64,000 bases of DNA, from positions 19,465,161 through 19,529,160 of the forward strand of contig OW204009.1 of assembly GCA_934047225.1 (NCBI GenBank). Reading direction: 5' to 3'. The stretch is from Ypsolopha sequella. Lineage: Eukaryota; Arthropoda; Insecta; Lepidoptera; Ypsolophidae. The translations under genes were made by a program, and so were the position numbers. How positions within the stretch are numbered: the stretch's first letter is position 1; each line of letters opens with the position of its first letter. The notes under the pieces were generated by a model that was given only the letters and a program-made list of their open reading frames with translations, ran no database searches and was not told the DNA's origin. Of this stretch, positions 1 to 64,000 are shown one piece after another.

Positions 1-2730
1 CTGTGAACTTTATTAGTATAGAAGGGGGATGAGGGATTAGACTGTGCATTATTTTAGTATAGAAGGGAGATGGGGGATTAAACTGTGAACTTTATTAGTA
101 TAGAAGAGGGATGAGAGATTAGACTGTGCAATATATGAGTATAGAAGGGAGATGGGGGATTAAACTGTGAACTTTATTAGTATAGAAGGGGGATGAAGGA
201 TTAGACTGTGCATTATTTTAGTATAGAAGGGAGATGGGGGATTAAACTGTGAACTTTATTAGTATAGAAGAGGGATGAGAGATTAGACTGTGCAATATAT
301 GAGTATAGAAGGGAGATGGGGGATTAAACTGTGAATTATATTAGTAAATAAGGGAGATGGGGGATTAAACTGTGAACTTTATTAGTATAGAAGAGGGATG
401 AGGGATTAGACTGTGCATTATTTTAGTATAGAAGGGAGATGGGGGATTAAACTGTGAATTATATTAGTAAATAAGGGAGATGGGGGATTAAACTGTGAAC
501 TTTATTAGTATAGAAGGGGGATGAGGGATTAGACTGTGCATTATTTTAGTATAGAAGGGAGATGGGGGGATTAAACTGTGAATAATATTAGTATAGAAGG
601 GGGATGAGGGATTAGACTGTACATTATATTAGTAAATAAGGGAGATGGGGGATTAAACTGTGAACTTTATTAGTATAGAAGGGGGATGAGGGATTAGACT
701 GTGCATTATTTTAGTATAGAAGGGAGATGGGGGATTAAACTGTGAACTTTATTAGTATAGAAGAGGGATGAGAGATAAGACTGTGCAATATATTAGTACA
801 GAAGGGAGATGGGGGATTAAACTGTGAATTATATTAGTAAATAAGGGAGATGGGGGATTAAACTGTGAACTTTATTAGTATAGAAGGGGGATGAGGGATT
901 AGACTGTGCATTATTTTAGTATAGAAGGGAGATGGGGGATTAAACTGTGAACTTTATTAGTATAGAAGAGGGATGAGAGATTAGACTGTGCAATATATTA
1001 GTACAGAAGGGAGATGGGGGATTAAACTGTGAATTATATTAGTAAATAAGGGAGATGGGGGATTAAACTGTGAACTTTATTAGTATAGAAGAGGGATGAG
1101 AGATAAGACTGTGCAATATATTAGTACAGAAGGGAGATGGAGGATTAAACTGTGAATTATATTAGTAAATAAGGGAGATGGGGGATAAAACTGTGAACTT
1201 TATTAGTATAGAAGGGGGATGAGGGATTAGACTGTGCATTATTTTAGTATAGAAGGGAGATGGGGGATTAAACTGTGAACTTTATTAGTATAGAAGAGGG
1301 ATGAGAGATTAGACTGTGCAATATATGAGTATAGAAGGGAGATGGGGGATTAAACTGTGAACTTTATTAGTATAGAAGGGGGATGAGGGATTAGACTGTG
1401 CATTATTTTAGTATAGAAGGGAGATGGGGGATTAAACTGTGAACTTTATTAGTATAGAAGAGGGATGAGAGATTAGACTGTGCAATATATGAGTATAGAA
1501 GGGAGATGGGGGATTAAACTGTGAATTATATTAGTAAATAAGGGAGATGGGGGATTAAACTGTGAACTTTATTAGTATAGAAGAGGGATGAGGGATTAGA
1601 CTGTGCATTATTTTAGTATAGAAGGGAGATGGGGGATTAAACTGTGAAATTTATTAGTATAGAAAAGGGATGAGAGATTAGACTGTGCAATATATGAGTA
1701 TAGAAGGGAGATGGGGGATTAAACTGTGAATTATATTAGTATAGAAGGGGGATGAGGGATTAGACTGTTCATTATACTAGTAAAGAAGGGGGATGAAGGA
1801 TTAGACTGTGCATTATATTAATATAGAAGGGAGATGGGGGATTAAACTGTGAACTTTATTAGTATAGAAGAGGGATGAGGGATTAGACTGTGCATTATAT
1901 TAGTATAGAAGGGAGATGGGGGATTAAACTGTGAACTTTATTAGTATAGAAGAGGGATGAGAGATTAGACTGTGCAATATATTAGTATAGAAGGGAGATG
2001 GGGGATTAAACTGTGAATTATATTAGTATAGAAGGGGGATGAGGGATTAGACTGTGCATTATATTAATAAAGAAGGGAGATGGGGGATTAAACTGTGAAC
2101 TTTATTAGTATAGAAGAGGGATGAGGGATTAGACTGTGCAATATATTAGTATAGAAGGGAGATGGGGGATTAAACTGTGAACTTTATTAGTAAAGAAGAG
2201 GGATGAGAGATTAGACTGTGCAATATATTAGTATAGAAGGGAGATGGGGGATTAAACTGTGAATTATATTAGTATAGAAGGGGGATGAGGGATTAGACTG
2301 TGCATTATATTAGTAAAGAAGGGGGATGAGGGATTAGACTGTGCAATATATTAATATAGAAGGGAGATGGGGGATTAAACTGTGAACTTTATTAGTATAG
2401 AAGAGGGATGAGAGATTAGACTGTGCAATATATTAGTATAGAAGGGAGATGGGGGATTAAACTGTGAACTTTATTAGTAAAGAAGAGGGATGAGAGATTA
2501 GACTGTGCAATATATTAGTATAGAAGGGAGATGGGGGATTAAACTGTGAATTATATTAGTATAGAAGGGGGATGAGGGATTAGACTGTGCATTATATTAG
2601 TAAAGAAGGGGGATGAGGGATTAGACTGTGCATTATATTAATATAGAAGGGAGATGGGGGATTAAACTGTGAATTATTTTAGCATAGAAGGGGGATGAGG
2701 GATTAGACTGTGCATTATATTAGTATATAG
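1..2730. repeat. Satellite array, 41-bp monomers, first block
   Basis: Tandem repeats of a 41-bp monomer of the form ATTAGTATAGAAGGG...ATTAT. Two monomer classes alternate: one reads GATTAAACTGTGAA, the other GATTAGACTGTGCA. In the first 1.3 kb the classes form a four-monomer higher-order unit of 164 bp, for example positions 1 and 165 start the same string. No coding sequence is visible. The left edge of the array lies outside the window. Confidence 0.95.
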
Positions 2731-3146
2731 TCAATGCTGTTCGACTCTGGAATGAACTTCCGCAAAACCTCAAAGATCTTCCTTCTGTGTCCTCTTTTAG
2801 ATACAACTTGAAAAATTTTTACCTCTCATCTCTCTGAATGACTTACTGACTAAGCTACTGTTTGTCTGTATATATGTATCTGTGTATTTATGTATGTATT
2901 TGTATGTAGTATATTTTTATGTTTATGTTATAGGTTTAAAATAACTTTTACATACTGTTTTGCACTGAATAAGTTAAATTTTCAAGATAAAAATGTTTTT
3001 ATGTTTTCCCAAGGTTGAGTGGTAGAAATTTCTTTTAGGAATAAGTCCGCCGTTGCCTTCTATCTGTCCTTTGTGTGTATCTTGTCTTCTTATTTATGTG
3101 CAATAAAGTGTTTATTCATTCATTCATTAATTCATTCATTCATTCA
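2731..3146 (+). mobile_element. 5'-truncated non-LTR retrotransposon tail, copy 1
   Basis: The first 107 bases encode the C-terminus of a LINE reverse transcriptase protein (AVRLWNELPQNL, a hallmark of CR1/Jockey-type ends), with a stop at 2835-2837. A 3' UTR with CAATAAAG follows, and the element ends in a (TTCA)n tail. All upstream RT and endonuclease sequence is absent, as expected for 5' truncation on insertion. It sits inside the 41-bp satellite. The same C-terminal signature is found in the LINE at 57.0-59.7 kb, so the two belong to related families. Confidence 0.85.
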
Positions 3147-3892
3147 GTATAGAAGGGAGATGGGGGATTAAACTGTGAACTATATTAGTATAGAAGGAGG
3201 ATGAGGGATTAGACTGTGCATTATATTAATATATATTGGAGATGGGGGATTAAACTGTGAATTATATTAGTATAGAAGGGGGATGAGGGATTAGACTGTG
3301 CAATATATTAGTATATAAGGGAGATGGGGGATTAAACTGTGAATTATATTAGTGTAGAAGGGGGATGAGGGATTAGACTGTGCATTATATTAGTGTAGAA
3401 GGGGGATGGGGGATAAGACTGTACATTACGTTAGTATAGAAGGGAGATGGGGGATTAAACTGTGAATTATATTAGTATAGAAGGAGGATGAGGGATTAGG
3501 CTGTGCATTATATTAGTAAAGAAGGGAGATGGGGGATTAAACTGTGAACTTTATTAGTATAGAAGAGGGATGAGAGATTAGACTGTGCAATATATTAGTA
3601 TAGAAGGGAGATGGGGGATTAAACTGTGAACTTTATTAGTAAAGAAGAGGGATGAGAGATTAGACTGTGCAATATATTAGTATAGAAGGGAGATGGGGGA
3701 TTAAACTGTGAATTATATTAGTATAGAAGGGGGATGAGGGATTAGACTGTGCATTATATTAGTAAAGAAGGGGGATGAGGGATTAGACTGTGCATTATAT
3801 TAATATAGAAGGGAGATGGGGGATTAAACTGTGAATTATTTTAGCATAGAAGGGGGATGAGGGATTAGACTGTGCATTATATTAGTATATAG
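3147..3892. repeat. Satellite array, 41-bp monomers, second block
   Basis: Continuation of the 41-bp satellite between the two retrotransposon tails. It includes a shortened monomer (ATATATTGGAGATGGG) near 3233 and variants containing ATTACGTTAG that are also present after the second tail. Confidence 0.93.
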
Positions 3893-4308
3893 TCAATGCT
3901 GTTCGACTCTGGAATGAACTTCCGCAAAACCTCAAAGATCTTCCTTCTGTGTCCTCTTTTAGATACAACTTGAAAAATTTTTACCTCTCATCTCTCTGAA
4001 TGACTTACTGACTAAGCTACTGTTTGTCTGTATATATGTATCTGTGTATTTATGTATGTATTTGTATGTAGTATATTTTTATGTTTATGTTATAGGTTTA
4101 AAATAACTTTTACATACTGTTTTGCACTGAATAAGTTAAATTTTCAAGATAAAAATGTTTTTATGTTTTCCCAAGGTTGAGTGGTAGAAATTTCTTTTAG
4201 GAATAAGTCCGCCGTTGCCTTCTATCTGTCCTTTGTGTGTATCTTGTCTTCTTATTTATGTGCAATAAAGTGTTTATTCATTCATTCATTAATTCATTCA
4301 TTCATTCA
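3893..4308 (+). mobile_element. 5'-truncated non-LTR retrotransposon tail, copy 2
   Basis: Second copy of the element at 2731-3146, offset by 1,162 bp. It has the same truncation point, RT C-terminal remnant, AATAAA signal and (TTCA)n tail. It arose by duplication of the surrounding satellite block rather than by a second insertion, because the junctions with the satellite are the same. Confidence 0.85.
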
Positions 4309-5164
4309 GTATAGAAGGGAGATGGGGGATTAAACTGTGAACTATATTAGTATAGAAGGAGGATGAGGGATTAGACTGTGCATTATATTAATATATATTG
4401 GAGATGGGGGATTAAACTGTGAATTATATTAGTATAGAAGGGGGATGAGGGATTAGACTGTGCAATATATTAGTATATAAGGGAGATGGGGGATTAAACT
4501 GTGAATTATATTAGTGTAGAAGGGGGATGAGGGATTAGACTGTGCATTATATTAGTGTAGAAGGGGGATGGGGGATAAGACTGTACATTACGTTAGTATA
4601 GAAGGGAGATGGGGGATTAAACTGTGAATTATATTAGTATAGAAGGAGGATGAGGGATTAGGCTGTGCATTATATTAGTAAAGAAGGGAGATGGGGGATT
4701 AAACTGTGAATTATATTAGTATAGAAGGAGGATGAGGGATTAGACTGTGCATTATATTAGTGTAGAAGGGGGATGGGGGATAAGACTGTACATTACGTTA
4801 GTATAGAAGGGAGATGGGGGATTAAACTGTGAATTATATTAGTATAGAAGGAGGATGAGGGATTAGGCTGTGCATTATATTAGTAAAGAAGGGAGATGGG
4901 GGATTAAACTGTGAATTATATTAGTATAGAAGGGGGATGAGGGATTAGACTGTGCAATATATTAGTATATAAGGGAGATGGGGGATTAAACTGTGAAATA
5001 TATTAGTGTAGAAGGGGGATGAGGGATTAGACTGTGCATTATATTAGTGTAGAAGGGGGATGGGGGATAAAACTGTACATTACGTTAGTATAGAAGGGAG
5101 ATGGGGGATTAAACTGTGAACTATATTAGTATAGAAGGAGGATGAGGGATTAGACTGTGCATTA
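4309..5164. repeat. Satellite array, 41-bp monomers, third block
   Basis: Further 41-bp monomers up to the Helitron insertion. The last monomer is cut after GCATTA and resumes as TATTAG at 8753, so the Helitron split one monomer without adding or removing bases. Confidence 0.93.
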
Positions 5165-5875
5165 TCTATATATATAAAAAGAGAAGTCCTGACTGACTTA
5201 CTGATTCATTCACTGACTCATTCACTGACTCATCAACGCACAGCCCAAACCCTTCGACCTAGAAAGCTGAAATTTTGCACAAAGCTTCTGTTTGTAATGT
5301 AAACAAGAAATAAGAAAGGGTTTTTCGAAATTCTACCCCTAAGGGGGTGAAACGGGGGTCCAAAGTTTGTATGGGGAAACAAGATTAGTTAGACTATTTT
5401 ATTCGAGACTTCACAGGAGTACTCCTATTCATAAATGAGTAAACAAGTGTTTCAGGTTTTTTCAGAATTCAACCCCTAAAAGGGGGAAATGGGGTGACAA
5501 AGTCTGAAAATCAACATGGGTATCGTTTGTATGGTTTATCGTGTCGCTGATTACGAAAACAACAACGATTTCTAAATACAACGTAGTGAACGTGAAATAA
5601 CATCATTTCCTGTTGGGGTGCGATGGGGTTAAAATTTTGAAATGTGTAAATATCAATATGGGTGTCGTTTTTATGGTTTTCTTGGACATTAATTACGAAA
5701 ATTGCATCGATTTTGACATATAATATAGTGGACATGAAAATGTATGTGTGCCAGAGCAAATCGGCTGTTGTTGACGGACAGACAGACAGCCACACAAGTG
5801 ATCCTATTAGGGTTCCATTTTTTCCTTTTGAGGTCAATCTATATATCTTACTTTAAACTCTCGCGTTTTGTACAC

Positions 5876-6194
5876 ATTATAATATATATAATCGGGTCTA
5901 CCGCGATCAATTTTTACCTTTTTACGAAAAGGGGACGCCCGACGTTTCGAGACAGTTGCATGTCTCGTGGTCTACGGGAAACTGGCAAGTATGGCGAGGC
6001 GCAGTGATGAGATGCAGGTGACGCAGGTGAAGGAAAATACTTCGGTCGTCACCTGCATCTCATCACTGCGCCTCGCCATACTTGCCAGTTTCCCGTAGAC
6101 CACGAGACATGCAACTGTCTCGAAACGTCGGGCGTCCCCTTTTCGTAAAAAGGTAAAAATTGATCGCGGTAGACCCGATTATATATATTATAAT
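5876..6194. repeat. Perfect inverted repeat, 148-bp arms, 23-bp loop
   Basis: Positions 5876-6023 are the reverse complement of 6047-6194 as far as I can read by eye. The loop is 6024-6046. The arms contain GACGCCCGACGTTTCGAGAC and run out into TATAATATATATAAT. It lies inside the Helitron and shows no clear target duplication of its own. It could be a nested foldback element or a snap-back duplication. An RNA through it would form a long hairpin. Confidence 0.85.
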
Positions 6195-6514
6195 CTATAT
6201 ATCTATCTAATATCTATGTGTCTATCTATCTATCTATCTGTCTATATCTATCTATATTCCAGCAAAATATCTTTGGAACGGAAGATGGTATATCCCTAGG
6301 GGTTGGACCACGGTGTGCCAAAAAAGTTTTTCTTTTGTAGTGTCAAAACTTTGACGGCCTGTATCTCCCAAACGGCTGGAGTTAGGCCCATGTTGATGGG
6401 TGTCTAACTGCCGAAAGTGTCAAAACTTTACAGACCCTTATCTCCCAAACGGCTGATGCTAGATCCATGTTCATGGTACTCTAAGAAAAGGGCTCGGTGA
6501 GATCTAGACGACGG

Positions 6515-8598
6515 TAAAAACTAGCTTTTTTTGAAATCTGCAAAACGGATAATTTTGCTAAAACGCTCTTGTACTCTGAAGTCCCTTCTTACTTTGTCTG
6601 GAACAACAAAAAAATTTCTAGGAGAAAAAGGGGGAAAGTTGTAGAGGGCTGGCCAGGTGTAAAAAAAGAGCATGCTCTGGGTAGGGTGTATACGATTCAT
6701 CCAAATAACACCGAGTGCTACCACCTACGCCTGCTGCTCCATGAGGTTAGAGGGCCGACATCCTTTGAGGACTTGAAGACTGTGAATGGTTTCCTCCATC
6801 CAACTTTTCAGTCTGTGTGCAAGATCCTTGGATTGCTGGAAGACGACAAGCATTGGGACAAAACTTTGGAGGAAGCTGCATTGTGCGATTCTTCCTTAAA
6901 GCTACGAGAGCCATTTACAATAATGATAGTTTTCTGTCAACTCTCTGACCCTTTAAGCCTTTGGGAGAAACACAAAGACAGTCTCTCGGACGACATCAAA
7001 CGACAACTTGAGAGAGAGTTGCAAGATAGTGCGCAGCTGCTCATAGACGAAGTGTACAACAGATGTTTGATGTTGATCGAGGATGCAGTGTTAGCTCAAG
7101 CAGGACAAAACTTAGCACAATACGGATTGCCTAAGCCAAAAAGATCTGCAGCAACATTGGGTAATCGAGAATATCTGAGGGAGACTAATTATGACCCCTG
7201 CGCCCTAGGAAAGGTGGTGTCATATAATGAGGAGTTACTGACAGATTAACAGCTTTACGTTTATCAGCAGATCCTTGGCAGTGTTGAGGAACGAATTGGG
7301 CAAATCTTTTTCCTGGATGCTCCTGGTGGCACTGGGAAAACCTTCCTTATCAATTTGCTATTGGCGAAGGTAAGGAGTAATCGTGGCATTGCCATAGCTG
7401 TCGCATCGTCAGGAATCGCAGCAACACTGTTGGAGGGAGGCAAGACTGCTCACGCTGCCTTCAAGCTACCGCTAAATCTCATTCACGTCGAAACTCCACT
7501 CTGCAACATTTCAAAGCAGAGTAACGCGGCCCAAGTGCTGCGTGATTGTAAACTTATAGTTTGGGATGAGAGCACAATGGCGCATAAAGGGGGTTTTGAA
7601 GCACTAAACAGAACTCTAAAAGACATCAGAGAAAACAACGACATGATGGGTGGAGTCAACGTGTTGTTAGCTGGAGATTTCCGTCAGACTCTGCCGGTAG
7701 TGCCGAGGGGAACTCGAGCTGACGAAGTTAAGGCTTGCATAAAGGCGTCAAATCTGTGGCCCTTAATAAAAAAACTCCACCTTGCGAAAAACATGCGGGT
7801 GCACTTGAAAGGCGATATTTGCGCTAGAAAATTCGCCGATCTCCTCCTTAAAATAGGAAATGGGGAATATCCAGAAACTAAGGGGAAGATTAAAATTTCA
7901 TCAGATCTTGCCACAGTTGTGTCGACCGTTGACGACCTAATAGCCCGAATATATCCGGATGTCCACAACCTACGCAGCAAATCCGTGGAGTGGCTGTGCG
8001 AACGTGCGATTCTCACGCCTAAGAACGATCAGGCTTCCGTCATTATCGACACTTTGTTGAAGTCGTTCGAAGGTACAGATTACCAATACAAGTCTGTAGA
8101 TACTGTAGTGAATACAGATGTTGCTATACACTATCCTGTGGAGTTCCTAAATGCACTCAATCCACCTGGTTTGCCGTCTCACACACTAATCCTAAAAGTG
8201 GGTGCTCCAGTAATGCTACTGCGAAATCTCAATCCACCTAAGTTGTGCAATGGGACCAGGTTGCGTGTGAAAGCCTTACATAAAAATGTGGTAGAAGCCA
8301 TTATATTTACTGGGTGTGCTCGAGGTGAATCTGTGTACATACCACGGATACCTCTTATACCGTCGGAGTACCCATTCGAGTTTAAAAGGCTGCAGTTCCC
8401 CCTTAAGGTCTGTTTCGCAATGACCATTAATAAGTCTCAGGGTCAGTCACTTAAAACAGCAGGAATTGATCTCAGGGGGACTGCTTTTCGCACGGCCAAT
8501 TTTACGTAGCTTGCTCGAGAGTGAGCTCACCTAGCTGCCTGGTCGTGTTAACAGTTGAGGGCAGAACTTCTAATGTAGTATATAAAGAGGTACTTTAA
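6515..8598 (+). pseudogene. Helitron Rep/helicase, C-terminal half, broken
   Basis: Remnant of the Helitron replication protein. From about 6530 the frame encodes the conserved segment upstream of the helicase (LLYSEVPSYFVWNNKK, then RLLLHEVRGPTSFEDLKTVN near 6730-6790). The PIF1-type DNA helicase follows with Walker A GGTGKT near 7326-7345, a DES motif near 7565 and a C-terminal NKSQGQS near 8430. Two lesions are visible. An in-frame TAA at 7247-7249 is followed by the same frame continuing to 8506. A one-base shift near 8475-8485 moves the end of the protein (FSHGQFYVACSRVSSP) into another frame that stops at 8596-8598. The HUH nuclease region is missing. It is non-functional as it stands. 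Confidence 0.88.
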
Positions 8599-8752
8599 AT
8601 ATGAATAAAAAAAAAACTAATAGGTAATAGGCCCCGTCAAAGAGACTTTACCTGGAGATCAAAGAATTGCACCAAAAAATATGTTGTGTAAAAACACAAA
8701 AGTACTACACAAAAACTAAATCAACGCGGGCGAAGCCGCGGGCAAAAGCTAG

Positions 8753-9131
8753 TATTAGTATAGAAGGGAGATGGGGGATTAAACTGTGAACTTTATTAGT
8801 ATAGAAGGGAGATGAGGGATTAAACTGTGCATAATATTAGTAAAGAAGGGGGATGAGGGATTAGACTGTGCATTATATTAGTATAGAAGGGAGATGGGGG
8901 CTTAAACTGTGAACTATATTAGTATAGAAGGGGGATGAGGGATTAGACTGTGCATTATATTAGTATAGAAGGGAGATGGGGGATTATACTGTGCATTATA
9001 TTAGTATAGAAGGGGATGGGGGATTATACTGTGCATTATATTAGTATAGAAGGGGAATGGGGGATTATACTGTGCATTATATTAGTATAGAAGGGGATGG
9101 GGGATTAAACTGTGCATTATATTAGTATAGA
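8753..9131. repeat. Satellite array, 41-bp monomers, fourth block
   Basis: The satellite resumes directly after the Helitron and ends near 9131. The last monomers carry GGATTATACTGTGCATTAT and are unusually uniform. Some lack one or two G residues in the G-run. Confidence 0.92.
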
Positions 9132-9143
9132 AGCTGGTATATA

Positions 9144-9180
9144 CTAGCTTTTTCCCGCGCCATTGCCCGCGTATAGTTAG
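9144..9180 (-). mobile_element. Helitron 3' terminus, fragment
   Basis: CTAGCTTTTTCCCGCGCC and a following GCCCGCG stretch are the reverse complement of a Helitron 3' end with an imperfect hairpin (loop CATT instead of CTTC). It points inward on the minus strand. No matching 5' end was found downstream, so the extent of the element is unknown. 9181-9580 shows nothing further that I can assign. Confidence 0.6.
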
Positions 9181-9580
9181 TTTTAGTTTGCGTGGTACTG
9201 AAAATCGGTCAATCATTTTGGGCTAGTATTTGTACAGTACATTTTGACCTTATATAGGGGAATAAGTACTAAAGTTGGCATCTTTCTTACAGTACAATGT
9301 TTATAAAATTGTTACTTTTCGGTTTCCATCATAGCGACATAAAGAACAGCTTGTTTTATAATTATTATTGAGCAATTCTTAAGACAATGAAAGTTTCATC
9401 GAAATGCAAGTATTTTTCAAGATCTTAGGTAGCAAACCAACAAATTTTCACTTGTATGTATTAATAGGAAGAAAGGTAGACTTGGATAGTAGAAAGGATA
9501 GGATAGGATGGCGTCATCATATTTTAGTTACATCCGTCGCGTTCCGTTACTGATGGACGAACCCCTATAAATCCAATGAG

Positions 9581-9833
9581 TTGACAGACGAGACGAGACG
9601 GGGACGCGGGGCGTGGGGCGCGGAGTTGACAGACGAGACGCGACGTGTGGTGCGGGGCGCGGGGTTGACAGACGAGACGCGACGTGTGGTGCGGGGCGCG
9701 GGGTTGACAGACGAGACGCGACGTGTGATGCGGGGCGCGGGGTTGACAGACGAGAAGCGACGTGTGGTGCGGGGCGCGGGGTTGACAGACGAGACGCGAC
9801 GTGTGGTGCGAGGTGCGGGGCCACTCGACGGTC
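9581..9833. repeat. GC-rich 39-bp minisatellite, about 6 copies
   Basis: The unit begins TTGACAGACGAGACGCGACG and ends in a GGGGCGCGGGG run. It is strikingly GC-rich against AT-rich surroundings. Because 39 is a multiple of 3, several frames on both strands stay open and would encode 13-residue repeats. There is no recognisable protein or splice context, so I treat it as non-coding. The stretch 9834-10337 is AT-rich and holds nothing I can assign. Confidence 0.85.
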
Positions 9834-10337
9834 ACAGTCGGCCTGTGGTAGCGGTCACCATGGCGCTTGTTGCGTGAGTATTGCCCATGTTACTACAAAT
9901 TAATTCTGGGGACTCGGTCAAGAGGCTATGTGAATTTTATTTTTGTCACTGTCACTCCAAGTGAAAAATCGCACAGTGCGAGAGTGGCGGATTTAGGGCA
10001 AAAATGAAAAAGTTGGTTTTATATTTTTATTAAAAAAAATCAAACTAGCCAGCAAAATTTCCAAAATAAAAAATCTAGATATTGTTGAAACCCATCTAAT
10101 ATAATATGTTGGGTTCTGTACATGGCTGCTACTCGTTAAACGAGGAGAAAAAGTATGTAAGAAGACCTCATTTCAACAATTATTTCTATCGAGGAAAGTT
10201 TATTCAAACATGTTTTCCAAAATCAAATCCCTATATTATATAGTCAAAATGCATATACCAGAAACTGATGATAATTTTCCGTGTATTTCATGAAATACAC
10301 AGAAAAGAAACACCCGTTTTTTTCACATATCGCATTT

Positions 10338-11145
10338 TTTTATGTTAGGAGTAAATTTTATTTTATGTTAGGAGTACATTTTATTTTATGTTAGGAGTAC
10401 ATTTTATTTTATGTTGGAAGTACAGTTTATATTATGTTAGAAGTACAGTTTATTTTATGTTAGAAGTACATTTTATTTTATGTTAGAAGTACAGTTTATT
10501 TTATGTTAGAAGTACAGTTTATATTATGTTAGAAGTACAGTTTATTTTATGTTAGAAGTACAGTTTATATTATGTTAGAAGTACAGGTTATTTTATGTTA
10601 GGAGTAAATTTTATTTTATGTTAGGAGTACATTTTATTTTATGTTAGAAGTACAGTTTATATTATGTTAGAAGTACAGTTTATTTTATGTTAGAAGTACA
10701 GGTTATTTTATGTTAGGAGTAAATTTTATTTTATGTTAGAAGTACAGTTTATTTTATGTTAGAAGTACAGGTTATTTTATGTTAAGAGTACATTTTATTT
10801 CATGCTAGAAGAACAGTTTCTATTATGTTGGAAGTACAGTTTATATTATGTTAGAAGTACAGTTTATTTTATGTTAGAAGTACAGTTTATATTATGTTAG
10901 AAGTACAGTTTATTTTATGTTAGAAGTACAGTTTATTTTATGTAAGGAGTACAGGTTATTTTATGTTAAGAGTACATTTTATTTAATGCTAGAAGAACAG
11001 TTCATATTATGTTGGAAGTACAGTTTATATTATGTTAGAAGTACAGTTTATTTTATGTTAAGAGTACATTTTATTTAATGCTAGAAGAACAGTTCATATT
11101 ATGTTGGAAGTACAGTTTATTTTATGTTAGAAGTACAGTTTAGGT
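10338..11145. repeat. AT-rich 23-bp array, left part
   Basis: Tandem copies of GTTAGAAGTACAGTTTATT plus TTAT. Variants include GGAGTACATT and GGAAGTACAG, plus a recurring diverged unit (GCTAGAAGAACAGTT). Related units reappear at 14263-14645 after the mariner element and a LINE tail, so this was probably one array that was later interrupted. Confidence 0.88.
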
Positions 11146-11197
11146 AACTGAAATATTATTAAATATAGTTATCAATATCATATGTATGTCATATATA

Positions 11198-13830
11198 CAG
11201 GGTGTCCCATAATAAGCAAATCAAATTGTTATGGGAGGTAGCTTAGTCCAATTCCTATCAAATAAAATAAACATAGGTGAAACAAAAGTTCGATGGTTTT
11301 TGAGTTAATTATCTTTTTCAAAAAAATTTGAAAACATCTTCCCGTCCCTGTTTTTTTTGCTGTCATTACTTTATTTTTAGTTAAGAATTTTTTTATTTTC
11401 AGAATATTATTTAAAAATAATTATTTCATGAATTGGCTACCAAACATTTTAGAAAAGTTACACCAAATTTAAATGGCAAGACTTTGTTTTCACTTCTTGT
11501 GTAAATTCGAAAAAAATCTTTAAACTTTGGATCTCTGTGATGAAAAAAAAAGTATGGAGTGGGAATGATAAACTATTTTAAAAACTTGCTCATTTAATGT
11601 TCTTTTTAGAAATGTAAGATATGTGACCATTTTCATAAGAATAAGCTTATTTATTAACCTTGATCAACGGCAGGAATGGATATTTAAAAAAAATTATCCA
11701 TAATTTGAACTAAAAGTCTTATTTACACTATCGCATCGACGTTCTAACCGTTCTTTTGACTATTTATCTAAGAACAGTTAAAAAATAAACAAGGACATCA
11801 ACAGCGTGATGTATAGCTGTCTCGTTTTAACATGAAGCTAGCTGCCATGCCACCACTAATTCGCCATTGTTGTTTGTTTGCGCACTCACTTGTCGCTCAG
11901 TGCAACACTTTACCTACTGTGCTACACTCGTGTACTATCACTGCTTCCGTATTGCGATATTCCAACGAACCTGGCTTTAATTTGGACTTTGCTGTGCTCT
12001 TGATTTGGTATCTTGTGAAGTGTACGACTTGGCGCTTCTCGGGACTTGTTTTGCTTGTGAATTGGATCATTGTGTTTGTGATTTGTTGCATCATGGCAAA
12101 TCATCAAGACCATCCATTTACCCATCACGAGTATGCAGATATGCATTTGATTTATGGAGAAACCAGAAATTTCGACGAAATACGTGGAAGTGTCACATAC
12201 TCTGCTAGACAAGCTGCAAGGATTTATGCTGATCGTTATCCAAACCGACAACACCCACAATATGGAGTTTTTTTAAGGGTTGACAAAGCCTTCAGAGAAG
12301 GAAGAAATCCAGGCAGACACGGTGGTGAGGGTAGACCTGTAGAGGTTGACGATGAGGAAGTTCTCTTACAAATTGAAGACAATCCATCAACTTCTTGTCG
12401 GCGCATCGAACAAACTACGGGAATACCGAAATCCACTGTGCATAGAGTACTCAAACGATATCAATATCATCCTTACCATGTTACGCGTGTACAAGCACTT
12501 CTGACACGCGATTATGCGAAGCGCGTGGTATTTTGCCAACGAATGCTACGCAAACACCAAGAAGACCCGGATTTTTTTAATCACGTATTGTGGAGTGATG
12601 AGTCCGCCTGCAGGAAAGATCAATTTGCATAATCTCCACAGTTGGCGGATGGTCAATCCGCATGAAAAGAAGGAAGACCATTCACAGTACCAATTTAAAA
12701 TAAACATGTGGGCCGGAATTTACAACGGTCGAATCGTGGGCCCAGTAGAACTGCCCTCAGTTCTGAATGGACAAAATTACTTGGAATTTCTGCAAAATAC
12801 TTTGCCAGTTTTGTTAGAAGACGAGTCACTTCAAGCCCGAGCACAAATGTGGCTGCAAAATGACGGGTGTCCGGCTCATTATGCTGTTCAAGTAAGATCT
12901 CATCTCAACGAAGCATACCCCAGCCGTTGGATTGGCCGACTAGGCCCCATTCTGTGGCCACCAAGGTCGCCAGACCTTAATCCACTCGACTTCTTCTACT
13001 GGGGCTGTTTAAAGGATCGAGTGTACGCAAAGCCCATTCACAATGAGGGAGAACTACGCGAACGAGTGACACAAGCCGCCAGAAGCATATCGGCACTCAG
13101 CCTGCGCCGACTAAAACGAAATTTTTTGAAAAGGTGTCGTTTATGCATTCGCACAGGCGGGCGTCAGTTCGAACATTTGTTATATGGAGATATTCTTAAA
13201 AAAAATTGCATCACTTTTTCTTGTCGGTATACACTTTTTTATAATAAAAAAATAATCACTTCTTCACATTGTTTTAATTAAAACTCAACAATTTTTACTT
13301 TTATAGCATTTTAGTTCAAATTATGGAAAGTAAATATTTTTAAAAATCCATTCCAGCCGGTGGTCAAGGCCAATAACTAGTCTCGCCCTTATGAAAGTGG
13401 TCAAATGTTATACATTTTTGGAAATAACATTAAATGAGCAAGTTTTCAAAATAGTTTATCATTCCCACTCCATACTTTTTTTTTCATCACAGAGATCCAA
13501 AGTTTAAAGATTTTTTTCGAATTTACACAAGAAGTGAAAACAAAGTCTTGCCATTTAAATTTGGTGTAACTTTTCTAAAATGTTTGGTAGCCAATTCATG
13601 AAATAGTTATTTTTAAATAATATTCTGAAAATAAAAAAATTCTTAACTGAAAAATAAAGTAATGACAGCAAAAAAAACAGGGACGGGAAGATGTTTTCAA
13701 ATTTTTTTGAAAAAGTTAATTAACTCAAAAACCATCGAACTTTTGTTTCACCTATGTTTATTTTATTTGATAGGAATTGGACTAAGCTACCTCCCATAAC
13801 AATTTGATTCGCTTATTATGGGACACCCAT
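11198..13830 (+). mobile_element. Mariner-superfamily transposon with about 520-bp TIRs
   Basis: Both ends read GGGTGTCCCATAATAAGC in inverted orientation and are flanked by TA-rich DNA (TATATA) consistent with a TA target duplication. The terminal inverted repeats are long and imperfect: about 11200-11719 and 13304-13828. Between them lies one transposase reading frame on the + strand. The total length is about 2.6 kb. Classical mariners have TIRs of around 30 bp, so this belongs to a long-TIR lineage. The transposase is frameshifted, so this copy is probably not autonomous. Confidence 0.9.
12093..13281 (+). pseudogene. DD41D-type mariner transposase, frameshifted
   Basis: The likely start is the ATG at 12093, after a less plausible upstream open stretch. 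The N-terminus (FTHHEYADMHLIYGETRN) is the helix-turn-helix region of insect mariner-like transposases. A second HTH is at GIPKSTVHRVLKRY. The catalytic triad is visible as WSDES (near 12592-12606), WLQNDGCPAH (near 12850) and SPDLNPLDFF (near 12970). I count 41 residues between the second and third Asp. The protein breaks at about 12602-12620: the first frame stops at 12630-12632 and the rest continues in another frame (GKINLHNLHSW onward), so a small indel lies just after the first catalytic Asp. Confidence 0.88.
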
Positions 13831-13879
13831 ATATATTTGGTATATATCAAATACCAAATATGTATATGTATATATATAT

Positions 13880-14262
13880 ATATCATATAATTATCAATAT
13901 CCTGTTGTTTATAATATTTTATTTTTGTTTCTGTTTTTCTGTAAACATGTGCAATAGATGTATATTCAGATTTTTGTAATAAACACGTCTGCTTATATAA
14001 GGTAGGATCGTACCGCGAGTCTATTGTATTAAATTGTCATCTCAATTCAATAATTCTTCGGGTTAAGATATTAGGTGCTACTTATGTTGCATGTTACCCT
14101 GCGAGATGTCCACGGAAGACCAGCGTCGTGGTACAGAATAGTGCCCTGACACATGCTGAGTGGAGACCTTTTGGGTGTCACTTATGTTTTGTTTGTTATT
14201 GATTATATTGTATTTTAATTGTGTGACACCAATAAAGCTTTTTCTATTCAATTCTATTCTAT
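13880..14262 (+). mobile_element. Non-LTR retrotransposon 3' end(s), no coding left
   Basis: Contains AATAAACACG near 13978 and ACCAATAAAGCTTTTTC near 14227, followed by a TTCTA-rich tail (TTCTATTCAATTCTATTC). This looks like a 3' UTR and tail of a LINE, possibly two stacked ones. The TTCTA tail resembles that of the LINE whose 3' end lies near 33.12 kb. No RT sequence was recognised. Confidence 0.55.
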
Positions 14263-14645
14263 TATATTTTATGTAAGAAGTACATTTTATTTTATGTTAG
14301 AAGTACAGTTTATTTTATATTGGAATTACAGTTTAGTTAATGTTTAAAGTACAGTTTATTTAATTTATTAATTTATTTAGGTATATCAGAAGAACAGTTT
14401 ATTTTATGTTAGAAGTACAGTTTATTTTATTTATTTATTTATTCAGGTTTATTAGAAGAACAGTTTATTTCATGTTAGAAGTAGAGTTTATTTTATGTTA
14501 GAAGTACAGTTTATTTTATCCTAAAAGTAAAGTTTATTTTATTTATTTATTTACTCAGGTATATTAGAAAAACAGTTTATTGCATGTTAGAAGTAGAGTT
14601 TATTTTACGTTAGAAGTACAGTTTATTTTATGTAAGAAGTACAGG
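14263..14645. repeat. Diverged 23-bp array, right part
   Basis: Units related to the array at 10338-11145 (GTTAGAAGTACAGTTTATTT), but more diverged and mixed with TTTATTTATTTATTYAGG spacers that give a longer period of about 120 bp. Confidence 0.75.
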
Positions 14646-14650
14646 AACCG

Positions 14651-14791
14651 TTAGTGTATGATCGTATTTATCATCAAAATAAAGTTCTACTCTCTGAACG
14701 TCAACATGGATTTTTAAAAAATAAATCGACTTTAACAAACGTCTTGGAGTATAAATACTTCTTGTGTGGCGTTTTTGCAAAGTATGGATAA
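14651..14791 (+). pseudogene. LINE reverse transcriptase fragment
   Basis: A short open stretch encodes LSERQHGFLKNKSTLTNVLE, which matches the QxGFrkgrST motif region of non-LTR reverse transcriptases. It has no start and stops at about 14791. It is flanked by two minisatellites. Too short to assign to a clade. Confidence 0.7.
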
Positions 14792-14840
14792 GTTGACTCC
14801 ATATGTAATCGCTAGGATTACAGCAATGCAGAGCAGACGA

Positions 14841-15064
14841 GTGGAAATATAATATACTGGAATAATGCTGGAAGAGTGGAAATAGGATATACGGGAATAA
14901 TGCTGGAAGAGTGGAAAAAGGATAAACGGGAATAATGCTGGAAGAGTGGAAAAAGGATAAACGGGAATAATGCTGGAAGAGTGGAAATAGGATATACGGG
15001 AATAATGCTGGAAGAGTGGAAATAGGATATCCGGGAATAATGCTGGAAGAGTGGAAATAGGATA
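14841..15064. repeat. 35-bp minisatellite, left part
   Basis: About six units of the form GGGAATAATGCTGGAAGAGT plus GGAAATAGGATATAC. The array is cut after GGATA by the Helitron at 15065 and resumes at 16639. Confidence 0.88.
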
Positions 15065-16638
15065 TCCCACTAATATTATAAATGCGAAAGTTTGGATGGA
15101 TGGATGTATGGATGTTTGTTACTCCTTCACGCCGTAACTAGCAAACCGATTGGGCTGAAACTTGGCACAAATGAAGTTCTAGACTTGAAATGGGACATAG
15201 GCTACTTTTTATCCCATAAATCAGTTCCCATGGGATGGCAATGGGGTGACAAATTTCTTTAGAAAAGTGAAGTGTTGCTTCTTTACACAAGCTCAAGCAC
15301 AAGCTCCTTTAAATTTGCACAAGCGCAAAGTACAAAAAATGGTATCAAATAAAAAGAAAAACGGTCAAGTGCGAGTCAGACTCGCAAGTCAGACTCGCGT
15401 GCCCGATTTAGTCCGTAATTTGACAGTTTTGCGAATAGAAAATTTGATTTTGTCATTTTTGGAACCTTAACGGTGAGATTCCGTTGTCCATCCGTCCGTA
15501 TATCACAGCCTCATAACTTTAGCACCGTGTAAGACAAAGACTTAGAATTTTGCACAAAAATAGCATTAATTTTCCCACATTACAAAGCGTAAAAAAATAT
15601 TTTTTTTTATTGTTCAAAATATTTCCAGTACGAAAGATAAAAATAAAAAAATTATTCCTAAAACCGCAATATGGGTATCAAATTATAAGTATTAAGGAGC
15701 TAATTATAAAATTATATAATTTGGCTATAATAACTCGCACATTTTTCAAGAAATCGTCGAAATACCACAAAAAAAATGTATGTCTCTTCGCTTATCTCCA
15801 AAACTGGGGAACCAAAAAATGTGAAAAAAAAACCATGGCAATAAGTGCTTACGTAAAGATTACAGAAAAATAAAGCGGTTGAGAAATTCACGAAAAAAAA
15901 GACCAAATGAAATTTTCTGTTCCCAAAACTGTCAAATTACGGAACCTAGGTACGCGAGTCTGATTCGCACTTGACCGGTTTTTTGTCAAATATTATAGGA
16001 ATAATTAGCGTACTTACGAGTACAATCTACTACGCGGACTCAATGCGGAACTTATTGAAAATCATTTTTGAATTAGTAAACGTGCGACAACAAATTTTAT
16101 AAGCAATCGTGCTTTTTTCGTTCAGAAACGCTGATACGCCTTTGGCCTCGCCAAAGACACTTTATCTGGGGATAAAATATCTAGCCATCCATCAGCCTGT
16201 GTTCGTTCACTGCTGGAAATGGGCCTTTCTAAAATTTTGCCACTCTTGGCGCTCCTCCGTCATATTCATCCAGCCGCTACCCGCGAAGTCCGCCGGGCCA
16301 GCAGGCACGAGGTTGGTCTAGGCTACGCTTTGCTGCACGTGGTGTCCATTCTAGGCCTTTTGACCCCAAAGACTGTCACGTCGGCGACAAATATGGGCCT
16401 ACCCACTGCCACTTCAACTTACTGATTCGGCAGATTATGTCGATGACTTTCCGCAGTGCTTAAAGGCAAAAGTATTTAACTTAGAAGTTATCTCTTACAT
16501 ATAATATTATTTCGTTCAGAATTTACCTAAATTTTCAATAATGAATATACAAATTTTACCTGGAATAAGTGATTGAGAAAATAATTTTATACTACAAAAA
16601 ACTAAATCCACGCGGGCGAAGCCGCGGGTAAAAGCTAG
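15065..16638 (+). mobile_element. Non-autonomous Helitron
   Basis: The 5' terminus is TCCCACTAATATTATAAATG and the 3' terminus CGCGGGCGAAGCCGCGGG plus TAAAAGCTAG. It lies between A (15064) and T (16639) of the 35-bp minisatellite with no target duplication. It encodes no Rep/helicase. It carries a nested TIR element (15357-15985) and an internal segment (about 16100-16440) also found in the minus-strand Helitron near 19.7-20.0 kb. The two therefore belong to one family. Confidence 0.9.
15357..15985. mobile_element. Nested TIR element inside the Helitron
   Basis: The ends are inverted copies of ACGGTCAAGTGCGAGTCAGA and its relatives: left at 15361, right reading TGATTCGCACTTGACCGG at 15961. 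The interior is AT-rich without a transposase. The same element is present in opposite orientation at 20150-20768. It probably multiplies as a passenger of the Helitron family. Confidence 0.7.
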
Positions 16639-16765
16639 TACTGGAATAATGCTGGAAGAGTGGAAATAGGATATACGGGAAGAGTGGAAATAGGATATAC
16701 TGGAATAATGCTGGAAGAGTGGAAATAGGATATACGGGAATAATGCGGGAATAATGCTGGAAGAG
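16639..16765. repeat. 35-bp minisatellite, right part
   Basis: Continuation of the array at 14841-15064, including shortened units (GGGAAGAGTGG and GGGAATAATGCGGG). Confidence 0.85.
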
Positions 16766-17145
16766 AGACTGTCTGACGTTTTTGTGTATGTTGCATTGTG
16801 TGCCAATAAATGGTGGCGCTTTGCGGTGCGTGTTGTACTGGTCGTTCTTTTCTACTGATTTGAGTCCTGGGTAATGAAAGGTTCTGGGCGAAATACACAC
16901 ATGACGAGTTCGAATCGAGTGAGCAATTTGTGCACACAGCGGGTCACACGAGTGTAGTACAATTAGGTCACGCGCGACCGGAGAGTGCTCGAGAATGGTA
17001 AATGTACCGAGACACAACAGGCGAATAATGAGGTCCAAGTCACGGCCGGTGTCGCCGGCGCCGATCATGCGATGCGGGATGAGCGAAGGCGCGCGAGGAG
17101 AGGTGGTGCCTGTACGTTAGTGTCCCGTGTAGCGGGAACATCCTC

Positions 17146-17307
17146 GACACATGCGGTGATGACTCAGTCAACGTGGGCACATAGCGATACATGCGGTGAT
17201 GACTCAGTCAACGTGGGCACATAGCGACACATGCAGCGCTGATCAGTCAACGTGGGCGCATAGTGACACATGCGGTGATGACTCAGTCAACGTGGGCGCA
17301 TAGCGAC
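17146..17307. repeat. 40-bp minisatellite, 4 copies
   Basis: The unit starts GACACATGCGGTGATGACTC and ends AACGTGGGCACATAGC. The third copy is diverged (GCAGCGCTGATCAG). Confidence 0.85.
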
Positions 17308-17349
17308 AACCGCACTTTTTAAACTGTGGTCATAGCAGAGGCGGATGAT

Positions 17350-17475
17350 AGGCGTCGGGACATACCAGCGGAGCGACGTCGTCGTCCACCTGTACTCTGT
17401 CGCACGGCAGTCCGCTCAGCACCAGCTCCAACATTCCGCCGAACCCATTGCATATAATGTTATGCTTATAAAGAA
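17350..17475 (-). other. Possible minus-strand exon, unidentified
   Basis: Read on the minus strand, an open stretch encodes MLELVLSGLPCDRVQVDDDV followed by APL and then GTATGT, a good splice donor. Codon choice is GC-rich at third positions, unlike the AT-rich neighbours. No convincing acceptor or start context was found and the protein was not recognised. It may be an exon of another gene, a gene fragment or chance. Confidence 0.25.
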
Positions 17476-20149
17476 GGGTTATATTCTCCAAGCAAGGCGG
17501 GAAACTGAGAGTTAAAAAATAAACACCGTGCGTAGAATAGTTCCCGAACCTTGCCACAAGAGGCGCCACTGCCGCGCGACGCATCCACCACCAACCGGCT
17601 CAGACAAGCTGAGGGAAGGTGAGGTCCCCCCGCAGTGGGCGGAAGTTTAATAAAACCGAGCTGCACGCTCAGTCGGCAGCAGTCGCTCGCTGCTCAGGAC
17701 ACTTTCTGGACCAGGTTGTATTGGGGATTCCGACTTCGACCCCCACCGCTATTTAAAAGTGTCTGCGCCCAAGTTGGACTTAGTCTACGGGCAATTACTC
17801 TCCACCATTCGTCAGAGTCCTCGGGAAAAAGGACATAGCCGCTGGAGGCCGCTGCGTGGTGAGAAACAGTCTCAGGAAAAGACTTAGACGACGGACTTCA
17901 CGGATGGTAAGAAGTAAAAAGCCCCAGTAGAAAACACTTAGGCGAATTCAGAAAAGCCATGCGAGTAAAGTTAAAGTAAAGTGCTAAAGACTTTGTGTTC
18001 AGTCGAATCAAGTGTGTCATGAATAATGCCGAGTAAGATTTATAAGAGATAGTTCCTTTTCAAAAGACTTGTAAAATTTCATATTTATGTTAGTACAGAA
18101 TTGAAGACATTAAAATATGTTTCTTTCCAGTACTTAGAAGTTTGATAAAGTGACTGTAAGGTGTGGTCAACTTTGTAGTCTTAAATCAAGAGTTCGGTAA
18201 TTTATGTGTATAAATCTTCGGGCGCTTGGGGGTTCCGAGTCGCCTGCCGTGAAGATTTATACTCTGTCGTTATTAGATCAGAAAAGTAAAAAGTTACTAT
18301 TAGCATGTGTTCTAGGCAAGGGCTTACTGACCAGGCGTTCTATTCAGGCCGGAGAACTTACCAAAGACTTAGGGCGAGTGGGGGTTCCCTAGATTCGGTT
18401 TCAGTTTAAATTCAAAGACCCACACAGCGTAAAGATATATATAACAGTTTGTAAAGAAAGTAACTATAAAATATATATTGTTTTGTTCAATCGGGTTGTT
18501 TATTTTATAATATACTAGCTTTTGCCCGCGGCTTCGCCCGCGTGTATTTAGTTTTTTGTAGTTTAAAATTATTTCTTGATCTCTTGTTTGATTCTCAGGC
18601 TTTGACGAGGCCGAAGGCCGAGCTACGTTTCCTCACGAAATAATTTCGCGATCACTTATTTGATGCCCAGGTAAAATTTGTAAATTCATAATTGAAGGTA
18701 AATTCTGAACGAAATTATAATTTTTTTCTCTGAATTAAACTTCGGTTAGTGTGTTTACACTTTGAAACACAATATTTTTTTCTTAAATATATTAAATCCT
18801 TAAACCCAACCCTAGTAACAGAAGCAAAATTTCAGCTCTATAACTTCAAAAATTATTTCGAAAAATATTCTTGTCCTTATGGAATGATTTTCCGAATACC
18901 CTGAAAAATGTCATCATAATTTGTAAAGTATCTTTGGTGGTCTTTGGCGAGGCCAAAGTCCGAGCCGCTTTTCCAAACGAAACTATTTTTTGTTTTTTGA
19001 AATGTCCTTTGCTAAAGTGGTTTTGTTCAGGCCGTAGGCCGAGCCGCGTTTCCGAACGAAATTATTTTTTACTTTTATTTGATTCGATTTTATTCATTAG
19101 AGATATCCCACCCATAGCTCGCTCCATAGCTCCTTAAGCGAACTTAAGTCGGTGGATCAAGCCCTTGGTAAGAGATAACTTATCAGTTAAATACTTTTGC
19201 CTTTAAGGGCCTTACTGTTGCCAAATGGGTACTTTCTAAAGCCTACTCCTCGTTTATGGCCAAACCAAAAATAATGAAAAAATGTATTATGAATAATCAA
19301 CTCTTAGACAACATATGCAACATTTTTCGTTTTCATACCACCAAAACTTCTACATGAATTTTTTTTTACTGAATGGTGTTTTTTGACCTCAAATTCCCTA
19401 CTGCTCCTGAGTGGCTTGGCCGATTGAATTCATCTATGCTTTGATAAATAGATAAACTTGATAGCTATAAACATAACATAAGATTATTCAATCGAGTAAT
19501 CACGTCCAAGCGAAAAGTATAATTTTCTCCTATTTCGCCCTATCAAGGACGCAGCGAGCGTCGTAACAGCCACTTTGCATTGCGCGCTGATATGAACGTT
19601 ATTTCAATGTCGTTTCCGTTGATATTCGTAGTGACAAATATCGAGCTGCTAATTTGGCGATGGTAATCGCCTTAAGCACTGCGGAAAGTCATCGACATAA
19701 TCTGCCGAATCAGTAAGTTGAAGTGGCAGTGGGTAGGCCCATATTTGTCACCGACGTGATTGCCGTTGGAGCCAAAAGGTCTAGAATGGACACCACGTGC
19801 AGCAAAGCGTAGCCTAGACCAACCTCGTGCCTGCTGGCCCGGCGGACTTCGTGGGTAGCGGCTGGATGAGCATGACGGAGGAGCGCCAAGAGTGGCAAAA
19901 TTTTAGAAAGGCCTATTTCCAGCAGTAAACGAACACAGGCTGATGGATGGCTAGATATTTTATCCCCAGATAAAGTGTCTTTGGCGAGGTCGAAGGAATA
20001 TCAGCGTTTCTGAACGGAAAAAGCACGATTGCTAATAAAATTTGTTGTCGCACGTTTACTAATTCAAAAATGATTTTCAATAAGTTCCGCATTGAGTCCG
20101 CGTAGTAGATTGTACTCGTAAGTACGCTAATTATTCCTATAATATTTGA

Positions 20150-20768
20150 CAAAAAACCGGTCAAGTGCGAATCAGACTCGCGTACCTAGGTTTCGTAATT
20201 CGACAGTTTTGGGAACAGAAAATTTCATTTGGTCTTTTTTTTCGTGAATTTCTCAACCGCTATATTTTTCTGTAATCTTTACGTAAGCACTTATTGCCGT
20301 GGTTTTTTTTTTTTTTACATTTTTCGGTTCATCAGTTTTGGAGATAAGGGAAGGGACATACATTTTTTGTTTTATCGAAATCGATGCAAGTAAATTATCA
20401 AAACTATATATTTTTACAATCGACTTTTTAATACCTATATTGCATTAAAAAAAAATATATAAATTTATTTAACTTTATTTTTATTTTTCATTTGTATTAA
20501 AAAAAAAAAACGCTATAATTATCCTTTAATTGGCCACTTATGACCTACCCATATTGTGGTTTTAGGAATAATTTTTTTTTTCCTCTTTTGTGCAAAATTC
20601 TAAGTCTTTGTCTTTAACGGTGCTTAAGTTATGAGGCTGTGACATACGGATGGATGGACAACGGAATCTCACCGTTAAAGTTCCAAAAATGTCAAAATTT
20701 AATTTTCTATTCGCAAAACTGTCGAATTACGGACGACTTGCGAGTCTGACTCGCACTTGACCGTTTTT
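20150..20768. mobile_element. Nested TIR element, second copy
   Basis: Ends read CCGGTCAAGTGCGAATCAGA (about 20157) and the inverted GTCTGACTCGCACTTGACCG (about 20745). The interior is homologous to 15357-15985 in opposite orientation. A further right-hand end is repeated near 21770-21800 because of the tandem duplication. Confidence 0.7.
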
Positions 20769-22239
20769 CTTTTTATTTGGTACCATTTTTTTGTACTTTG
20801 CGCTTGTGCAAATTTAAAGGAGCTTGTGCTTGAGCTTGTGTCAAACACTTCACTTTTCTAAAGAAATTTGTCACCCCATTGCCATCCCATGGGAACTGAT
20901 ATATGGGATAAAAAGTAGCCTATGTCCTATTTTAGGTCTAGAACTACATTTGTACCAAGTTTCAGCCCAATCGGTAGGTACGGGGCGTGAAGGAGCAAAA
21001 CATCACTTTTCTAAAGAAATTTGACACCCCATTGCCATCCCATGGGAACTGATTTATGGGATAAAAAGTAGCCTATGTCCTATTTTAGGCCTAGAACTAC
21101 ATTTGTGCCAAGTTTCAGCCCAATCGGTAGGTACGGGGCGTGAAGGAGCAGAACATCACTTTTCTAAAGAAATTTGACACCCCATTGCCATCCCATGGGA
21201 ACTGATTTATGGGATAAAAAGTAGCTTATGTGCTATTTCAGGCCCAGAACTACATTTGTGCAAATTTTCAGACCAATCGGTTCGGTAGTTACGACGTGAA
21301 GGAGTAACAAACATCCATCCATCCAAACTTTCGCATTTATAATATTAGTGGGATATATTTTTACAATCGACTTTTTTATACCTATATTGTATTAAAAAAA
21401 TATGTATAAATTTATTCAACTTTATTTTTATTTTTCATTTGTATTAAAAAAAAAAAACGCTATAATTATCCTGTAATTGGCCAGTTATGACTTATAATCG
21501 AGGTGGGTACATACATTTTTTTTGTGGTATTTCGACGATTATTTTATAATCGGCTCCTTAATACTTATAATTTGATACCCATATTGTGGTTTTAGGAATA
21601 ATTTTTTTTTCCTCTTTTGTGCAAAATTCCAAGTCTTTTTCTTTAACAGTGCTAAAGTTATGAGGCTGTGACATACGGATGGATGGACAACGGAATCTCA
21701 CCGTTAAAGTTCCAAAAATGTCAAAATTAAATTTTCTATTCGCAAAACTGTCGAATTACGGACGACTTGCGAGTCTGACTCGCACTTGACCGTTTTTCTT
21801 TTTATTTGGTACCATTTTTTTGTAATTTGCGCTTGTGCAAATTTAAAGGAGCTTGTGCTTGAGCTTGTGTAAAATACTTCACTTTTCTAAAGAAATTTGT
21901 CACCCCATTGCCATCCCATGGGAACTGATATATGGGATAAAAAGTGGCCTATGTCCTATTTCAGAGGTCTAGAACTACATTTGTGCCAAGTTTCAGCCCA
22001 ATCGGTAGGTACGGGGCGTGAAGGAGCAAAACATCACTTTTCTAAAGAAATTTGACACCCCATTGCCATCCCATGGGAACTGATTTATGGGATAAAAAGT
22101 AGTCTATGTGCTATTCCAGGTCCAGAACTACATTTGTACAAATTTTCAGACCAATCGGTTCAGTAGTTACGGCGTGAAGGAGTAACAAACATCCATACAT
22201 CCATCCATCCAAACTTTCGCATTTATAATATTAGTGGGA
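20406..22239. repeat. Tandem duplication of the Helitron 5' region, with 153-bp subrepeats
   Basis: Copy A is about 20406-21353 and copy B about 21354-22239. Both begin with TATTTTTACAATCGAC and both end at a complete Helitron 5' terminus. Within them a subunit of about 153 bp (CACCCCATTGCCATCCCATG plus flanks) occurs three times in A and twice in B, which accounts for part of the length difference. Confidence 0.85.
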
Positions 22240-23578
22240 TATAAGTTTCCCCATAACAAAACACATAAGTCTCCAGTCCCATAAGGAAACTTAGGACGAG
22301 ACAACATTTATTTCTAGTAACGAGGTGATCAGGAACCTTTAGCCGGGCATCCGGAAGATCACTTCATTACATGCTACTTAAATTTTCAGAACTCAAAAAA
22401 TAGTGTAAATTGGTCGTTTACAGATTTACTAAATTAATTTAAAGTTAAAACCTTCACAAAACTAAATCTAAAGAGGAATATACACACAGCATTTTCTAAT
22501 ACATTAAGAATATTTAAATATTGTTTATCTTTGTAGTCTGGAGGAAAATAAATCAAGAGTATCAAGGTAAAGGACTTTTTCCACCCGGAATACCCCTCAA
22601 AATAAAACCTCATTCAAATATCCAATACGGTATATACATTTATCTGGTATTTGTATTTACTTATTTTATTTTTTTGTATACATTTTTGTTAATGTATTTT
22701 TTATTATTTTGTCTATGGTAAGACCATTTGTTATATTTATTTTAATTTTAAATATTAAACTAGTGTTTTGTGTGGTGCGCGTGTATTGTTTATGCCTTGT
22801 AGTACTTACATAATGTTGTTGTATTAAAAAAAAGTTTAAAACATTTTGCGGTCGGGTAGTCCCTGGAAAACCGATCACTCTAGGCTAAACCGCAACTCGC
22901 TATGACCTGCGGTTCGGGAGATAATAAAAAACTGTCAAAACATGTCAAATGTTAAGAAAAAAAATTGCGGTCGGGTATTTTTTATTTTTAGGTTTCAGAC
23001 CATTAGCTGAGTGAGTTCACTAAAAAAGATCCCGAAGGATTCTTCTCAAGGCCTCCCTGCAACCCACTAAGCTCGGACCATACCACGCCAATAGATACGT
23101 GAATACGTATAATACATAATTTTATGATAGATTGTACATTACATGTTACAGAGATTGGCATAATATCCAAACTGTTTACAAGAACACACACCTCGGAGGC
23201 TATACCACGTCTCCGTCGTCTTGCACCTTTGTTCACACTCTCATATCCACCAAGAGATGCACGTGTGGAGACTTGTTGCAAGCTCCCTGCTGTGATTCAT
23301 CTCTTCATTTCCGCCTCTCCTCGTGTCCGCCATAACTTTTTCGTTTTTTCGCGTTGATCCGCTCGCCTCCTTCTTGCGCCATCTCGCGTCCATTTTTCTA
23401 AACCACGTGTTTAGCCAAATACAAGCCTGTTTAAATTTTGTTTGTTAACATAATTTAATAAAATATATATGCAGTTTTTATTAAAATTTACACGTAAATG
23501 CATTGGAGCAAGATATACATATTTCGAGCCCTCTTGGGCTCAGCCTCAGTTGGACTAATTGATGGTGTAGGAGCAATT
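22240..23578. other. No assignable feature
   Basis: AT-rich sequence with a few motifs, such as GCGGTCGGGTA near 22848 and 22970. A TTTGTAG acceptor-like site near 22534 is followed 30 bases later by a GTAAAG donor-like site. This is not enough to call an exon. Confidence 0.4.
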
Positions 23579-23818
23579 TGGTCCCCAGCATCGATCTTGT
23601 CCCCAGTATAATGTCGATCTTGTCTCCAATATAATGTCGATCTTGTCCCAACCTATAATATCGATCTTGTCCCCAGTATGATGTTCATCTTGTCTCCAAT
23701 ATAATGTCGATCTTGTCCCAACCTATAATATCGATCTTGTCCCCAGTATGATGTTCATCTTGTCTCCAATATAAAATCGTTCTTATCCTCAGTATAATGT
23801 TGATCTTGTCTCCAATAT
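23579..23818. repeat. 23-bp array (GATCTTGTCCCCAGTATAAT type), left part
   Basis: About ten units of TAATGTCGATCTTGTCCCCA plus GTA. The array is interrupted by the retrotransposon nest at 23819-27711 and resumes at 27712. Each unit contains a pyrimidine-rich stretch and CAG, resembling a 3' splice site. Confidence 0.85.
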
Positions 23819-24078
23819 AAAGTAGGTAAATTTAATACACGTTTTTTGAGTCAAAATTTAATCTTATAAAAATACATGTAATAAAATAGTAAATGTACAT
23901 GAACTACACTGTCCTGCAAAACTAAGTACTTACTACACTTTTTATATCTGATTTTTTTCTAAACTATAGAAGTTAGAGATTTAAAATAAAAAACGTTTTA
24001 TAGCAAATTTTATCAGCTTTCTTTGAAACTATAGCGAACTATAACGACAACTTCACTATGTGATTATTTTAAATCTCT

Positions 24079-26634
24079 AATTCAAATTCAAATTCAAATA
24101 GTTTATTTTGCAAAGCAGGTATAGATATATACACTTTTTACACGTCAAATTTAATCTTATAAAGAAAATATATGTAATAAAATAATAAATGTACATGAAC
24201 TAAATTAAAGGTTTATTTAATTTATGTAGCAATATATTTACGATTAAAATGATAGGTAAAATATATATTATACAAGGTAAAATCCAATCAGCCGCCCGAA
24301 CCCATACCGGAGACCCGGCTAGGGACCAGGAACAAGGTTCAATGATCACCAACCGAGCCCCCAGCACGAATCCAGGCGGCCGACCAAACCCCATCCTATA
24401 TACTACATACTAATAGGTTACATATATAAATACATGCTTACCTCCGCCCATTCGATTAGTCTTGCTAAGAAGAAGGGCAAGAAACTTAGCAAGATCATGT
24501 CTTTTTTTTATACATAAAACTTATACTATACAATATATGACTTATATCTACTTTAACCAAGGGATAAGAAAATACAAGACAGCAGGAATTCAGGTCAATG
24601 AAAAAAAGAAAAACATATATATCTTTGTCTACCTGTCTCATATAGTCCTTTTCCTTTTATAGTCTGTAATCAATTAATGTTTACACCTTAGAGGAATCAT
24701 AAGTTAAAAAATTATACTATTTAATTAAACTATAACTAACTATCATTATCACTGTAACACCATGCTTCACCATCATCCAAATATTCATTTATTTTATAAT
24801 ATGCCTTTTTCAATAGGCCCTGCTTAATATACAGTTTAAACTTATTCTCTGACAAAGTAAGGACCTCCTTTGGAAGTTTATTGTAAAATCTTATACCATG
24901 TCCTACAAAAGAGGTACTCACCTTAGCGAGTCTGATTTTTGGAAAAGCCAGTTTATGCTTATTTCTGGTCTCCTTACAATGTTGGTTACCAAGCCTTGGG
25001 AAAGACTCAACATTTTTTCTGACATATCTAAGGACTTGGTAAATATATTCACAAGGAACCGTTAATATATTAATTTCTTTGAACTTTTGTCTTAATGAAT
25101 CCCGGTGCTTCATATTATAAATAGCCCGAATTGCTCTCTTCTGCAAAACAAAGACTGCGTCTGTATCCGCGGCTCTACCCCATAACAGCATGCCGTATGA
25201 CATAATGCTGTGAAAGTAACTAAAATAGACTAGTCTAGCAGTATCTACATCAGTAATTTGTCTTATGCGTCTAACAGCGTATGCGGCCGAACTAAGTCTA
25301 CCACATAGGGCTTCTATGTGGGGACCCCACTGAAGACGAGAGTCTACCGTAATGCCCAAAAACTTTGTTTCGTTAACTAACTCCAGCTTGGACCCCTGCA
25401 AAAGCAAATTACCATCCACTTGAATTACATTTGGCAACGTAAATTTTATACACTTTGTCTTTTTTGCGTTTAAAACTAAATTATTTACAGTAAACCAATC
25501 AAGCACCAGTAATAAAGTTGTATTCGCGCCGTCAAGGATATCTTTACGTCTATTAACTTTAAAAATAAGTGACGTGTCGTCTGCGAATAATACTATCTTC
25601 GTTAAGTCTTTAACTAAATATGGAAGGTCATTTATGTAAATTAAAAACAGCAAGGGCCCTAATATGGAACCCTGCGGGACACCCATTTTAACTAATGCTC
25701 CACTTGATTTTACCCCGTTAATGTCTACCTTTTGAATACGATCACTAAGATATGACTTCAATAACGCCAAAGATTTACCCCTCACTCCGTAGTGATCCAA
25801 TTTACATAAGAGTGTTTCATGATTAACGCAATCAAAGGCTTTCGAGAGGTCACAAAATACACCAAATGCATCTTGCTTTTCTTCCCAAGCATCAAAAATG
25901 TGCTTAACTAAAGCAACTCCTGCATCTGTGGTTGACCTCCCTCTAGTGAATCCATATTGTTCACAGTGAAGTAACTTATTTAAATTAAAATGAAATAACA
26001 ATTGATTAAAAACTATTTTTTCAAAAACCTTACTCAATACCGGTAAAACTGACACAGGTCTATAGTTTGAAGGGTCCCCGTTGTCGCCTGATTTAAAAAG
26101 GGGGATCAATTTACTAAACTTCATTAAGTCAGGAAAGATACCATCATCTACACATTTATTAAAAATTAATGCCAAATAAGGAGCTATTAAATCAATAACA
26201 GAACTTATAACTTTCACAGATAGGCCCCATAAGTCCTCGGTTTTTTTCAAGTTAAGCGATTTAAATGCTTTAATTACAGTTAATGAATTAATATGTTTAA
26301 AAGCAAATACAGAAAGACACTGAGGTACGTGATCTATTAAAAGATCCTGCGCAAGCCCAGGGCTTGAATTTAAATCTTTAGTTGTTAAGGAAGGAATTTC
26401 AGTAAAGAATTGTTCAAAGGCATTCGCAACTTCTTTATCTCCTGTAACGACTTCATTGTTAATACTTAACTTAAGTTCGTTATCTCGTTTCTTACTTTTC
26501 CCAGTTTCAGTATTTATGATGTTCCATACTGTTTTTACTTTGTTATCGGACCTTTTAAGTTTTTTATTCAAGTAGATACTTTTTGCTTTTAAACACACCA
26601 ATTTAAAGATGCGTGAGTAATTTTTCACGAATTC
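24079..26634 (-). mobile_element. Jockey-like LINE, inner copy
   Basis: Minus-strand non-LTR retrotransposon ending in a (TTGAAT)n tail (plus-strand TTCAAATTCAAATTCAAAT at 24080). The 3' UTR is 24099-24735. The RT ORF follows at 24736-26628 and the endonuclease is missing through 5' truncation. It sits in the MITE described at 23907-26709. Relatives are at 62282-62998 (+) and 63844-64000 (-). Confidence 0.88.
24736..26628 (-). CDS. LINE reverse transcriptase ORF, 5'-truncated but open
   Basis: 630-residue open frame of a non-LTR retrotransposon ORF2. Visible RT motifs are NYRPVSVLPVLSKVFEKIV, CEQYGFTRGRSTTDAG, GVFCDLSKAFDCVNH, MGVPQGSILGPLLFLIYIND and the catalytic FADDTSL. The thumb and C-terminal region is KFLGITVDSRLQWGPHI to GHGIRFYNKLPKEVL. 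The apurinic endonuclease domain that should precede the RT is absent, and the chosen Met is simply the first in the truncated frame. No internal stop is present, so the insertion is fairly recent. It resembles Jockey-superfamily elements of insects; the clade is not certain. Confidence 0.9.
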   Translation of the reverse strand: MKNYSRIFKLVCLKAKSIYLNKKLKRSDNKVKTVWNIINTETGKSKKRDNELKLSINNEVVTGDKEVANAFEQFFTEIPSLTTKDLNSSPGLAQDLLIDHVPQCLSVFAFKHINSLTVIKAFKSLNLKKTEDLWGLSVKVISSVIDLIAPYLALIFNKCVDDGIFPDLMKFSKLIPLFKSGDNGDPSNYRPVSVLPVLSKVFEKIVFNQLLFHFNLNKLLHCEQYGFTRGRSTTDAGVALVKHIFDAWEEKQDAFGVFCDLSKAFDCVNHETLLCKLDHYGVRGKSLALLKSYLSDRIQKVDINGVKSSGALVKMGVPQGSILGPLLFLIYINDLPYLVKDLTKIVLFADDTSLIFKVNRRKDILDGANTTLLLVLDWFTVNNLVLNAKKTKCIKFTLPNVIQVDGNLLLQGSKLELVNETKFLGITVDSRLQWGPHIEALCGRLSSAAYAVRRIRQITDVDTARLVYFSYFHSIMSYGMLLWGRAADTDAVFVLQKRAIRAIYNMKHRDSLRQKFKEINILTVPCEYIYQVLRYVRKNVESFPRLGNQHCKETRNKHKLAFPKIRLAKVSTSFVGHGIRFYNKLPKEVLTLSENKFKLYIKQGLLKKAYYKINEYLDDGEAWCYSDNDS

Positions 26635-27121
26635 AGTAAATTTCTAACTTCTATAGATTAGAAAAAAATCAAATTTAAAAGGTGTAGTACTTAGTTTTGC
26701 AGGCCAGTGTATATTAAAAGTTTATTTATTTTATGTAGCAATATATATATGATTAAAATAATAGGTAAAATATATATTATACAAGGTGAAATCCAATCAA
26801 CCGCCCAAACCCATACCGGAGACCCGGCCAGGGACCAGGAACAAGGTTCAATGATCACCAACCGAGCCCCCAGCACAAATCCAGGCGGCCGGCCGACTAA
26901 ATCCCATCCTATATTACGTACTACTAGGTTACATATATAAATACATGCCTACCGCCGCCAATTCGATTAGTCTTTCTAAGAAGAAGGGCAAGAGACTTAG
27001 CAAGGTCATGTCTTGTTTTTAACATAAAACTTATACTATACAAATTACTTATATCTACTTTAACTAAGGGATAAGAAAATACAAGACAGCAGGAATTCAG
27101 GATAATGAAAAAAAAGAAAAA

Positions 27122-27317
27122 CAATTATATGTTTGCTGATGGATGGCAGAAAATATTGTCAGAGTGTTTGTGTTTTTGTGAGAAGGCCTGTTTCTGACTT
27201 TATGTGTTATTCTTATTTATTTTAGTTGATTGTACTATTTTGTGTTTGTGTTACTATCTTTAATTATTGTAATTGGTTTGTCCCTTTTAATTAAAGTAAA
27301 TAAATAAATAAATAAAT
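27122..27317 (+). mobile_element. Short LINE 3' end with (AAAT)n tail
   Basis: About 195 bp not shared with the other copies of this LINE 3' UTR, ending GTAAATAAATAAATAAATAA. The host LINE resumes after it (CTTTGTCTACCTGTCTCATA). The AAAT tail is typical of RTE-like or other non-LTR 3' ends. No coding sequence. Confidence 0.65.
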
Positions 27318-27428
27318 CTTTGTCTACCTGTCTCATATAGTCTATTTCCTTTTACAGACTGTAATTAGTTAATGTTAAGTCCTTAGAGGAATCATAAATT
27401 AGGAAATTATACTAGGTACTTAATTAAA

Positions 27429-27711
27429 TTATAAACTACTATCATGATCACTGTAACACCATGCTTCAACGTCATCCAAATATTCATTTATTTTATAATT
27501 TGCCTTTTTCAGTAGGCCTTGCTTAATATACTGTTTAAACTTATTCTCTGACAAAGTAAGGACCTCCTTTGGAAGTTTATTGTAAAATCTTATACCATGT
27601 CCTACGAAAGAGGTACTCACCTTGGCAAGTCTGATTTTTGGAAAAGCCAGTTTATGTTTATTTCTGGTTTCTTTACAGTGTTGCTCGCCAATCCTTGGGA
27701 TAGTGTCGACT
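27429..27711 (-). pseudogene. LINE RT C-terminal remnant (outer copy)
   Basis: Encodes VGHGIRFYNKLPKEVLTLSE and the end of ORF2 nearly as in the inner copy, with a slightly different C-terminus (YSDHDSSL). Homology upstream of the Met continues to about 27711 (KHKLAFPKIRLAK region) and then stops at the 23-bp array. Confidence 0.85.
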
Positions 27712-28062
27712 TTTTCGATATAATGTCGATCTTGTCCCCAGTATTATGTCGATCTTGTCTTTAATATAATGTAGATCTTGTCCCAAGTATAATATCGATC
27801 TTGTCCCTAGTATAATGTTGATTTTATCCCCAATATAATCTCGATCCTGTCCCTAGCATAATGTCTATCTTGTCCCCAGTATAATGATTATCTTGTCTTC
27901 AATATAATGTCAAACTTTTCCCCGTATAATCTTGATCCTGTCCCTTGTATAGTATCTATCTTGTCCCCAGTGTAATGTCAATCCTGTCCCTAGTATAATA
28001 TCGATCTTGTCCCCAGTATCATGTTAATGTTAACCTCATTATAATATTCATATTGTCTTCAG
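27712..28062. repeat. 23-bp array, right part, abutting exon E1
   Basis: About 15 units of ATGTCGATCTTGTCCCCAGT plus ATA. The last unit runs into the proposed exon E1: the final TTGTCTTCAG acts as a candidate splice acceptor, and the following TGTAATGTCGACC resembles the unit's own TATAATGTCGATC. Confidence 0.85.
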
Positions 28063-28066
28063 TGTA

Positions 28067-28178
28067 ATGTCGACCGTGGCGCTGGTGGTCTGCGGGGTGC
28101 TGATCGGGATGGCCGTCATCCAGAAGAACCCGATCTGTCCAGCTGCTGAGGACGACAGTGACGGACTCGGAAGCATCG
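28067..28178 (+). CDS. Exon E1: hydrophobic N-terminus of a multi-FN3 protein
   Basis: Starts at ATG 28067 with a purine at -3. It encodes a hydrophobic segment (MSTVALVVCGVLIGMAVIQK) and then an acidic stretch (AEDDSDGLGS). It ends ATCG before GTCAGT, a phase-1 donor. Joined to E2 this restores a Gly codon and the same Gly-Ala-Pro-Thr start used at the next domain border, which is the main reason to call it an exon. The hydrophobic run would be a signal peptide or a membrane anchor. Uncertainty: the 5' end lies at the edge of a tandem array. A TTGTCTTCAG at 28053-28062 could instead be an acceptor, making this an internal exon with a transmembrane or buried segment. GC-rich codon use contrasts with the flanks. 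Confidence 0.6.
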
Positions 28179-28487
28179 GTCAGTTATCGGTATTTAATGA
28201 TCACAGGTATAGAGCTGATGCCGGGCTCGACTGTGGAGGTACCACCATCTTACTTGGAGACCCCCTCGAAATAATTCGGGGGAGAGTAAGAGGACAGCTC
28301 ACAGGCAAAAAACCAGGAGGCCCACCATGCCTGGAACCGATGGATAGCAGTATATCCATGCCTAATAGCCGGGCCTTATATGGAACAGACTGGTGGCGGG
28401 TAGCGGCGTCACTGGTGCGAGGGTTCCGGCACCACGCTCACCAACCCGCCTGCCCAGCGTGTGTGAGCATGGGCAATTCCAGCTTTT
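28179..28487. other. Intron sequence, unidentified GC-rich insertion
   Basis: About 300 bp downstream of the E1 donor with moderate GC (for example GGGCTCGACTGTGGAGGTAC and GGATAGCAGTATATCCATGC). Open frames are short and unrecognised. It resembles an interspersed repeat, not a host exon. Confidence 0.35.
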
Positions 28488-28700
28488 TTAAAAGTAAAAG
28501 GCTTTTTGAGGATCTAGAAATATAGCAAGGCACCTGTCTCCTCGATCAATTCCTTTTACAATTAAATGTGTAAGGCTTGTTACGGCATCGACACTTGATT
28601 TTTTGGAACGGAAACTTAATTGATTTTGTGACAGCAAGTTAACATGTTCTTGGTAGAAGGTAAATTGTTTGTTCATAATATTTTTTCCAGAATTTGAGAA
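28488..28700 (-). pseudogene. LINE reverse transcriptase fragment
   Basis: On the minus strand it encodes LLSQNQLSFRSKKSSVDAVT followed by CLAIFLDPQKAF, the QxGFRxxxST and FLDxxKAF motifs of non-LTR reverse transcriptase domains 2-3. It is cut at both ends. The 5' side abuts the E2 acceptor-derived minisatellite. Confidence 0.75.
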
Positions 28701-28956
28701 AGTGCTAATACTCCTAGGTGCCACTACAAAGTATTATTATAAGTAGGTAACACTCCCAGGTGCCCTTACAAATTAAAATGTAATATTTCTAGGTGCTCCT
28801 ACAAATTATATTGTAATGTTCCCAGGTGCTCCTACAAATTATATTGTAATGTTCCCAGGTGCTCCTACGAATTATATTGTAATTTTCCCAGGTGCTCCTA
28901 CGAAGTATAATGTAATATTCCTAAGTGATCATACGATATTAATGTAATATTCCTAG
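28701..28956. repeat. 33-bp minisatellite copying the E2 splice acceptor
   Basis: Units of TTCCCAGGTGCTCCTACAAA plus TTATATTGTAATG. The CAG/TAG positions fall at about 28716, 28759, 28792, 28825, 28858, 28891, 28925 and the real acceptor at 28956, mostly 33 bp apart. Each unit holds a pyrimidine tract, AG, and a version of the first 12-13 bases of exon E2. Confidence 0.88.
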
Positions 28957-29247
28957 GTGCCCCTACAAAACCTCGCAACGTGACCGTCGCGAGCATCGTT
29001 TACGACCAGTATACGATCGAGTGGGAGGAGCCGGAGTACGACGGTGGCTCGCTCATCAGCGGCTACCACCTACAGTACAGTTTGCGCGGCCAGTACGGCG
29101 AGGACCCTATGTGGCTAGACAGTGACAGCGTGCTGGGGGATCTGCACACTCTAACTGTCACACTCGACCCTAACGAGATGCTGCAGTTCCAAGTGACAGC
29201 TTACAACGCGTACGGGCCCGGTCCTCCCAGTGATATTGTGTATGTGG
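28957..29247 (+). CDS. Exon E2: fibronectin type III domain 1
   Basis: A single exon encodes one complete FN3 domain of about 97 residues. It begins APTKPRNVTV, has the conserved B-strand Trp (YTIEWEEPEYDGGS), the GYHLQY C-strand, the LDPNEMLQFQVTAYNAYGPG F-strand region and ends SDIVYVG. It lies between TTCCTAG (acceptor ending at 28956) and GTAAGT (donor at 29248). Both introns are phase 1, so a Gly codon is split at each border. The wording EYDGGSLISGY is typical of FN3 domains in titin-like muscle proteins and in cell-surface receptors. Which protein this is could not be decided. GC-rich third positions mark it as host coding sequence. Confidence 0.92.
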
Positions 29248-30245
29248 GTAAGTGGGGGACTTAGGACGCCCTAATGTCTTCTTCACACATGGGTTGGTGG
29301 GGGACCTAGCAATAGCTTGCCCTAATGTCTACTTCACACATGGGTAATGGGGGGGAAATAGCACACCATAATGTCTTCTTCACACACGGGTTGGTGGGGG
29401 ACCTAACACGCACTAATGTCTACTTGACGCATGGGTAATGGGGTGGAAATAGCACACCATAATGTCTTCTTCACACATGGGTTGGTGGGGGACCTAACAC
29501 GCACTAATGTCTACTTGACGCATGGGTAATGGGGGGGAAATAGCACACCATAATGTCTTCTTCACACATGGGTTGGTGGGGGACCTAACACGCACTAATG
29601 TCTACTTGACGCATGGGTAATGGGGGGAAATAGCACACCATAATGTCTTCTTCACACATGGGTTGGTGGAGGACCTAACACGCACTAATGTCTACTTGAC
29701 GCATGGGTAATGGGGGGGAAATAGCACACCATAATGTCTTCTTCACACATGGGTTGGTGGGGGACCTAACACGCACTAATGTCTACTTGACGCATGGGTA
29801 ATGGGGGGAAATAGCACACCATAATGTCTTCTTCACACATGGGTTGGTGGAGGACCTAACACGCACTAATGTCTACTTGACGCATGGGTAATGGGGGGGA
29901 AATAGCACACCATAATGTCTTCTTCACACATGGGTTGGTGGGGGACCTAACACGCACTAATGTCTACTTGACGCATGGGTAATGGGGGGAAATAGCACAC
30001 CATAATGTCTTCTTCACACATGGGTTGGTGTAGGACCTAACACGCACTAATGTCTACTTGACGCATTGGTAATGGGGGGGAAATAGCACACCATAATGTC
30101 TTCTTCACACATGGGTTGGTGGGGGACCTAATACGCACTAATGTCTACTTCACGCATGGGTAATGGGGGGGAAATAGCACACCATAATGTCTTCTTCACA
30201 CATGGGTTGGTGGGGGACCTAACACGCACTAATGTCTACTTCACA
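29248..30245. repeat. 90-bp dimeric array starting at the E2 donor
   Basis: About 11 copies of a 90-bp unit made of two 45-bp halves: ACATGGGTTGGTGGGGGACC and GCATGGGTAATGGGGGGAAA, each followed by ATGTCTNCTTCACACA-like DNA. The first half-unit overlaps the exon end and donor (TATGTGGGTAAGTGGGGGAC at 29241-29260), so the array seems to have grown from the splice donor. Confidence 0.88.
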
Positions 30246-30465
30246 TGTTCACATGTGTAGTGTGTGGAATAATAATAAACGATTGGGATAAGGATTTTAA
30301 AATAAAAATTGTATACCGATTGTTCATCATTAGGTTATTAAACAGACCGAGCTCACAACGTCGTCACCGTCATTGGGCACTGTCCTAAAGTGCATGTCAA
30401 TCCACTCACTGCCCATCACGCAAGGAAGTATCAATCGTTTGTAAAACGTGGGTGTAAGAGTGTAG
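30246..30465. other. No assignable feature (intron)
   Basis: AT-rich intron DNA, then a moderately GC stretch (CCGAGCTCACAACGTCGTCA) without a recognised element. Confidence 0.4.
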
Positions 30466-30690
30466 ACGGATACAGTTCTGGTACCCCACCGAAGTGCACG
30501 AAAATGGACGGTTACTTATATTATACTGGGATACAGTTCTGGCACCCCACCGAGGTGCGCAAGAGTGGACGGTAACGCATTATACTCGGATACTTACAGT
30601 TCTGGCACCCCACCGAGGTGCGCAAGAGTGGACGGTAACTTGCATTATACTCGGATACAGTTCAGGCACCCCGCCGAGGATGTATGTCGT
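30466..30690. repeat. Minisatellite of about 60-65 bp, 4 copies
   Basis: The unit contains GGATACAGTTCTGGCACCCC and ACCGAGGTGCGCAAGAGTGG. Spacing varies through small insertions (TACTTACAGTT). It ends about 45 bp before the E3 acceptor. I could not show that it derives from E3. Confidence 0.8.
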
Positions 30691-30733
30691 CAGAATTTAA
30701 TTATTTTTTGATATTTATGCCTTGATTCTGCAG

Positions 30734-30900
30734 GAGCGCCTACTCCTCCACGCAACGTCGAGATAATAGAAATATCTAAAGCTGCAAGTACAGTGGATCT
30801 GCAGTTTAAACAGCCAAAATCCGATGGTGGGAAGCCGATAATAATATACATCGTGGAGTACCGACAGCGTGGCAATGACACCTGGATCTTTGGAGAAGAG
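30734..30900 (+). CDS. Exon E3: N-terminal half of FN3 domain 2
   Basis: The acceptor TTGATTCTGCAG ends at 30733 and the donor GTAAAC begins at 30901. It enters in phase 1 (completing Gly) and leaves in phase 0. It encodes APTPPRNVEIIEISK, the VDLQF strand, KSDGGKPIIIYIVEYRQRG and DTWIFGEE, i.e. strands A to C' of an FN3 domain. The missing strands E to G are supplied by E4 at 52775, also phase 0. Together they give about 98 residues, the same size as the neighbouring one-exon domains. The intron between the two halves is about 21.9 kb and almost entirely repeats. Confidence 0.92.
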
Positions 30901-30928
30901 GTAAACTATAAGAATTTAAGACGACGTA

Positions 30929-32880
30929 GGTCTCTCACATTAGTAGTACTCTCACATTAGTAGTACTCTCACATTAGTAGTACTCTCACATTAGTAGTAC
31001 TCTCACATTAGTAGTACTCTCACATTAGTAGTACTCTCACATTAGTAGTACTCTCACATTAGTAGTACTCTCACATTAGTAGTACTCTCACATTAGTAGT
31101 ACTCTCACATTAGTAGTACTCTCACATTAGTAGTACTCTCACATTAGTAGTACTCTCACATTAGTAGTACTCTCACATTAGTTGTACTCTCACATTAGTA
31201 GTACTCTCACATTAGTTGTACTCTCACATTAGTAGTACTCTCACATTAGTAGTACTCTCACATTAGTAGTACTCTCACATTAGTAGTACTCTCACATTAG
31301 TAGTACTCTCACATTAGTAGTACTCTCACATTAGTAGTACTCTCACATTAGTTGTACTCTCACATTAGTAGTACTCTCACATTAGTAGTACTCTCACATT
31401 AGTAGTACTCTCACATTAGTTGTACTCTCACATTAGTAGTACTCTCACATTAGTAGTACTCTCACATTAGTAGTACTCTCACATTAGTAGTACTCTCACA
31501 TTAGTAGTACTCTCACATTAGTAGTACTCTCACATTAGTTGTACTCTCACATTAGTAGTACTCTCACATTAGTAGTACTCTCACATTAGTAGTACTCTCA
31601 CATTAGTAGTACTCTCACATTAGTTGTACTCTCACATTAGTAGTACTCTCACATTAGTAGTACTCTCACATTAGTAGTACTCTCACATTAGTAGTACTCT
31701 CACATTAGTAGTACTCTCACATTAGTAGTACTCTCACATTAGTAGTACTCTCACATTAGTAGTACTCTCACATTAGTAGTACTCTCACATTAGTAGGTCT
31801 CTCACATTAGTAGTACTCTCACATTAGTAGTACTCTCACATTAGTAGTACTCTCACATTAGTAGTACTCTCACATTAGTAGTACTCTCACATTAGTAGTA
31901 CTCTCACATTAGTAGTACTCTCACATTAGTAGTACTCTCACATTAGTAGTACTCTCACATTAGTAGTACTTTCACATTAGTAGTACTCTCACATTAGTAG
32001 TACTCTCACATTAGTAGTACTCTCACATTAGTAGTACTCTCACATTAGTAGTACTCTCACATTAGTAGTACTCTCACATTAGTTGTACTTTCACATTAGT
32101 AGTACTCTCACATTAGTAGTACTCTCACATTAGTAGTACTCTCACATTAGTAGTACTCTCACATTAGTTGTACTCTCACATTAGTAGTACTCTCACATTA
32201 GTAGTACTCTCACATTAGTAGTACTCTCACATTAGTAGTACTCTCACATTAGTAGTACTCTCACATTAGTAGTACTCTCACATTAGTAGGTCTCTCACAT
32301 TAGTAGTACTCTCACATTAGTAGTACTCTCACATTAGTAGTACTCTCACATTAGTAGTACTCTCACATTAGTAGTACTCTCACATTAGTAGTACTCTCAC
32401 ATTAGTAGTACTCTCACATTAGTAGTACTCTCACATTAGTAGTACTCTCACATTAGTAGTACTCTCACATTAGTAGTACTCTCACATTAGTAGTACTCTC
32501 ACATTAGTAGTACTCTCACATTAGTAGTACTCTCACATTAGTAGTACTCTCACATTAGTAGTACTCTCACATTAGTAGTACTCTCACATTAGTAGTACTC
32601 TCACATTAGTAGTACTCTCACATTAGTAGTACTCTCACATTAGTAGTACTCTCACATTAGTAGTACTCTCACATTAGTAGTACTCTCACATTAGTAGTAC
32701 TCTCACATTAGTAGTACTCTCACATTAGTTGTACTCTCACATTAGTAGTACTCTCACATTAGTAGTACTCTCACATTAGTAGTACTCTCACATTAGTAGT
32801 ACTCTCACATTAGTAGTACTCTCACATTAGTAGTACTCTCACATTAGTAGTACTCTCACATTAGTTGTACTCTCACATTA
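30929..32880. repeat. 17-bp satellite, about 115 copies
   Basis: Unit CTCTCACATTAGTAGTA, highly uniform, starting about 28 bp after the E3 donor. Marker variants are TTGTA for TAGTA and GTAGGTCT. The last occurs at the start, at 31793 and at 32286. The latter two are 493 bp (29 units) apart, which points to a higher-order duplication inside the array. The pyrimidine-rich CTCTCAC strings are not followed by a credible exon. Confidence 0.95.
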
Positions 32881-33114
32881 AAATTGATAGGGTTTTGAAA
32901 GAAGTACGTGTTAAAAAAGAAATGCATTTTATAAAGAAATACATGTTATAAAGAAGCCATTTTCAAAGAAAACAATGAAATAACTAAAACGTATCAGAGA
33001 AAAATTCGCTGTATCGAAAATAAAAACGCAGAGTGGAGGCAAGGTTTTTCAGTTCAAAACATTAGTCCATCCAAACTTATAAGAAAATATAACAATACAG
33101 TTAGTATTTTTAAG
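32881..33114. other. No assignable feature (intron)
   Basis: AT-rich sequence between the 17-bp satellite and the LINE 3' end. No ORF, repeat or element recognised. Confidence 0.4.
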
Positions 33115-33584
33115 CATAAAGAATAGAATAAATAGAATAGAAGTTGTTTATTTGTTTTTTTTTTAAACTAATCCGTAATAAAAAAGTAAAATTCCTTCAT
33201 TTCCATAAATAAGTAAGTACAGTTTTATACGGCGGTTCTCAAACGAAGCTAAGGCTTGGTACTTGAGAGTCAGGTGACTTCTTTACCAGTATTTATGTAC
33301 TACTTGGCTCGATGCCCTTTGTGGTTGGAACAATTACATTTTTCACATAACACATAGGTACTTGAAAATTTAAACTATAAAGGAAAAATTAAATAAAACC
33401 AATATCAACATGCAAGTATTTAAAAACAATTTTAAAAGACAATATAAATATTTATACTAAAACGTAAATTAATTCTCTTAAGCGTTTATATAAGTGACAG
33501 TTAGATAAAATTTATACGATTAAAAAAGAGGAGAGGAGAGGATAGAGAGGCAAGGAACAGGGAGTGAAATAGGATATAACCTGC

Positions 33585-33999
33585 TGTAACCGCGGGGTTA
33601 CAGAACTGCAGGGCTGATGGAATTTGAGGATATGACACGGAAGAAGAAAAGATTGTGGGAAACAATGTGGGTGCACTGACTGACCTGTGTTATATGTTTC
33701 GATGGGCCGGCAAATACGCCGCGTGTCGTCTCCTCTCGTTGGGCTGATTGAATTGGCGCTTTGGGCAGTGATGAGCTGGATGTCTTGGAGTAATACACAG
33801 CACTGATAAGATCACAAGACACGGTAGATATGCGAGATTGGTTGTGGCGTCGCGAATGTGTGCACACGTATTATTCGGTCGACGGTTGCGGCGAAACAGA
33901 GTGAGACCAGCGCCCGCGCGCGCCTCGACCGGCGCGCGGCGGGGGGGGAGTGGTCGTCCGCGCATGCGCGCGAATCACGCGTCACGCTGCGCGTGAACA
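33585..33999 (-). repeat. BEL/Pao 3' LTR
   Basis: 415 bp, TG...CA on both strands. In the element's sense it starts TGTTCACGCGCAGCGTGACG and ends CCCGCGGTTACA. The integrase ORF runs 18 bp into it. A C-rich tract (CCCCGGCCCCCCCCAGGA on the minus strand) lies immediately upstream where the polypurine tract is expected. Confidence 0.92.
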
Positions 34000-35187
34000 T
34001 CCTGGGGGGGGCCGGGGCTGCGACTCCTCTTGAGCTGAATCCAACGGCAGCCTGGCTATCTTGAACACAGGTCGTCGCAGATTTCCATGAGCTGTGCCCA
34101 AATCCACAACTCGGATCACTCCATCCTTGCCAGGTATCGTGCGGAGAATTCTCCCCAACTTCCATTGGAGCGGAGGCAGGTCATCCTCTTTGATGAGGAC
34201 CAGTTCACCCACTTGAGGAGGGGAAGAAGGGGAGAGCCATTTGGAGCGGGTTTGCAGGGTATGGAGGTAGGATCTGGACCAGAGAGTCCAAAAGCGCTGA
34301 GAGAGCGCTTGAATGAGTTGAAACCGTTTAAGAGCAGATATGGGTCTGTCGTCAAAAGACTGCTCAGGTAGAGCGGTGAGTGGACGACCAATAATGAAAT
34401 GTCCGGCCGTGAGAGGTTCAAAGTCCGTAGGGTCGGATGAAATTGGGCAGAGGGGTCTTGAGTTGAGTACAGCCTCAATTCGAGCCAAAAGAGTAGAGAA
34501 TTCTTCAAAAGTGAGGTGCTGTTCACCTATCACGCGATAAAGTAGTTGCTTGGTGGATTTTACGTTTATTTCGTGCAGAGCGCCGAACCAAGGCCCTTTA
34601 GGCGGGTTCAGTAACCAAGTTATGTGCTGATTCGCGAGCTTGTGAGTGATTGCATCATTGTTTGACCTGAGGAAGTTCTGAACTTCAATGAGTTGATTCC
34701 TAGCACCTACATAGTTTGTGCCGCAGTCTGAGCGAATGAGAACCGGAGTACCGCGACGTGAGATAAAACGTTGCAATGCCGCAAAGAACGCTTCCGTTGA
34801 GAGTGCAGATACTGGTTCCAAATGAACCGCCTTTGTTGCGAGGCAAACGAAAATACAAAAGTACGCTTTTAAGAGTTTCGCGTTCCGCAACGTGCTGGAT
34901 TTAACGAAGAAGTGGCCAGCAAAGTCCGTCGTGACGTGACTAAAAACTGGCTGAGGAGTAACTCTGTCTACTGGGAGATCAGCCATGAGCGGAGCCTTAG
35001 GCTGAGCGCGGCACCGGAAACATCTAATACATTTAAACACGCGGTGTCTAATAATACGACGAGCGGACAGAATCCAGTACTGCTGGCGTAATATGGCGTG
35101 TAATGTGTCAGCTCCAGGGTGGCAGTGTATTGTGTGATAGTGATCTATAATGAGATCTACGAGCGGAGTTGAGCTGGGTAGAATGAG
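33982..35187 (-). pseudogene. BEL/Pao integrase region, separated by Gypsy insertion
   Basis: C-terminal third of the BEL pol polyprotein. The zinc-binding part (ADTLHAILRQQYW, then CIRCFRC) begins at about 35187. The catalytic core follows with D in HVTTDFAGHF, D in RSDCGTNYVGA and E in GALHEINVKSTK. The C-terminal domain with WSRSYLHTLQTRSKW and GELVLIKEDDLPPLQWKLGR is the DUF5641-type tail of BEL/Pao. The first Met of the long frame is at 35040, but homology continues upstream without a Met because this was internal to pol. It stops at 33982. A TGA and about 15 unrelated bases lie at the junction with the Gypsy LTR. Confidence 0.88.
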
Positions 35188-35200
35188 TCAACAAGTAGAA

Positions 35201-35291
35201 TGGAACGTCAATGAAACAAGGGAGCTAATGGCTGACTGATTTATTCCATATGTGCATCTACCTACATGTAACATGTGTCGCATACCCTACA
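35201..35291 (-). repeat. Gypsy 3' LTR, 91 bp
   Basis: In sense orientation it begins TGTAGGGTATGCG and ends TTGACGTTCCA. It contains AATAAA within ATGGAATAAATCAG. Identical by eye to the 5' LTR. Confidence 0.92.
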
Positions 35292-35304
35292 TTTTCTCCC
35301 CCTT
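35292..35304 (-). promoter_or_regulatory. Gypsy polypurine tract
   Basis: The minus strand reads AAGGGGGAGAAAA immediately before the 3' LTR TGTAGG. This is the expected position and composition for the plus-strand primer of reverse transcription. Confidence 0.8.
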
Positions 35305-35354
35305 AAAACTTGACAATTAAACAAATTAATAAATAAAGTAAACCTAAAAGTAAT

Positions 35355-38300
35355 CTAATTATTTTTAGAACAAGCTCTTGCTCTGTGAGCTCTATTGTAC
35401 GCACGCAGTGCTCGAGCTGAAGCGTCGGGCAGCGGCGACGACGGCGGTGTCGGTTCCGCCGCGGGGCCCGCACCCACCGCGGAGGACCCGGCGCCATCCC
35501 CACCCTCCGACGCGTCCTCGAATGTATCGTCAGCACCCACGTCCACTGGCTCAACACTACCGTTGGGGTTTGGTACTATGCTCGCCCGAGATAGCGAGTA
35601 CCGACTTTTGGGATCCGTCACGATTATCTGATCCTGGTGCCTACGCCACTCAACTCCGCGACCCATATCTACTTTGAACGAAACCGGTCCCGTTCGTTCC
35701 TTTATTTCCCCTGGAGACCATTTCCCTCCCCTTACGGTGTAGTCGCGCGCGAGCACCGCGTCCCCCACGGCCAAAGCCCGTGTGGTGCCGCCCGCAGCAG
35801 CCACCTGTCGCTCCTGCGCCGCACGCGCCACGACGGCGACGTCGGGCCGCAGCGCGTCCAGGCGCCCGCGCAACTGCCGACCCAGCAGCGCCACCGCGGG
35901 CGAGACTCCGGTAGTCGCATGCGGACAGTTCCTATATTGAAATAGGAACCTACTTAAGGCGGTACTGACATTTTCACCTTCATGTATAGCTCTCTTAATA
36001 GCCTTCTTAATAGTTTTAACCGCATTCTCTGCAGCCCCATTCCCTTGTGGTCTACGGGGTGCTGACGTCACATGTCTTATACAATTATTTTCACAATATT
36101 TTTTAAACTCTAAAGAAAAGAATGGGGGCCCATTATCGGTTACAAGTTGTGACGGTAATCCAAACCTAGCGAAAACAGATCTAAAAACATTAATAGTCGC
36201 ATGTGCGTCGGTGTTTCTCATCAGCATGGTTTCTATCCACTTTGAATGGGCATCTACCATTATCAAATATCTTTTGCCTCCACAGTCAGCAAAATCAGCG
36301 TGTATACGCTGCCACGGATTTAACGGAAACTCCCACGGGTGGAGGTGTGCGCGCGGCGGTGCGTCGCGTACCGCGCGGCAAGCACCGCACGCGCGGCACA
36401 GCTCCTCTATGTCGCGGTCTAAACTGGGCCAATACACATAATTACGTGAAATATTTTTCATCTTGTTGATCCTTAAATGGCCCTCATGAATTTCTTGTAA
36501 TACTTGTTGCTGAAGTTTAGGAGGAATAACAATCCTATATTTGTATATTATACACCCCAAATCAACAGTTAATTCCTGTTTCCGAGAAAAATACGGCCTT
36601 TCCTCGTCACAACTGGAAACCGATGGCCACCCAAAACACACATAACCATAAATTTTACTCAACAAAATATCGCGTTTGGTTTCCTTAGCTATATTCTTAA
36701 AATTAACAGGTAAGCATTCTTCCACTAAATTAATGTAACTCACAGAATTAGAGGGACGAGCCACCCGCGACAATGGCAACCTTGACAGAGCATCGGCCGG
36801 ACCATTATCCGCCGATCGAACAAACTCGACACTGAAGTCATACGCCGCTAATCGCGCCGCCCAACGCTGCAGACGGCTAGCCGCCGTTTGCGGTATTCCA
36901 CCCTTCTTACCAAAAATATAACTTAATGGTTGATGATCTGTTCTTAGCAGAAATTTTCTTCCAAACAAGAATTGATGGTGTTTTGTTATACCAAAATAAA
37001 TGGCTAACGCCTCTTTATCGAGTTGACTGTAATTACCCTCTGCGGCGGAGAGCGTGCGCGACGCGCAGCTGACCGGCCGCTCGGTGCCGTCGGGGTATCG
37101 GTGTGCCAGCACCGCGCCCAGACCGTACGAGCTGCTGTCCACCGACAGCACGAGCGGCCTCCCTTCCTCGTAATGAGCTAAAACACTGTCACTCAACAGA
37201 GCCTTTTTTGCATTTGTGAAGGCTTCCTCACAGTCAGAGTCCCATTTCCAGCTTACCTCCTTTCTTAATAAGTTGTGTAGAGGGTGAAGCATCACACTCA
37301 AATTAGGTATAAATTTGGCGTAATAATTAACCATCCCCAAAAAACTTTTAAGCTGCGATATATCTCTAGGTTGGGGCGCACCAGAAATGGCCTCTATCTT
37401 TACAGGATCGGGCCTTAATCCTTCTTTGTTAATTATAAACCCTAAATACTTAACGCTATCTTCTAAAAACTTACATTTGCTAAGTTTGATAGTAAGTCCC
37501 ATATTACGTAATCTATCCAGTACTGCTCTTAAATTACTCAAATGTTCGCGCTCATTTCGCCCTGTTACACAGATATCGTCCAAAAAAACCACAGAACCCG
37601 GTATCCCGCGTAACGTTTCCTCCATAATTTTCTGGAATTTTTCAGGAATGCACGACAAACCGTACGGTGTACGGCGATAGACAAACGTGCCTACATGTGT
37701 AGTGATTGCCGTATACGGCTGTGAACCCTCCGTGAGTAAACACTGTTCAAATGCGTGAGAAAGGTCAATTTTGGTGTATTTTTCCCCACCACTAAGAATA
37801 GTAAACAACTCGTCAATACGAGGCAGTGGATAGAAGTCTCTCATTAACTTGGGATTAATCGTGATCTTATAATCACCACAAATACGGACGTCGCCGTTTT
37901 CTTTAATGACAGGTACAATAGGGGTTCCGTAGTCAGAGTGGTCGATTCTGTATACGGTCCCGTCACTCTCGAGGCGCGCCAATTCGCGCTCCACCCGCGC
38001 CTTAAGCGCCAGGGGTACTGGCCTCGCACGTACGTAAACCGGTTTGTTATCGGTTAGCTGTAGCTGGATAGGTTTTTTACAAGTGCCTAACTTATCGGTA
38101 AATACTTCGGGATATTCAATACAAAGTTGGTTCACGAACCGATTCTCAGAGATTTCGTAAAGATTTATTTGCGTAACTTTTAGTGCTCTAATCCATTCTC
38201 GACCTATTAGAGGGCGGCTACCCCCCCTAATGATATAAAGTCGTAAATCACTGACCCGTACATCTCCTAATGTAACGTCTACACATATGTATCCCTGAGA

Positions 38301-39428
38301 TTCGATTTGTGCTCCTGAATAACTGCGTAATATTAAATTATCTTGATGTATAAGTTTATGTGAAAACATACGTAGATACAGTTCATCATTAATCGCTGAA
38401 ATGCGACTTCCCGTGTCCATTTCACACTGAAGTTGTTTACCGTCCACAGATAAATTAATAAAGTACGGCTTGTTACCTTGCGCAGTCACCTCAATGTTAT
38501 ACATTCCTTCGTCCGAAGACTCATCCGTCAGATAGTGTTGCTGCCGATTACCGTAAGAACGACTACTGTTACGCACTTGTCTACACATTGCTTTAAGATG
38601 TCCCCTCTCATTACACTCGTCACAATTGTACTGCATGTATCGGCACCTGTCAGCGCGGTGCGCCTTGCCGCACCGCCAGCACTGTGCCCCCGCGGCCATC
38701 GCACCGCCGCCGCCGCCTGCACTCGCGCCGCGCGGCCCGCTACCGCCGCCGCCTGCTCCCGCGCCGCGTGGCCCGTTGCCGCCGCCGCCTGTGCCCACGC
38801 CGCGCGGCGCGTTGCCGCCGCCGCCACGTCGCGCGCTGCGCCGGGTTTGCGTGTACATTAGGCCCTCGCCCGTGTCACCGCCTCCGCCACCTGAGGTCGT
38901 CGCGACGCCGGTGGCGCCGCTCACCTCCGCGTGTCTCTCCGCAGCCTCTAGAGCCAGCGCTAGCTCCACCGCCTCCTTGTACTTGATGTTCTTCTCAGCA
39001 AATATTCTAGAACGCATTGCATCGTTGGCCAAACCCGAAACAAATTGGTCGCGCAAGTTTTCCTCCAAGTTCACGCCAAAATTACACGTAGCCGCTAAAT
39101 GCTTAAGGTCTTGCAAATACGCGGTTAGCGGCTCACCGGCGCGCTGCCGCCGCAACCGGAACACATGTCGCGCTAAATGTTCCGTCACTAATCGCACTAG
39201 TTCGTCAAAGGTTCTACTTTCGGGATGCTGGGGTGAACACAAATCGCACATCAAGGAATACGTGGCCTCTCCAACTACCGTAATTAGCATCGGCACTTTC
39301 AAATCCGGTTTTATTTCATTTAATAAAATAAACTGATTTACACGACGGATGTAGGCCGGCCACTGTTTAGAAGTTAAATCGAAAGGTTCTAATTTCCCGA
39401 TTGGCATTATAACAATCGATATTAGCAC
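35355..39428 (-). CDS. Gypsy (Mag-like) gag-pol polyprotein, uninterrupted
   Basis: A 1,357-residue single frame. The true start may be the second Met (39407, MPIGKLEPFD). Gag is in the first 230 residues, followed by a Gly/Arg-rich linker and two zinc knuckles (CWRCGKAHRADRC and CDECNERGHLKAMC). Protease: CEMDTGSRISA. Reverse transcriptase: KIDLSHAFEQCLL, RRTPYGLSCIPEKFQ and FLDDICVTG (Phe-Leu-Asp-Asp instead of Tyr). RNase H: LSVDSSSYGLGAVLAH. Integrase: HLRINKMKNISR and CRACGACR zinc finger, with core residues in HADFAD, VTDNGPPF and PQGNGAAENAVK. Gag and pol are fused without frameshift. No stop is seen, so it may be functional. Confidence 0.94.
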   Translation of the reverse strand: MLISIVIMPIGKLEPFDLTSKQWPAYIRRVNQFILLNEIKPDLKVPMLITVVGEATYSLMCDLCSPQHPESRTFDELVRLVTEHLARHVFRLRRQRAGEPLTAYLQDLKHLAATCNFGVNLEENLRDQFVSGLANDAMRSRIFAEKNIKYKEAVELALALEAAERHAEVSGATGVATTSGGGGGDTGEGLMYTQTRRSARRGGGGNAPRGVGTGGGGNGPRGAGAGGGGSGPRGASAGGGGGAMAAGAQCWRCGKAHRADRCRYMQYNCDECNERGHLKAMCRQVRNSSRSYGNRQQHYLTDESSDEGMYNIEVTAQGNKPYFINLSVDGKQLQCEMDTGSRISAINDELYLRMFSHKLIHQDNLILRSYSGAQIESQGYICVDVTLGDVRVSDLRLYIIRGGSRPLIGREWIRALKVTQINLYEISENRFVNQLCIEYPEVFTDKLGTCKKPIQLQLTDNKPVYVRARPVPLALKARVERELARLESDGTVYRIDHSDYGTPIVPVIKENGDVRICGDYKITINPKLMRDFYPLPRIDELFTILSGGEKYTKIDLSHAFEQCLLTEGSQPYTAITTHVGTFVYRRTPYGLSCIPEKFQKIMEETLRGIPGSVVFLDDICVTGRNEREHLSNLRAVLDRLRNMGLTIKLSKCKFLEDSVKYLGFIINKEGLRPDPVKIEAISGAPQPRDISQLKSFLGMVNYYAKFIPNLSVMLHPLHNLLRKEVSWKWDSDCEEAFTNAKKALLSDSVLAHYEEGRPLVLSVDSSSYGLGAVLAHRYPDGTERPVSCASRTLSAAEGNYSQLDKEALAIYFGITKHHQFLFGRKFLLRTDHQPLSYIFGKKGGIPQTAASRLQRWAARLAAYDFSVEFVRSADNGPADALSRLPLSRVARPSNSVSYINLVEECLPVNFKNIAKETKRDILLSKIYGYVCFGWPSVSSCDEERPYFSRKQELTVDLGCIIYKYRIVIPPKLQQQVLQEIHEGHLRINKMKNISRNYVYWPSLDRDIEELCRACGACRAVRDAPPRAHLHPWEFPLNPWQRIHADFADCGGKRYLIMVDAHSKWIETMLMRNTDAHATINVFRSVFARFGLPSQLVTDNGPPFFSLEFKKYCENNCIRHVTSAPRRPQGNGAAENAVKTIKKAIKRAIHEGENVSTALSRFLFQYRNCPHATTGVSPAVALLGRQLRGRLDALRPDVAVVARAAQERQVAAAGGTTRALAVGDAVLARDYTVRGGKWSPGEIKERTGPVSFKVDMGRGVEWRRHQDQIIVTDPKSRYSLSRASIVPNPNGSVEPVDVGADDTFEDASEGGDGAGSSAVGAGPAAEPTPPSSPLPDASARALRAYNRAHRARACSKNN

Positions 39429-39463
39429 GCGTTTTCAAAAATAAATCCCATCCTCGTCGCCAA

Positions 39464-39554
39464 TGGAACGTCAATGAAACAAGGGAGCTAATGGCTGACT
39501 GATTTATTCCATATGTGCATCTACCTACATGTAACATGTGTCGCATACCCTACA
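39464..39554 (-). repeat. Gypsy 5' LTR, 91 bp
   Basis: Same 91 bp as 35201-35291. In the sense direction TTGGCGACGAGGATGGGA follows directly and is the likely primer-binding site. It lies about 35 bp before the start of the reading frame. Confidence 0.92.
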
Positions 39555-42459
39555 GGTGTTGAGCGTCATACCTAATTGACGCGTGAAAGAGACGACCACC
39601 GACTCTCAAGAGGCCGTCCTTTATGAAGGGCGAGAGACGCTGGAGCCGAACGGGACAAACCTTTTCAGTCTGGATACGATTAATGTCTTCAGCAAACTCA
39701 TTGTGCTGAACAGAGCGGACCCAGTGCAACAGAGCGTCCCTGCGTTCACTAGCTGTCAACGGACCAGAGCGCCGTGCATCTGGGCTGTGCCGACAATTGA
39801 ATATGAACCTTTTAATACAAGCCGTCACTCCGACGAGCTTGTCAAGTGAGCTGTAGCGAGTGAGCAAGTCCAGATCGATATCTGGGACTGCTATGTGTGC
39901 TGGTACCTTTTTGGGCTTAAGGCCTGGGAGAGCATGATGGCCTAGAGCGGGTGGCATCTTGGGCCAAGTGCAGGTAGGTTCTTTGAGCCAACTGGGTGAC
40001 CACCAAAGGTCATGAAGTGAGAGAGACTGGGCAGACATGCCTCTGCTTGCACAGTCAGCAGGGTTGAGGTTCGTGGGTACATGCCTCCACGTATGGCTAG
40101 TTGAAGTAGCTGTGATCTTAGCCACTCGATTGGCCTCGAAAGTCTGTAATCGGTGAGGTGGGGTGTTGAGCAATGCCAACACTATTGTGCTATCTGACCA
40201 GCATGTGTGTGTTTGAATGGCTATATGAGCTGACAGTTGGGCTGACACTCGAGTCATGAGCTGAGATAAAAGAGTCGCGGCTGACAACTCCAATTTCGGG
40301 ATTGAGAGACGAGTCTTTATGGGTGCGACCTTGGACTTGCCAATGATTAGGTGTACATTGACATGTCCAGTGGTATTGCGCTCATGAAGGTAGATAACGG
40401 CACCAAAGCCAGCCTCTGATGCGTCCGCGAACCCGTGAAGTGAGTAAGTAGACGTGGGCTTGTACTTACAAATGTGCCGAGGTAAACGGAGGTTTGAGAG
40501 CTGAGGAAGATCCTCTGAGATGTGTTGCCACTCTGTGTGGACTTCTTCAGAGATAGGCTCATCCCATCCTATTTTCAGAAGCCAAAGCTTCTGGAGAAGA
40601 ATCTTTGCGCGGAAGATGACTGGAGTAACCCAGCCATTGGGGTCATAGAGAGACGCTACTGTACTGAGAATGGAGCGCTTTGTGACTTGAGCATGAGTGG
40701 GCAGAGAAATGCGATAAGTGAACTCATCAGTTTGAGGAATCCACTGTATTCCCAGAACCTTAATGGAATTAGAGTCGGGACTGAAGTCAAAGTCCTTGGG
40801 CATGTCGCACTGGTCATCTGGGAATCGTTCAAGGAGCTGGGGCGAGTTGGAGGTCCATTTACTGAGCTGAAAGCCACCTAGGGCGAGTAACTCGATCAGT
40901 TCGCTTTGGAGCGACTGAGCAGATTCTACAGAATCTGCACCTGAGAGAATGTCGTCCACAAATATTGATTTGCGGAGGACCTGAGCAGCGTGGGGGTAGC
41001 GATGACCTTCGTCATCAGCCAATTGGAGTAAAGTGCGGATGGCATGGTATGGGCTGGACCTTAATCCATATGTGACGGTATTAAGGGCATACGTGAGCAA
41101 GGGCTGGTCGGGTGAAGACCGCCAGAGAATGAGTTGAAAACGTCTTTGCTCTGGGTGAATGAGTATATTTCGGAACATCATTCGGATGTCTGTGCTGAAA
41201 ACTTGTGAGTGGATCCTGAAGGACATGATAATGTCAACAATATCTTGCTGAAGAGCTGGACCTGTATGAAGACAATCATTTAGATTGACGCCGTTTGAGC
41301 TCTTACAACTTCCGTCAAACACACAGCGTAACTTTTCTGATCCTGGCTTGAATATGCCATGATGTGGGATATAGAAATGGGATTTATGAGCAAAGGTATT
41401 GGGGTGACACGGCAACATATGGCCCAATTTTATGTAATCTGACATGAATTCTACGTATTTCGAGCGGAAGGGCGGGTTCGCTTGCAACTTCTTCTCTAAG
41501 TTGAGAAACCTGCGCAGTGCAATAGCGTGAGTGGAACCTAATGTCGGCGCGTTGTGCAGAAAGGGCAGTGTAACCACATATTGACCTGATGGTTCACGAG
41601 TAGTTGTGGTGCGGAAAATGTCCTCACACTGATCCTCTAATGGGCTGGTATGCTTGTAGGTTTGGGGTTCCTCGGATTCCCAAAACCTCTCAAGACTTTT
41701 GTGAATGTCATGAGTGGAATGCTCTGAGTCCGTGTGAGAGCCGACAATGTGAACTGAGTTGACCTGATTCGTGGGTGAAGTATGTAAACTTTCGAAAGGT
41801 CCAATCAATGTAAAATCAAATATCGTGCCGAAGGCTATAGGCTTGCCAGGGCCGAGCGAAACCTTGGTTCCGTCTAACACTTGACCAAGAACGTCAGATC
41901 CTAGTATTAGATCAACCGGAGCTGGTGTGTGATATTCTCGATCAGCAAGAGGAATTGGTGGGTGACCTGTTAACTGAGCGAGATCTGGAACCTTTTCCAA
42001 CGGTAGGTACCCAGTTACGTTCTTCAATATATGGGCTGTGGCCGTGATCATAGGTGTGTCACGGTGAGTAGGTCGGCATACAATTGTGATTGATGCCTTT
42101 GAGTTTTGTGTGTGCTGATTTCCAACTCCTGCGATTTTTAGAGATGTATGTTTTAATGGTAAATTTAAAATTGTGGCCATGCGCTGAGAACAAAGAGTCA
42201 GCATACTTCCACAGTCTAACAGGGCTCGTGCTGAGTGAAATTGACCATTTACGTCTGCTATTTTAAGTGAGACGGTTGGCAACAAAATTGGCGTGTTGGT
42301 GACGTTCACTACACGTTGTGCGGAGTTACAGTAATTTTCTGTTGGAGTTGAAGTCATTGAGTGACAATGAGCTGAGTGTGTATGTGATGAGTGTGTGTGT
42401 GATGAGTGTGCTGAGTTCTGGTCGTCCTCGCCTTCATAGTGCTCTGTTATTGTAGGTAG
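39555..42459 (-). pseudogene. BEL/Pao protease, reverse transcriptase and RNase H
   Basis: Pol frame in the same reading frame as gag, directly after the UGA at 42460-42462. The first Met is at 42357, but the frame is open from the stop codon. Aspartic protease: ARALLDCGSMLTLCSQ (Asp-Cys-Gly). Reverse transcriptase: FDGSCKSSNGVNLNDCLHTG, VFSTDIRMMFRNILIHPEQ and KSIFVDDILSGAD (FVDD). A peptidase-A17-like connector follows, then RNase H (GFADASEAGFGAVIYL, CWSDSTIVLALLN). It runs to YDAQH and then stops in the Gypsy LTR at about 39550. Otherwise it appears undamaged. The broken end separates it from integrase. Confidence 0.9.
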
Positions 42460-42477
42460 TCACTGTTGACTACCTAC
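42452..42477 (-). promoter_or_regulatory. Putative gag-pol readthrough hairpin with UGA-CUA
   Basis: In the sense of the element the sequence is GTAGGTAGTCA, loop ACAG, then TGACTACCTAC: a perfect 11-bp stem. The gag stop codon UGA is the first triplet of the 3' arm and is followed by CUA C. Gag and pol are in the same frame on the two sides, and 34 sense codons separate the UGA from the first pol Met. UGA followed by CUA is the best known eukaryotic readthrough context. A hairpin that includes the stop codon itself is unusual. Function is inferred. Confidence 0.6.
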
Positions 42478-44028
42478 CCGAGACCTACTTGGCGATCGCG
42501 ATTGAGTGGGCGAGTTGGGATGGGACGTATATGCCTGTGTAGCATGTGCCGAACGGTACTGAGGCTCATGCGCTGAGCGCTGTCTGGGCTGCTCACGTAG
42601 AGACGGAGGCTGCAAATGAGCAGATGAGCGTGTCGGAGACATGGCCCCATGGCGATGCAGTGAAGTATGGTGGTCAGACCGCCCACACTCCTTGCATGCA
42701 CGTGTAGACCTGCACTCGTTCTCATAATGAGGACCCAAACAGCGTCGGCACCGGTTGCGTGAGTTCACAAAGTCCCACCGACCTTGAACTGGCTGGTTGT
42801 TGAACTCTGGGCAGGCGATGAGTTTGTGTCCCCTATTCCTGCAGTATGGGCATGGCATACCACCAGTAGGGGAAGAAGGTTGAGCCGAATAATTCTGTCG
42901 GCGAGTGGGTGATGGGGATGATCGGGCCGAGTAAACTGGCGCTGTCTCAAATGCCATAAATGGTTGACGAATAGGACGGGGGGAGCGATTGTCCTGCCGA
43001 GGAGCTATGGGGCGGAACTCTTGATGAGCCTGGTAGGGCTGACGTGGAGTACCTCGAGTGGGTTGAAGCAGCTTATTGAGCTGAGCGAGCCTTTCTGACG
43101 GGCCGAGCCGTGATGAAGAAGGAGCCTCCTGTGACGCAAGGAACGATGACTCATTCTCCTTGCAGCGTGCGTGCTCTTCCAGAAACTCAATGAGGTTCTT
43201 GAGCGTGGGCAGAGTTGCACGAGATCCGTACTTCCGCTCGAAAAGAGTGCGGAGCTCGCCTTGTAATTTTCGCACCACCATTGACACGAAAACATAGTCA
43301 GAATCCTTCATGGGCAGATCCAGATTGCGGAGAGCGCTTTGCGCTGAGATAAGCGGAATTAAGAATGATGTGCGGATATCCGATCGCATGTGGATGTGCG
43401 GAAGGTTCATTATAATGTCCACAAACCGGTCAATGAGTACACGACGATTGTCGTAACGCTTGGTGAGAATTTCCATGGCTATGGGATAATTCTCGTTGGT
43501 AGGGTAGAGGTGTTTCACCATATCATGTGCCTCACCCTTTAGGGCGCCTAACAAGTAATGCAGTTTGACAGCATCCGAGACTGTAGCCATCTCACTGACG
43601 AGGCTCCTAAAAACGGCAATAAATGAGGGCCATTCTTCAACGTTCGAATGAAACTCGGGTATGGGTATTTTTGGTAGAACACCAACGGGTGTACCTGGGC
43701 TGAGGGGTTGCGTCTTGTCCGGAAGAGCTGATTTTACTTTTAAATTTTCGAATGCCACTAGTATAGCATCATAATTGCTAAGTGCCGACTGAAAATTTTT
43801 TGTGTAGGTTGCCTCAGTTTCGTCGGACAAATCCTCATCGTCAAGGATCTCGTAATATACGTTCTCTAACTTAGTTTTAACGCTTTGTATGTTTGCGTAA
43901 CGAGCGGTGAAGTCCGCCACAGAATAAGTTTTTCTGTCGCCTGCCTCTACCGCCGCACCGATCTCCTTTAACAGAATTATCGCCTTTACGGCCTCACGAA
44001 ACATCGCGGCTTGTGATTTCGAAGGCAT
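42460..44028 (-). CDS. BEL/Pao Gag protein
   Basis: 522-residue open frame from ATG 44028. The N-terminal half matches the DUF1759-type gag of BEL/Pao elements (IPEFHSNVEEWPSFIAVFRS, LHYLLGALKGEAHDMV). The C-terminal part is Pro/Ser/Arg-rich with zinc knuckles CPYCRNRGHKLIAC and CRRCLGPHYENEC, followed by CKECGRSDHHTSLH. It ends RVGSQQ at a UGA. Gag forms the capsid of the cytoplasmic particle and binds element RNA. The frame is intact. Confidence 0.92.
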   Translation of the reverse strand: MPSKSQAAMFREAVKAIILLKEIGAAVEAGDRKTYSVADFTARYANIQSVKTKLENVYYEILDDEDLSDETEATYTKNFQSALSNYDAILVAFENLKVKSALPDKTQPLSPGTPVGVLPKIPIPEFHSNVEEWPSFIAVFRSLVSEMATVSDAVKLHYLLGALKGEAHDMVKHLYPTNENYPIAMEILTKRYDNRRVLIDRFVDIIMNLPHIHMRSDIRTSFLIPLISAQSALRNLDLPMKDSDYVFVSMVVRKLQGELRTLFERKYGSRATLPTLKNLIEFLEEHARCKENESSFLASQEAPSSSRLGPSERLAQLNKLLQPTRGTPRQPYQAHQEFRPIAPRQDNRSPRPIRQPFMAFETAPVYSARSSPSPTRRQNYSAQPSSPTGGMPCPYCRNRGHKLIACPEFNNQPVQGRWDFVNSRNRCRRCLGPHYENECRSTRACKECGRSDHHTSLHRHGAMSPTRSSAHLQPPSLREQPRQRSAHEPQYRSAHATQAYTSHPNSPTQSRSPSRSRVGSQQ

Positions 44029-45280
44029 CTTAATTTTGTTAATGTAGGTGGTTGATTACTAAGACAAAATACGCAACGAGTTTGAGCTGAACTATAAGAG
44101 CGGACGTACAACCAAAATAATTAATGAGACAGATGAACAGAGCTGAGACACTTGCGCGGATGAAGTAACAATGACTATGTTCAAACGGAATACGGAACTC
44201 TTAAATAAACACGAAAGAGAGAAAAAAAAATTTTTTTTTTTAAACAACCTGTTTATGAGCTGATAAACCAACGTGGAACACCCTATATGTGTACCATAAA
44301 CAATAAAAGGCAGACAATAACAGGATAAAACTGTTCGGAAAACTTTTACCGTAACACAAGATTACCGTAACATAAAATATCAAAAAGGGTTGATGACCTT
44401 GTTCACTCCTATGTTATTATGCTATTTATATAATAAAATACCTATCTACTGCCTCGAACTCATAAACAACAAAGAATGCGTTTACCTAGCCGAAATCGGA
44501 TCTAAATGAGCGGACAATCCAATGATGCAGATCAAACTATGGTAACGTAATAATACGTAAACGTAAACGTTCGTTACGTAATAACTTATGTATACGTGGG
44601 TTTTACGTATGTGCGTAACTTACGTAAATGCACGAAATAAAGCAAATTTATACTCGCACCGAAAAAATATCTCGCAAGATACCTAAACTATCTTTGACAG
44701 TGGGGAAATTACCCACTCCGCGGGTAAAAATTGGGTAAATTGGGTCGGGTCGGGTCGTGTAAATTTGGGTTTAATAAAGAAATATAGTGGACTGTATTAA
44801 ACAATTGGGCTGAATGGATAATCAATTCCAGAACACAAGATAAGGTGTCAAATTAATACCCGGCACCGGGTCTATAAAATTTTGTTATTTGTTTAAACAA
44901 AATGGGTGATCCAAAAGGATATAATTATATTATCTGAACTGAATAATAATAACAAACGGGATGAACGTGAGTTTATTCTGTAAATGGGCGGGGGGGGCCG
45001 GTTCTATACCGATAAATGGAATGTTCCAGGCGGCGGCGGTTCTAATTACCTACCCGCAATAGGTATTCGAGACCACAAAATATTTTTTGCCGGGAAAGGG
45101 GGCAAAATATTTAACCGGGTGAAAATGGACTGTAAATCGACGGGGGCTGGTTCAAACAAAGTTACGGGCCGGCGGGGGGGAGACGGGGGGTGATATAAAC
45201 CAAAAATTTTCCGCTCGACCAAAATTTTTCTTGTATTGAAAATGGACTGTAGTAAATAGAGGGGGGGGGGGCTGGTTCTA
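44029..45280 (-). other. BEL/Pao untranslated leader
   Basis: About 1.25 kb between the primer-binding site and gag, without a credible ORF. It is rich in homopolymer tracts: a G-run of 10 at 45261-45270 and a nine-T stretch near 44230. It also has repeated ACGTAA motifs near 44550-44640. Confidence 0.65.
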
Positions 45281-45296
45281 ACGGTTCGAAGGGCCA
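45281..45296 (-). promoter_or_regulatory. BEL/Pao primer-binding site
   Basis: The plus strand reads ACGGTTCGAAGGGCCA three bases before the LTR. This has the form of a tRNA 3' end (GGTTCGAA of the T-arm, then CCA), so the element's sense strand would pair with a tRNA primer. Which tRNA was not determined. Confidence 0.65.
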
Positions 45297-45299
45297 AAA

Positions 45300-45714
45300 T
45301 GTAACCGCGGGGTTACAGAACTGCAGGGCTGATGGAATTTGAGGATATGACACGGAAGAAGAAAAGATTGTGGGAAACAATGTGGGTGCACTGACTGACC
45401 TGTGTTATATGTTTCGATGGGCCGGCAAATACGCCGCGTGTCGTCTCCTCTCGTTGGGCTGATTGAATTGGCGCTTTGGGCAGTGATGAGCTGGATGTCT
45501 TGGAGTAATACACAGCACTGATAAGATCACAAGACACGGTAGATACGCGAGATTGGTTGTGGCGTCGCGAATGTGTGCACACGTATTATTCGGTCGACGG
45601 TTGCGGCGAAACAGAGTGAGACCAGCGCCCGCGCGTGCCTCGACCGGCGCGCGGCGGGGGGGGAGTGGTCGTCCGCGCATGCGCGCGAATCACGCGTCAC
45701 GCTGCGCGTGAACA
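45300..45714 (-). repeat. BEL/Pao 5' LTR
   Basis: 415 bp. Differs from the 3' LTR by two substitutions that I noticed (T/C near 33833 versus 45546, and GCGCGCGCC versus GCGCGTGCC). Confidence 0.92.
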
Positions 45715-45719
45715 CCTGC

Positions 45720-48390
45720 CTACGTTGGTGTTCCAAGAGATTTTCTGTTTCTTCGTAGGAAGGAGTCAATAACCATTTCTCCATCAGTTTTTTCACTTCG
45801 AATACAGTTAGGGTTTTATTTTTAGTGTGGCAGACTTGAGTAATTTTATTGTAAATATATCGGGTTAAGTAAGGTGGTAGACGTTGTGCAAAGGTTGTGT
45901 GGGTTCTACTGATAGGAATCCTATAAACCCTTCTGGCCATTATAGTTGAGATATCAAATATGTAATAATGTCAAATATCAAATATGTCTATCGATGACAG
46001 CTTTGTGAATATAGAGTTGACATACGTTCAGTGCCTTATCCTCCTTGTATAGAGTTGACATACGTTCAGTGCCTTATCCACCTTGTATAGAGTTGACATA
46101 CGTTCAGTGCCTTATCCTCCTTGTATAGAGTTGACATACGTTCAGTGCCTTATCCTCCTTGTATAGAGTTGACATACGTTCAGTGCCTTATCCTCCTTGT
46201 ATAGAGTTGACATACGTTCAGTGCCTTATCCTCCTTGTATAGAGTTGACATACGTTCAGTGCCTTATCCACCTTGTATAGAGTTGACATACGTTCAGTGC
46301 CTTATCCACCTTGTATAGAGTTGACATACGTTCAGTGCCTTATCCTCCTTGTATAGAGTTGACATACGTTCAGTGCCTTATCCACCTTGTATAGAGTTGA
46401 CATACGTTCAGTGCCTTATCCTCCTTGTATAGAGTTGACATACGTTCAGTGCCTTATCCACCTTGTATAGAGTTGACATACGTTCAGTGCCTTATCCTCC
46501 TTGTATAGAGTTGACATACGTTCAGTGCCTTATCCTCCTTGTATAGAGTTGACATACGTTCAGTGCCTTATCCTCCTTGTATAGAGTTGACATACGTTCA
46601 GTGCCTTATCCTCCTTGTATAGAGTTGACATACGTTCAGTGCCTTATCCTCCTTGTATAGAGTTGACATACGTTCAGTGCCTTATCCTCCTTGTATAGAG
46701 TTGACATACGTTCAGTGCCTTATCCACCTTGTATAGAGTTGACATACGTTCAGTGCCTTATCCTCCTTGTATAGAGTTGACATACGTTCAGTGCCTTATC
46801 CTCCTTGTATAGAGTTGACATACGTTCAGTGCCTTATCCTCCTTGTATAGAGTTGACATACGTTCAGTGCCTTATCCTCCTTGTATAGAGTTGACATACG
46901 TTCAGTGCCTTATCCTCCTTGTATAGAGTTGACATACGTTCAGTGCCTTATCCTCCTTGTATAGAGTTGACATACGTTCAGTGCCTTATCCTCCTTGTAT
47001 AGAGTTGACATACGTTCAGTGCCTTATCCTCCTTGTATAGAGTTGACATACGTTCAGTGCCTTATCCTCCTTGTATAGAGTTGACATACGTTCAGTGCCT
47101 TATCCTCCTTGTATAGAGTTGACATACGTTCAGTGCCTTATCCTCCTTGTATAGAGTTGACATACGTTCAGTGCCTTATCCTCCTTGTATAGAGTTGACA
47201 TACGTTCAGTGCCTTATCCTCCTTGTATAGAGTTGACATACGTTCAGTGCCTTATCCTCCTTGTATAGAGTTGACATACGTTCAGTGCCTTATCCTCCTT
47301 GTATAGAGTTGACATACGTTCAGTGCCTTATCCTCCTTGTATAGAGTTGACATACGTTCAGTGCCTTATCCACCTTGTATAGAGTTGACATACGTTCAGT
47401 GCCTTATCCTCCTTGTATAGAGTTGACATACGTTCAGTGCCTTATCCTCCTTGTATAGAGTTGACATACGTTCAGTGCCTTATCCTCCTTGTATAGAGTT
47501 GACATACGTTCAGTGCCTTATCCTCCTTGTATAGAGTTGACATACGTTCAGTGCCTTATCCTCCTTGTATAGAGTTGACATACGTTCAGTGCCTTATCCT
47601 CCTTGTATAGAGTTGACATACGTTCAGTGCCTTATCCACCTTGTATAGAGTTGACATACGTTCAGTGCCTTATCCTCCTTGTATAGAGTTGACATACGTT
47701 CAGTGCCTTATCCTCCTTGTATAGAGTTGACATACGTTCAGTGCCTTATCCACCTTGTATAGAGTTGACATACGTTCAGTGCCTTATCCTCCTTGTATAG
47801 AGTTGACATACGTTCAGTGCCTTATCCTCCTTGTATAGAGTTGACATACGTTCAGTGCCTTATCCTCCTTGTATAGAGTTGACATACGTTCAGTGCCTTA
47901 TCCTCCTTGTATAGAGTTGACATACGTTCAGTGCCTTATCCTCCTTGTATAGAGTTGACATACGTTCAGTGCCTTATCCTCCTTGTATAGAGTTGACATA
48001 CGTTCAGTGCCTTATCCTCCTTGTATAGAGTTGACATACGTTCAGTGCCTTATCCTCCTTGTATAGAGTTGACATACGTTCAGTGCCTTATCCTCCTTGT
48101 ATAGAGTTGACATACGTTCAGTGCCTTATCCACCTTGTATAGAGTTGACATACGTTCAGTGCCTTATCCTCCTTGTATAGGTTTTTTGTTGAAAATATTA
48201 AAGGCTTCCTTAGCATTATTTTTAAAACACCACGTTGAGCTCTTTCCGGTTCCAAAATAAAATGTTTTAGCTGCTCCACCCCTCGCCAAGATACAAAACG
48301 ACAGTAAAGATTCAGAAAGAACACAATGTGTTTCTTGAATGAAAGGTTTTCGTCGATTGTAACTCCTAAGTATTTAATACTTATTGTGTT
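45720..48390 (-). pseudogene. LINE B RT C-terminal part, split by its own 38-bp satellite
   Basis: Minus strand, from right to left. IKYLGVTIDENLSFKKHI (about 48330-48390) leads through RAQRGVLKIMLRKPLIFSTK to NLYKEDKALNVCQLYTR, where the 38-bp array begins (48180). After the array the protein resumes as LNVCQLYIHKAVI (about 46000) and RTHTTFAQRLPPYLTRYIYN up to EETENLLEHQRR at the BEL insertion. This is the usual LINE ORF2 C-terminus. An internal deletion between FKKHI and the C-terminal domain is likely. Confidence 0.78.
46016..48180. repeat. 38-bp satellite derived from LINE coding sequence, about 57 copies
   Basis: Unit GTATAGAGTTGACATACGTT plus CAGTGCCTTATCCTCCTT. On the minus strand it is the LINE B sequence for LYKEDKALNVCQL. 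The only common variant is TCCTCC versus TCCACC, in an irregular pattern. Because 38 is not a multiple of 3, the LINE frame is destroyed. Confidence 0.92.
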
Positions 48391-49545
48391 TTAAATGAAT
48401 GAATTGTTTGAATTGTTTATTTTTCTAAAAACATTACTTAAAACTATTACAATTTTGCCAAACCACTATCGCGGTTTGTCGGCAAGCTCTTAATTTTAAT
48501 TATATACTATTCACACTATACACAAACACTTTTTGTAGAAGTAGCTAACAAGTAAACAAAGAGAAAAAGAAAAACTATATTATACGACATATTAAGTCTT
48601 AAATAAAAGTAAGCGCTTGAGTTTATTTTTAAAACTAGATTTCGTTACATTATTAACACAGAAGTCTGTTGGGAAGCTTTTATAAATTTTAGGTAGCATA
48701 ATAATGCCCATACGGGATCCGTAGTAGTTACAATGTTTAGGTATTAGGTATCTGGTCTCATTTCTTTTGGCACTACGGGTAGGATAGCCATGGTTCACTA
48801 TTTTTAAATAATTTGGTTTTCCAAACGTTTCTATTGCTATTTCATATGTTACTCTAGTATCTATTGGCATTATTCTACAGATTTTGAAGAGATTTTCATA
48901 TTCACCTTTACATTTTATTTTAATATTTCTACTCACTATGCATTTAAGAAACCTTATCTGTAGCCTTTTTATTTCACTTAAATAAGTGAGAAATGTTCGA
49001 CCATAGCTAGCCAATCCGTAGTTGATCACTGATTCAACAAGTGCATGATAAACACAGTATAACAATGACCTGTTTACAAAAAATTTAAGATTTCTTAACT
49101 TAGCCAACTATATTCTGAGTTTTGCACATATTTCTTTTATATGTATTTTCCAATTCATATCTTTATCTATTGTTAGGCCCAAATATTTAATTTTATCTAC
49201 TTTCTGTAAACATTTACACTGACAATTAACATTATTTTGATGGAAGCATTCGTATGAGTGCCCGATGATATTAAATGATAAATCCTTGTCTCGGCTTCTT
49301 TGAGATCTAATATGCATAAATTTTGTCTTTTCTGTATTCAAAATAATGCCATTATCATGAGACCACTTGAGTTTATTATTAAAATCCTCTTGAATACATT
49401 TTTCTATATTATTCACATCTGTATCTGAATACATAGTACACGTATCGTCCGCATACATATAAGTTTTACATTGCTGACACTATTTACGTGCATTATGTAT
49501 CCAACGGGACCGTATACAGAGCCAGTTGGCACACTGTCGCAGTTG
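48391..49545 (-). mobile_element. LINE A: 5'-truncated LINE inserted in LINE B
   Basis: Minus strand. It begins with the RT segment SVPTGSVYGPVGYIMHVNS at about 49530 and ends with an AT-rich 3' UTR (48391-48591) and ATTCATTCATTTAAAA. ORF2 pieces are MYADDTCTMYSDTD (49458), KIKYLGLTIDKDMNWKIHIK and, after a stop at 49108-49110 in the same frame, AKLRNLKFFVNRSLLYCVYH to 48592. The YADD box and C-terminal part are complete, but a shift near 49440-49460 and the stop make it a pseudogene. Confidence 0.8.
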
Positions 49546-52500
49546 CAGACCACAGAATTGTCATTATTAATGTTGTTGCAAGTGTGAATCTTTAATTTAG
49601 GAAGTGATGATGGTTTGGATGCCAGGGTTTGGAAGAAAGGTAAGTATTTAGTTTTGCTGGTATTCAGCGTAAGGAGATTATTACTTAACCAATTAGACAC
49701 CAAACTCACGCCTTCCTGAACCCTACAAAATACTCCCTTCCAGTTACGGTCATGAAAAAGGATAACCGTGTCATCTGCATAACATATTATTTTAGCGTTT
49801 GCTATGTGTAAATTCAAAATGTCGTTCATGTACACTAAGAATGATGTTGGTCCAAGGATCCTTACCTGTGGAACTCCAAAATTTATAGGAAAAGGATCAC
49901 CGAGCTTGGTGTCTACTCTTACCTGCTGTGTGCGATTACTAAGGTAGCTTTGGAATCAGCTCAGTGCAATTCCTCTTATGCCACAAAGTTTCAGCTTTTT
50001 AATGAGTAGGGGTGTTGAGACGGTTTCGAACGTCTTAGCCAAGTCCAAAAAGACACTACGTAGCTGTTTCCCGTCTCAAAGCTATTGGTTATGTAACTGG
50101 TAAGGAGAACCACAGCGTTCTATGCCTGAATCCAAACTGCTCTTTGGTAAGGAGATTATTGTCTTCAAGGAAGCAGACAAGTTGTTTACTCATGACATTT
50201 TCTAAATTTTTAGAGCAAATACATAACAATAATATGGGCCTAAAGTTATTTGCGCATGGTTTTGGACCATCCTTATGTATCGGAATAGCCAAGGCCTGCT
50301 TACGGAGGTTTGAAAAGGTAGCAGTTGAAATTCTCTTGTTACAGATGTAAACAAGAGGTTCTAATATTATGTCTTTTATATGCTTAAGTAGGACTACATT
50401 TATTTGGTCATGTCCCGGGGCACTATCATTTTCTAGTTTACATACAGGGTGGAAAAATTGAATGGGCCCTGGAGGAGAACTACCTTAAATCCTTTAGTTA
50501 GCTCATTTTACTGAAAGGAAACATTCCTTTATTTTTTAAAAGAAACAAAACTGCATTCAAAGATCTTCTAGAATTCGCTTGCCTCACCCGGGAATCGAAC
50601 CAACTAAAAATGAAAAAAATAAACCCTCGCTATTTTATTATACGAATCGGTAGGATTATTGTTCAGGATAAAATGTGGCTAATAAACATTTGGTCTTACA
50701 CTCATCTGTTGTACGAGATACCCTCGAAATTGAATATTTATTACAAGTTCTTTGTTAACAATACCTAATAAAATACTGTTCACTTGTAACAAGTAAATGA
50801 CACGTTTTAATTTTCTTATCTCTCTAACATCCAAAGACATTGTATGAGGTACAAGCTTGCTAATGTTATTTACCTTAAGTACCTTGTTGAAGATTTCGAT
50901 AAGAAAATCGTTATAAATCTATGCACAGCACAATTCCTTCTTGCACTAGGCGTACTGACGAAAAGTTTAAAAAGGGAAACTATTTTTTTTTGAAACGCGA
51001 TGCAACAAATTTAAAATTCGAATGATAACTTTCAACATTTTTAAAATCGATAAAACTATTCCTTCGAATTTCAAATTTAGTTTTGTTTTGCTTTCATTCC
51101 ATGCTGTCATTGTGTAATAATGGCGTATCAAGAACAATTTTATTTATTAGAAGCTTGTTTTCACTTTTTTTATTTCAAAGACCAAATATTTATTAGACAA
51201 ATTTTATCCTGAACGATATTCCTACCAATTCGTATAATAAAATAGCGAGGGTTTATTTTTTAGTTTTTAGTTGGTTCGATTCCCGGGTGAGACAAGCGAA
51301 TTTTAGAAGATCTTTGAATGCAGTTTTGTTTCTTTAAAAAAATAAAGGAATGTTTCTTTTCAGCAAAATGAGCTAACTAAAGGATTTAAGGTAGTTCCCC
51401 TCCAAGGCCCTTAAATTTTTTCCAGCCTGTATATAAAAGAATCGTTTTCAGAATTATCAGTAGACTTAAGGAATAACAAACTTACTTGACTGTTTTCAGA
51501 TTTTATTTGGTTTGAAAGTGCTGTTTGTGTGGTTTAAAGTTTTACAAGAATTTTGTCTGCTATTTTTTCTCCAATAGTAGAAAAATTTATTACAATTGTT
51601 TAAAGGCTCAATTGGATCATTATATATTTTAGTGAGTTCTGTAGCGCCACTTGTTTTATTTTTACTAATATCTTTAATAATAAAATAAAAAAAATTGTTC
51701 TTTATTAAGGTTACGAAGGCCCATTATAGTAAAACACATGAAAAAACAATAAAATACACAATTTAAAAAACAAAAATAAAAATTTAGGGCAAGATTATTT
51801 ACAATTGCTATACTAAATTAATGATTATTTTTTATTAGGTAAGCAAAGTTTGACAATCCAATGCTTCAACATAGGATTGTCAAATTAACTAGAAAATATC
51901 CTCAGGATGTCACTTTGGCACTCTAATTGTCTGCCAGAGTTTTTTGGGATTTCGTTTGTTTTTGACTAGTTGTTCGGTTTCATATATCCTTTTCAACTTA
52001 CGTAGGAGATTATTACAGAAGTTACGGTATCTTTTATAGGTAACTAACAAAATGTTGTTATTTGGGTCCCTTCTGAAATGGATGTGAAGCCTGTCGCGAT
52101 GTCGCATGCACTTGCTGGAGCCTGGAGTAATCCAGGGTTTGATGTTGTGTTTACTCCTGCTAATGCGAACCATTTTCGTGTTGTTTTTCACAGTGGTAGC
52201 AATCAAGCCATCAAATAGTTCTACTGCTTCATTAATATCGGCTTGATCAGTGATTAAGCAGTACCCATACCGAGGATAATCATGTCATGGTCGGTCAGAG
52301 CTGTTTTGGTAAAACAAGACCAGTGAATTTATCCAATGACTTCACGAAGAAATATTCTAAGCAATATCTCAATCGGGTTGTAATAGCTGGTAAAAGTCCG
52401 TATTCAGCCGCTAAGCAAAGGTACTTTGAGTACGCCTGCTCTTGTTCGCTCAGTAAATTAATATTGATATCTTCTGTTTATACCACGCTGTGTTTTACCG

Positions 52501-52612
52501 CTATGCTTGAAAGCTTTTTATTCAGAGATAGAAGGAATTTATATGTGTTTTTAAAGTTGGGAGAACGATAGATTCCAAGGAGTATTATAGTTTCCGGTAC
52601 ATATGTCTATTT
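49546..52612 (-). pseudogene. LINE B endonuclease end, linker and reverse transcriptase
   Basis: Minus strand. From about 52570 downward: YRSPNFKNTYKFLLSLNKKL (endonuclease), then HNIKPWITPGSSKCMRHRDR and KKLWQTI (linker). After the foldback element: NDSAPGHDQINVVLLKHIKD, PIHKDGPKPCANNFRPI, LTKEQFGFR, and near 49790 YMNDILNLHIANAKIICYAD with DDTVILF. Several frame changes and stops are present, for example around 50090 and 49860. At about 49546 it meets LINE A, after which its C-terminus continues at 48390. Confidence 0.78.
50445..51429. mobile_element. Foldback/MITE with about 255-bp TIRs, TA target site
   Basis: Left end CAGGGTGGAAAAATTGAATG and right end the inverted CCAGCCTG, with TA on both sides (50443-50444 and 51430-51431). 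The arms remain alignable for about 250 bp each. The interior (50700-51175) is AT-rich without a transposase. Inserted in LINE B between the linker and RT segments. Confidence 0.82.
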
Positions 52613-52774
52613 TTAAACAAGTTCCTTCCTGAAGTCTCAATCTCCTGGACAACGGCGCTCCTCCAGTTATAACCGCAGGTGCAGGCTAGCGCGTGGCGAC
52701 TGAAGTACCCTATGTAAACTGACTGTCGTGTAACCGCAGGTATCCAATGTAAACTGGCCGTTGTGTACCCACAG
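52613..52774. repeat. Duplicated E4 splice acceptor region
   Basis: Three CAG acceptor-like sites end at 52678, 52739 and 52774. The first is followed by GTGCAGGCTAGCGCGTGGCG plus ACTGAAG, a diverged copy of the start of E4 (GTACCGGGCAGCGCGCGGCG plus CCTGAAG). The last site is taken as real because only it keeps the FN3 frame open. Confidence 0.8.
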
Positions 52775-52901
52775 GTACCGGGCAGCGCGCGGCGCCTGAA
52801 GCAGCGAGAACTACAGGACCTCAGCGATACCATCTATGAGTTCCGGCTGTACGCTATCAACCCTGTGGGCATCAGTGACCCTAGCGACATCGTCTTCGTG
52901 G
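52775..52901 (+). CDS. Exon E4: C-terminal half of FN3 domain 2
   Basis: Acceptor TACCCACAG and donor GTACGT. Phase 0 at the start and phase 1 at the end. It encodes VPGSARRLKQRELQDL, then the hallmark FN3 F-strand SDTIYEFRLYAINPVG and the G-strand ISDPSDIVFVG. It completes the domain begun in E3, 21.9 kb upstream. The spacing and the YEFRLYAINPVG motif make the assignment firm. The 127-bp exon has strongly GC-rich third positions. Confidence 0.92.
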
Positions 52902-53229
52902 GTACGTATCGTATGAAGGTACATACCGGATGTTAATAGACAGGTATGTACGTTGCCAAGAAATTAATCACAAAATTTATAAAAACCAAGACAAATCATT
53001 CCTTTTTTTATAATACACGTGGGAAAACCTTGACAACACATGATAGTTTAAGAACCTACATTCTGATCTGGGTCTAACTCCGTTTATCAAGAGGGCAATT
53101 TAGAACTTCGGTCATCGTTTTTTGGACTATTTTATCTACTTATAGTGTCTTAAAGGTTTTTATGTTTCTAGAGCGTTGTACAACGAATAACGCGTGATAG
53201 TTTTGGCACAAAAAGACAAAACTGAATTA
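52902..53229. other. No assignable feature (intron)
   Basis: AT-rich intron DNA after the E4 donor. No recognised element. Confidence 0.4.
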
Positions 53230-54450
53230 TGAGAAGAGCAAGTCTAGGTTAATTTCAGCGGCAGCTGGACGACTCTTCGAATTTTTGGATTTGTTCCGAA
53301 ATATATTTTGGGATGCCGTCATCTTGTAAGGATGCTTTCACCGAAGGGCCGAAGAGACTCGTATTATCTTCATATTGGGTTCTATTTTGTATAATTTCGT
53401 CTATATTGCAAGTTGTGGTTGGAATAAATAATTCACATTTGTTAGATTTTAATTCAAGTGGTATGTCTTTAAATTTCATTCTTAGCTTTACTATATACTA
53501 TAGGTATGTATACTATAGGTATGTATACATTAAATGTAGAATTTGAAGTCAAAATTATTTAATGGATGGTCAACCTGAAGATAGCCGGGCCTAGGGGATC
53601 GCCTTCTTGACAGCCATCTTCGGAACTCAAAAGATTACTTTTGTATATTTATTGGTAGGTAAGTTGTGCCATTGCCAAATACATTTGTAGACTTGTGGTA
53701 TGTTTTCTTTCAGTTGATTCAAGGCACCCCTATCATCCCTTCGTATCCACCGTTATTTAGAAAGGTACGGGCTGCGTAGACCGCAGCCCCACAGCCTCCC
53801 CGGCTTCTTAAGCCTAGTTGTAGAGGTTGGAACTTATCTGTGATGAGGGGTAGCCGGTGCCTGCAGCAGACCTTGGAAACTATACGGCTGATGTTATTCC
53901 CGACCGCAATCGGTCTTATGCCACCATCCCTCTTATTTATTAATTCGCTTCATACAGTTACCTGGTTATATACAAACTTTTCCCGACAGAATCAACTTGA
54001 CCAGCTGTGTCAAGTCCAATAAGAGGAATATGCCAGTAGCCCCTTTAAATAAGATCTTTCAAGTGTTGGGGTGAAAAGCCATCTTGTCCTCCACCAGAGG
54101 CATTCCTGAAGGACATTATCATTTTTGTTGATAACATTTCTTGAGCAACGGGGCAAAGAGGTATCAACAGAAAGTTTGGCTCCGCGGGGAATGCGTTTAA
54201 CCAGTGAAAGATTTGATTTATATTCGCTAAGTTACTTGTATAAGTGTCAGATTGTGTAAGTTGTAAGGTATTAGAACTTATATTGGCAGTAGGATTAAGA
54301 ACTTAATGCTTTTTGCTAATCTAGATTTTAAGGCCTCTCTGTCTTCGTAAATACTTACGATAATTGAATTTAGTACACCGCACTAATTCATCCGACATGG
54401 CATCAGTGCCGGAGGACGGACCTGCGGTCTGCGCCATGTCCTTGATATAA
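53230..54450 (-). pseudogene. Degenerate reverse transcriptase-like element
   Basis: Minus strand. Fragments in several frames encode KRDGGIRPIAVGNNIRRIVS and RHRLPLITDKFQPLQLGLRS with GGCGAAVYAART (about 53740-53930). Upstream is a region with LSVDTSLPRCSRNV (about 54170), and downstream FGPSVKASLQDDGIPKYISE (about 53280-53350). The DGGIRPIAVGN motif is typical of a group of insect reverse transcriptases. Multiple stops and shifts show that it is long dead. The exact family was not determined. Confidence 0.65.
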
Positions 54451-55468
54451 CCTGTATCTAGAATTAGTAATAAAACAACAACAAAAATTACTCAGGCTAC
54501 GAAAATGTAAAAATTCAAAAATTCAAAAATGTTAAGCATGTCAAGACTAATATCTGTTTACATGTCAAGACAAATAAAAGGTAGGCATGTATACAGGATG
54601 TCCAGTAAGTAGTGCTTCCAACGAAAACCATAGATAGCTGCGACCATGCTCTGTCGGAATAACCCAACATAGGTCTTACAAATGTCGTATGGTTGTCGAG
54701 ATTTTTGAACTTTTATGTAATTTCTAGTATTTGCTACCCTTAGTTCTTTTTTTAATATATATACAAATTTAGTTTTTTATTCTTGTTTTTTTTTGATAAG
54801 TCTTTTTATGAAACTTATTTCACTGTTTTTCAAATACGGTAACGGTTTTCCCAGGAAAAAAAATTGAAAACATAAAACTTGACTCGAAATTTTTTCATCA
54901 ACATTTAAAGGGTGTAAAATAATGTATAGAGATCTAAGTGCCCATCGGCTTAAAAAGTGTTATATTTAGTGCCAATCAAAAAACAGAAAAAAATATAATC
55001 TATTCACCCAATAAAAAGGTATTTGGTATTTTAATACCGACGGAGGCATTTTGTGAAAAAAATCAAAGCTTCCAAATTTTATCTTTTTTAGGGTTTCGTT
55101 GTCAACAACAAGGAACCCTTATAGTTTCGCCATGCTCGTCTGTCTGTCTGTCTATCTGTCCGTGGCTTAGCTTGGAGAATATTAGTACCAGAAAGCTGTA
55201 ATTTGGCATGGGAATACATCATTATCACGCCGATAAAGTGGTATAGTAAAACTTTGAAAAAAAAAATTTTTAGGTTACCTCCCCTTCGTGTAATTTCAGA
55301 GATTCTAGGACTTCCGTTTGTGGATTCGTTGATGAACCAATTACCTGTTTCAGTTGTGTATATTTTGTTAGCTTTATTTCAAAACGATACGTTTGATATT
55401 TCAGTGTCAAGCTTGCAATGATTCCCTACTAAAGGCTGCTTAACTGATGTATCATCATATCTTTGTAG
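54451..55468. other. AT-rich interspersed repeat remnants
   Basis: Includes TACAGGATGTCCAGTAAGTA near 54592 (resembling a TIR) and, near 55089, an imperfect hairpin AGGGTTTCGTTG...CAACAAGGAACCCTT followed by CTGTCTGTCTGTC. No coding sequence recognised. Confidence 0.4.
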
Positions 55469-55648
55469 TCATGGTGTGTATAATTTGCATTCTGGACAGC
55501 TTCGGGTTCCCTCTAAATTATGCTTGTTGGTATGGAAAACTTTCTTCGTTTGATTTAGACACTGGTAATGGTAGTATATTTGACATTTTTTGCAGTTTAA
55601 ATCATCACCAACATTAACATGACCTTCGCATGACACACAGTTCCTCAT
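55469..55648 (-). CDS. Short PHD-like zinc finger ORF (LINE ORF1 N-terminus?)
   Basis: 59-residue frame on the minus strand from ATG 55648 to TGA at 55469. It has ordered metal-binding residues: CVSCEGHV, then CKKCQIYYHYQCLN, then CPECKLY. This is a Cys4-His-Cys3-like PHD pattern. Such fingers are common at the N-terminus of ORF1 in insect LINEs, which is my preferred reading. The frame ends soon after the finger, so it is a fragment. No neighbouring RT on the same strand can be linked to it with certainty. Confidence 0.6.
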   Translation of the reverse strand: MRNCVSCEGHVNVGDDLNCKKCQIYYHYQCLNQTKKVFHTNKHNLEGTRSCPECKLYTP

Positions 55649-56149
55649 ATTGAATATGTTATATAAATTTCTTCTTGTGCTATCGCTATTTTAGCATCAA
55701 GCGACCTCTAGCGATATCTATTTATAATTGTATTGCATGTACAATTTCTCAGTTGGTCACAGTGACAAAATACAATATTTTGATACGAATTCTTACATTC
55801 ATGATTTTCTTTTTACGGAAGGTTTGTGCCAAAATTACTCTGCACTGAACACGTAATGTTCATATGATATACATAATAAGAGAGACACGTTCATCAAGAG
55901 CTCATGAATGGTTTTGTCTACACCACCAAAAGTTAGGGTCCAACTAAACTTTATTTTTGGTCAAAGAAAAATCTCTTAAAAGAGATTTTTTATTTGTGCT
56001 GAAAGCTGCATTTATTTCACAAACTTTTCATCATCAGATCTTTGTAGATTATTTTTCATGTTACATACATGGTGTTTTATTTATAATCTGTTTAGAAACT
56101 CACCGGATACGTCTCCAGGTCCTGGTTCAGGAACAAAAAGGGAGGAGGG
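55649..56149. other. No gene; short perfect hairpin inside
   Basis: AT-rich. It contains AAAAATCTCTTAAAAGAGAT plus TTTTT (about 55967-55992), a small perfect inverted repeat. It may be the 5' UTR of the element whose ORF1 fragment lies at 55469-55648. Confidence 0.4.
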
Positions 56150-56762
56150 ACAAAGTATATCTGACCTGCTAGCGCACCGACACTCCACGGCCACAACCAA
56201 AGTATACCTGACCTGCTAGCGCACTGACACTCCACGGCCGCAAACAAAGTATACCTGACCTGCTAGCGCACTGACACTCCATGGCCGCAAACAAAGTATA
56301 CCTGACCTGCTAGCGCACCGACACTCCACGGCCGCAAACAAAGTATACCTGACCTGCTAGCGCACTGACACTCCACGGCCACAAACAAAGTATACCTGAC
56401 CTGCTAGCGCACTGACACTCCACGGCCACAAACAAAGTATACCTGACCTGCTAGCGCACTGACACTCCACGGCCGCAAACAAAGTATACCCGACCTGCTA
56501 GCGCACCGACACTCCACGGCCACAAACAAAGTATACCTGACCTGCTAGCGCACCGACACTCCACGGCCACAAACAAAGTATACCTGACCTGCTAGCGCAC
56601 CGACACTCCACGGCCGCAAACAAAGTATACCTGACCTGCTAGCGCACTGACACTCCACGGCCGCAAACAAAGTATACCTGACCTGCTAGCGCACCGACAC
56701 TCCACGGCCACAAACAAAGTATACCTGACCTGCTAGCGCACCGACACTCCACGGCCACAAAC
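56150..56762. repeat. 47-bp minisatellite, about 13 copies
   Basis: Unit CAAAGTATACCTGACCTGCT plus AGCGCACYGACACTCCACGG and CCRCAAA. C/T and G/A variants alternate irregularly. Confidence 0.92.
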
Positions 56763-56996
56763 CCAGCAATGATTTTTCCAACAGTTTCACCTCACACAAC
56801 AGTTCATCACCTGGCTGTCCTTCACCAACGGCAATCCCAACAGGCACAATGACTTCATTACAAAAAGGGCCCAATATATGGCTGGATCAAATCTACCTGC
56901 GCGGTGTGTCCACAATAAAAAAGAGAACTGGAACTGCCACGTTCGACCTGTCCGTTAGTTTGGCAGAACAAGGTGCGTTCCGAATCTAACGACACT
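56763..56996. other. Unidentified stretch with long open frames on both strands
   Basis: On + one frame encodes KGPNIWLDQIYLRGVSTIKK and then TATFDLSVSLAEQG. On - another encodes MGPFCNEVIVPVGIAVGEGQ and PGDELLCEVKLLEKSLLG, running into the 47-bp array. Neither was recognised. It joins a LINE at about 57000. Confidence 0.3.
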
Positions 56997-59360
56997 AAAC
57001 AAGCGACAAAAAAGGAGCCATCGTATCAAGAATGTACTACATTATTGCATATGATTATGCCGCTAGAAGCGACTCACCACGTAGGCGACTCACACACACT
57101 ACTAGACCTGGTTCTCACTTCTAACCCAGATAGGATTGCATGTCATGGTCAGTTTACTGCTTCTGGTTTTTCTCACCATGACTTGATATATGCCTCATAT
57201 AAATTAAAAATACCGAAGCTTAAACCCAAAATCCTACTTCAGAGAAATTTTGCGGCAATGAACGTAGACAGACTTATATCTGACGCAAAGGCGATAGATT
57301 GGTCTCAACTGGAAGGTCTTGCCACAGTCGATGATGTGATCGAATTATTCAATAAATTGATTATTGGCCTCTATGACGTCCATGCACCCATTCACCCTGT
57401 ACGTATGAAGCAAGCTCCATCTCCTTGGCTTACGAATGAAATACGCAGGTTCATGGCCAAAAGAGACAGTCTCAGACGCAAGCATAAAAAACGACCCACC
57501 GAAGAAAATTGGCTCAGTTTCAAGTCCGCTAGGAATCGGTGCAATCAAATGATCCGGAATGCTAAACGTCGGCACATCTATTCCTCCATCGAAAACTGCA
57601 ACCCTCACAACCTCTGGCAATTTCTTCGCAGGTTGGGCTTTGGCAAGTCTAGACAAGATCTCAACCCATCTCTGGATCTGAATGGTTTGAATCGCCATTT
57701 TTCTTCCCCCCCTCATACCATTGACTCTACACTGAAGGATCTCTCTCTTAGGCGAATTCTAGCCGCACCTCCCCCAACCCATACTAGCTTTGCTTTCACC
57801 CCTGTATCTGAGTCTGACATTGAGAAAATTGTACTCTCTATCCATAGCAAAGCTGTTGGGCACGATGCTATTGGCCGTGATCTTCTTCTCCCAATCCTCA
57901 AAGTAATTCTCCCTGTTATCACGCATATCATTAATTTCTCTATCTCCACCAGCACTTTCCCAAACTTATGGAAATTCGCGTACATGGTACCAGTCCCTAA
58001 AACTTCTGAACCCTCACAATTTAAAGACTATCGACCCATCTCTGTACTCCCTTTTCTGTCGAAGGTTTTGGAACGTGTGGTTAATCGGCAACTCTCGAAC
58101 TTTCTTCATTCACATAACCTCCTTAACCCTCTCCAATCGGGATTTCGTCCATCCCACAGCACGTGTACTGCCCTTATCAAAATTACTGATGACTTTCGCG
58201 AAGCTATGGACGATAGGCAACTTACTCTCCTCACTCTACTTGACTTCAGCAGCGCTTTTAATTGTATTGACTACGATATACTGCTCGCTATTCTCCGCTC
58301 TCTTAATGTGTCAGATTCTGTCGTCATGTGGCTCCACTCATATCTTTACGGGCGTCAGCAACGTATACGATCTAATGATTGTTTCTCGGACTGGTGCAAC
58401 GTTACTGCTGGTGTGCCTCAGGGCGGTGTATTATCCCCTCTTCTGTTTTCTGTGTTTATTAACACAATTGTTTCTACCATAAACTTTAGCTCCTATCACA
58501 TGTACGCGGATGACCTTCAGCTCTACTTAACTTTTAAACAAGACCTTTTACATATAGCTATACAGAAGATGACATCCGATTTAGATCACATCAGCCAATG
58601 GTCGGAACAGTTCGGTCTTGTAGTTAATCCGTCCAAGACGCAGGTTATGATTGTTGGCAGCAGAGCCCTTGTTAATAAAACTGATCTGAGTTCTCTCCCA
58701 CCAGTTTACTTTAATGGTACCCCATTGAAATACTGCACCTCTGTTAAAAACCTCGGGCTCTACATTCAAAACGATTTGTCCTGGGACTTGCATGTGACTG
58801 AAGTCAGCAAAAAGATTTTCGCGTCCATGCACTCTCTAAAGCGCATGCAGAAGTTTCTGCCTTATTCCGTTAAGGTCACGCTAGTCAACTCACTCCTACT
58901 CCCCATCATAGACTACGCAGATGTTTGCTACCCTGACCTTACGGAAGTATTGCTTGACAAACTGGATCGTATCCTTAATGTATGCATACGCTATATCTTT
59001 GGCCTCCGCAAATACGACCATATTTCTCAGTACCGATCTGAATTAAACTGGCTCAGTATCCGAAATCGACGCAATGCACATGTTTTAACACTTCTATACA
59101 ATATCCTTAATGACCCCCTTTCTCCCCCTTATCTCAAAGACAGATTTACTTACCTTCTCTCGCTTGATCGCCTTCAGCGGCCTAGTAAAGCTCTTCTCCT
59201 TCGAACTCCCGAACACAAGTCAGATATGTACTCTTATTCGTTCACTGTATCAGCAATCCGTCTCTGGAACAATCTGCCCTTGTGTGTCCGAGAATCACCC
59301 TCAACTAATGTTTTTAAAAATAAAGTCTTCCTTCACTATTTAAAGATGCAAAATTGTTAA
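56973..59360 (+). CDS. LINE ORF2: endonuclease C-terminus and reverse transcriptase
   Basis: 795-residue frame of a CR1/Jockey-like non-LTR retrotransposon. The first dozen residues are probably not native. From about residue 20 the endonuclease C-terminus is visible (SHTLLDLVLTSNPDRIACHG, FSHHDLIYASYKL). RT motifs are KDYRPISVLPFLSKVLERVV, QSGFRPSHSTCTALIKI, LTLLDFSSAFNCIDYDILL, AGVPQGGVLSPLLFSVFINT and the catalytic MYADDLQLYL. Then come SVKNLGLYIQNDLSWDLHV and the C-terminal SAIRLWNNLPLCVRE. The RT half is intact; the N-terminal endonuclease catalytic residues are missing. Confidence 0.92.
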   Translation: MRSESNDTKQATKKEPSYQECTTLLHMIMPLEATHHVGDSHTLLDLVLTSNPDRIACHGQFTASGFSHHDLIYASYKLKIPKLKPKILLQRNFAAMNVDRLISDAKAIDWSQLEGLATVDDVIELFNKLIIGLYDVHAPIHPVRMKQAPSPWLTNEIRRFMAKRDSLRRKHKKRPTEENWLSFKSARNRCNQMIRNAKRRHIYSSIENCNPHNLWQFLRRLGFGKSRQDLNPSLDLNGLNRHFSSPPHTIDSTLKDLSLRRILAAPPPTHTSFAFTPVSESDIEKIVLSIHSKAVGHDAIGRDLLLPILKVILPVITHIINFSISTSTFPNLWKFAYMVPVPKTSEPSQFKDYRPISVLPFLSKVLERVVNRQLSNFLHSHNLLNPLQSGFRPSHSTCTALIKITDDFREAMDDRQLTLLTLLDFSSAFNCIDYDILLAILRSLNVSDSVVMWLHSYLYGRQQRIRSNDCFSDWCNVTAGVPQGGVLSPLLFSVFINTIVSTINFSSYHMYADDLQLYLTFKQDLLHIAIQKMTSDLDHISQWSEQFGLVVNPSKTQVMIVGSRALVNKTDLSSLPPVYFNGTPLKYCTSVKNLGLYIQNDLSWDLHVTEVSKKIFASMHSLKRMQKFLPYSVKVTLVNSLLLPIIDYADVCYPDLTEVLLDKLDRILNVCIRYIFGLRKYDHISQYRSELNWLSIRNRRNAHVLTLLYNILNDPLSPPYLKDRFTYLLSLDRLQRPSKALLLRTPEHKSDMYSYSFTVSAIRLWNNLPLCVRESPSTNVFKNKVFLHYLKMQNC

Positions 59361-59700
59361 AATTGTTATCAGCTCTATTTTTGTCGTTCCCGAGTCATTT
59401 TTAAAATTACGTCCAATATTTATTTTATTATGTAATATATAAGTATTTTTAATATCTTATTTACGTATTGTATTATATTTTTATTTTACTATGTTTATTT
59501 AGTATAAATCTCCCATTTCCCCTATTTAATTCCCAACGATTTGAGTGCTTTCTCCTAAATATATATTCTTGGCACTACCCTAAATTATCCTCAACACCTA
59601 AGGTCAACTGGAAGATAATGCTAATTAGCATTAAGTTCGCCTTTTGTACTGATTTATTTTAATGTGCAATAAAGAATTTTATTATTATTATTATTATTAT
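57000..59700 (+). mobile_element. CR1/Jockey-like LINE, 5'-truncated
   Basis: Carries the ORF above, a 3' UTR (59361-59660) with GTGCAATAAAGAATTTTATT and an (ATT)n tail ending near 59700. It lies in the E4-E5 intron in the same orientation as the host gene. The C-terminus and tail style match the small LINE tails at 2731 and 3893. Confidence 0.88.
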
Positions 59701-59986
59701 TACATTAGCAGGCGAAACCTTTGGATCTTCAGTTTCTCTAAACTTGAGTGATTTAAAACTGCAATTGCAGCAGTTCCAGCAGGAATGTGTCAAAATTTTA
59801 AGTGTTCATTTGGAATGGTTGTTTCTTATGAAGATTTTTTTTAATGGTACTACTCGTATGTTAGAAAATTTTTGAAAATCTTTTCTTTACTTTAGAATAC
59901 AATATAGATTATAATATGTATATATATTTATATATTATATATACAATGAAAGTGTTTTATCAAAGTGATTATGTGACGAATTGCAG
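59701..59986. other. No assignable feature (intron)
   Basis: AT-rich sequence up to the E5 acceptor (GACGAATTGCAG). Confidence 0.4.
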
Positions 59987-60277
59987 ATTATCCATCCCCC
60001 CCGTTGAACCTGACGATCATAAAGCGAGAAGCCGACACCGCGGAGCTGGCGTGGAAGCCACCAGAAAAGCCGGGTTCCAAGATCACGCAGTACTACTTGT
60101 ACAACAGACTCCACAACAGGAGGAGACGCGAGGAAGAGGAGTGGGAATTCCTGCAGGACGTGGATGGCTCGTTGTTGTCGGTCAAACTGATGGGCCTGCG
60201 CAAGATGGATATAGAGTTTGGATTAATGGCCGCCAACGTTTTGGGCGACAGTAGCATGAGCAATATCGCGTATATAG
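59987..60277 (+). CDS. Exon E5: fibronectin type III domain 3
   Basis: The acceptor GAATTGCAG ends at 59986 and the exon ends TATATAG before GTTCGT. Both borders are phase 1. One complete FN3 domain of about 97 residues: YPSPPLNLTIIKREAD, the Trp strand TAELAWKPPEKPGSKITQYY, LYNRLHNRRRREEEEWEF, LLSVKLMGLRKMDIEFGLMA and ANVLGDSSMSNIAYIG. The basic/acidic RRRREEEE insert in the C-C' region is unusual for FN3. The donor GTTCGT is weaker than the consensus. Same strand and phase pattern as E2-E4, so the same gene. Confidence 0.9.
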
Positions 60278-60329
60278 GTTCGTGCTACATATCTAGGCTA
60301 TTCGTGTGTTCATCTGTGTTCGTCTGTCT

Positions 60330-61230
60330 GTTTGTTTGGCTCTCCAATTATTTGTCCATGTATCTGTTCACATGTTTGTCCGTCTGTCTGTCTGTCTATA
60401 TATTCATCTCTATGTACGATTGTCTGTCCGTTTGTCCATCTGTATGTCTGTCTGTCTATATATTCATCTCTCTGTACGTTTGTCTGTCCGTTTGTCCATC
60501 TGTATGTCTGTCTGTCTATATATTCATCTCTCTGTACGTTTGTCTGTCCGTTTGTCCATCTGTATGTCTGTCTGTATATTCATCTCTCTGTACGTTTGTC
60601 CATCTGTATGTCTGTCTGTCTGTATATTCATCTCTCTGTACGTTTGTCTGTCCGTTTGTCCATCTGTATGTCTGTCTGTCTATATATTCATCTCTCTGTA
60701 CGTTTGTCTGTCCGTTTGTCCATCTGTATGTCTGTCTGTCTGTATATTCATCTCTCTGTACGTTTGTCTGTCCGTTTGTCCATCTGTATGTCTGTCTGTC
60801 TGTATATTCATCTCTCTGTACGTTTGTCTGTCCGTTTGTCCATCTGTATGTCTGTCTGTCTGTATATTCATCTCTCTGTACGTTTGTCTGTCCGTTTGTC
60901 CATCTGTATGTCTGTCTGTCTGTATATTCATCTCTCTGTAAGTTTGTCTGTCCGTTTGTCCATCTGTATGTCTGTCTGTCTGTATATTCATCTCTCTGTA
61001 CGTTAGTCTGTCCGTTTGTCCATCTGTATGTCTGTCTGTCTGTATATTAATTTCTCTGTACGTTTGTCTGTCCGTTTGTCCATCTGTATGTCTGTCTGTC
61101 TGTATATTCATCTCTCTGTACGTTTGTCTGTCCGTTTGTCCATCTGTATGTCTGTCTGTCTATATATTCATCACTCTGTACGTTTGTCTGTCCGTTTGTC
61201 CGTCTGTCTGGCCATCTTTCTGTTCATATG
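60330..61230. repeat. 60-bp minisatellite of CTGT-rich units, about 14 copies
   Basis: Unit CATCTGTATGTCTGTCTGTC plus TGTATATTCATCTCTCTGTA and CGTTTGTCTGTCCGTTTGTC. It starts about 50-110 bp after the E5 donor with diverged units. A length multiple of 3 keeps frames open on both strands, giving spurious Cys/Val/Ser-rich ORFs. Confidence 0.93.
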
Positions 61231-61988
61231 CGTGTCCATCTCACAGGCGTTCTGTCTGTACATTTATCTGACCGTCTCGTCTGTCCAACTGTAACATCAT
61301 GCCAAATCTTTGTAGGTATATAATTAATGTGTCTCCGGGATACATTCAACAATATTTTTCTTATGAACGTCACAATTAAAAAGCTTTGGTTTTGGCACAA
61401 GGGTGGGGTGTCCAATGAAGCATTATTTCAAGCAAATTACATCGACGTCACCTGAATATAAATTACTTATTAAGAGATCATTAAAAGCATTACCATTGCA
61501 GCTCAGTTTGGGTAATCCGCTTCTAAGGTGACATTTTGATCACACAGCTCACCATACCTCGAGGCATCAAGATTTAAACCATAATTAACTAGTTCAATGT
61601 TTGCTGTAGTAAAATTTTATACAGAATGAAGATCAATGATATTCGAGAAAAATATGTAAATATGTTATAAGCGATTCGCGAGTGGCACGTTAACTTGGCT
61701 AATTGACTAATCTGAACTCAATATCGCGTATGCATCAACGCACGATGGACTTCACACAGGATAACGTACCGCAACTTGTAGGGCTTGTCTTATTGTTGCT
61801 CCTCCCGATAATAATAAATAAGTCCACGTGTCATTGTGACATTGCAATACTACGTAATTAATTGAAGTTATATATGTTGTATGCCGTTATTGAATTTCAA
61901 AACTTGTGTACGTAACCTATTTACTCCTTTAATATTTTAATTGTTGAAGACTATCAATATATATGGCACAAAAACACAACAATTTCAG
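61231..61988. other. No assignable feature (intron)
   Basis: AT-rich intron without recognised elements, ending in the E6 acceptor AACAATTTCAG. Confidence 0.4.
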
Positions 61989-62273
61989 AAAAACCAAACG
62001 CACCACTTCACCTGTCAGTGATAGGGTTAGGCGCCGAACATGCCACGTTTCAGTGGGTTGGGCCGCCGCCCACACAATTCTCAAGCGTGTCCCACTACAA
62101 GATGCAGTACCGCAACAAGAAGGAGCAGGGCGTGTGGAAGGACGGCGTGCAGGTGCCGCCGGACATGTTCACCGCCACGCAGCCGCACCTGCAGCGGAAC
62201 GTGGTCTACGAGTTCCGGGTCGTGGCGGGAAGCAACGCGGGGGACAGCGAGCCCAGTAATGTCGTCTTTGTCG
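61989..62273 (+). CDS. Exon E6: fibronectin type III domain 4
   Basis: Acceptor CAACAATTTCAG and donor GTGAGC, both phase 1. It encodes a full FN3 domain of about 95 residues: KPNAPLHLSVIGLGAE, HATFQWVGPPPTQFSS, SHYKMQYRNKKEQGVWKDGV, NVVYEFRVVAGSNAG and DSEPSNVVFVG. Third positions are very GC-rich. The last codon is split, so at least one more exon must lie beyond the window. A LINE fragment follows eight bases after the donor region in an open frame. Confidence 0.92.
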
Positions 62274-62281
62274 GTGAGCTC

Positions 62282-62998
62282 ATGAGCATTAATTTCATAA
62301 AAAATTTACACACTGCAAACATTCATAAATTCATTATGTCATACGGCATGCTGTTATGGGGTAGAGCCGCGGATACAGACGCAGTCTTTGTTTTGCAGAA
62401 GAGAGCAATTCAGGCTATTTATAATATGAAGCACCGGGATTCATTAAGAGAAAAGTTGACAGAAATTAATATATTAACGGTTCCTTGTGAATATATTTAC
62501 CAAGTCCTTAGATATGTCAGACAAAATGTTGAGTCTTTCCTAGGGCTTGGTGAGCAACATTGTAAGGAAACCAGAAATGAGCATAAACTGGCTTTTCCAA
62601 AAATCAGACTCGCCAAAGTGAGTACGTCTTTCGTAGGACATGGTATAAGATTTTACAATAACCTTCCAAAAGAGGTCCTTACTTTGTCAGAGAATAAGTT
62701 TAAACAGTATATTAAGCAGGGCCTACTGAAAAAGGCATATTATAAAATAAATGAATATTTGGATGTTGGTGAAGCATGGTGTTATAGTGATAATGATATT
62801 TGTCATGATGTTAGGTTATAATTTAATTAATTAGTATAATTACCTAACTTACGATTCCTCTAAAGAGTTAACATTAAGTAATTACAGACTGTAAAAGGAA
62901 ATAGAATATAAGAGACAGGTAGGCAAAGATATATATATATATATATATTTTCATTAACCTGAATTCCTGCTGTCTTGTATTTTCTTATCCTTAGGTTA
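62282..62998 (+). mobile_element. Jockey-like LINE fragment, plus strand
   Basis: Same family as 24079-26634 but in opposite orientation. The RT C-terminal part begins at about 62328 (SYGMLLWGRAADTDAVFVLQ) and ends at 62819-62821 after EAWCYSDNDICHDVRL. The 3' UTR follows to about 62998 and is cut there by the next element. It starts directly behind the E6 splice donor. Confidence 0.88.
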
Positions 62999-63843
62999 AA
63001 GTAGATATCAATAAATAAATAAATACATTCTTTATTTACCAGACAAAAGTCCAAAATTACAATTAAATTATAAGTTACGATTACAGGAATTACATTCAGT
63101 TAAATAATATAAGATTAGATTAGATTTAAACATCATCAATAACACGAACAAAAACACGAACAACAATTATTTTTTACAAATTAGGAAGAAAAGCTTATGT
63201 GGTACTTTTGCCATAGTTTATGTAGCGGGCTTGCTTGCCATTCTCTCACTGCACCAATAATGGCGTTCTTAGATGCGCATATCACAGCGCGCGTCCCCGC
63301 AGAACGCTGACGCAAGAGTGCGCTCCAACCCGGCGCGCCGCCCTCACAGAACATTCCGCTCGCACTGCAGTGGTACGGCAGTCGGAATAGCGCTCGCCAC
63401 GCGATGTTATATTGCACGCGCATCTGCCGCATCGCCTCCACCGTGTGCGAGCACCAAAGCTCCACGGTGTAGACGTTTGTACGGAATGTGAGGAACAGCT
63501 GCTACTTCACTTCTTTGGTGCATCGTTGGAAGCGTCTCGCAAGCATATTGGCTCGCACTGTTATCGCTCGTCGTTGGCGTTCGATGTCTGCTTCGTCGGA
63601 CAGTCTAGTATTAATGATGTGGCCCAGATAGCGTACTTCATCTAATTGCCTCAAAATGTTACCATTTAATCTAAGAGTTAGATTTGTGGTAGGTGTGTTA
63701 GGTGATTGAAACGCAATGTACTCGGACTTCTCAGCGTTATGGTCTTGTGCGTATTTCGCACATACCTCGAGTAGCTTTCTCATTGCTTTTATGGATGGAC
63801 TTAAGAGAACCATATCGTCGGCGTAGCAGATGTTATTAACCAT
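62999..63843 (-). mobile_element. LINE D: 5'-truncated LINE with AAAT tail
   Basis: Minus strand, 3' end at about 63000 (TTTATTTATTTATTG in its sense), 3' UTR to 63180. The RT remnant spans 63181-63843: CYADDMVLLSPSIKAMRKLL, DEVRYLGHIINTRLS, then after one in-frame TAG at 63502-63504 ELWCSHTVEAMRQMRVQYN. A different family from the other LINEs here. Confidence 0.85.
63181..63843 (-). pseudogene. LINE D reverse transcriptase C-terminal half
   Basis: Two stretches in the same frame, separated by a single TAG at 63502-63504. The catalytic YADDM box is near the 5' truncation point (about 63815). The thumb (KSEYIAFQSPNTPTTNLTLR) and C-terminal region (YNIAWRALFRLPYHCSASGM) follow. The 5' half of RT and the endonuclease are absent. 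Confidence 0.85.
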
Positions 63844-64000
63844 TCAAAATTCAAAATTCAAATTCAAATTCAAAATTCAAAAAGTTTATTTTGCAAAGTA
63901 GGTATATATAATACACGTTTCACAAGTCAAATTTTAATCTTATAAAAATATATGTAATAAAATAATAAATGTACATGAACTACTTAGATTAAATGTTTAT
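63844..64000 (-). mobile_element. 3' end of another Jockey-like LINE, cut by the window edge
   Basis: (ATTCAAA)n tail on the + strand (63844-63880), then AAGTTTATTTTGCAAAGTAG and the same 3' UTR as 24099 onward. Minus orientation; the body lies beyond the window. Confidence 0.85.

What the first reader, a model, noticed from the sequence alone, without database searches (positions are those of the whole stretch)
42452..42477. BEL/Pao gag stop UGA-CUA inside a perfect hairpin: readthrough switch
Gag and pol are in one frame with a single UGA between them. The codon is followed by CUA, a strong readthrough context, and lies in an 11-bp perfect stem (GTAGGTAGTCA / TGACTACCTAC, loop ACAG). Most BEL/Pao elements known to me use one long frame or frameshifting. 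Known readthrough signals usually have structure downstream of the stop, not around it. Pol is otherwise open, so the stop looks functional rather than decay.
Basis: partly seen in the sequence, partly recalled or inferred. Interest (0 to 1): 0.75.

Follow-up and report, generated by a model that had tools for sequence, protein, structure and literature searches.

The report
Leaky stop in moth-type BEL/Pao retrotransposon
A very abundant retrotransposon, of a kind seen in moths and butterflies, keeps one weak stop signal between its coat-protein and enzyme genes, most likely so that ribosomes now and then read past it to make a little enzyme; the hairpin around that stop is real, but nothing yet shows that it does anything.

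Summary
On the minus strand an in-frame TGA (42462-42460), followed by CTA, lies in a perfect 11-bp hairpin (42452-42477) between gag and pol of a BEL/Pao element. It is not a private mutation: the host genome holds 798 junctions of this family (up to 3 mismatches); of the 100 listed, 99 have TGA and one TGG, and 724 junctions match exactly one of two TGA-bearing forms. Six of 14 aligned gag relatives end at the same residues, and several have separate gag and pol frames. Best reading: programmed UGA-CUA readthrough giving a minority Gag-Pol product, as proposed for fission-yeast Tj1-type elements. The hairpin is less secure: 425 junctions have the perfect stem, 299 a mismatch opposite the A of UGA, and both forms have multiplied; it would lie inside the ribosome when UGA is decoded, no stem-loop is predicted downstream, and no compensatory change was seen. 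'Pol is otherwise open' is wrong for this copy, which a nested Ty3/gypsy element cuts, but 94 of 131 scored copies have a pol frame of 1,364-1,383 codons. Readthrough itself was not observed.

The parts
33585..45714 (-). BEL/Pao LTR retrotransposon with a nested Ty3/gypsy insertion
   Evidence: LTR pair 99.3% identical in the raw alignment; 5-bp target duplication CCTGC at 33580-33584 and 45715-45719; DUF1759, Peptidase_A17, H2C2 and DUF5641 domains
45300..45714 (-). BEL 5' LTR (about 415 bp)
   Evidence: two internal substitutions against the 3' LTR, the other alignment differences being at the flank
33585..33999 (-). BEL 3' LTR
42460..44028 (-). gag frame from its first Met to TGA (522 aa; stop-to-stop frame 42460-44055): DUF1759 domain, two zinc-knuckle-like motifs, C-terminus ..SPSRSRVGSQQ
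42460..42462 (-). gag stop UGA, followed by CUA CCU AC
   Evidence: 48 of 48 distinct copies, this one included; 99 of 100 listed junctions
42452..42477 (-). 11-bp hairpin, loop ACAG, UGA at the start of the 3' arm; 8-bp core GTAGGTAG/CTACCTAC
39550..42459 (-). BEL pol frame, first part: protease (DCGS at residues 82-85) and Peptidase_A17; stops inside the gypsy LTR
33982..35187 (-). BEL pol, last part: Integrase_H2C2 and DUF5641
35199..39554 (-). nested Ty3/gypsy element: 93-bp LTRs, 100% identical, one 1,359-codon frame

Best explanation
The UGA is the genuine, maintained end of gag in this BEL/Pao family and its close relatives. Most ribosomes end there and release Gag. A minority insert an amino acid at UGA because UGA-CUA is a leaky context, and continue into pol to make Gag-Pol, which sets the Gag to Gag-Pol ratio. 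Shown by sequence: the in-frame UGA-CUA, its presence across hundreds of copies, separate gag and pol frames in relatives, and fewer amino-acid-changing than silent differences per site in pol. Inferred: that readthrough is the route to pol, and that CUA is the main driver. The hairpin most likely has a minor effect on decoding, another role, or none; it must be unfolded when the UGA is in the A site (from recalled ribosome dimensions).
For: 798 junctions genome-wide with up to 3 mismatches, reversed-pattern control 0; the 100 listed (all without mismatch, contigs C1-C4) are 99 TGA and 1 TGG. 425 and 299 junctions match exactly the two TGA-bearing forms. TGA-CTACCTAC in 48 of 48 distinct places, the window copy included. 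Eight fetched junctions of copies that the search tool gave unusually long open frames all have TGA (a ninth fetch, L086, missed the junction), as do L061, L009 and L022. Gag frame of 531 codons in 70 of 83 scored copies, 527 in 8, 536 in 4, 778 in 1, and the last has TGA. Pol: 59 amino-acid-changing against 76 silent changes, ratio per site 0.25. Relatives: six of 14 aligned gag proteins end in ..QQ or ..PQ at the same place, one of them shifted by one residue; gag-only and pol-only proteins share contig lengths in five cases. Of 16 pol-only relatives 9 start at the first Mets after the protease DCGS and 3 later still, so restart at those AUGs would lose the catalytic Asp. UGA CUA supports readthrough in Ustilago and HeLa cells (PMC4207609, abstract and passages) and about 1.5% alone (PMC4132726, abstract and passages). 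UGA CUA/CUG ends gag in fission-yeast LTR elements (PMC10085805, passages), and Tj1 without that stop gave virtually no transposition (PMC4600332, passages).
Against: No translation data of any kind. Conservation among copies 93-100% identical at the junction largely reflects recent amplification. In the relatives only protein ends were seen, not which stop codon or what follows it; the gene callers chose the pol starts. P0033 (Scirpophaga, annotated model, partial) runs gag into pol without this C-terminus: a real exception or a spliced gene model. Pol-only frames also occur in five of the more distant hits (P0040-P0043, P0048), so a separate pol frame is not peculiar to this junction. The base after CUA is C, not the stronger G. 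This family has an in-frame AUG 105 nt after the T of the stop, so restart is not excluded.
Confidence: 0.8

Rival explanations
1. Pol is translated separately, by restart at an AUG downstream of the gag stop or from another start; the UGA is a plain terminator.
For: An in-frame AUG lies 105 nt after the stop, before the protease domain. In Candida Tca2 the junction did not direct readthrough in yeast reporters (PMC2194720, abstract and passages).
Against: 12 of 16 pol-only relatives begin at or after the Met that follows the catalytic DCGS, so an upstream AUG is not a shared feature (gene callers chose those starts, and 3 of the 12 may be truncated models). The stretch before the AUG is open in 48 of 48 copies; the window +3 to +113 has 8 amino-acid-changing and 6 silent changes, ratio 0.37 (too few to lean on). 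UGA-CUA is a known leaky context.
Confidence: 0.1
2. The hairpin is itself a readthrough or pausing element that surrounds the stop, a switch that works with UGA-CUA.
For: 11-bp stem over the stop in only 46 of 20,000 synonymous recodings; the 8-bp core and UGA-CUA unchanged in 48 of 48 copies; z = -5.0; the mismatch form still folds, 10 of 11 pairs; a longer outer stem is predicted.
Against: 299 junctions have a mismatch at the A of UGA, against 425 without, and form their own group of copies. No compensatory change in 10 haplotypes of 58 copies. The whole hairpin would be inside the ribosome at decoding (recalled dimensions). In Drosophila dfr the stimulating stem-loop lies downstream at a set distance (PMC13170385, passages). 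Relatives differ in the residues that the 5' arm encodes: VGG, EGSK, RGS. Invariant runs as long occur elsewhere in pol.
Confidence: 0.2
3. The hairpin is a by-product of coding for VGSQQ and of the CUA-CCU-ACA context, or serves RNA packaging rather than decoding.
For: 423 of 20,000 random synonymous recodings have a stem of 8 bp or more over the stop; GTAGGT occurs twice just upstream.
Against: The full 11 bp is rarer, 46 of 20,000.
Confidence: 0.45
4. Private mutation or decay.
For: The window copy is dead (nested insertion).
Against: 798 junctions, 99 of 100 listed with TGA; 94 of 131 scored copies have a pol frame of 1,364-1,383 codons.
Confidence: 0.01

Closest known systems
Fission-yeast LTR elements Tj1, Tosmo1-3, Tcry1 (Ty3/gypsy)
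   Same: One in-frame TGA between gag and pol, followed by CTA or CTG; readthrough proposed; the stop is needed for efficient Tj1 transposition (PMC10085805, PMC4600332, passages)
   Different: Ty3/gypsy in yeast, GAA before the stop; no hairpin around the stop was described in the passages seen
Murine leukaemia virus gag-pol readthrough
   Same: Same-frame gag and pol with one stop; readthrough makes Gag-Pol (PMC4178896, passages)
   Different: UAG, with a pseudoknot 8 nt downstream; here UGA-CUA, with no stem-loop predicted downstream (pseudoknots not modelled)
UGA-CUA(G) readthrough of animal and fungal genes (LDHB, MDH1, OPRL1, AQP4, Ustilago tpi1)
   Same: UGA followed by CUA (PMC4207609, PMC4132726, abstracts and passages)
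   Different: The four mammalian genes of PMC4132726 have G next (CUAG); here C (CUAC). Cellular genes, not retroelements
Candida Tca2 gag-UGA-pol
   Same: LTR element with gag UGA and pol after it (PMC2194720, abstract and passages)
   Different: Predicted 3' pseudoknot; readthrough was not detected in yeast reporters
Single-frame BEL/Pao elements (Achilles, Atlas virus; some other families in this genome)
   Same: BEL/Pao domain order
   Different: No stop between gag and pol (PMC4580426, PMC9094657, passages; loci L064, L065, L067, L071, L076, L077)

Membership tests
BEL/Pao (Belpaoviridae) retrotransposon | LTRs with short target duplication | tested here: met
   LTR pair and CCTGC duplication
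BEL/Pao (Belpaoviridae) retrotransposon | Domains typical of BEL/Pao: DUF1759 gag, Peptidase_A17, DUF5641 (association partly recalled) | tested here: met
Programmed stop-codon readthrough | Two frames in phase with one stop between | tested here: met
Programmed stop-codon readthrough | Leaky context (UGA CUA) | tested here: met
   context known from PMC4207609 and PMC4132726
Programmed stop-codon readthrough | Stop kept while the downstream frame is under selection | tested here: met
   99 of 100 listed junctions TGA; pol ratio 0.25 in 48 copies
Programmed stop-codon readthrough | Fusion protein made at a few percent | not testable with these tools
   needs reporter, profiling or proteomics
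Structure-stimulated (MuLV-like) readthrough | Stem-loop a few nt downstream of the stop | tested here: not met
   downstream stretches fold no better than shuffles, z = -0.35 and -0.96; pseudoknots and long-range pairing are not covered by that test
Conserved RNA hairpin at the stop | Compensatory base changes | tested here: inconclusive
   none in 10 haplotypes of 58 copies, but variation is too small, ten of the copies were picked for odd frames or the TGG, and no DNA of sister families was reached

The most novel reading that the evidence does not exclude
A readthrough element of a new layout: the stop codon sits at the loop end of a self-complementary hairpin, so that one short sequence (UGACUACCUAC) is both the leaky stop context and the 3' arm, and folding of the arm between successive ribosomes, or its binding by Gag, adjusts how often UGA-CUA is read through.
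Probability: 0.15. Interest if true: 0.75.

Novelty: new variant of a known kind. Interest (0 to 1): 0.5.

Why it matters
It would add BEL/Pao to the retroelements that set their Gag to Gag-Pol ratio with a leaky UGA-CUA stop, in hundreds of copies of one genome and with a gag stop in relatives from other genomes; the two BEL/Pao elements whose papers give the layout here (Achilles, Atlas virus) use one long frame. The same UGA-CU motif in fission-yeast Ty3/gypsy elements suggests independent adoption of one solution. The two natural hairpin versions in one genome make the role of the hairpin directly testable.

Tried and rejected
Private mutation or decay: rejected by 798 junctions and 99 of 100 listed with TGA. 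Downstream stem-loop: not found. Rfam match at the gathering cut-off: none in the window. tRNA: none. Solved-structure relatives of the pol part by sequence: none. Relatives in viral contigs: none by pol, exact hairpin or gag alignment (56 pattern hits, none confirmed).

Other BEL/Pao families of this genome: DUF1758 gave 91 matches, 34 with open frames of 1,677 codons or more and 21 with 1,340-1,527 (that column can read TGA through). Sixteen junction regions, picked mainly from rows with pol-sized frames, were read. Six run from gag into protease in one frame (L064, L065, L067, L071, L076, L077). L069 and L070 share an in-frame TAA where L064 has Gln. L072 has an in-frame TGA inside gag, before the zinc knuckles. 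L066, L068 and L074 have gag and protease in different, overlapping frames (frameshift layout or an indel; not decided). L062, L063, L073 and L075 are broken in other ways. None has TGA-CTA at the gag end. My first reading of the ten as plain decay was too simple.

The tool's 'open_frame_aa' was first read as exceptions (1,907, 1,921 and so on); it reads TGA through in some rows (531+1+1,017=1,549), and those checked have TGA in the DNA. Sister families: P0007 gave 84 matches at 53-56% identity, and those read at DNA level are this family; the planned search with P0012 did not complete.

Papers: BEL/Pao with readthrough was looked for. Listings showed 20 of 5,222, 15 of 13,364, 12 of 2,273, 12 of 15, 0, 1 and 1 papers; none seen there by title or abstract start reports it. 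PMC3118150 (BEL/Pao in metazoan genomes) has no 'stop codon', 'readthrough' or 'frameshift' in its text (term search). The library lacks most subscription papers, so this is weak.

Full report
What is there. On the minus strand, window 33585-45714 is a BEL/Pao element with LTRs 99.3% identical in the raw alignment and a 5-bp target duplication CCTGC. Its gag frame (first Met at 44028, 522 aa, DUF1759, two zinc-knuckle-like motifs) ends at TGA 42462-42460. Pol goes on in the same frame from 42459 with the protease DCGS and a Peptidase_A17 domain. A Ty3/gypsy element with identical 93-bp LTRs (35199-39554) sits inside pol, so this copy's pol frame ends after 969 codons; the integrase part resumes at 35187.

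The hairpin. The 26 nt at 42452-42477 form an 11-bp perfect stem with loop ACAG, and the UGA is the first three bases of the 3' arm. Only two perfect stems of that size (loop 3-12) exist in the window. The 71-nt junction folds at -26.5 kcal/mol, z = -5.0. With the peptide kept and codons drawn at the element's own usage, 46 of 20,000 draws have 11 bp or more over the stop and 423 of 20,000 have 8 bp or more. So it is unusual, but the test was made for a feature picked after the fact.

Is the stop private? No. The host genome is held (867 Mb, 151 contigs). A pattern with the stop codon left free found 798 junctions with up to 3 mismatches, reversed control 0. The first 100 are listed, all without mismatch and on contigs C1-C4: 99 TGA, 1 TGG (the TGG copy read again). 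The other 698 were not seen codon by codon, but 425 and 299 places match exactly two longer forms that hold TGA. Of 60 loci fetched are distinct places, the window copy among them, and 48 of 48 have TGA-CTACCTAC. The tool scored 131 of 5,475 candidates for the pol side: 94 have frames of 1,364-1,383 codons, 35 shorter, 2 longer, 1,418 and 1,441. It scored 83 of 5,253 on the gag side: 70 with a 531-codon frame, 8 with 527, 4 with 536, 1 with 778; the 778 copy has TGA. In one search more rows had long frames; eight were read at DNA level and 8 of 8 have TGA, a ninth fetch (L086) missed the junction, and L009 and L022 have TGA too. So the open-frame column sometimes reads TGA through and cannot by itself show exceptions.

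Selection. Among the 48 copies the pol stretch (+3 to +1001) has 59 amino-acid-changing and 76 silent differences, ratio per site 0.25; +3 to +113, which ends just past the first AUG, has 8 and 6, ratio 0.37. The last number is too small to lean on. Several copies have early stops in gag or pol.

Relatives. A search with gag gave 18 proteins; 14 were aligned, at 42-67% identity. Six (P0001-P0005, P0013; 62-67%) end at the same place, in ..QQ or ..PQ after an SPSR or SPIS stretch like ours, P0002 with one residue more; others end nearby with other residues; P0011 and P0014 do not align at the end. A search with the pol side gave 30. Sixteen proteins of that and the earlier pol search are pol-only at 59-82% identity over the matched part: P0019, P0024-P0032, P0034-P0038 and P0045. 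Gag-only and pol-only proteins share longest-contig lengths in five cases (6242, 5874, 5935, 9044347, 20615616), which I take as the same contig. 9 of the 16 start at residues 86 or 94 of our pol, just after the protease DCGS (82-85), 3 later and 4 earlier. Named sources are Euphydryas, Choristoneura, Arctia, Dendrolimus and Bombyx; the rest are unnamed assemblies. P0033 (Scirpophaga, partial, annotated model, 63%) runs gag into pol and lacks this gag end: a possible exception. More distant hits (27-42%) are mixed: P0020, P0021, P0039, P0044, P0046, P0047 and P0049 run from gag or its zinc knuckles into protease, while P0040-P0043 and P0048 are pol-only; the length limit of the search (up to 1.75 times 969) also left out full-length fused proteins. 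That the gag stop arose from a single-frame ancestor is therefore only a guess.

Other families in this genome. DUF1758 gave 91 matches, 34 with open frames of 1,677 codons or more and 21 with 1,340-1,527 (same caution about TGA). Of 16 junction regions read, six are one frame from gag to protease, two share an in-frame TAA where a relative has Gln, one has a TGA inside gag, three have gag and protease in different overlapping frames, and four are otherwise broken. None has TGA-CTA at the gag end.

The hairpin in other copies. 34 of 48 copies have the perfect 11-bp stem; 14 of 48 have T to G in the 5' arm, opposite the A of UGA. Genome-wide exact counts are 425 and 299. The second form still folds (10 of 11 pairs, -10.8 against -15.9 kcal/mol). 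On a tree of the 48 copies the mismatch form makes one group of 11 plus three scattered copies. Both forms have multiplied with UGA-CUA intact, so the full stem is not needed for spread. Ten haplotypes of 58 copies (ten of these picked for odd frames or the TGG) show no compensatory change; one copy breaks a pair of the outer stem too. The 41-nt invariant run from the stop is matched by other runs of 41-47 nt in pol, so invariance says little.

How it most likely works. UGA-CUA is a leaky context (PMC4207609 and PMC4132726, abstracts and passages). Ribosomes mostly stop, and sometimes insert an amino acid and make Gag-Pol. Readthrough itself was not observed. The hairpin spans -15 to +10 about the stop; from recalled ribosome dimensions it must be unfolded when UGA is in the A site, so it cannot act as the downstream structure known from Drosophila dfr (PMC13170385, passages) or murine leukaemia virus (PMC4178896, passages). 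Downstream stretches do not fold better than shuffles. I give the hairpin a 0.2 chance of a real effect on decoding.

Known kinds. Closest are the fission-yeast elements Tj1, Tosmo and Tcry1 with GAA-TGA-CT(A/G) at the gag end (PMC10085805, passages); Tj1 without that stop gave virtually no transposition (PMC4600332, passages). This is a new variant: the same idea in another superfamily, with a hairpin of unproven role. No report of BEL/Pao readthrough was seen in the listings, three of which show only the top of thousands.

Limits. The DNA of sister families was not reached, and the search meant to find them in this genome did not complete.

Noticed in passing
35199-39554 (-): Nested Ty3/gypsy element with unusually short (93-bp), identical LTRs and one 1,359-codon frame; no clear target duplication at its ends.
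   Followed up: partly
46010-48180: 57 copies of a 38-bp unit, 99% alike, just outside the BEL 5' LTR; other long arrays at 1-5165 (41/82 bp), 30932-32880 (17 bp, 115 copies), 29245-30241 (91 bp), 56150-56762 (47 bp), 60385-61207 (60 bp).
   Followed up: no
7250-8509 (+): PIF1-like helicase frame, perhaps the end of a Helitron.
   Followed up: no
24736-26643 (-) and 56919-59360 (+): Two RVT_1 reverse-transcriptase frames, probably non-LTR elements.
   Followed up: no
11817-13281 (+): Tc1/mariner-like transposase pieces (HTH_Tnp_Tc3_2, DDE_3).
   Followed up: no
59977-62821 (+): Frames with fibronectin type III matches next to a 60-bp repeat array.
   Followed up: no
G000:C2:33683094-33683120 (L087): The one listed copy with TGG in place of the gag TGA.
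   Followed up: partly
about 40 nt after the stop, in other copies: A 9-nt in-frame insertion separates two groups of copies; both hairpin forms occur with and without it, which suggests exchange between subfamilies.
   Followed up: partly
L066, L068, L074: In other BEL/Pao families of this genome gag and protease lie in different, overlapping frames: a frameshift layout or an indel.
   Followed up: partly
L069, L070: Two copies of another BEL/Pao family share an in-frame TAA between zinc knuckle and protease where L064 has Gln.
   Followed up: partly
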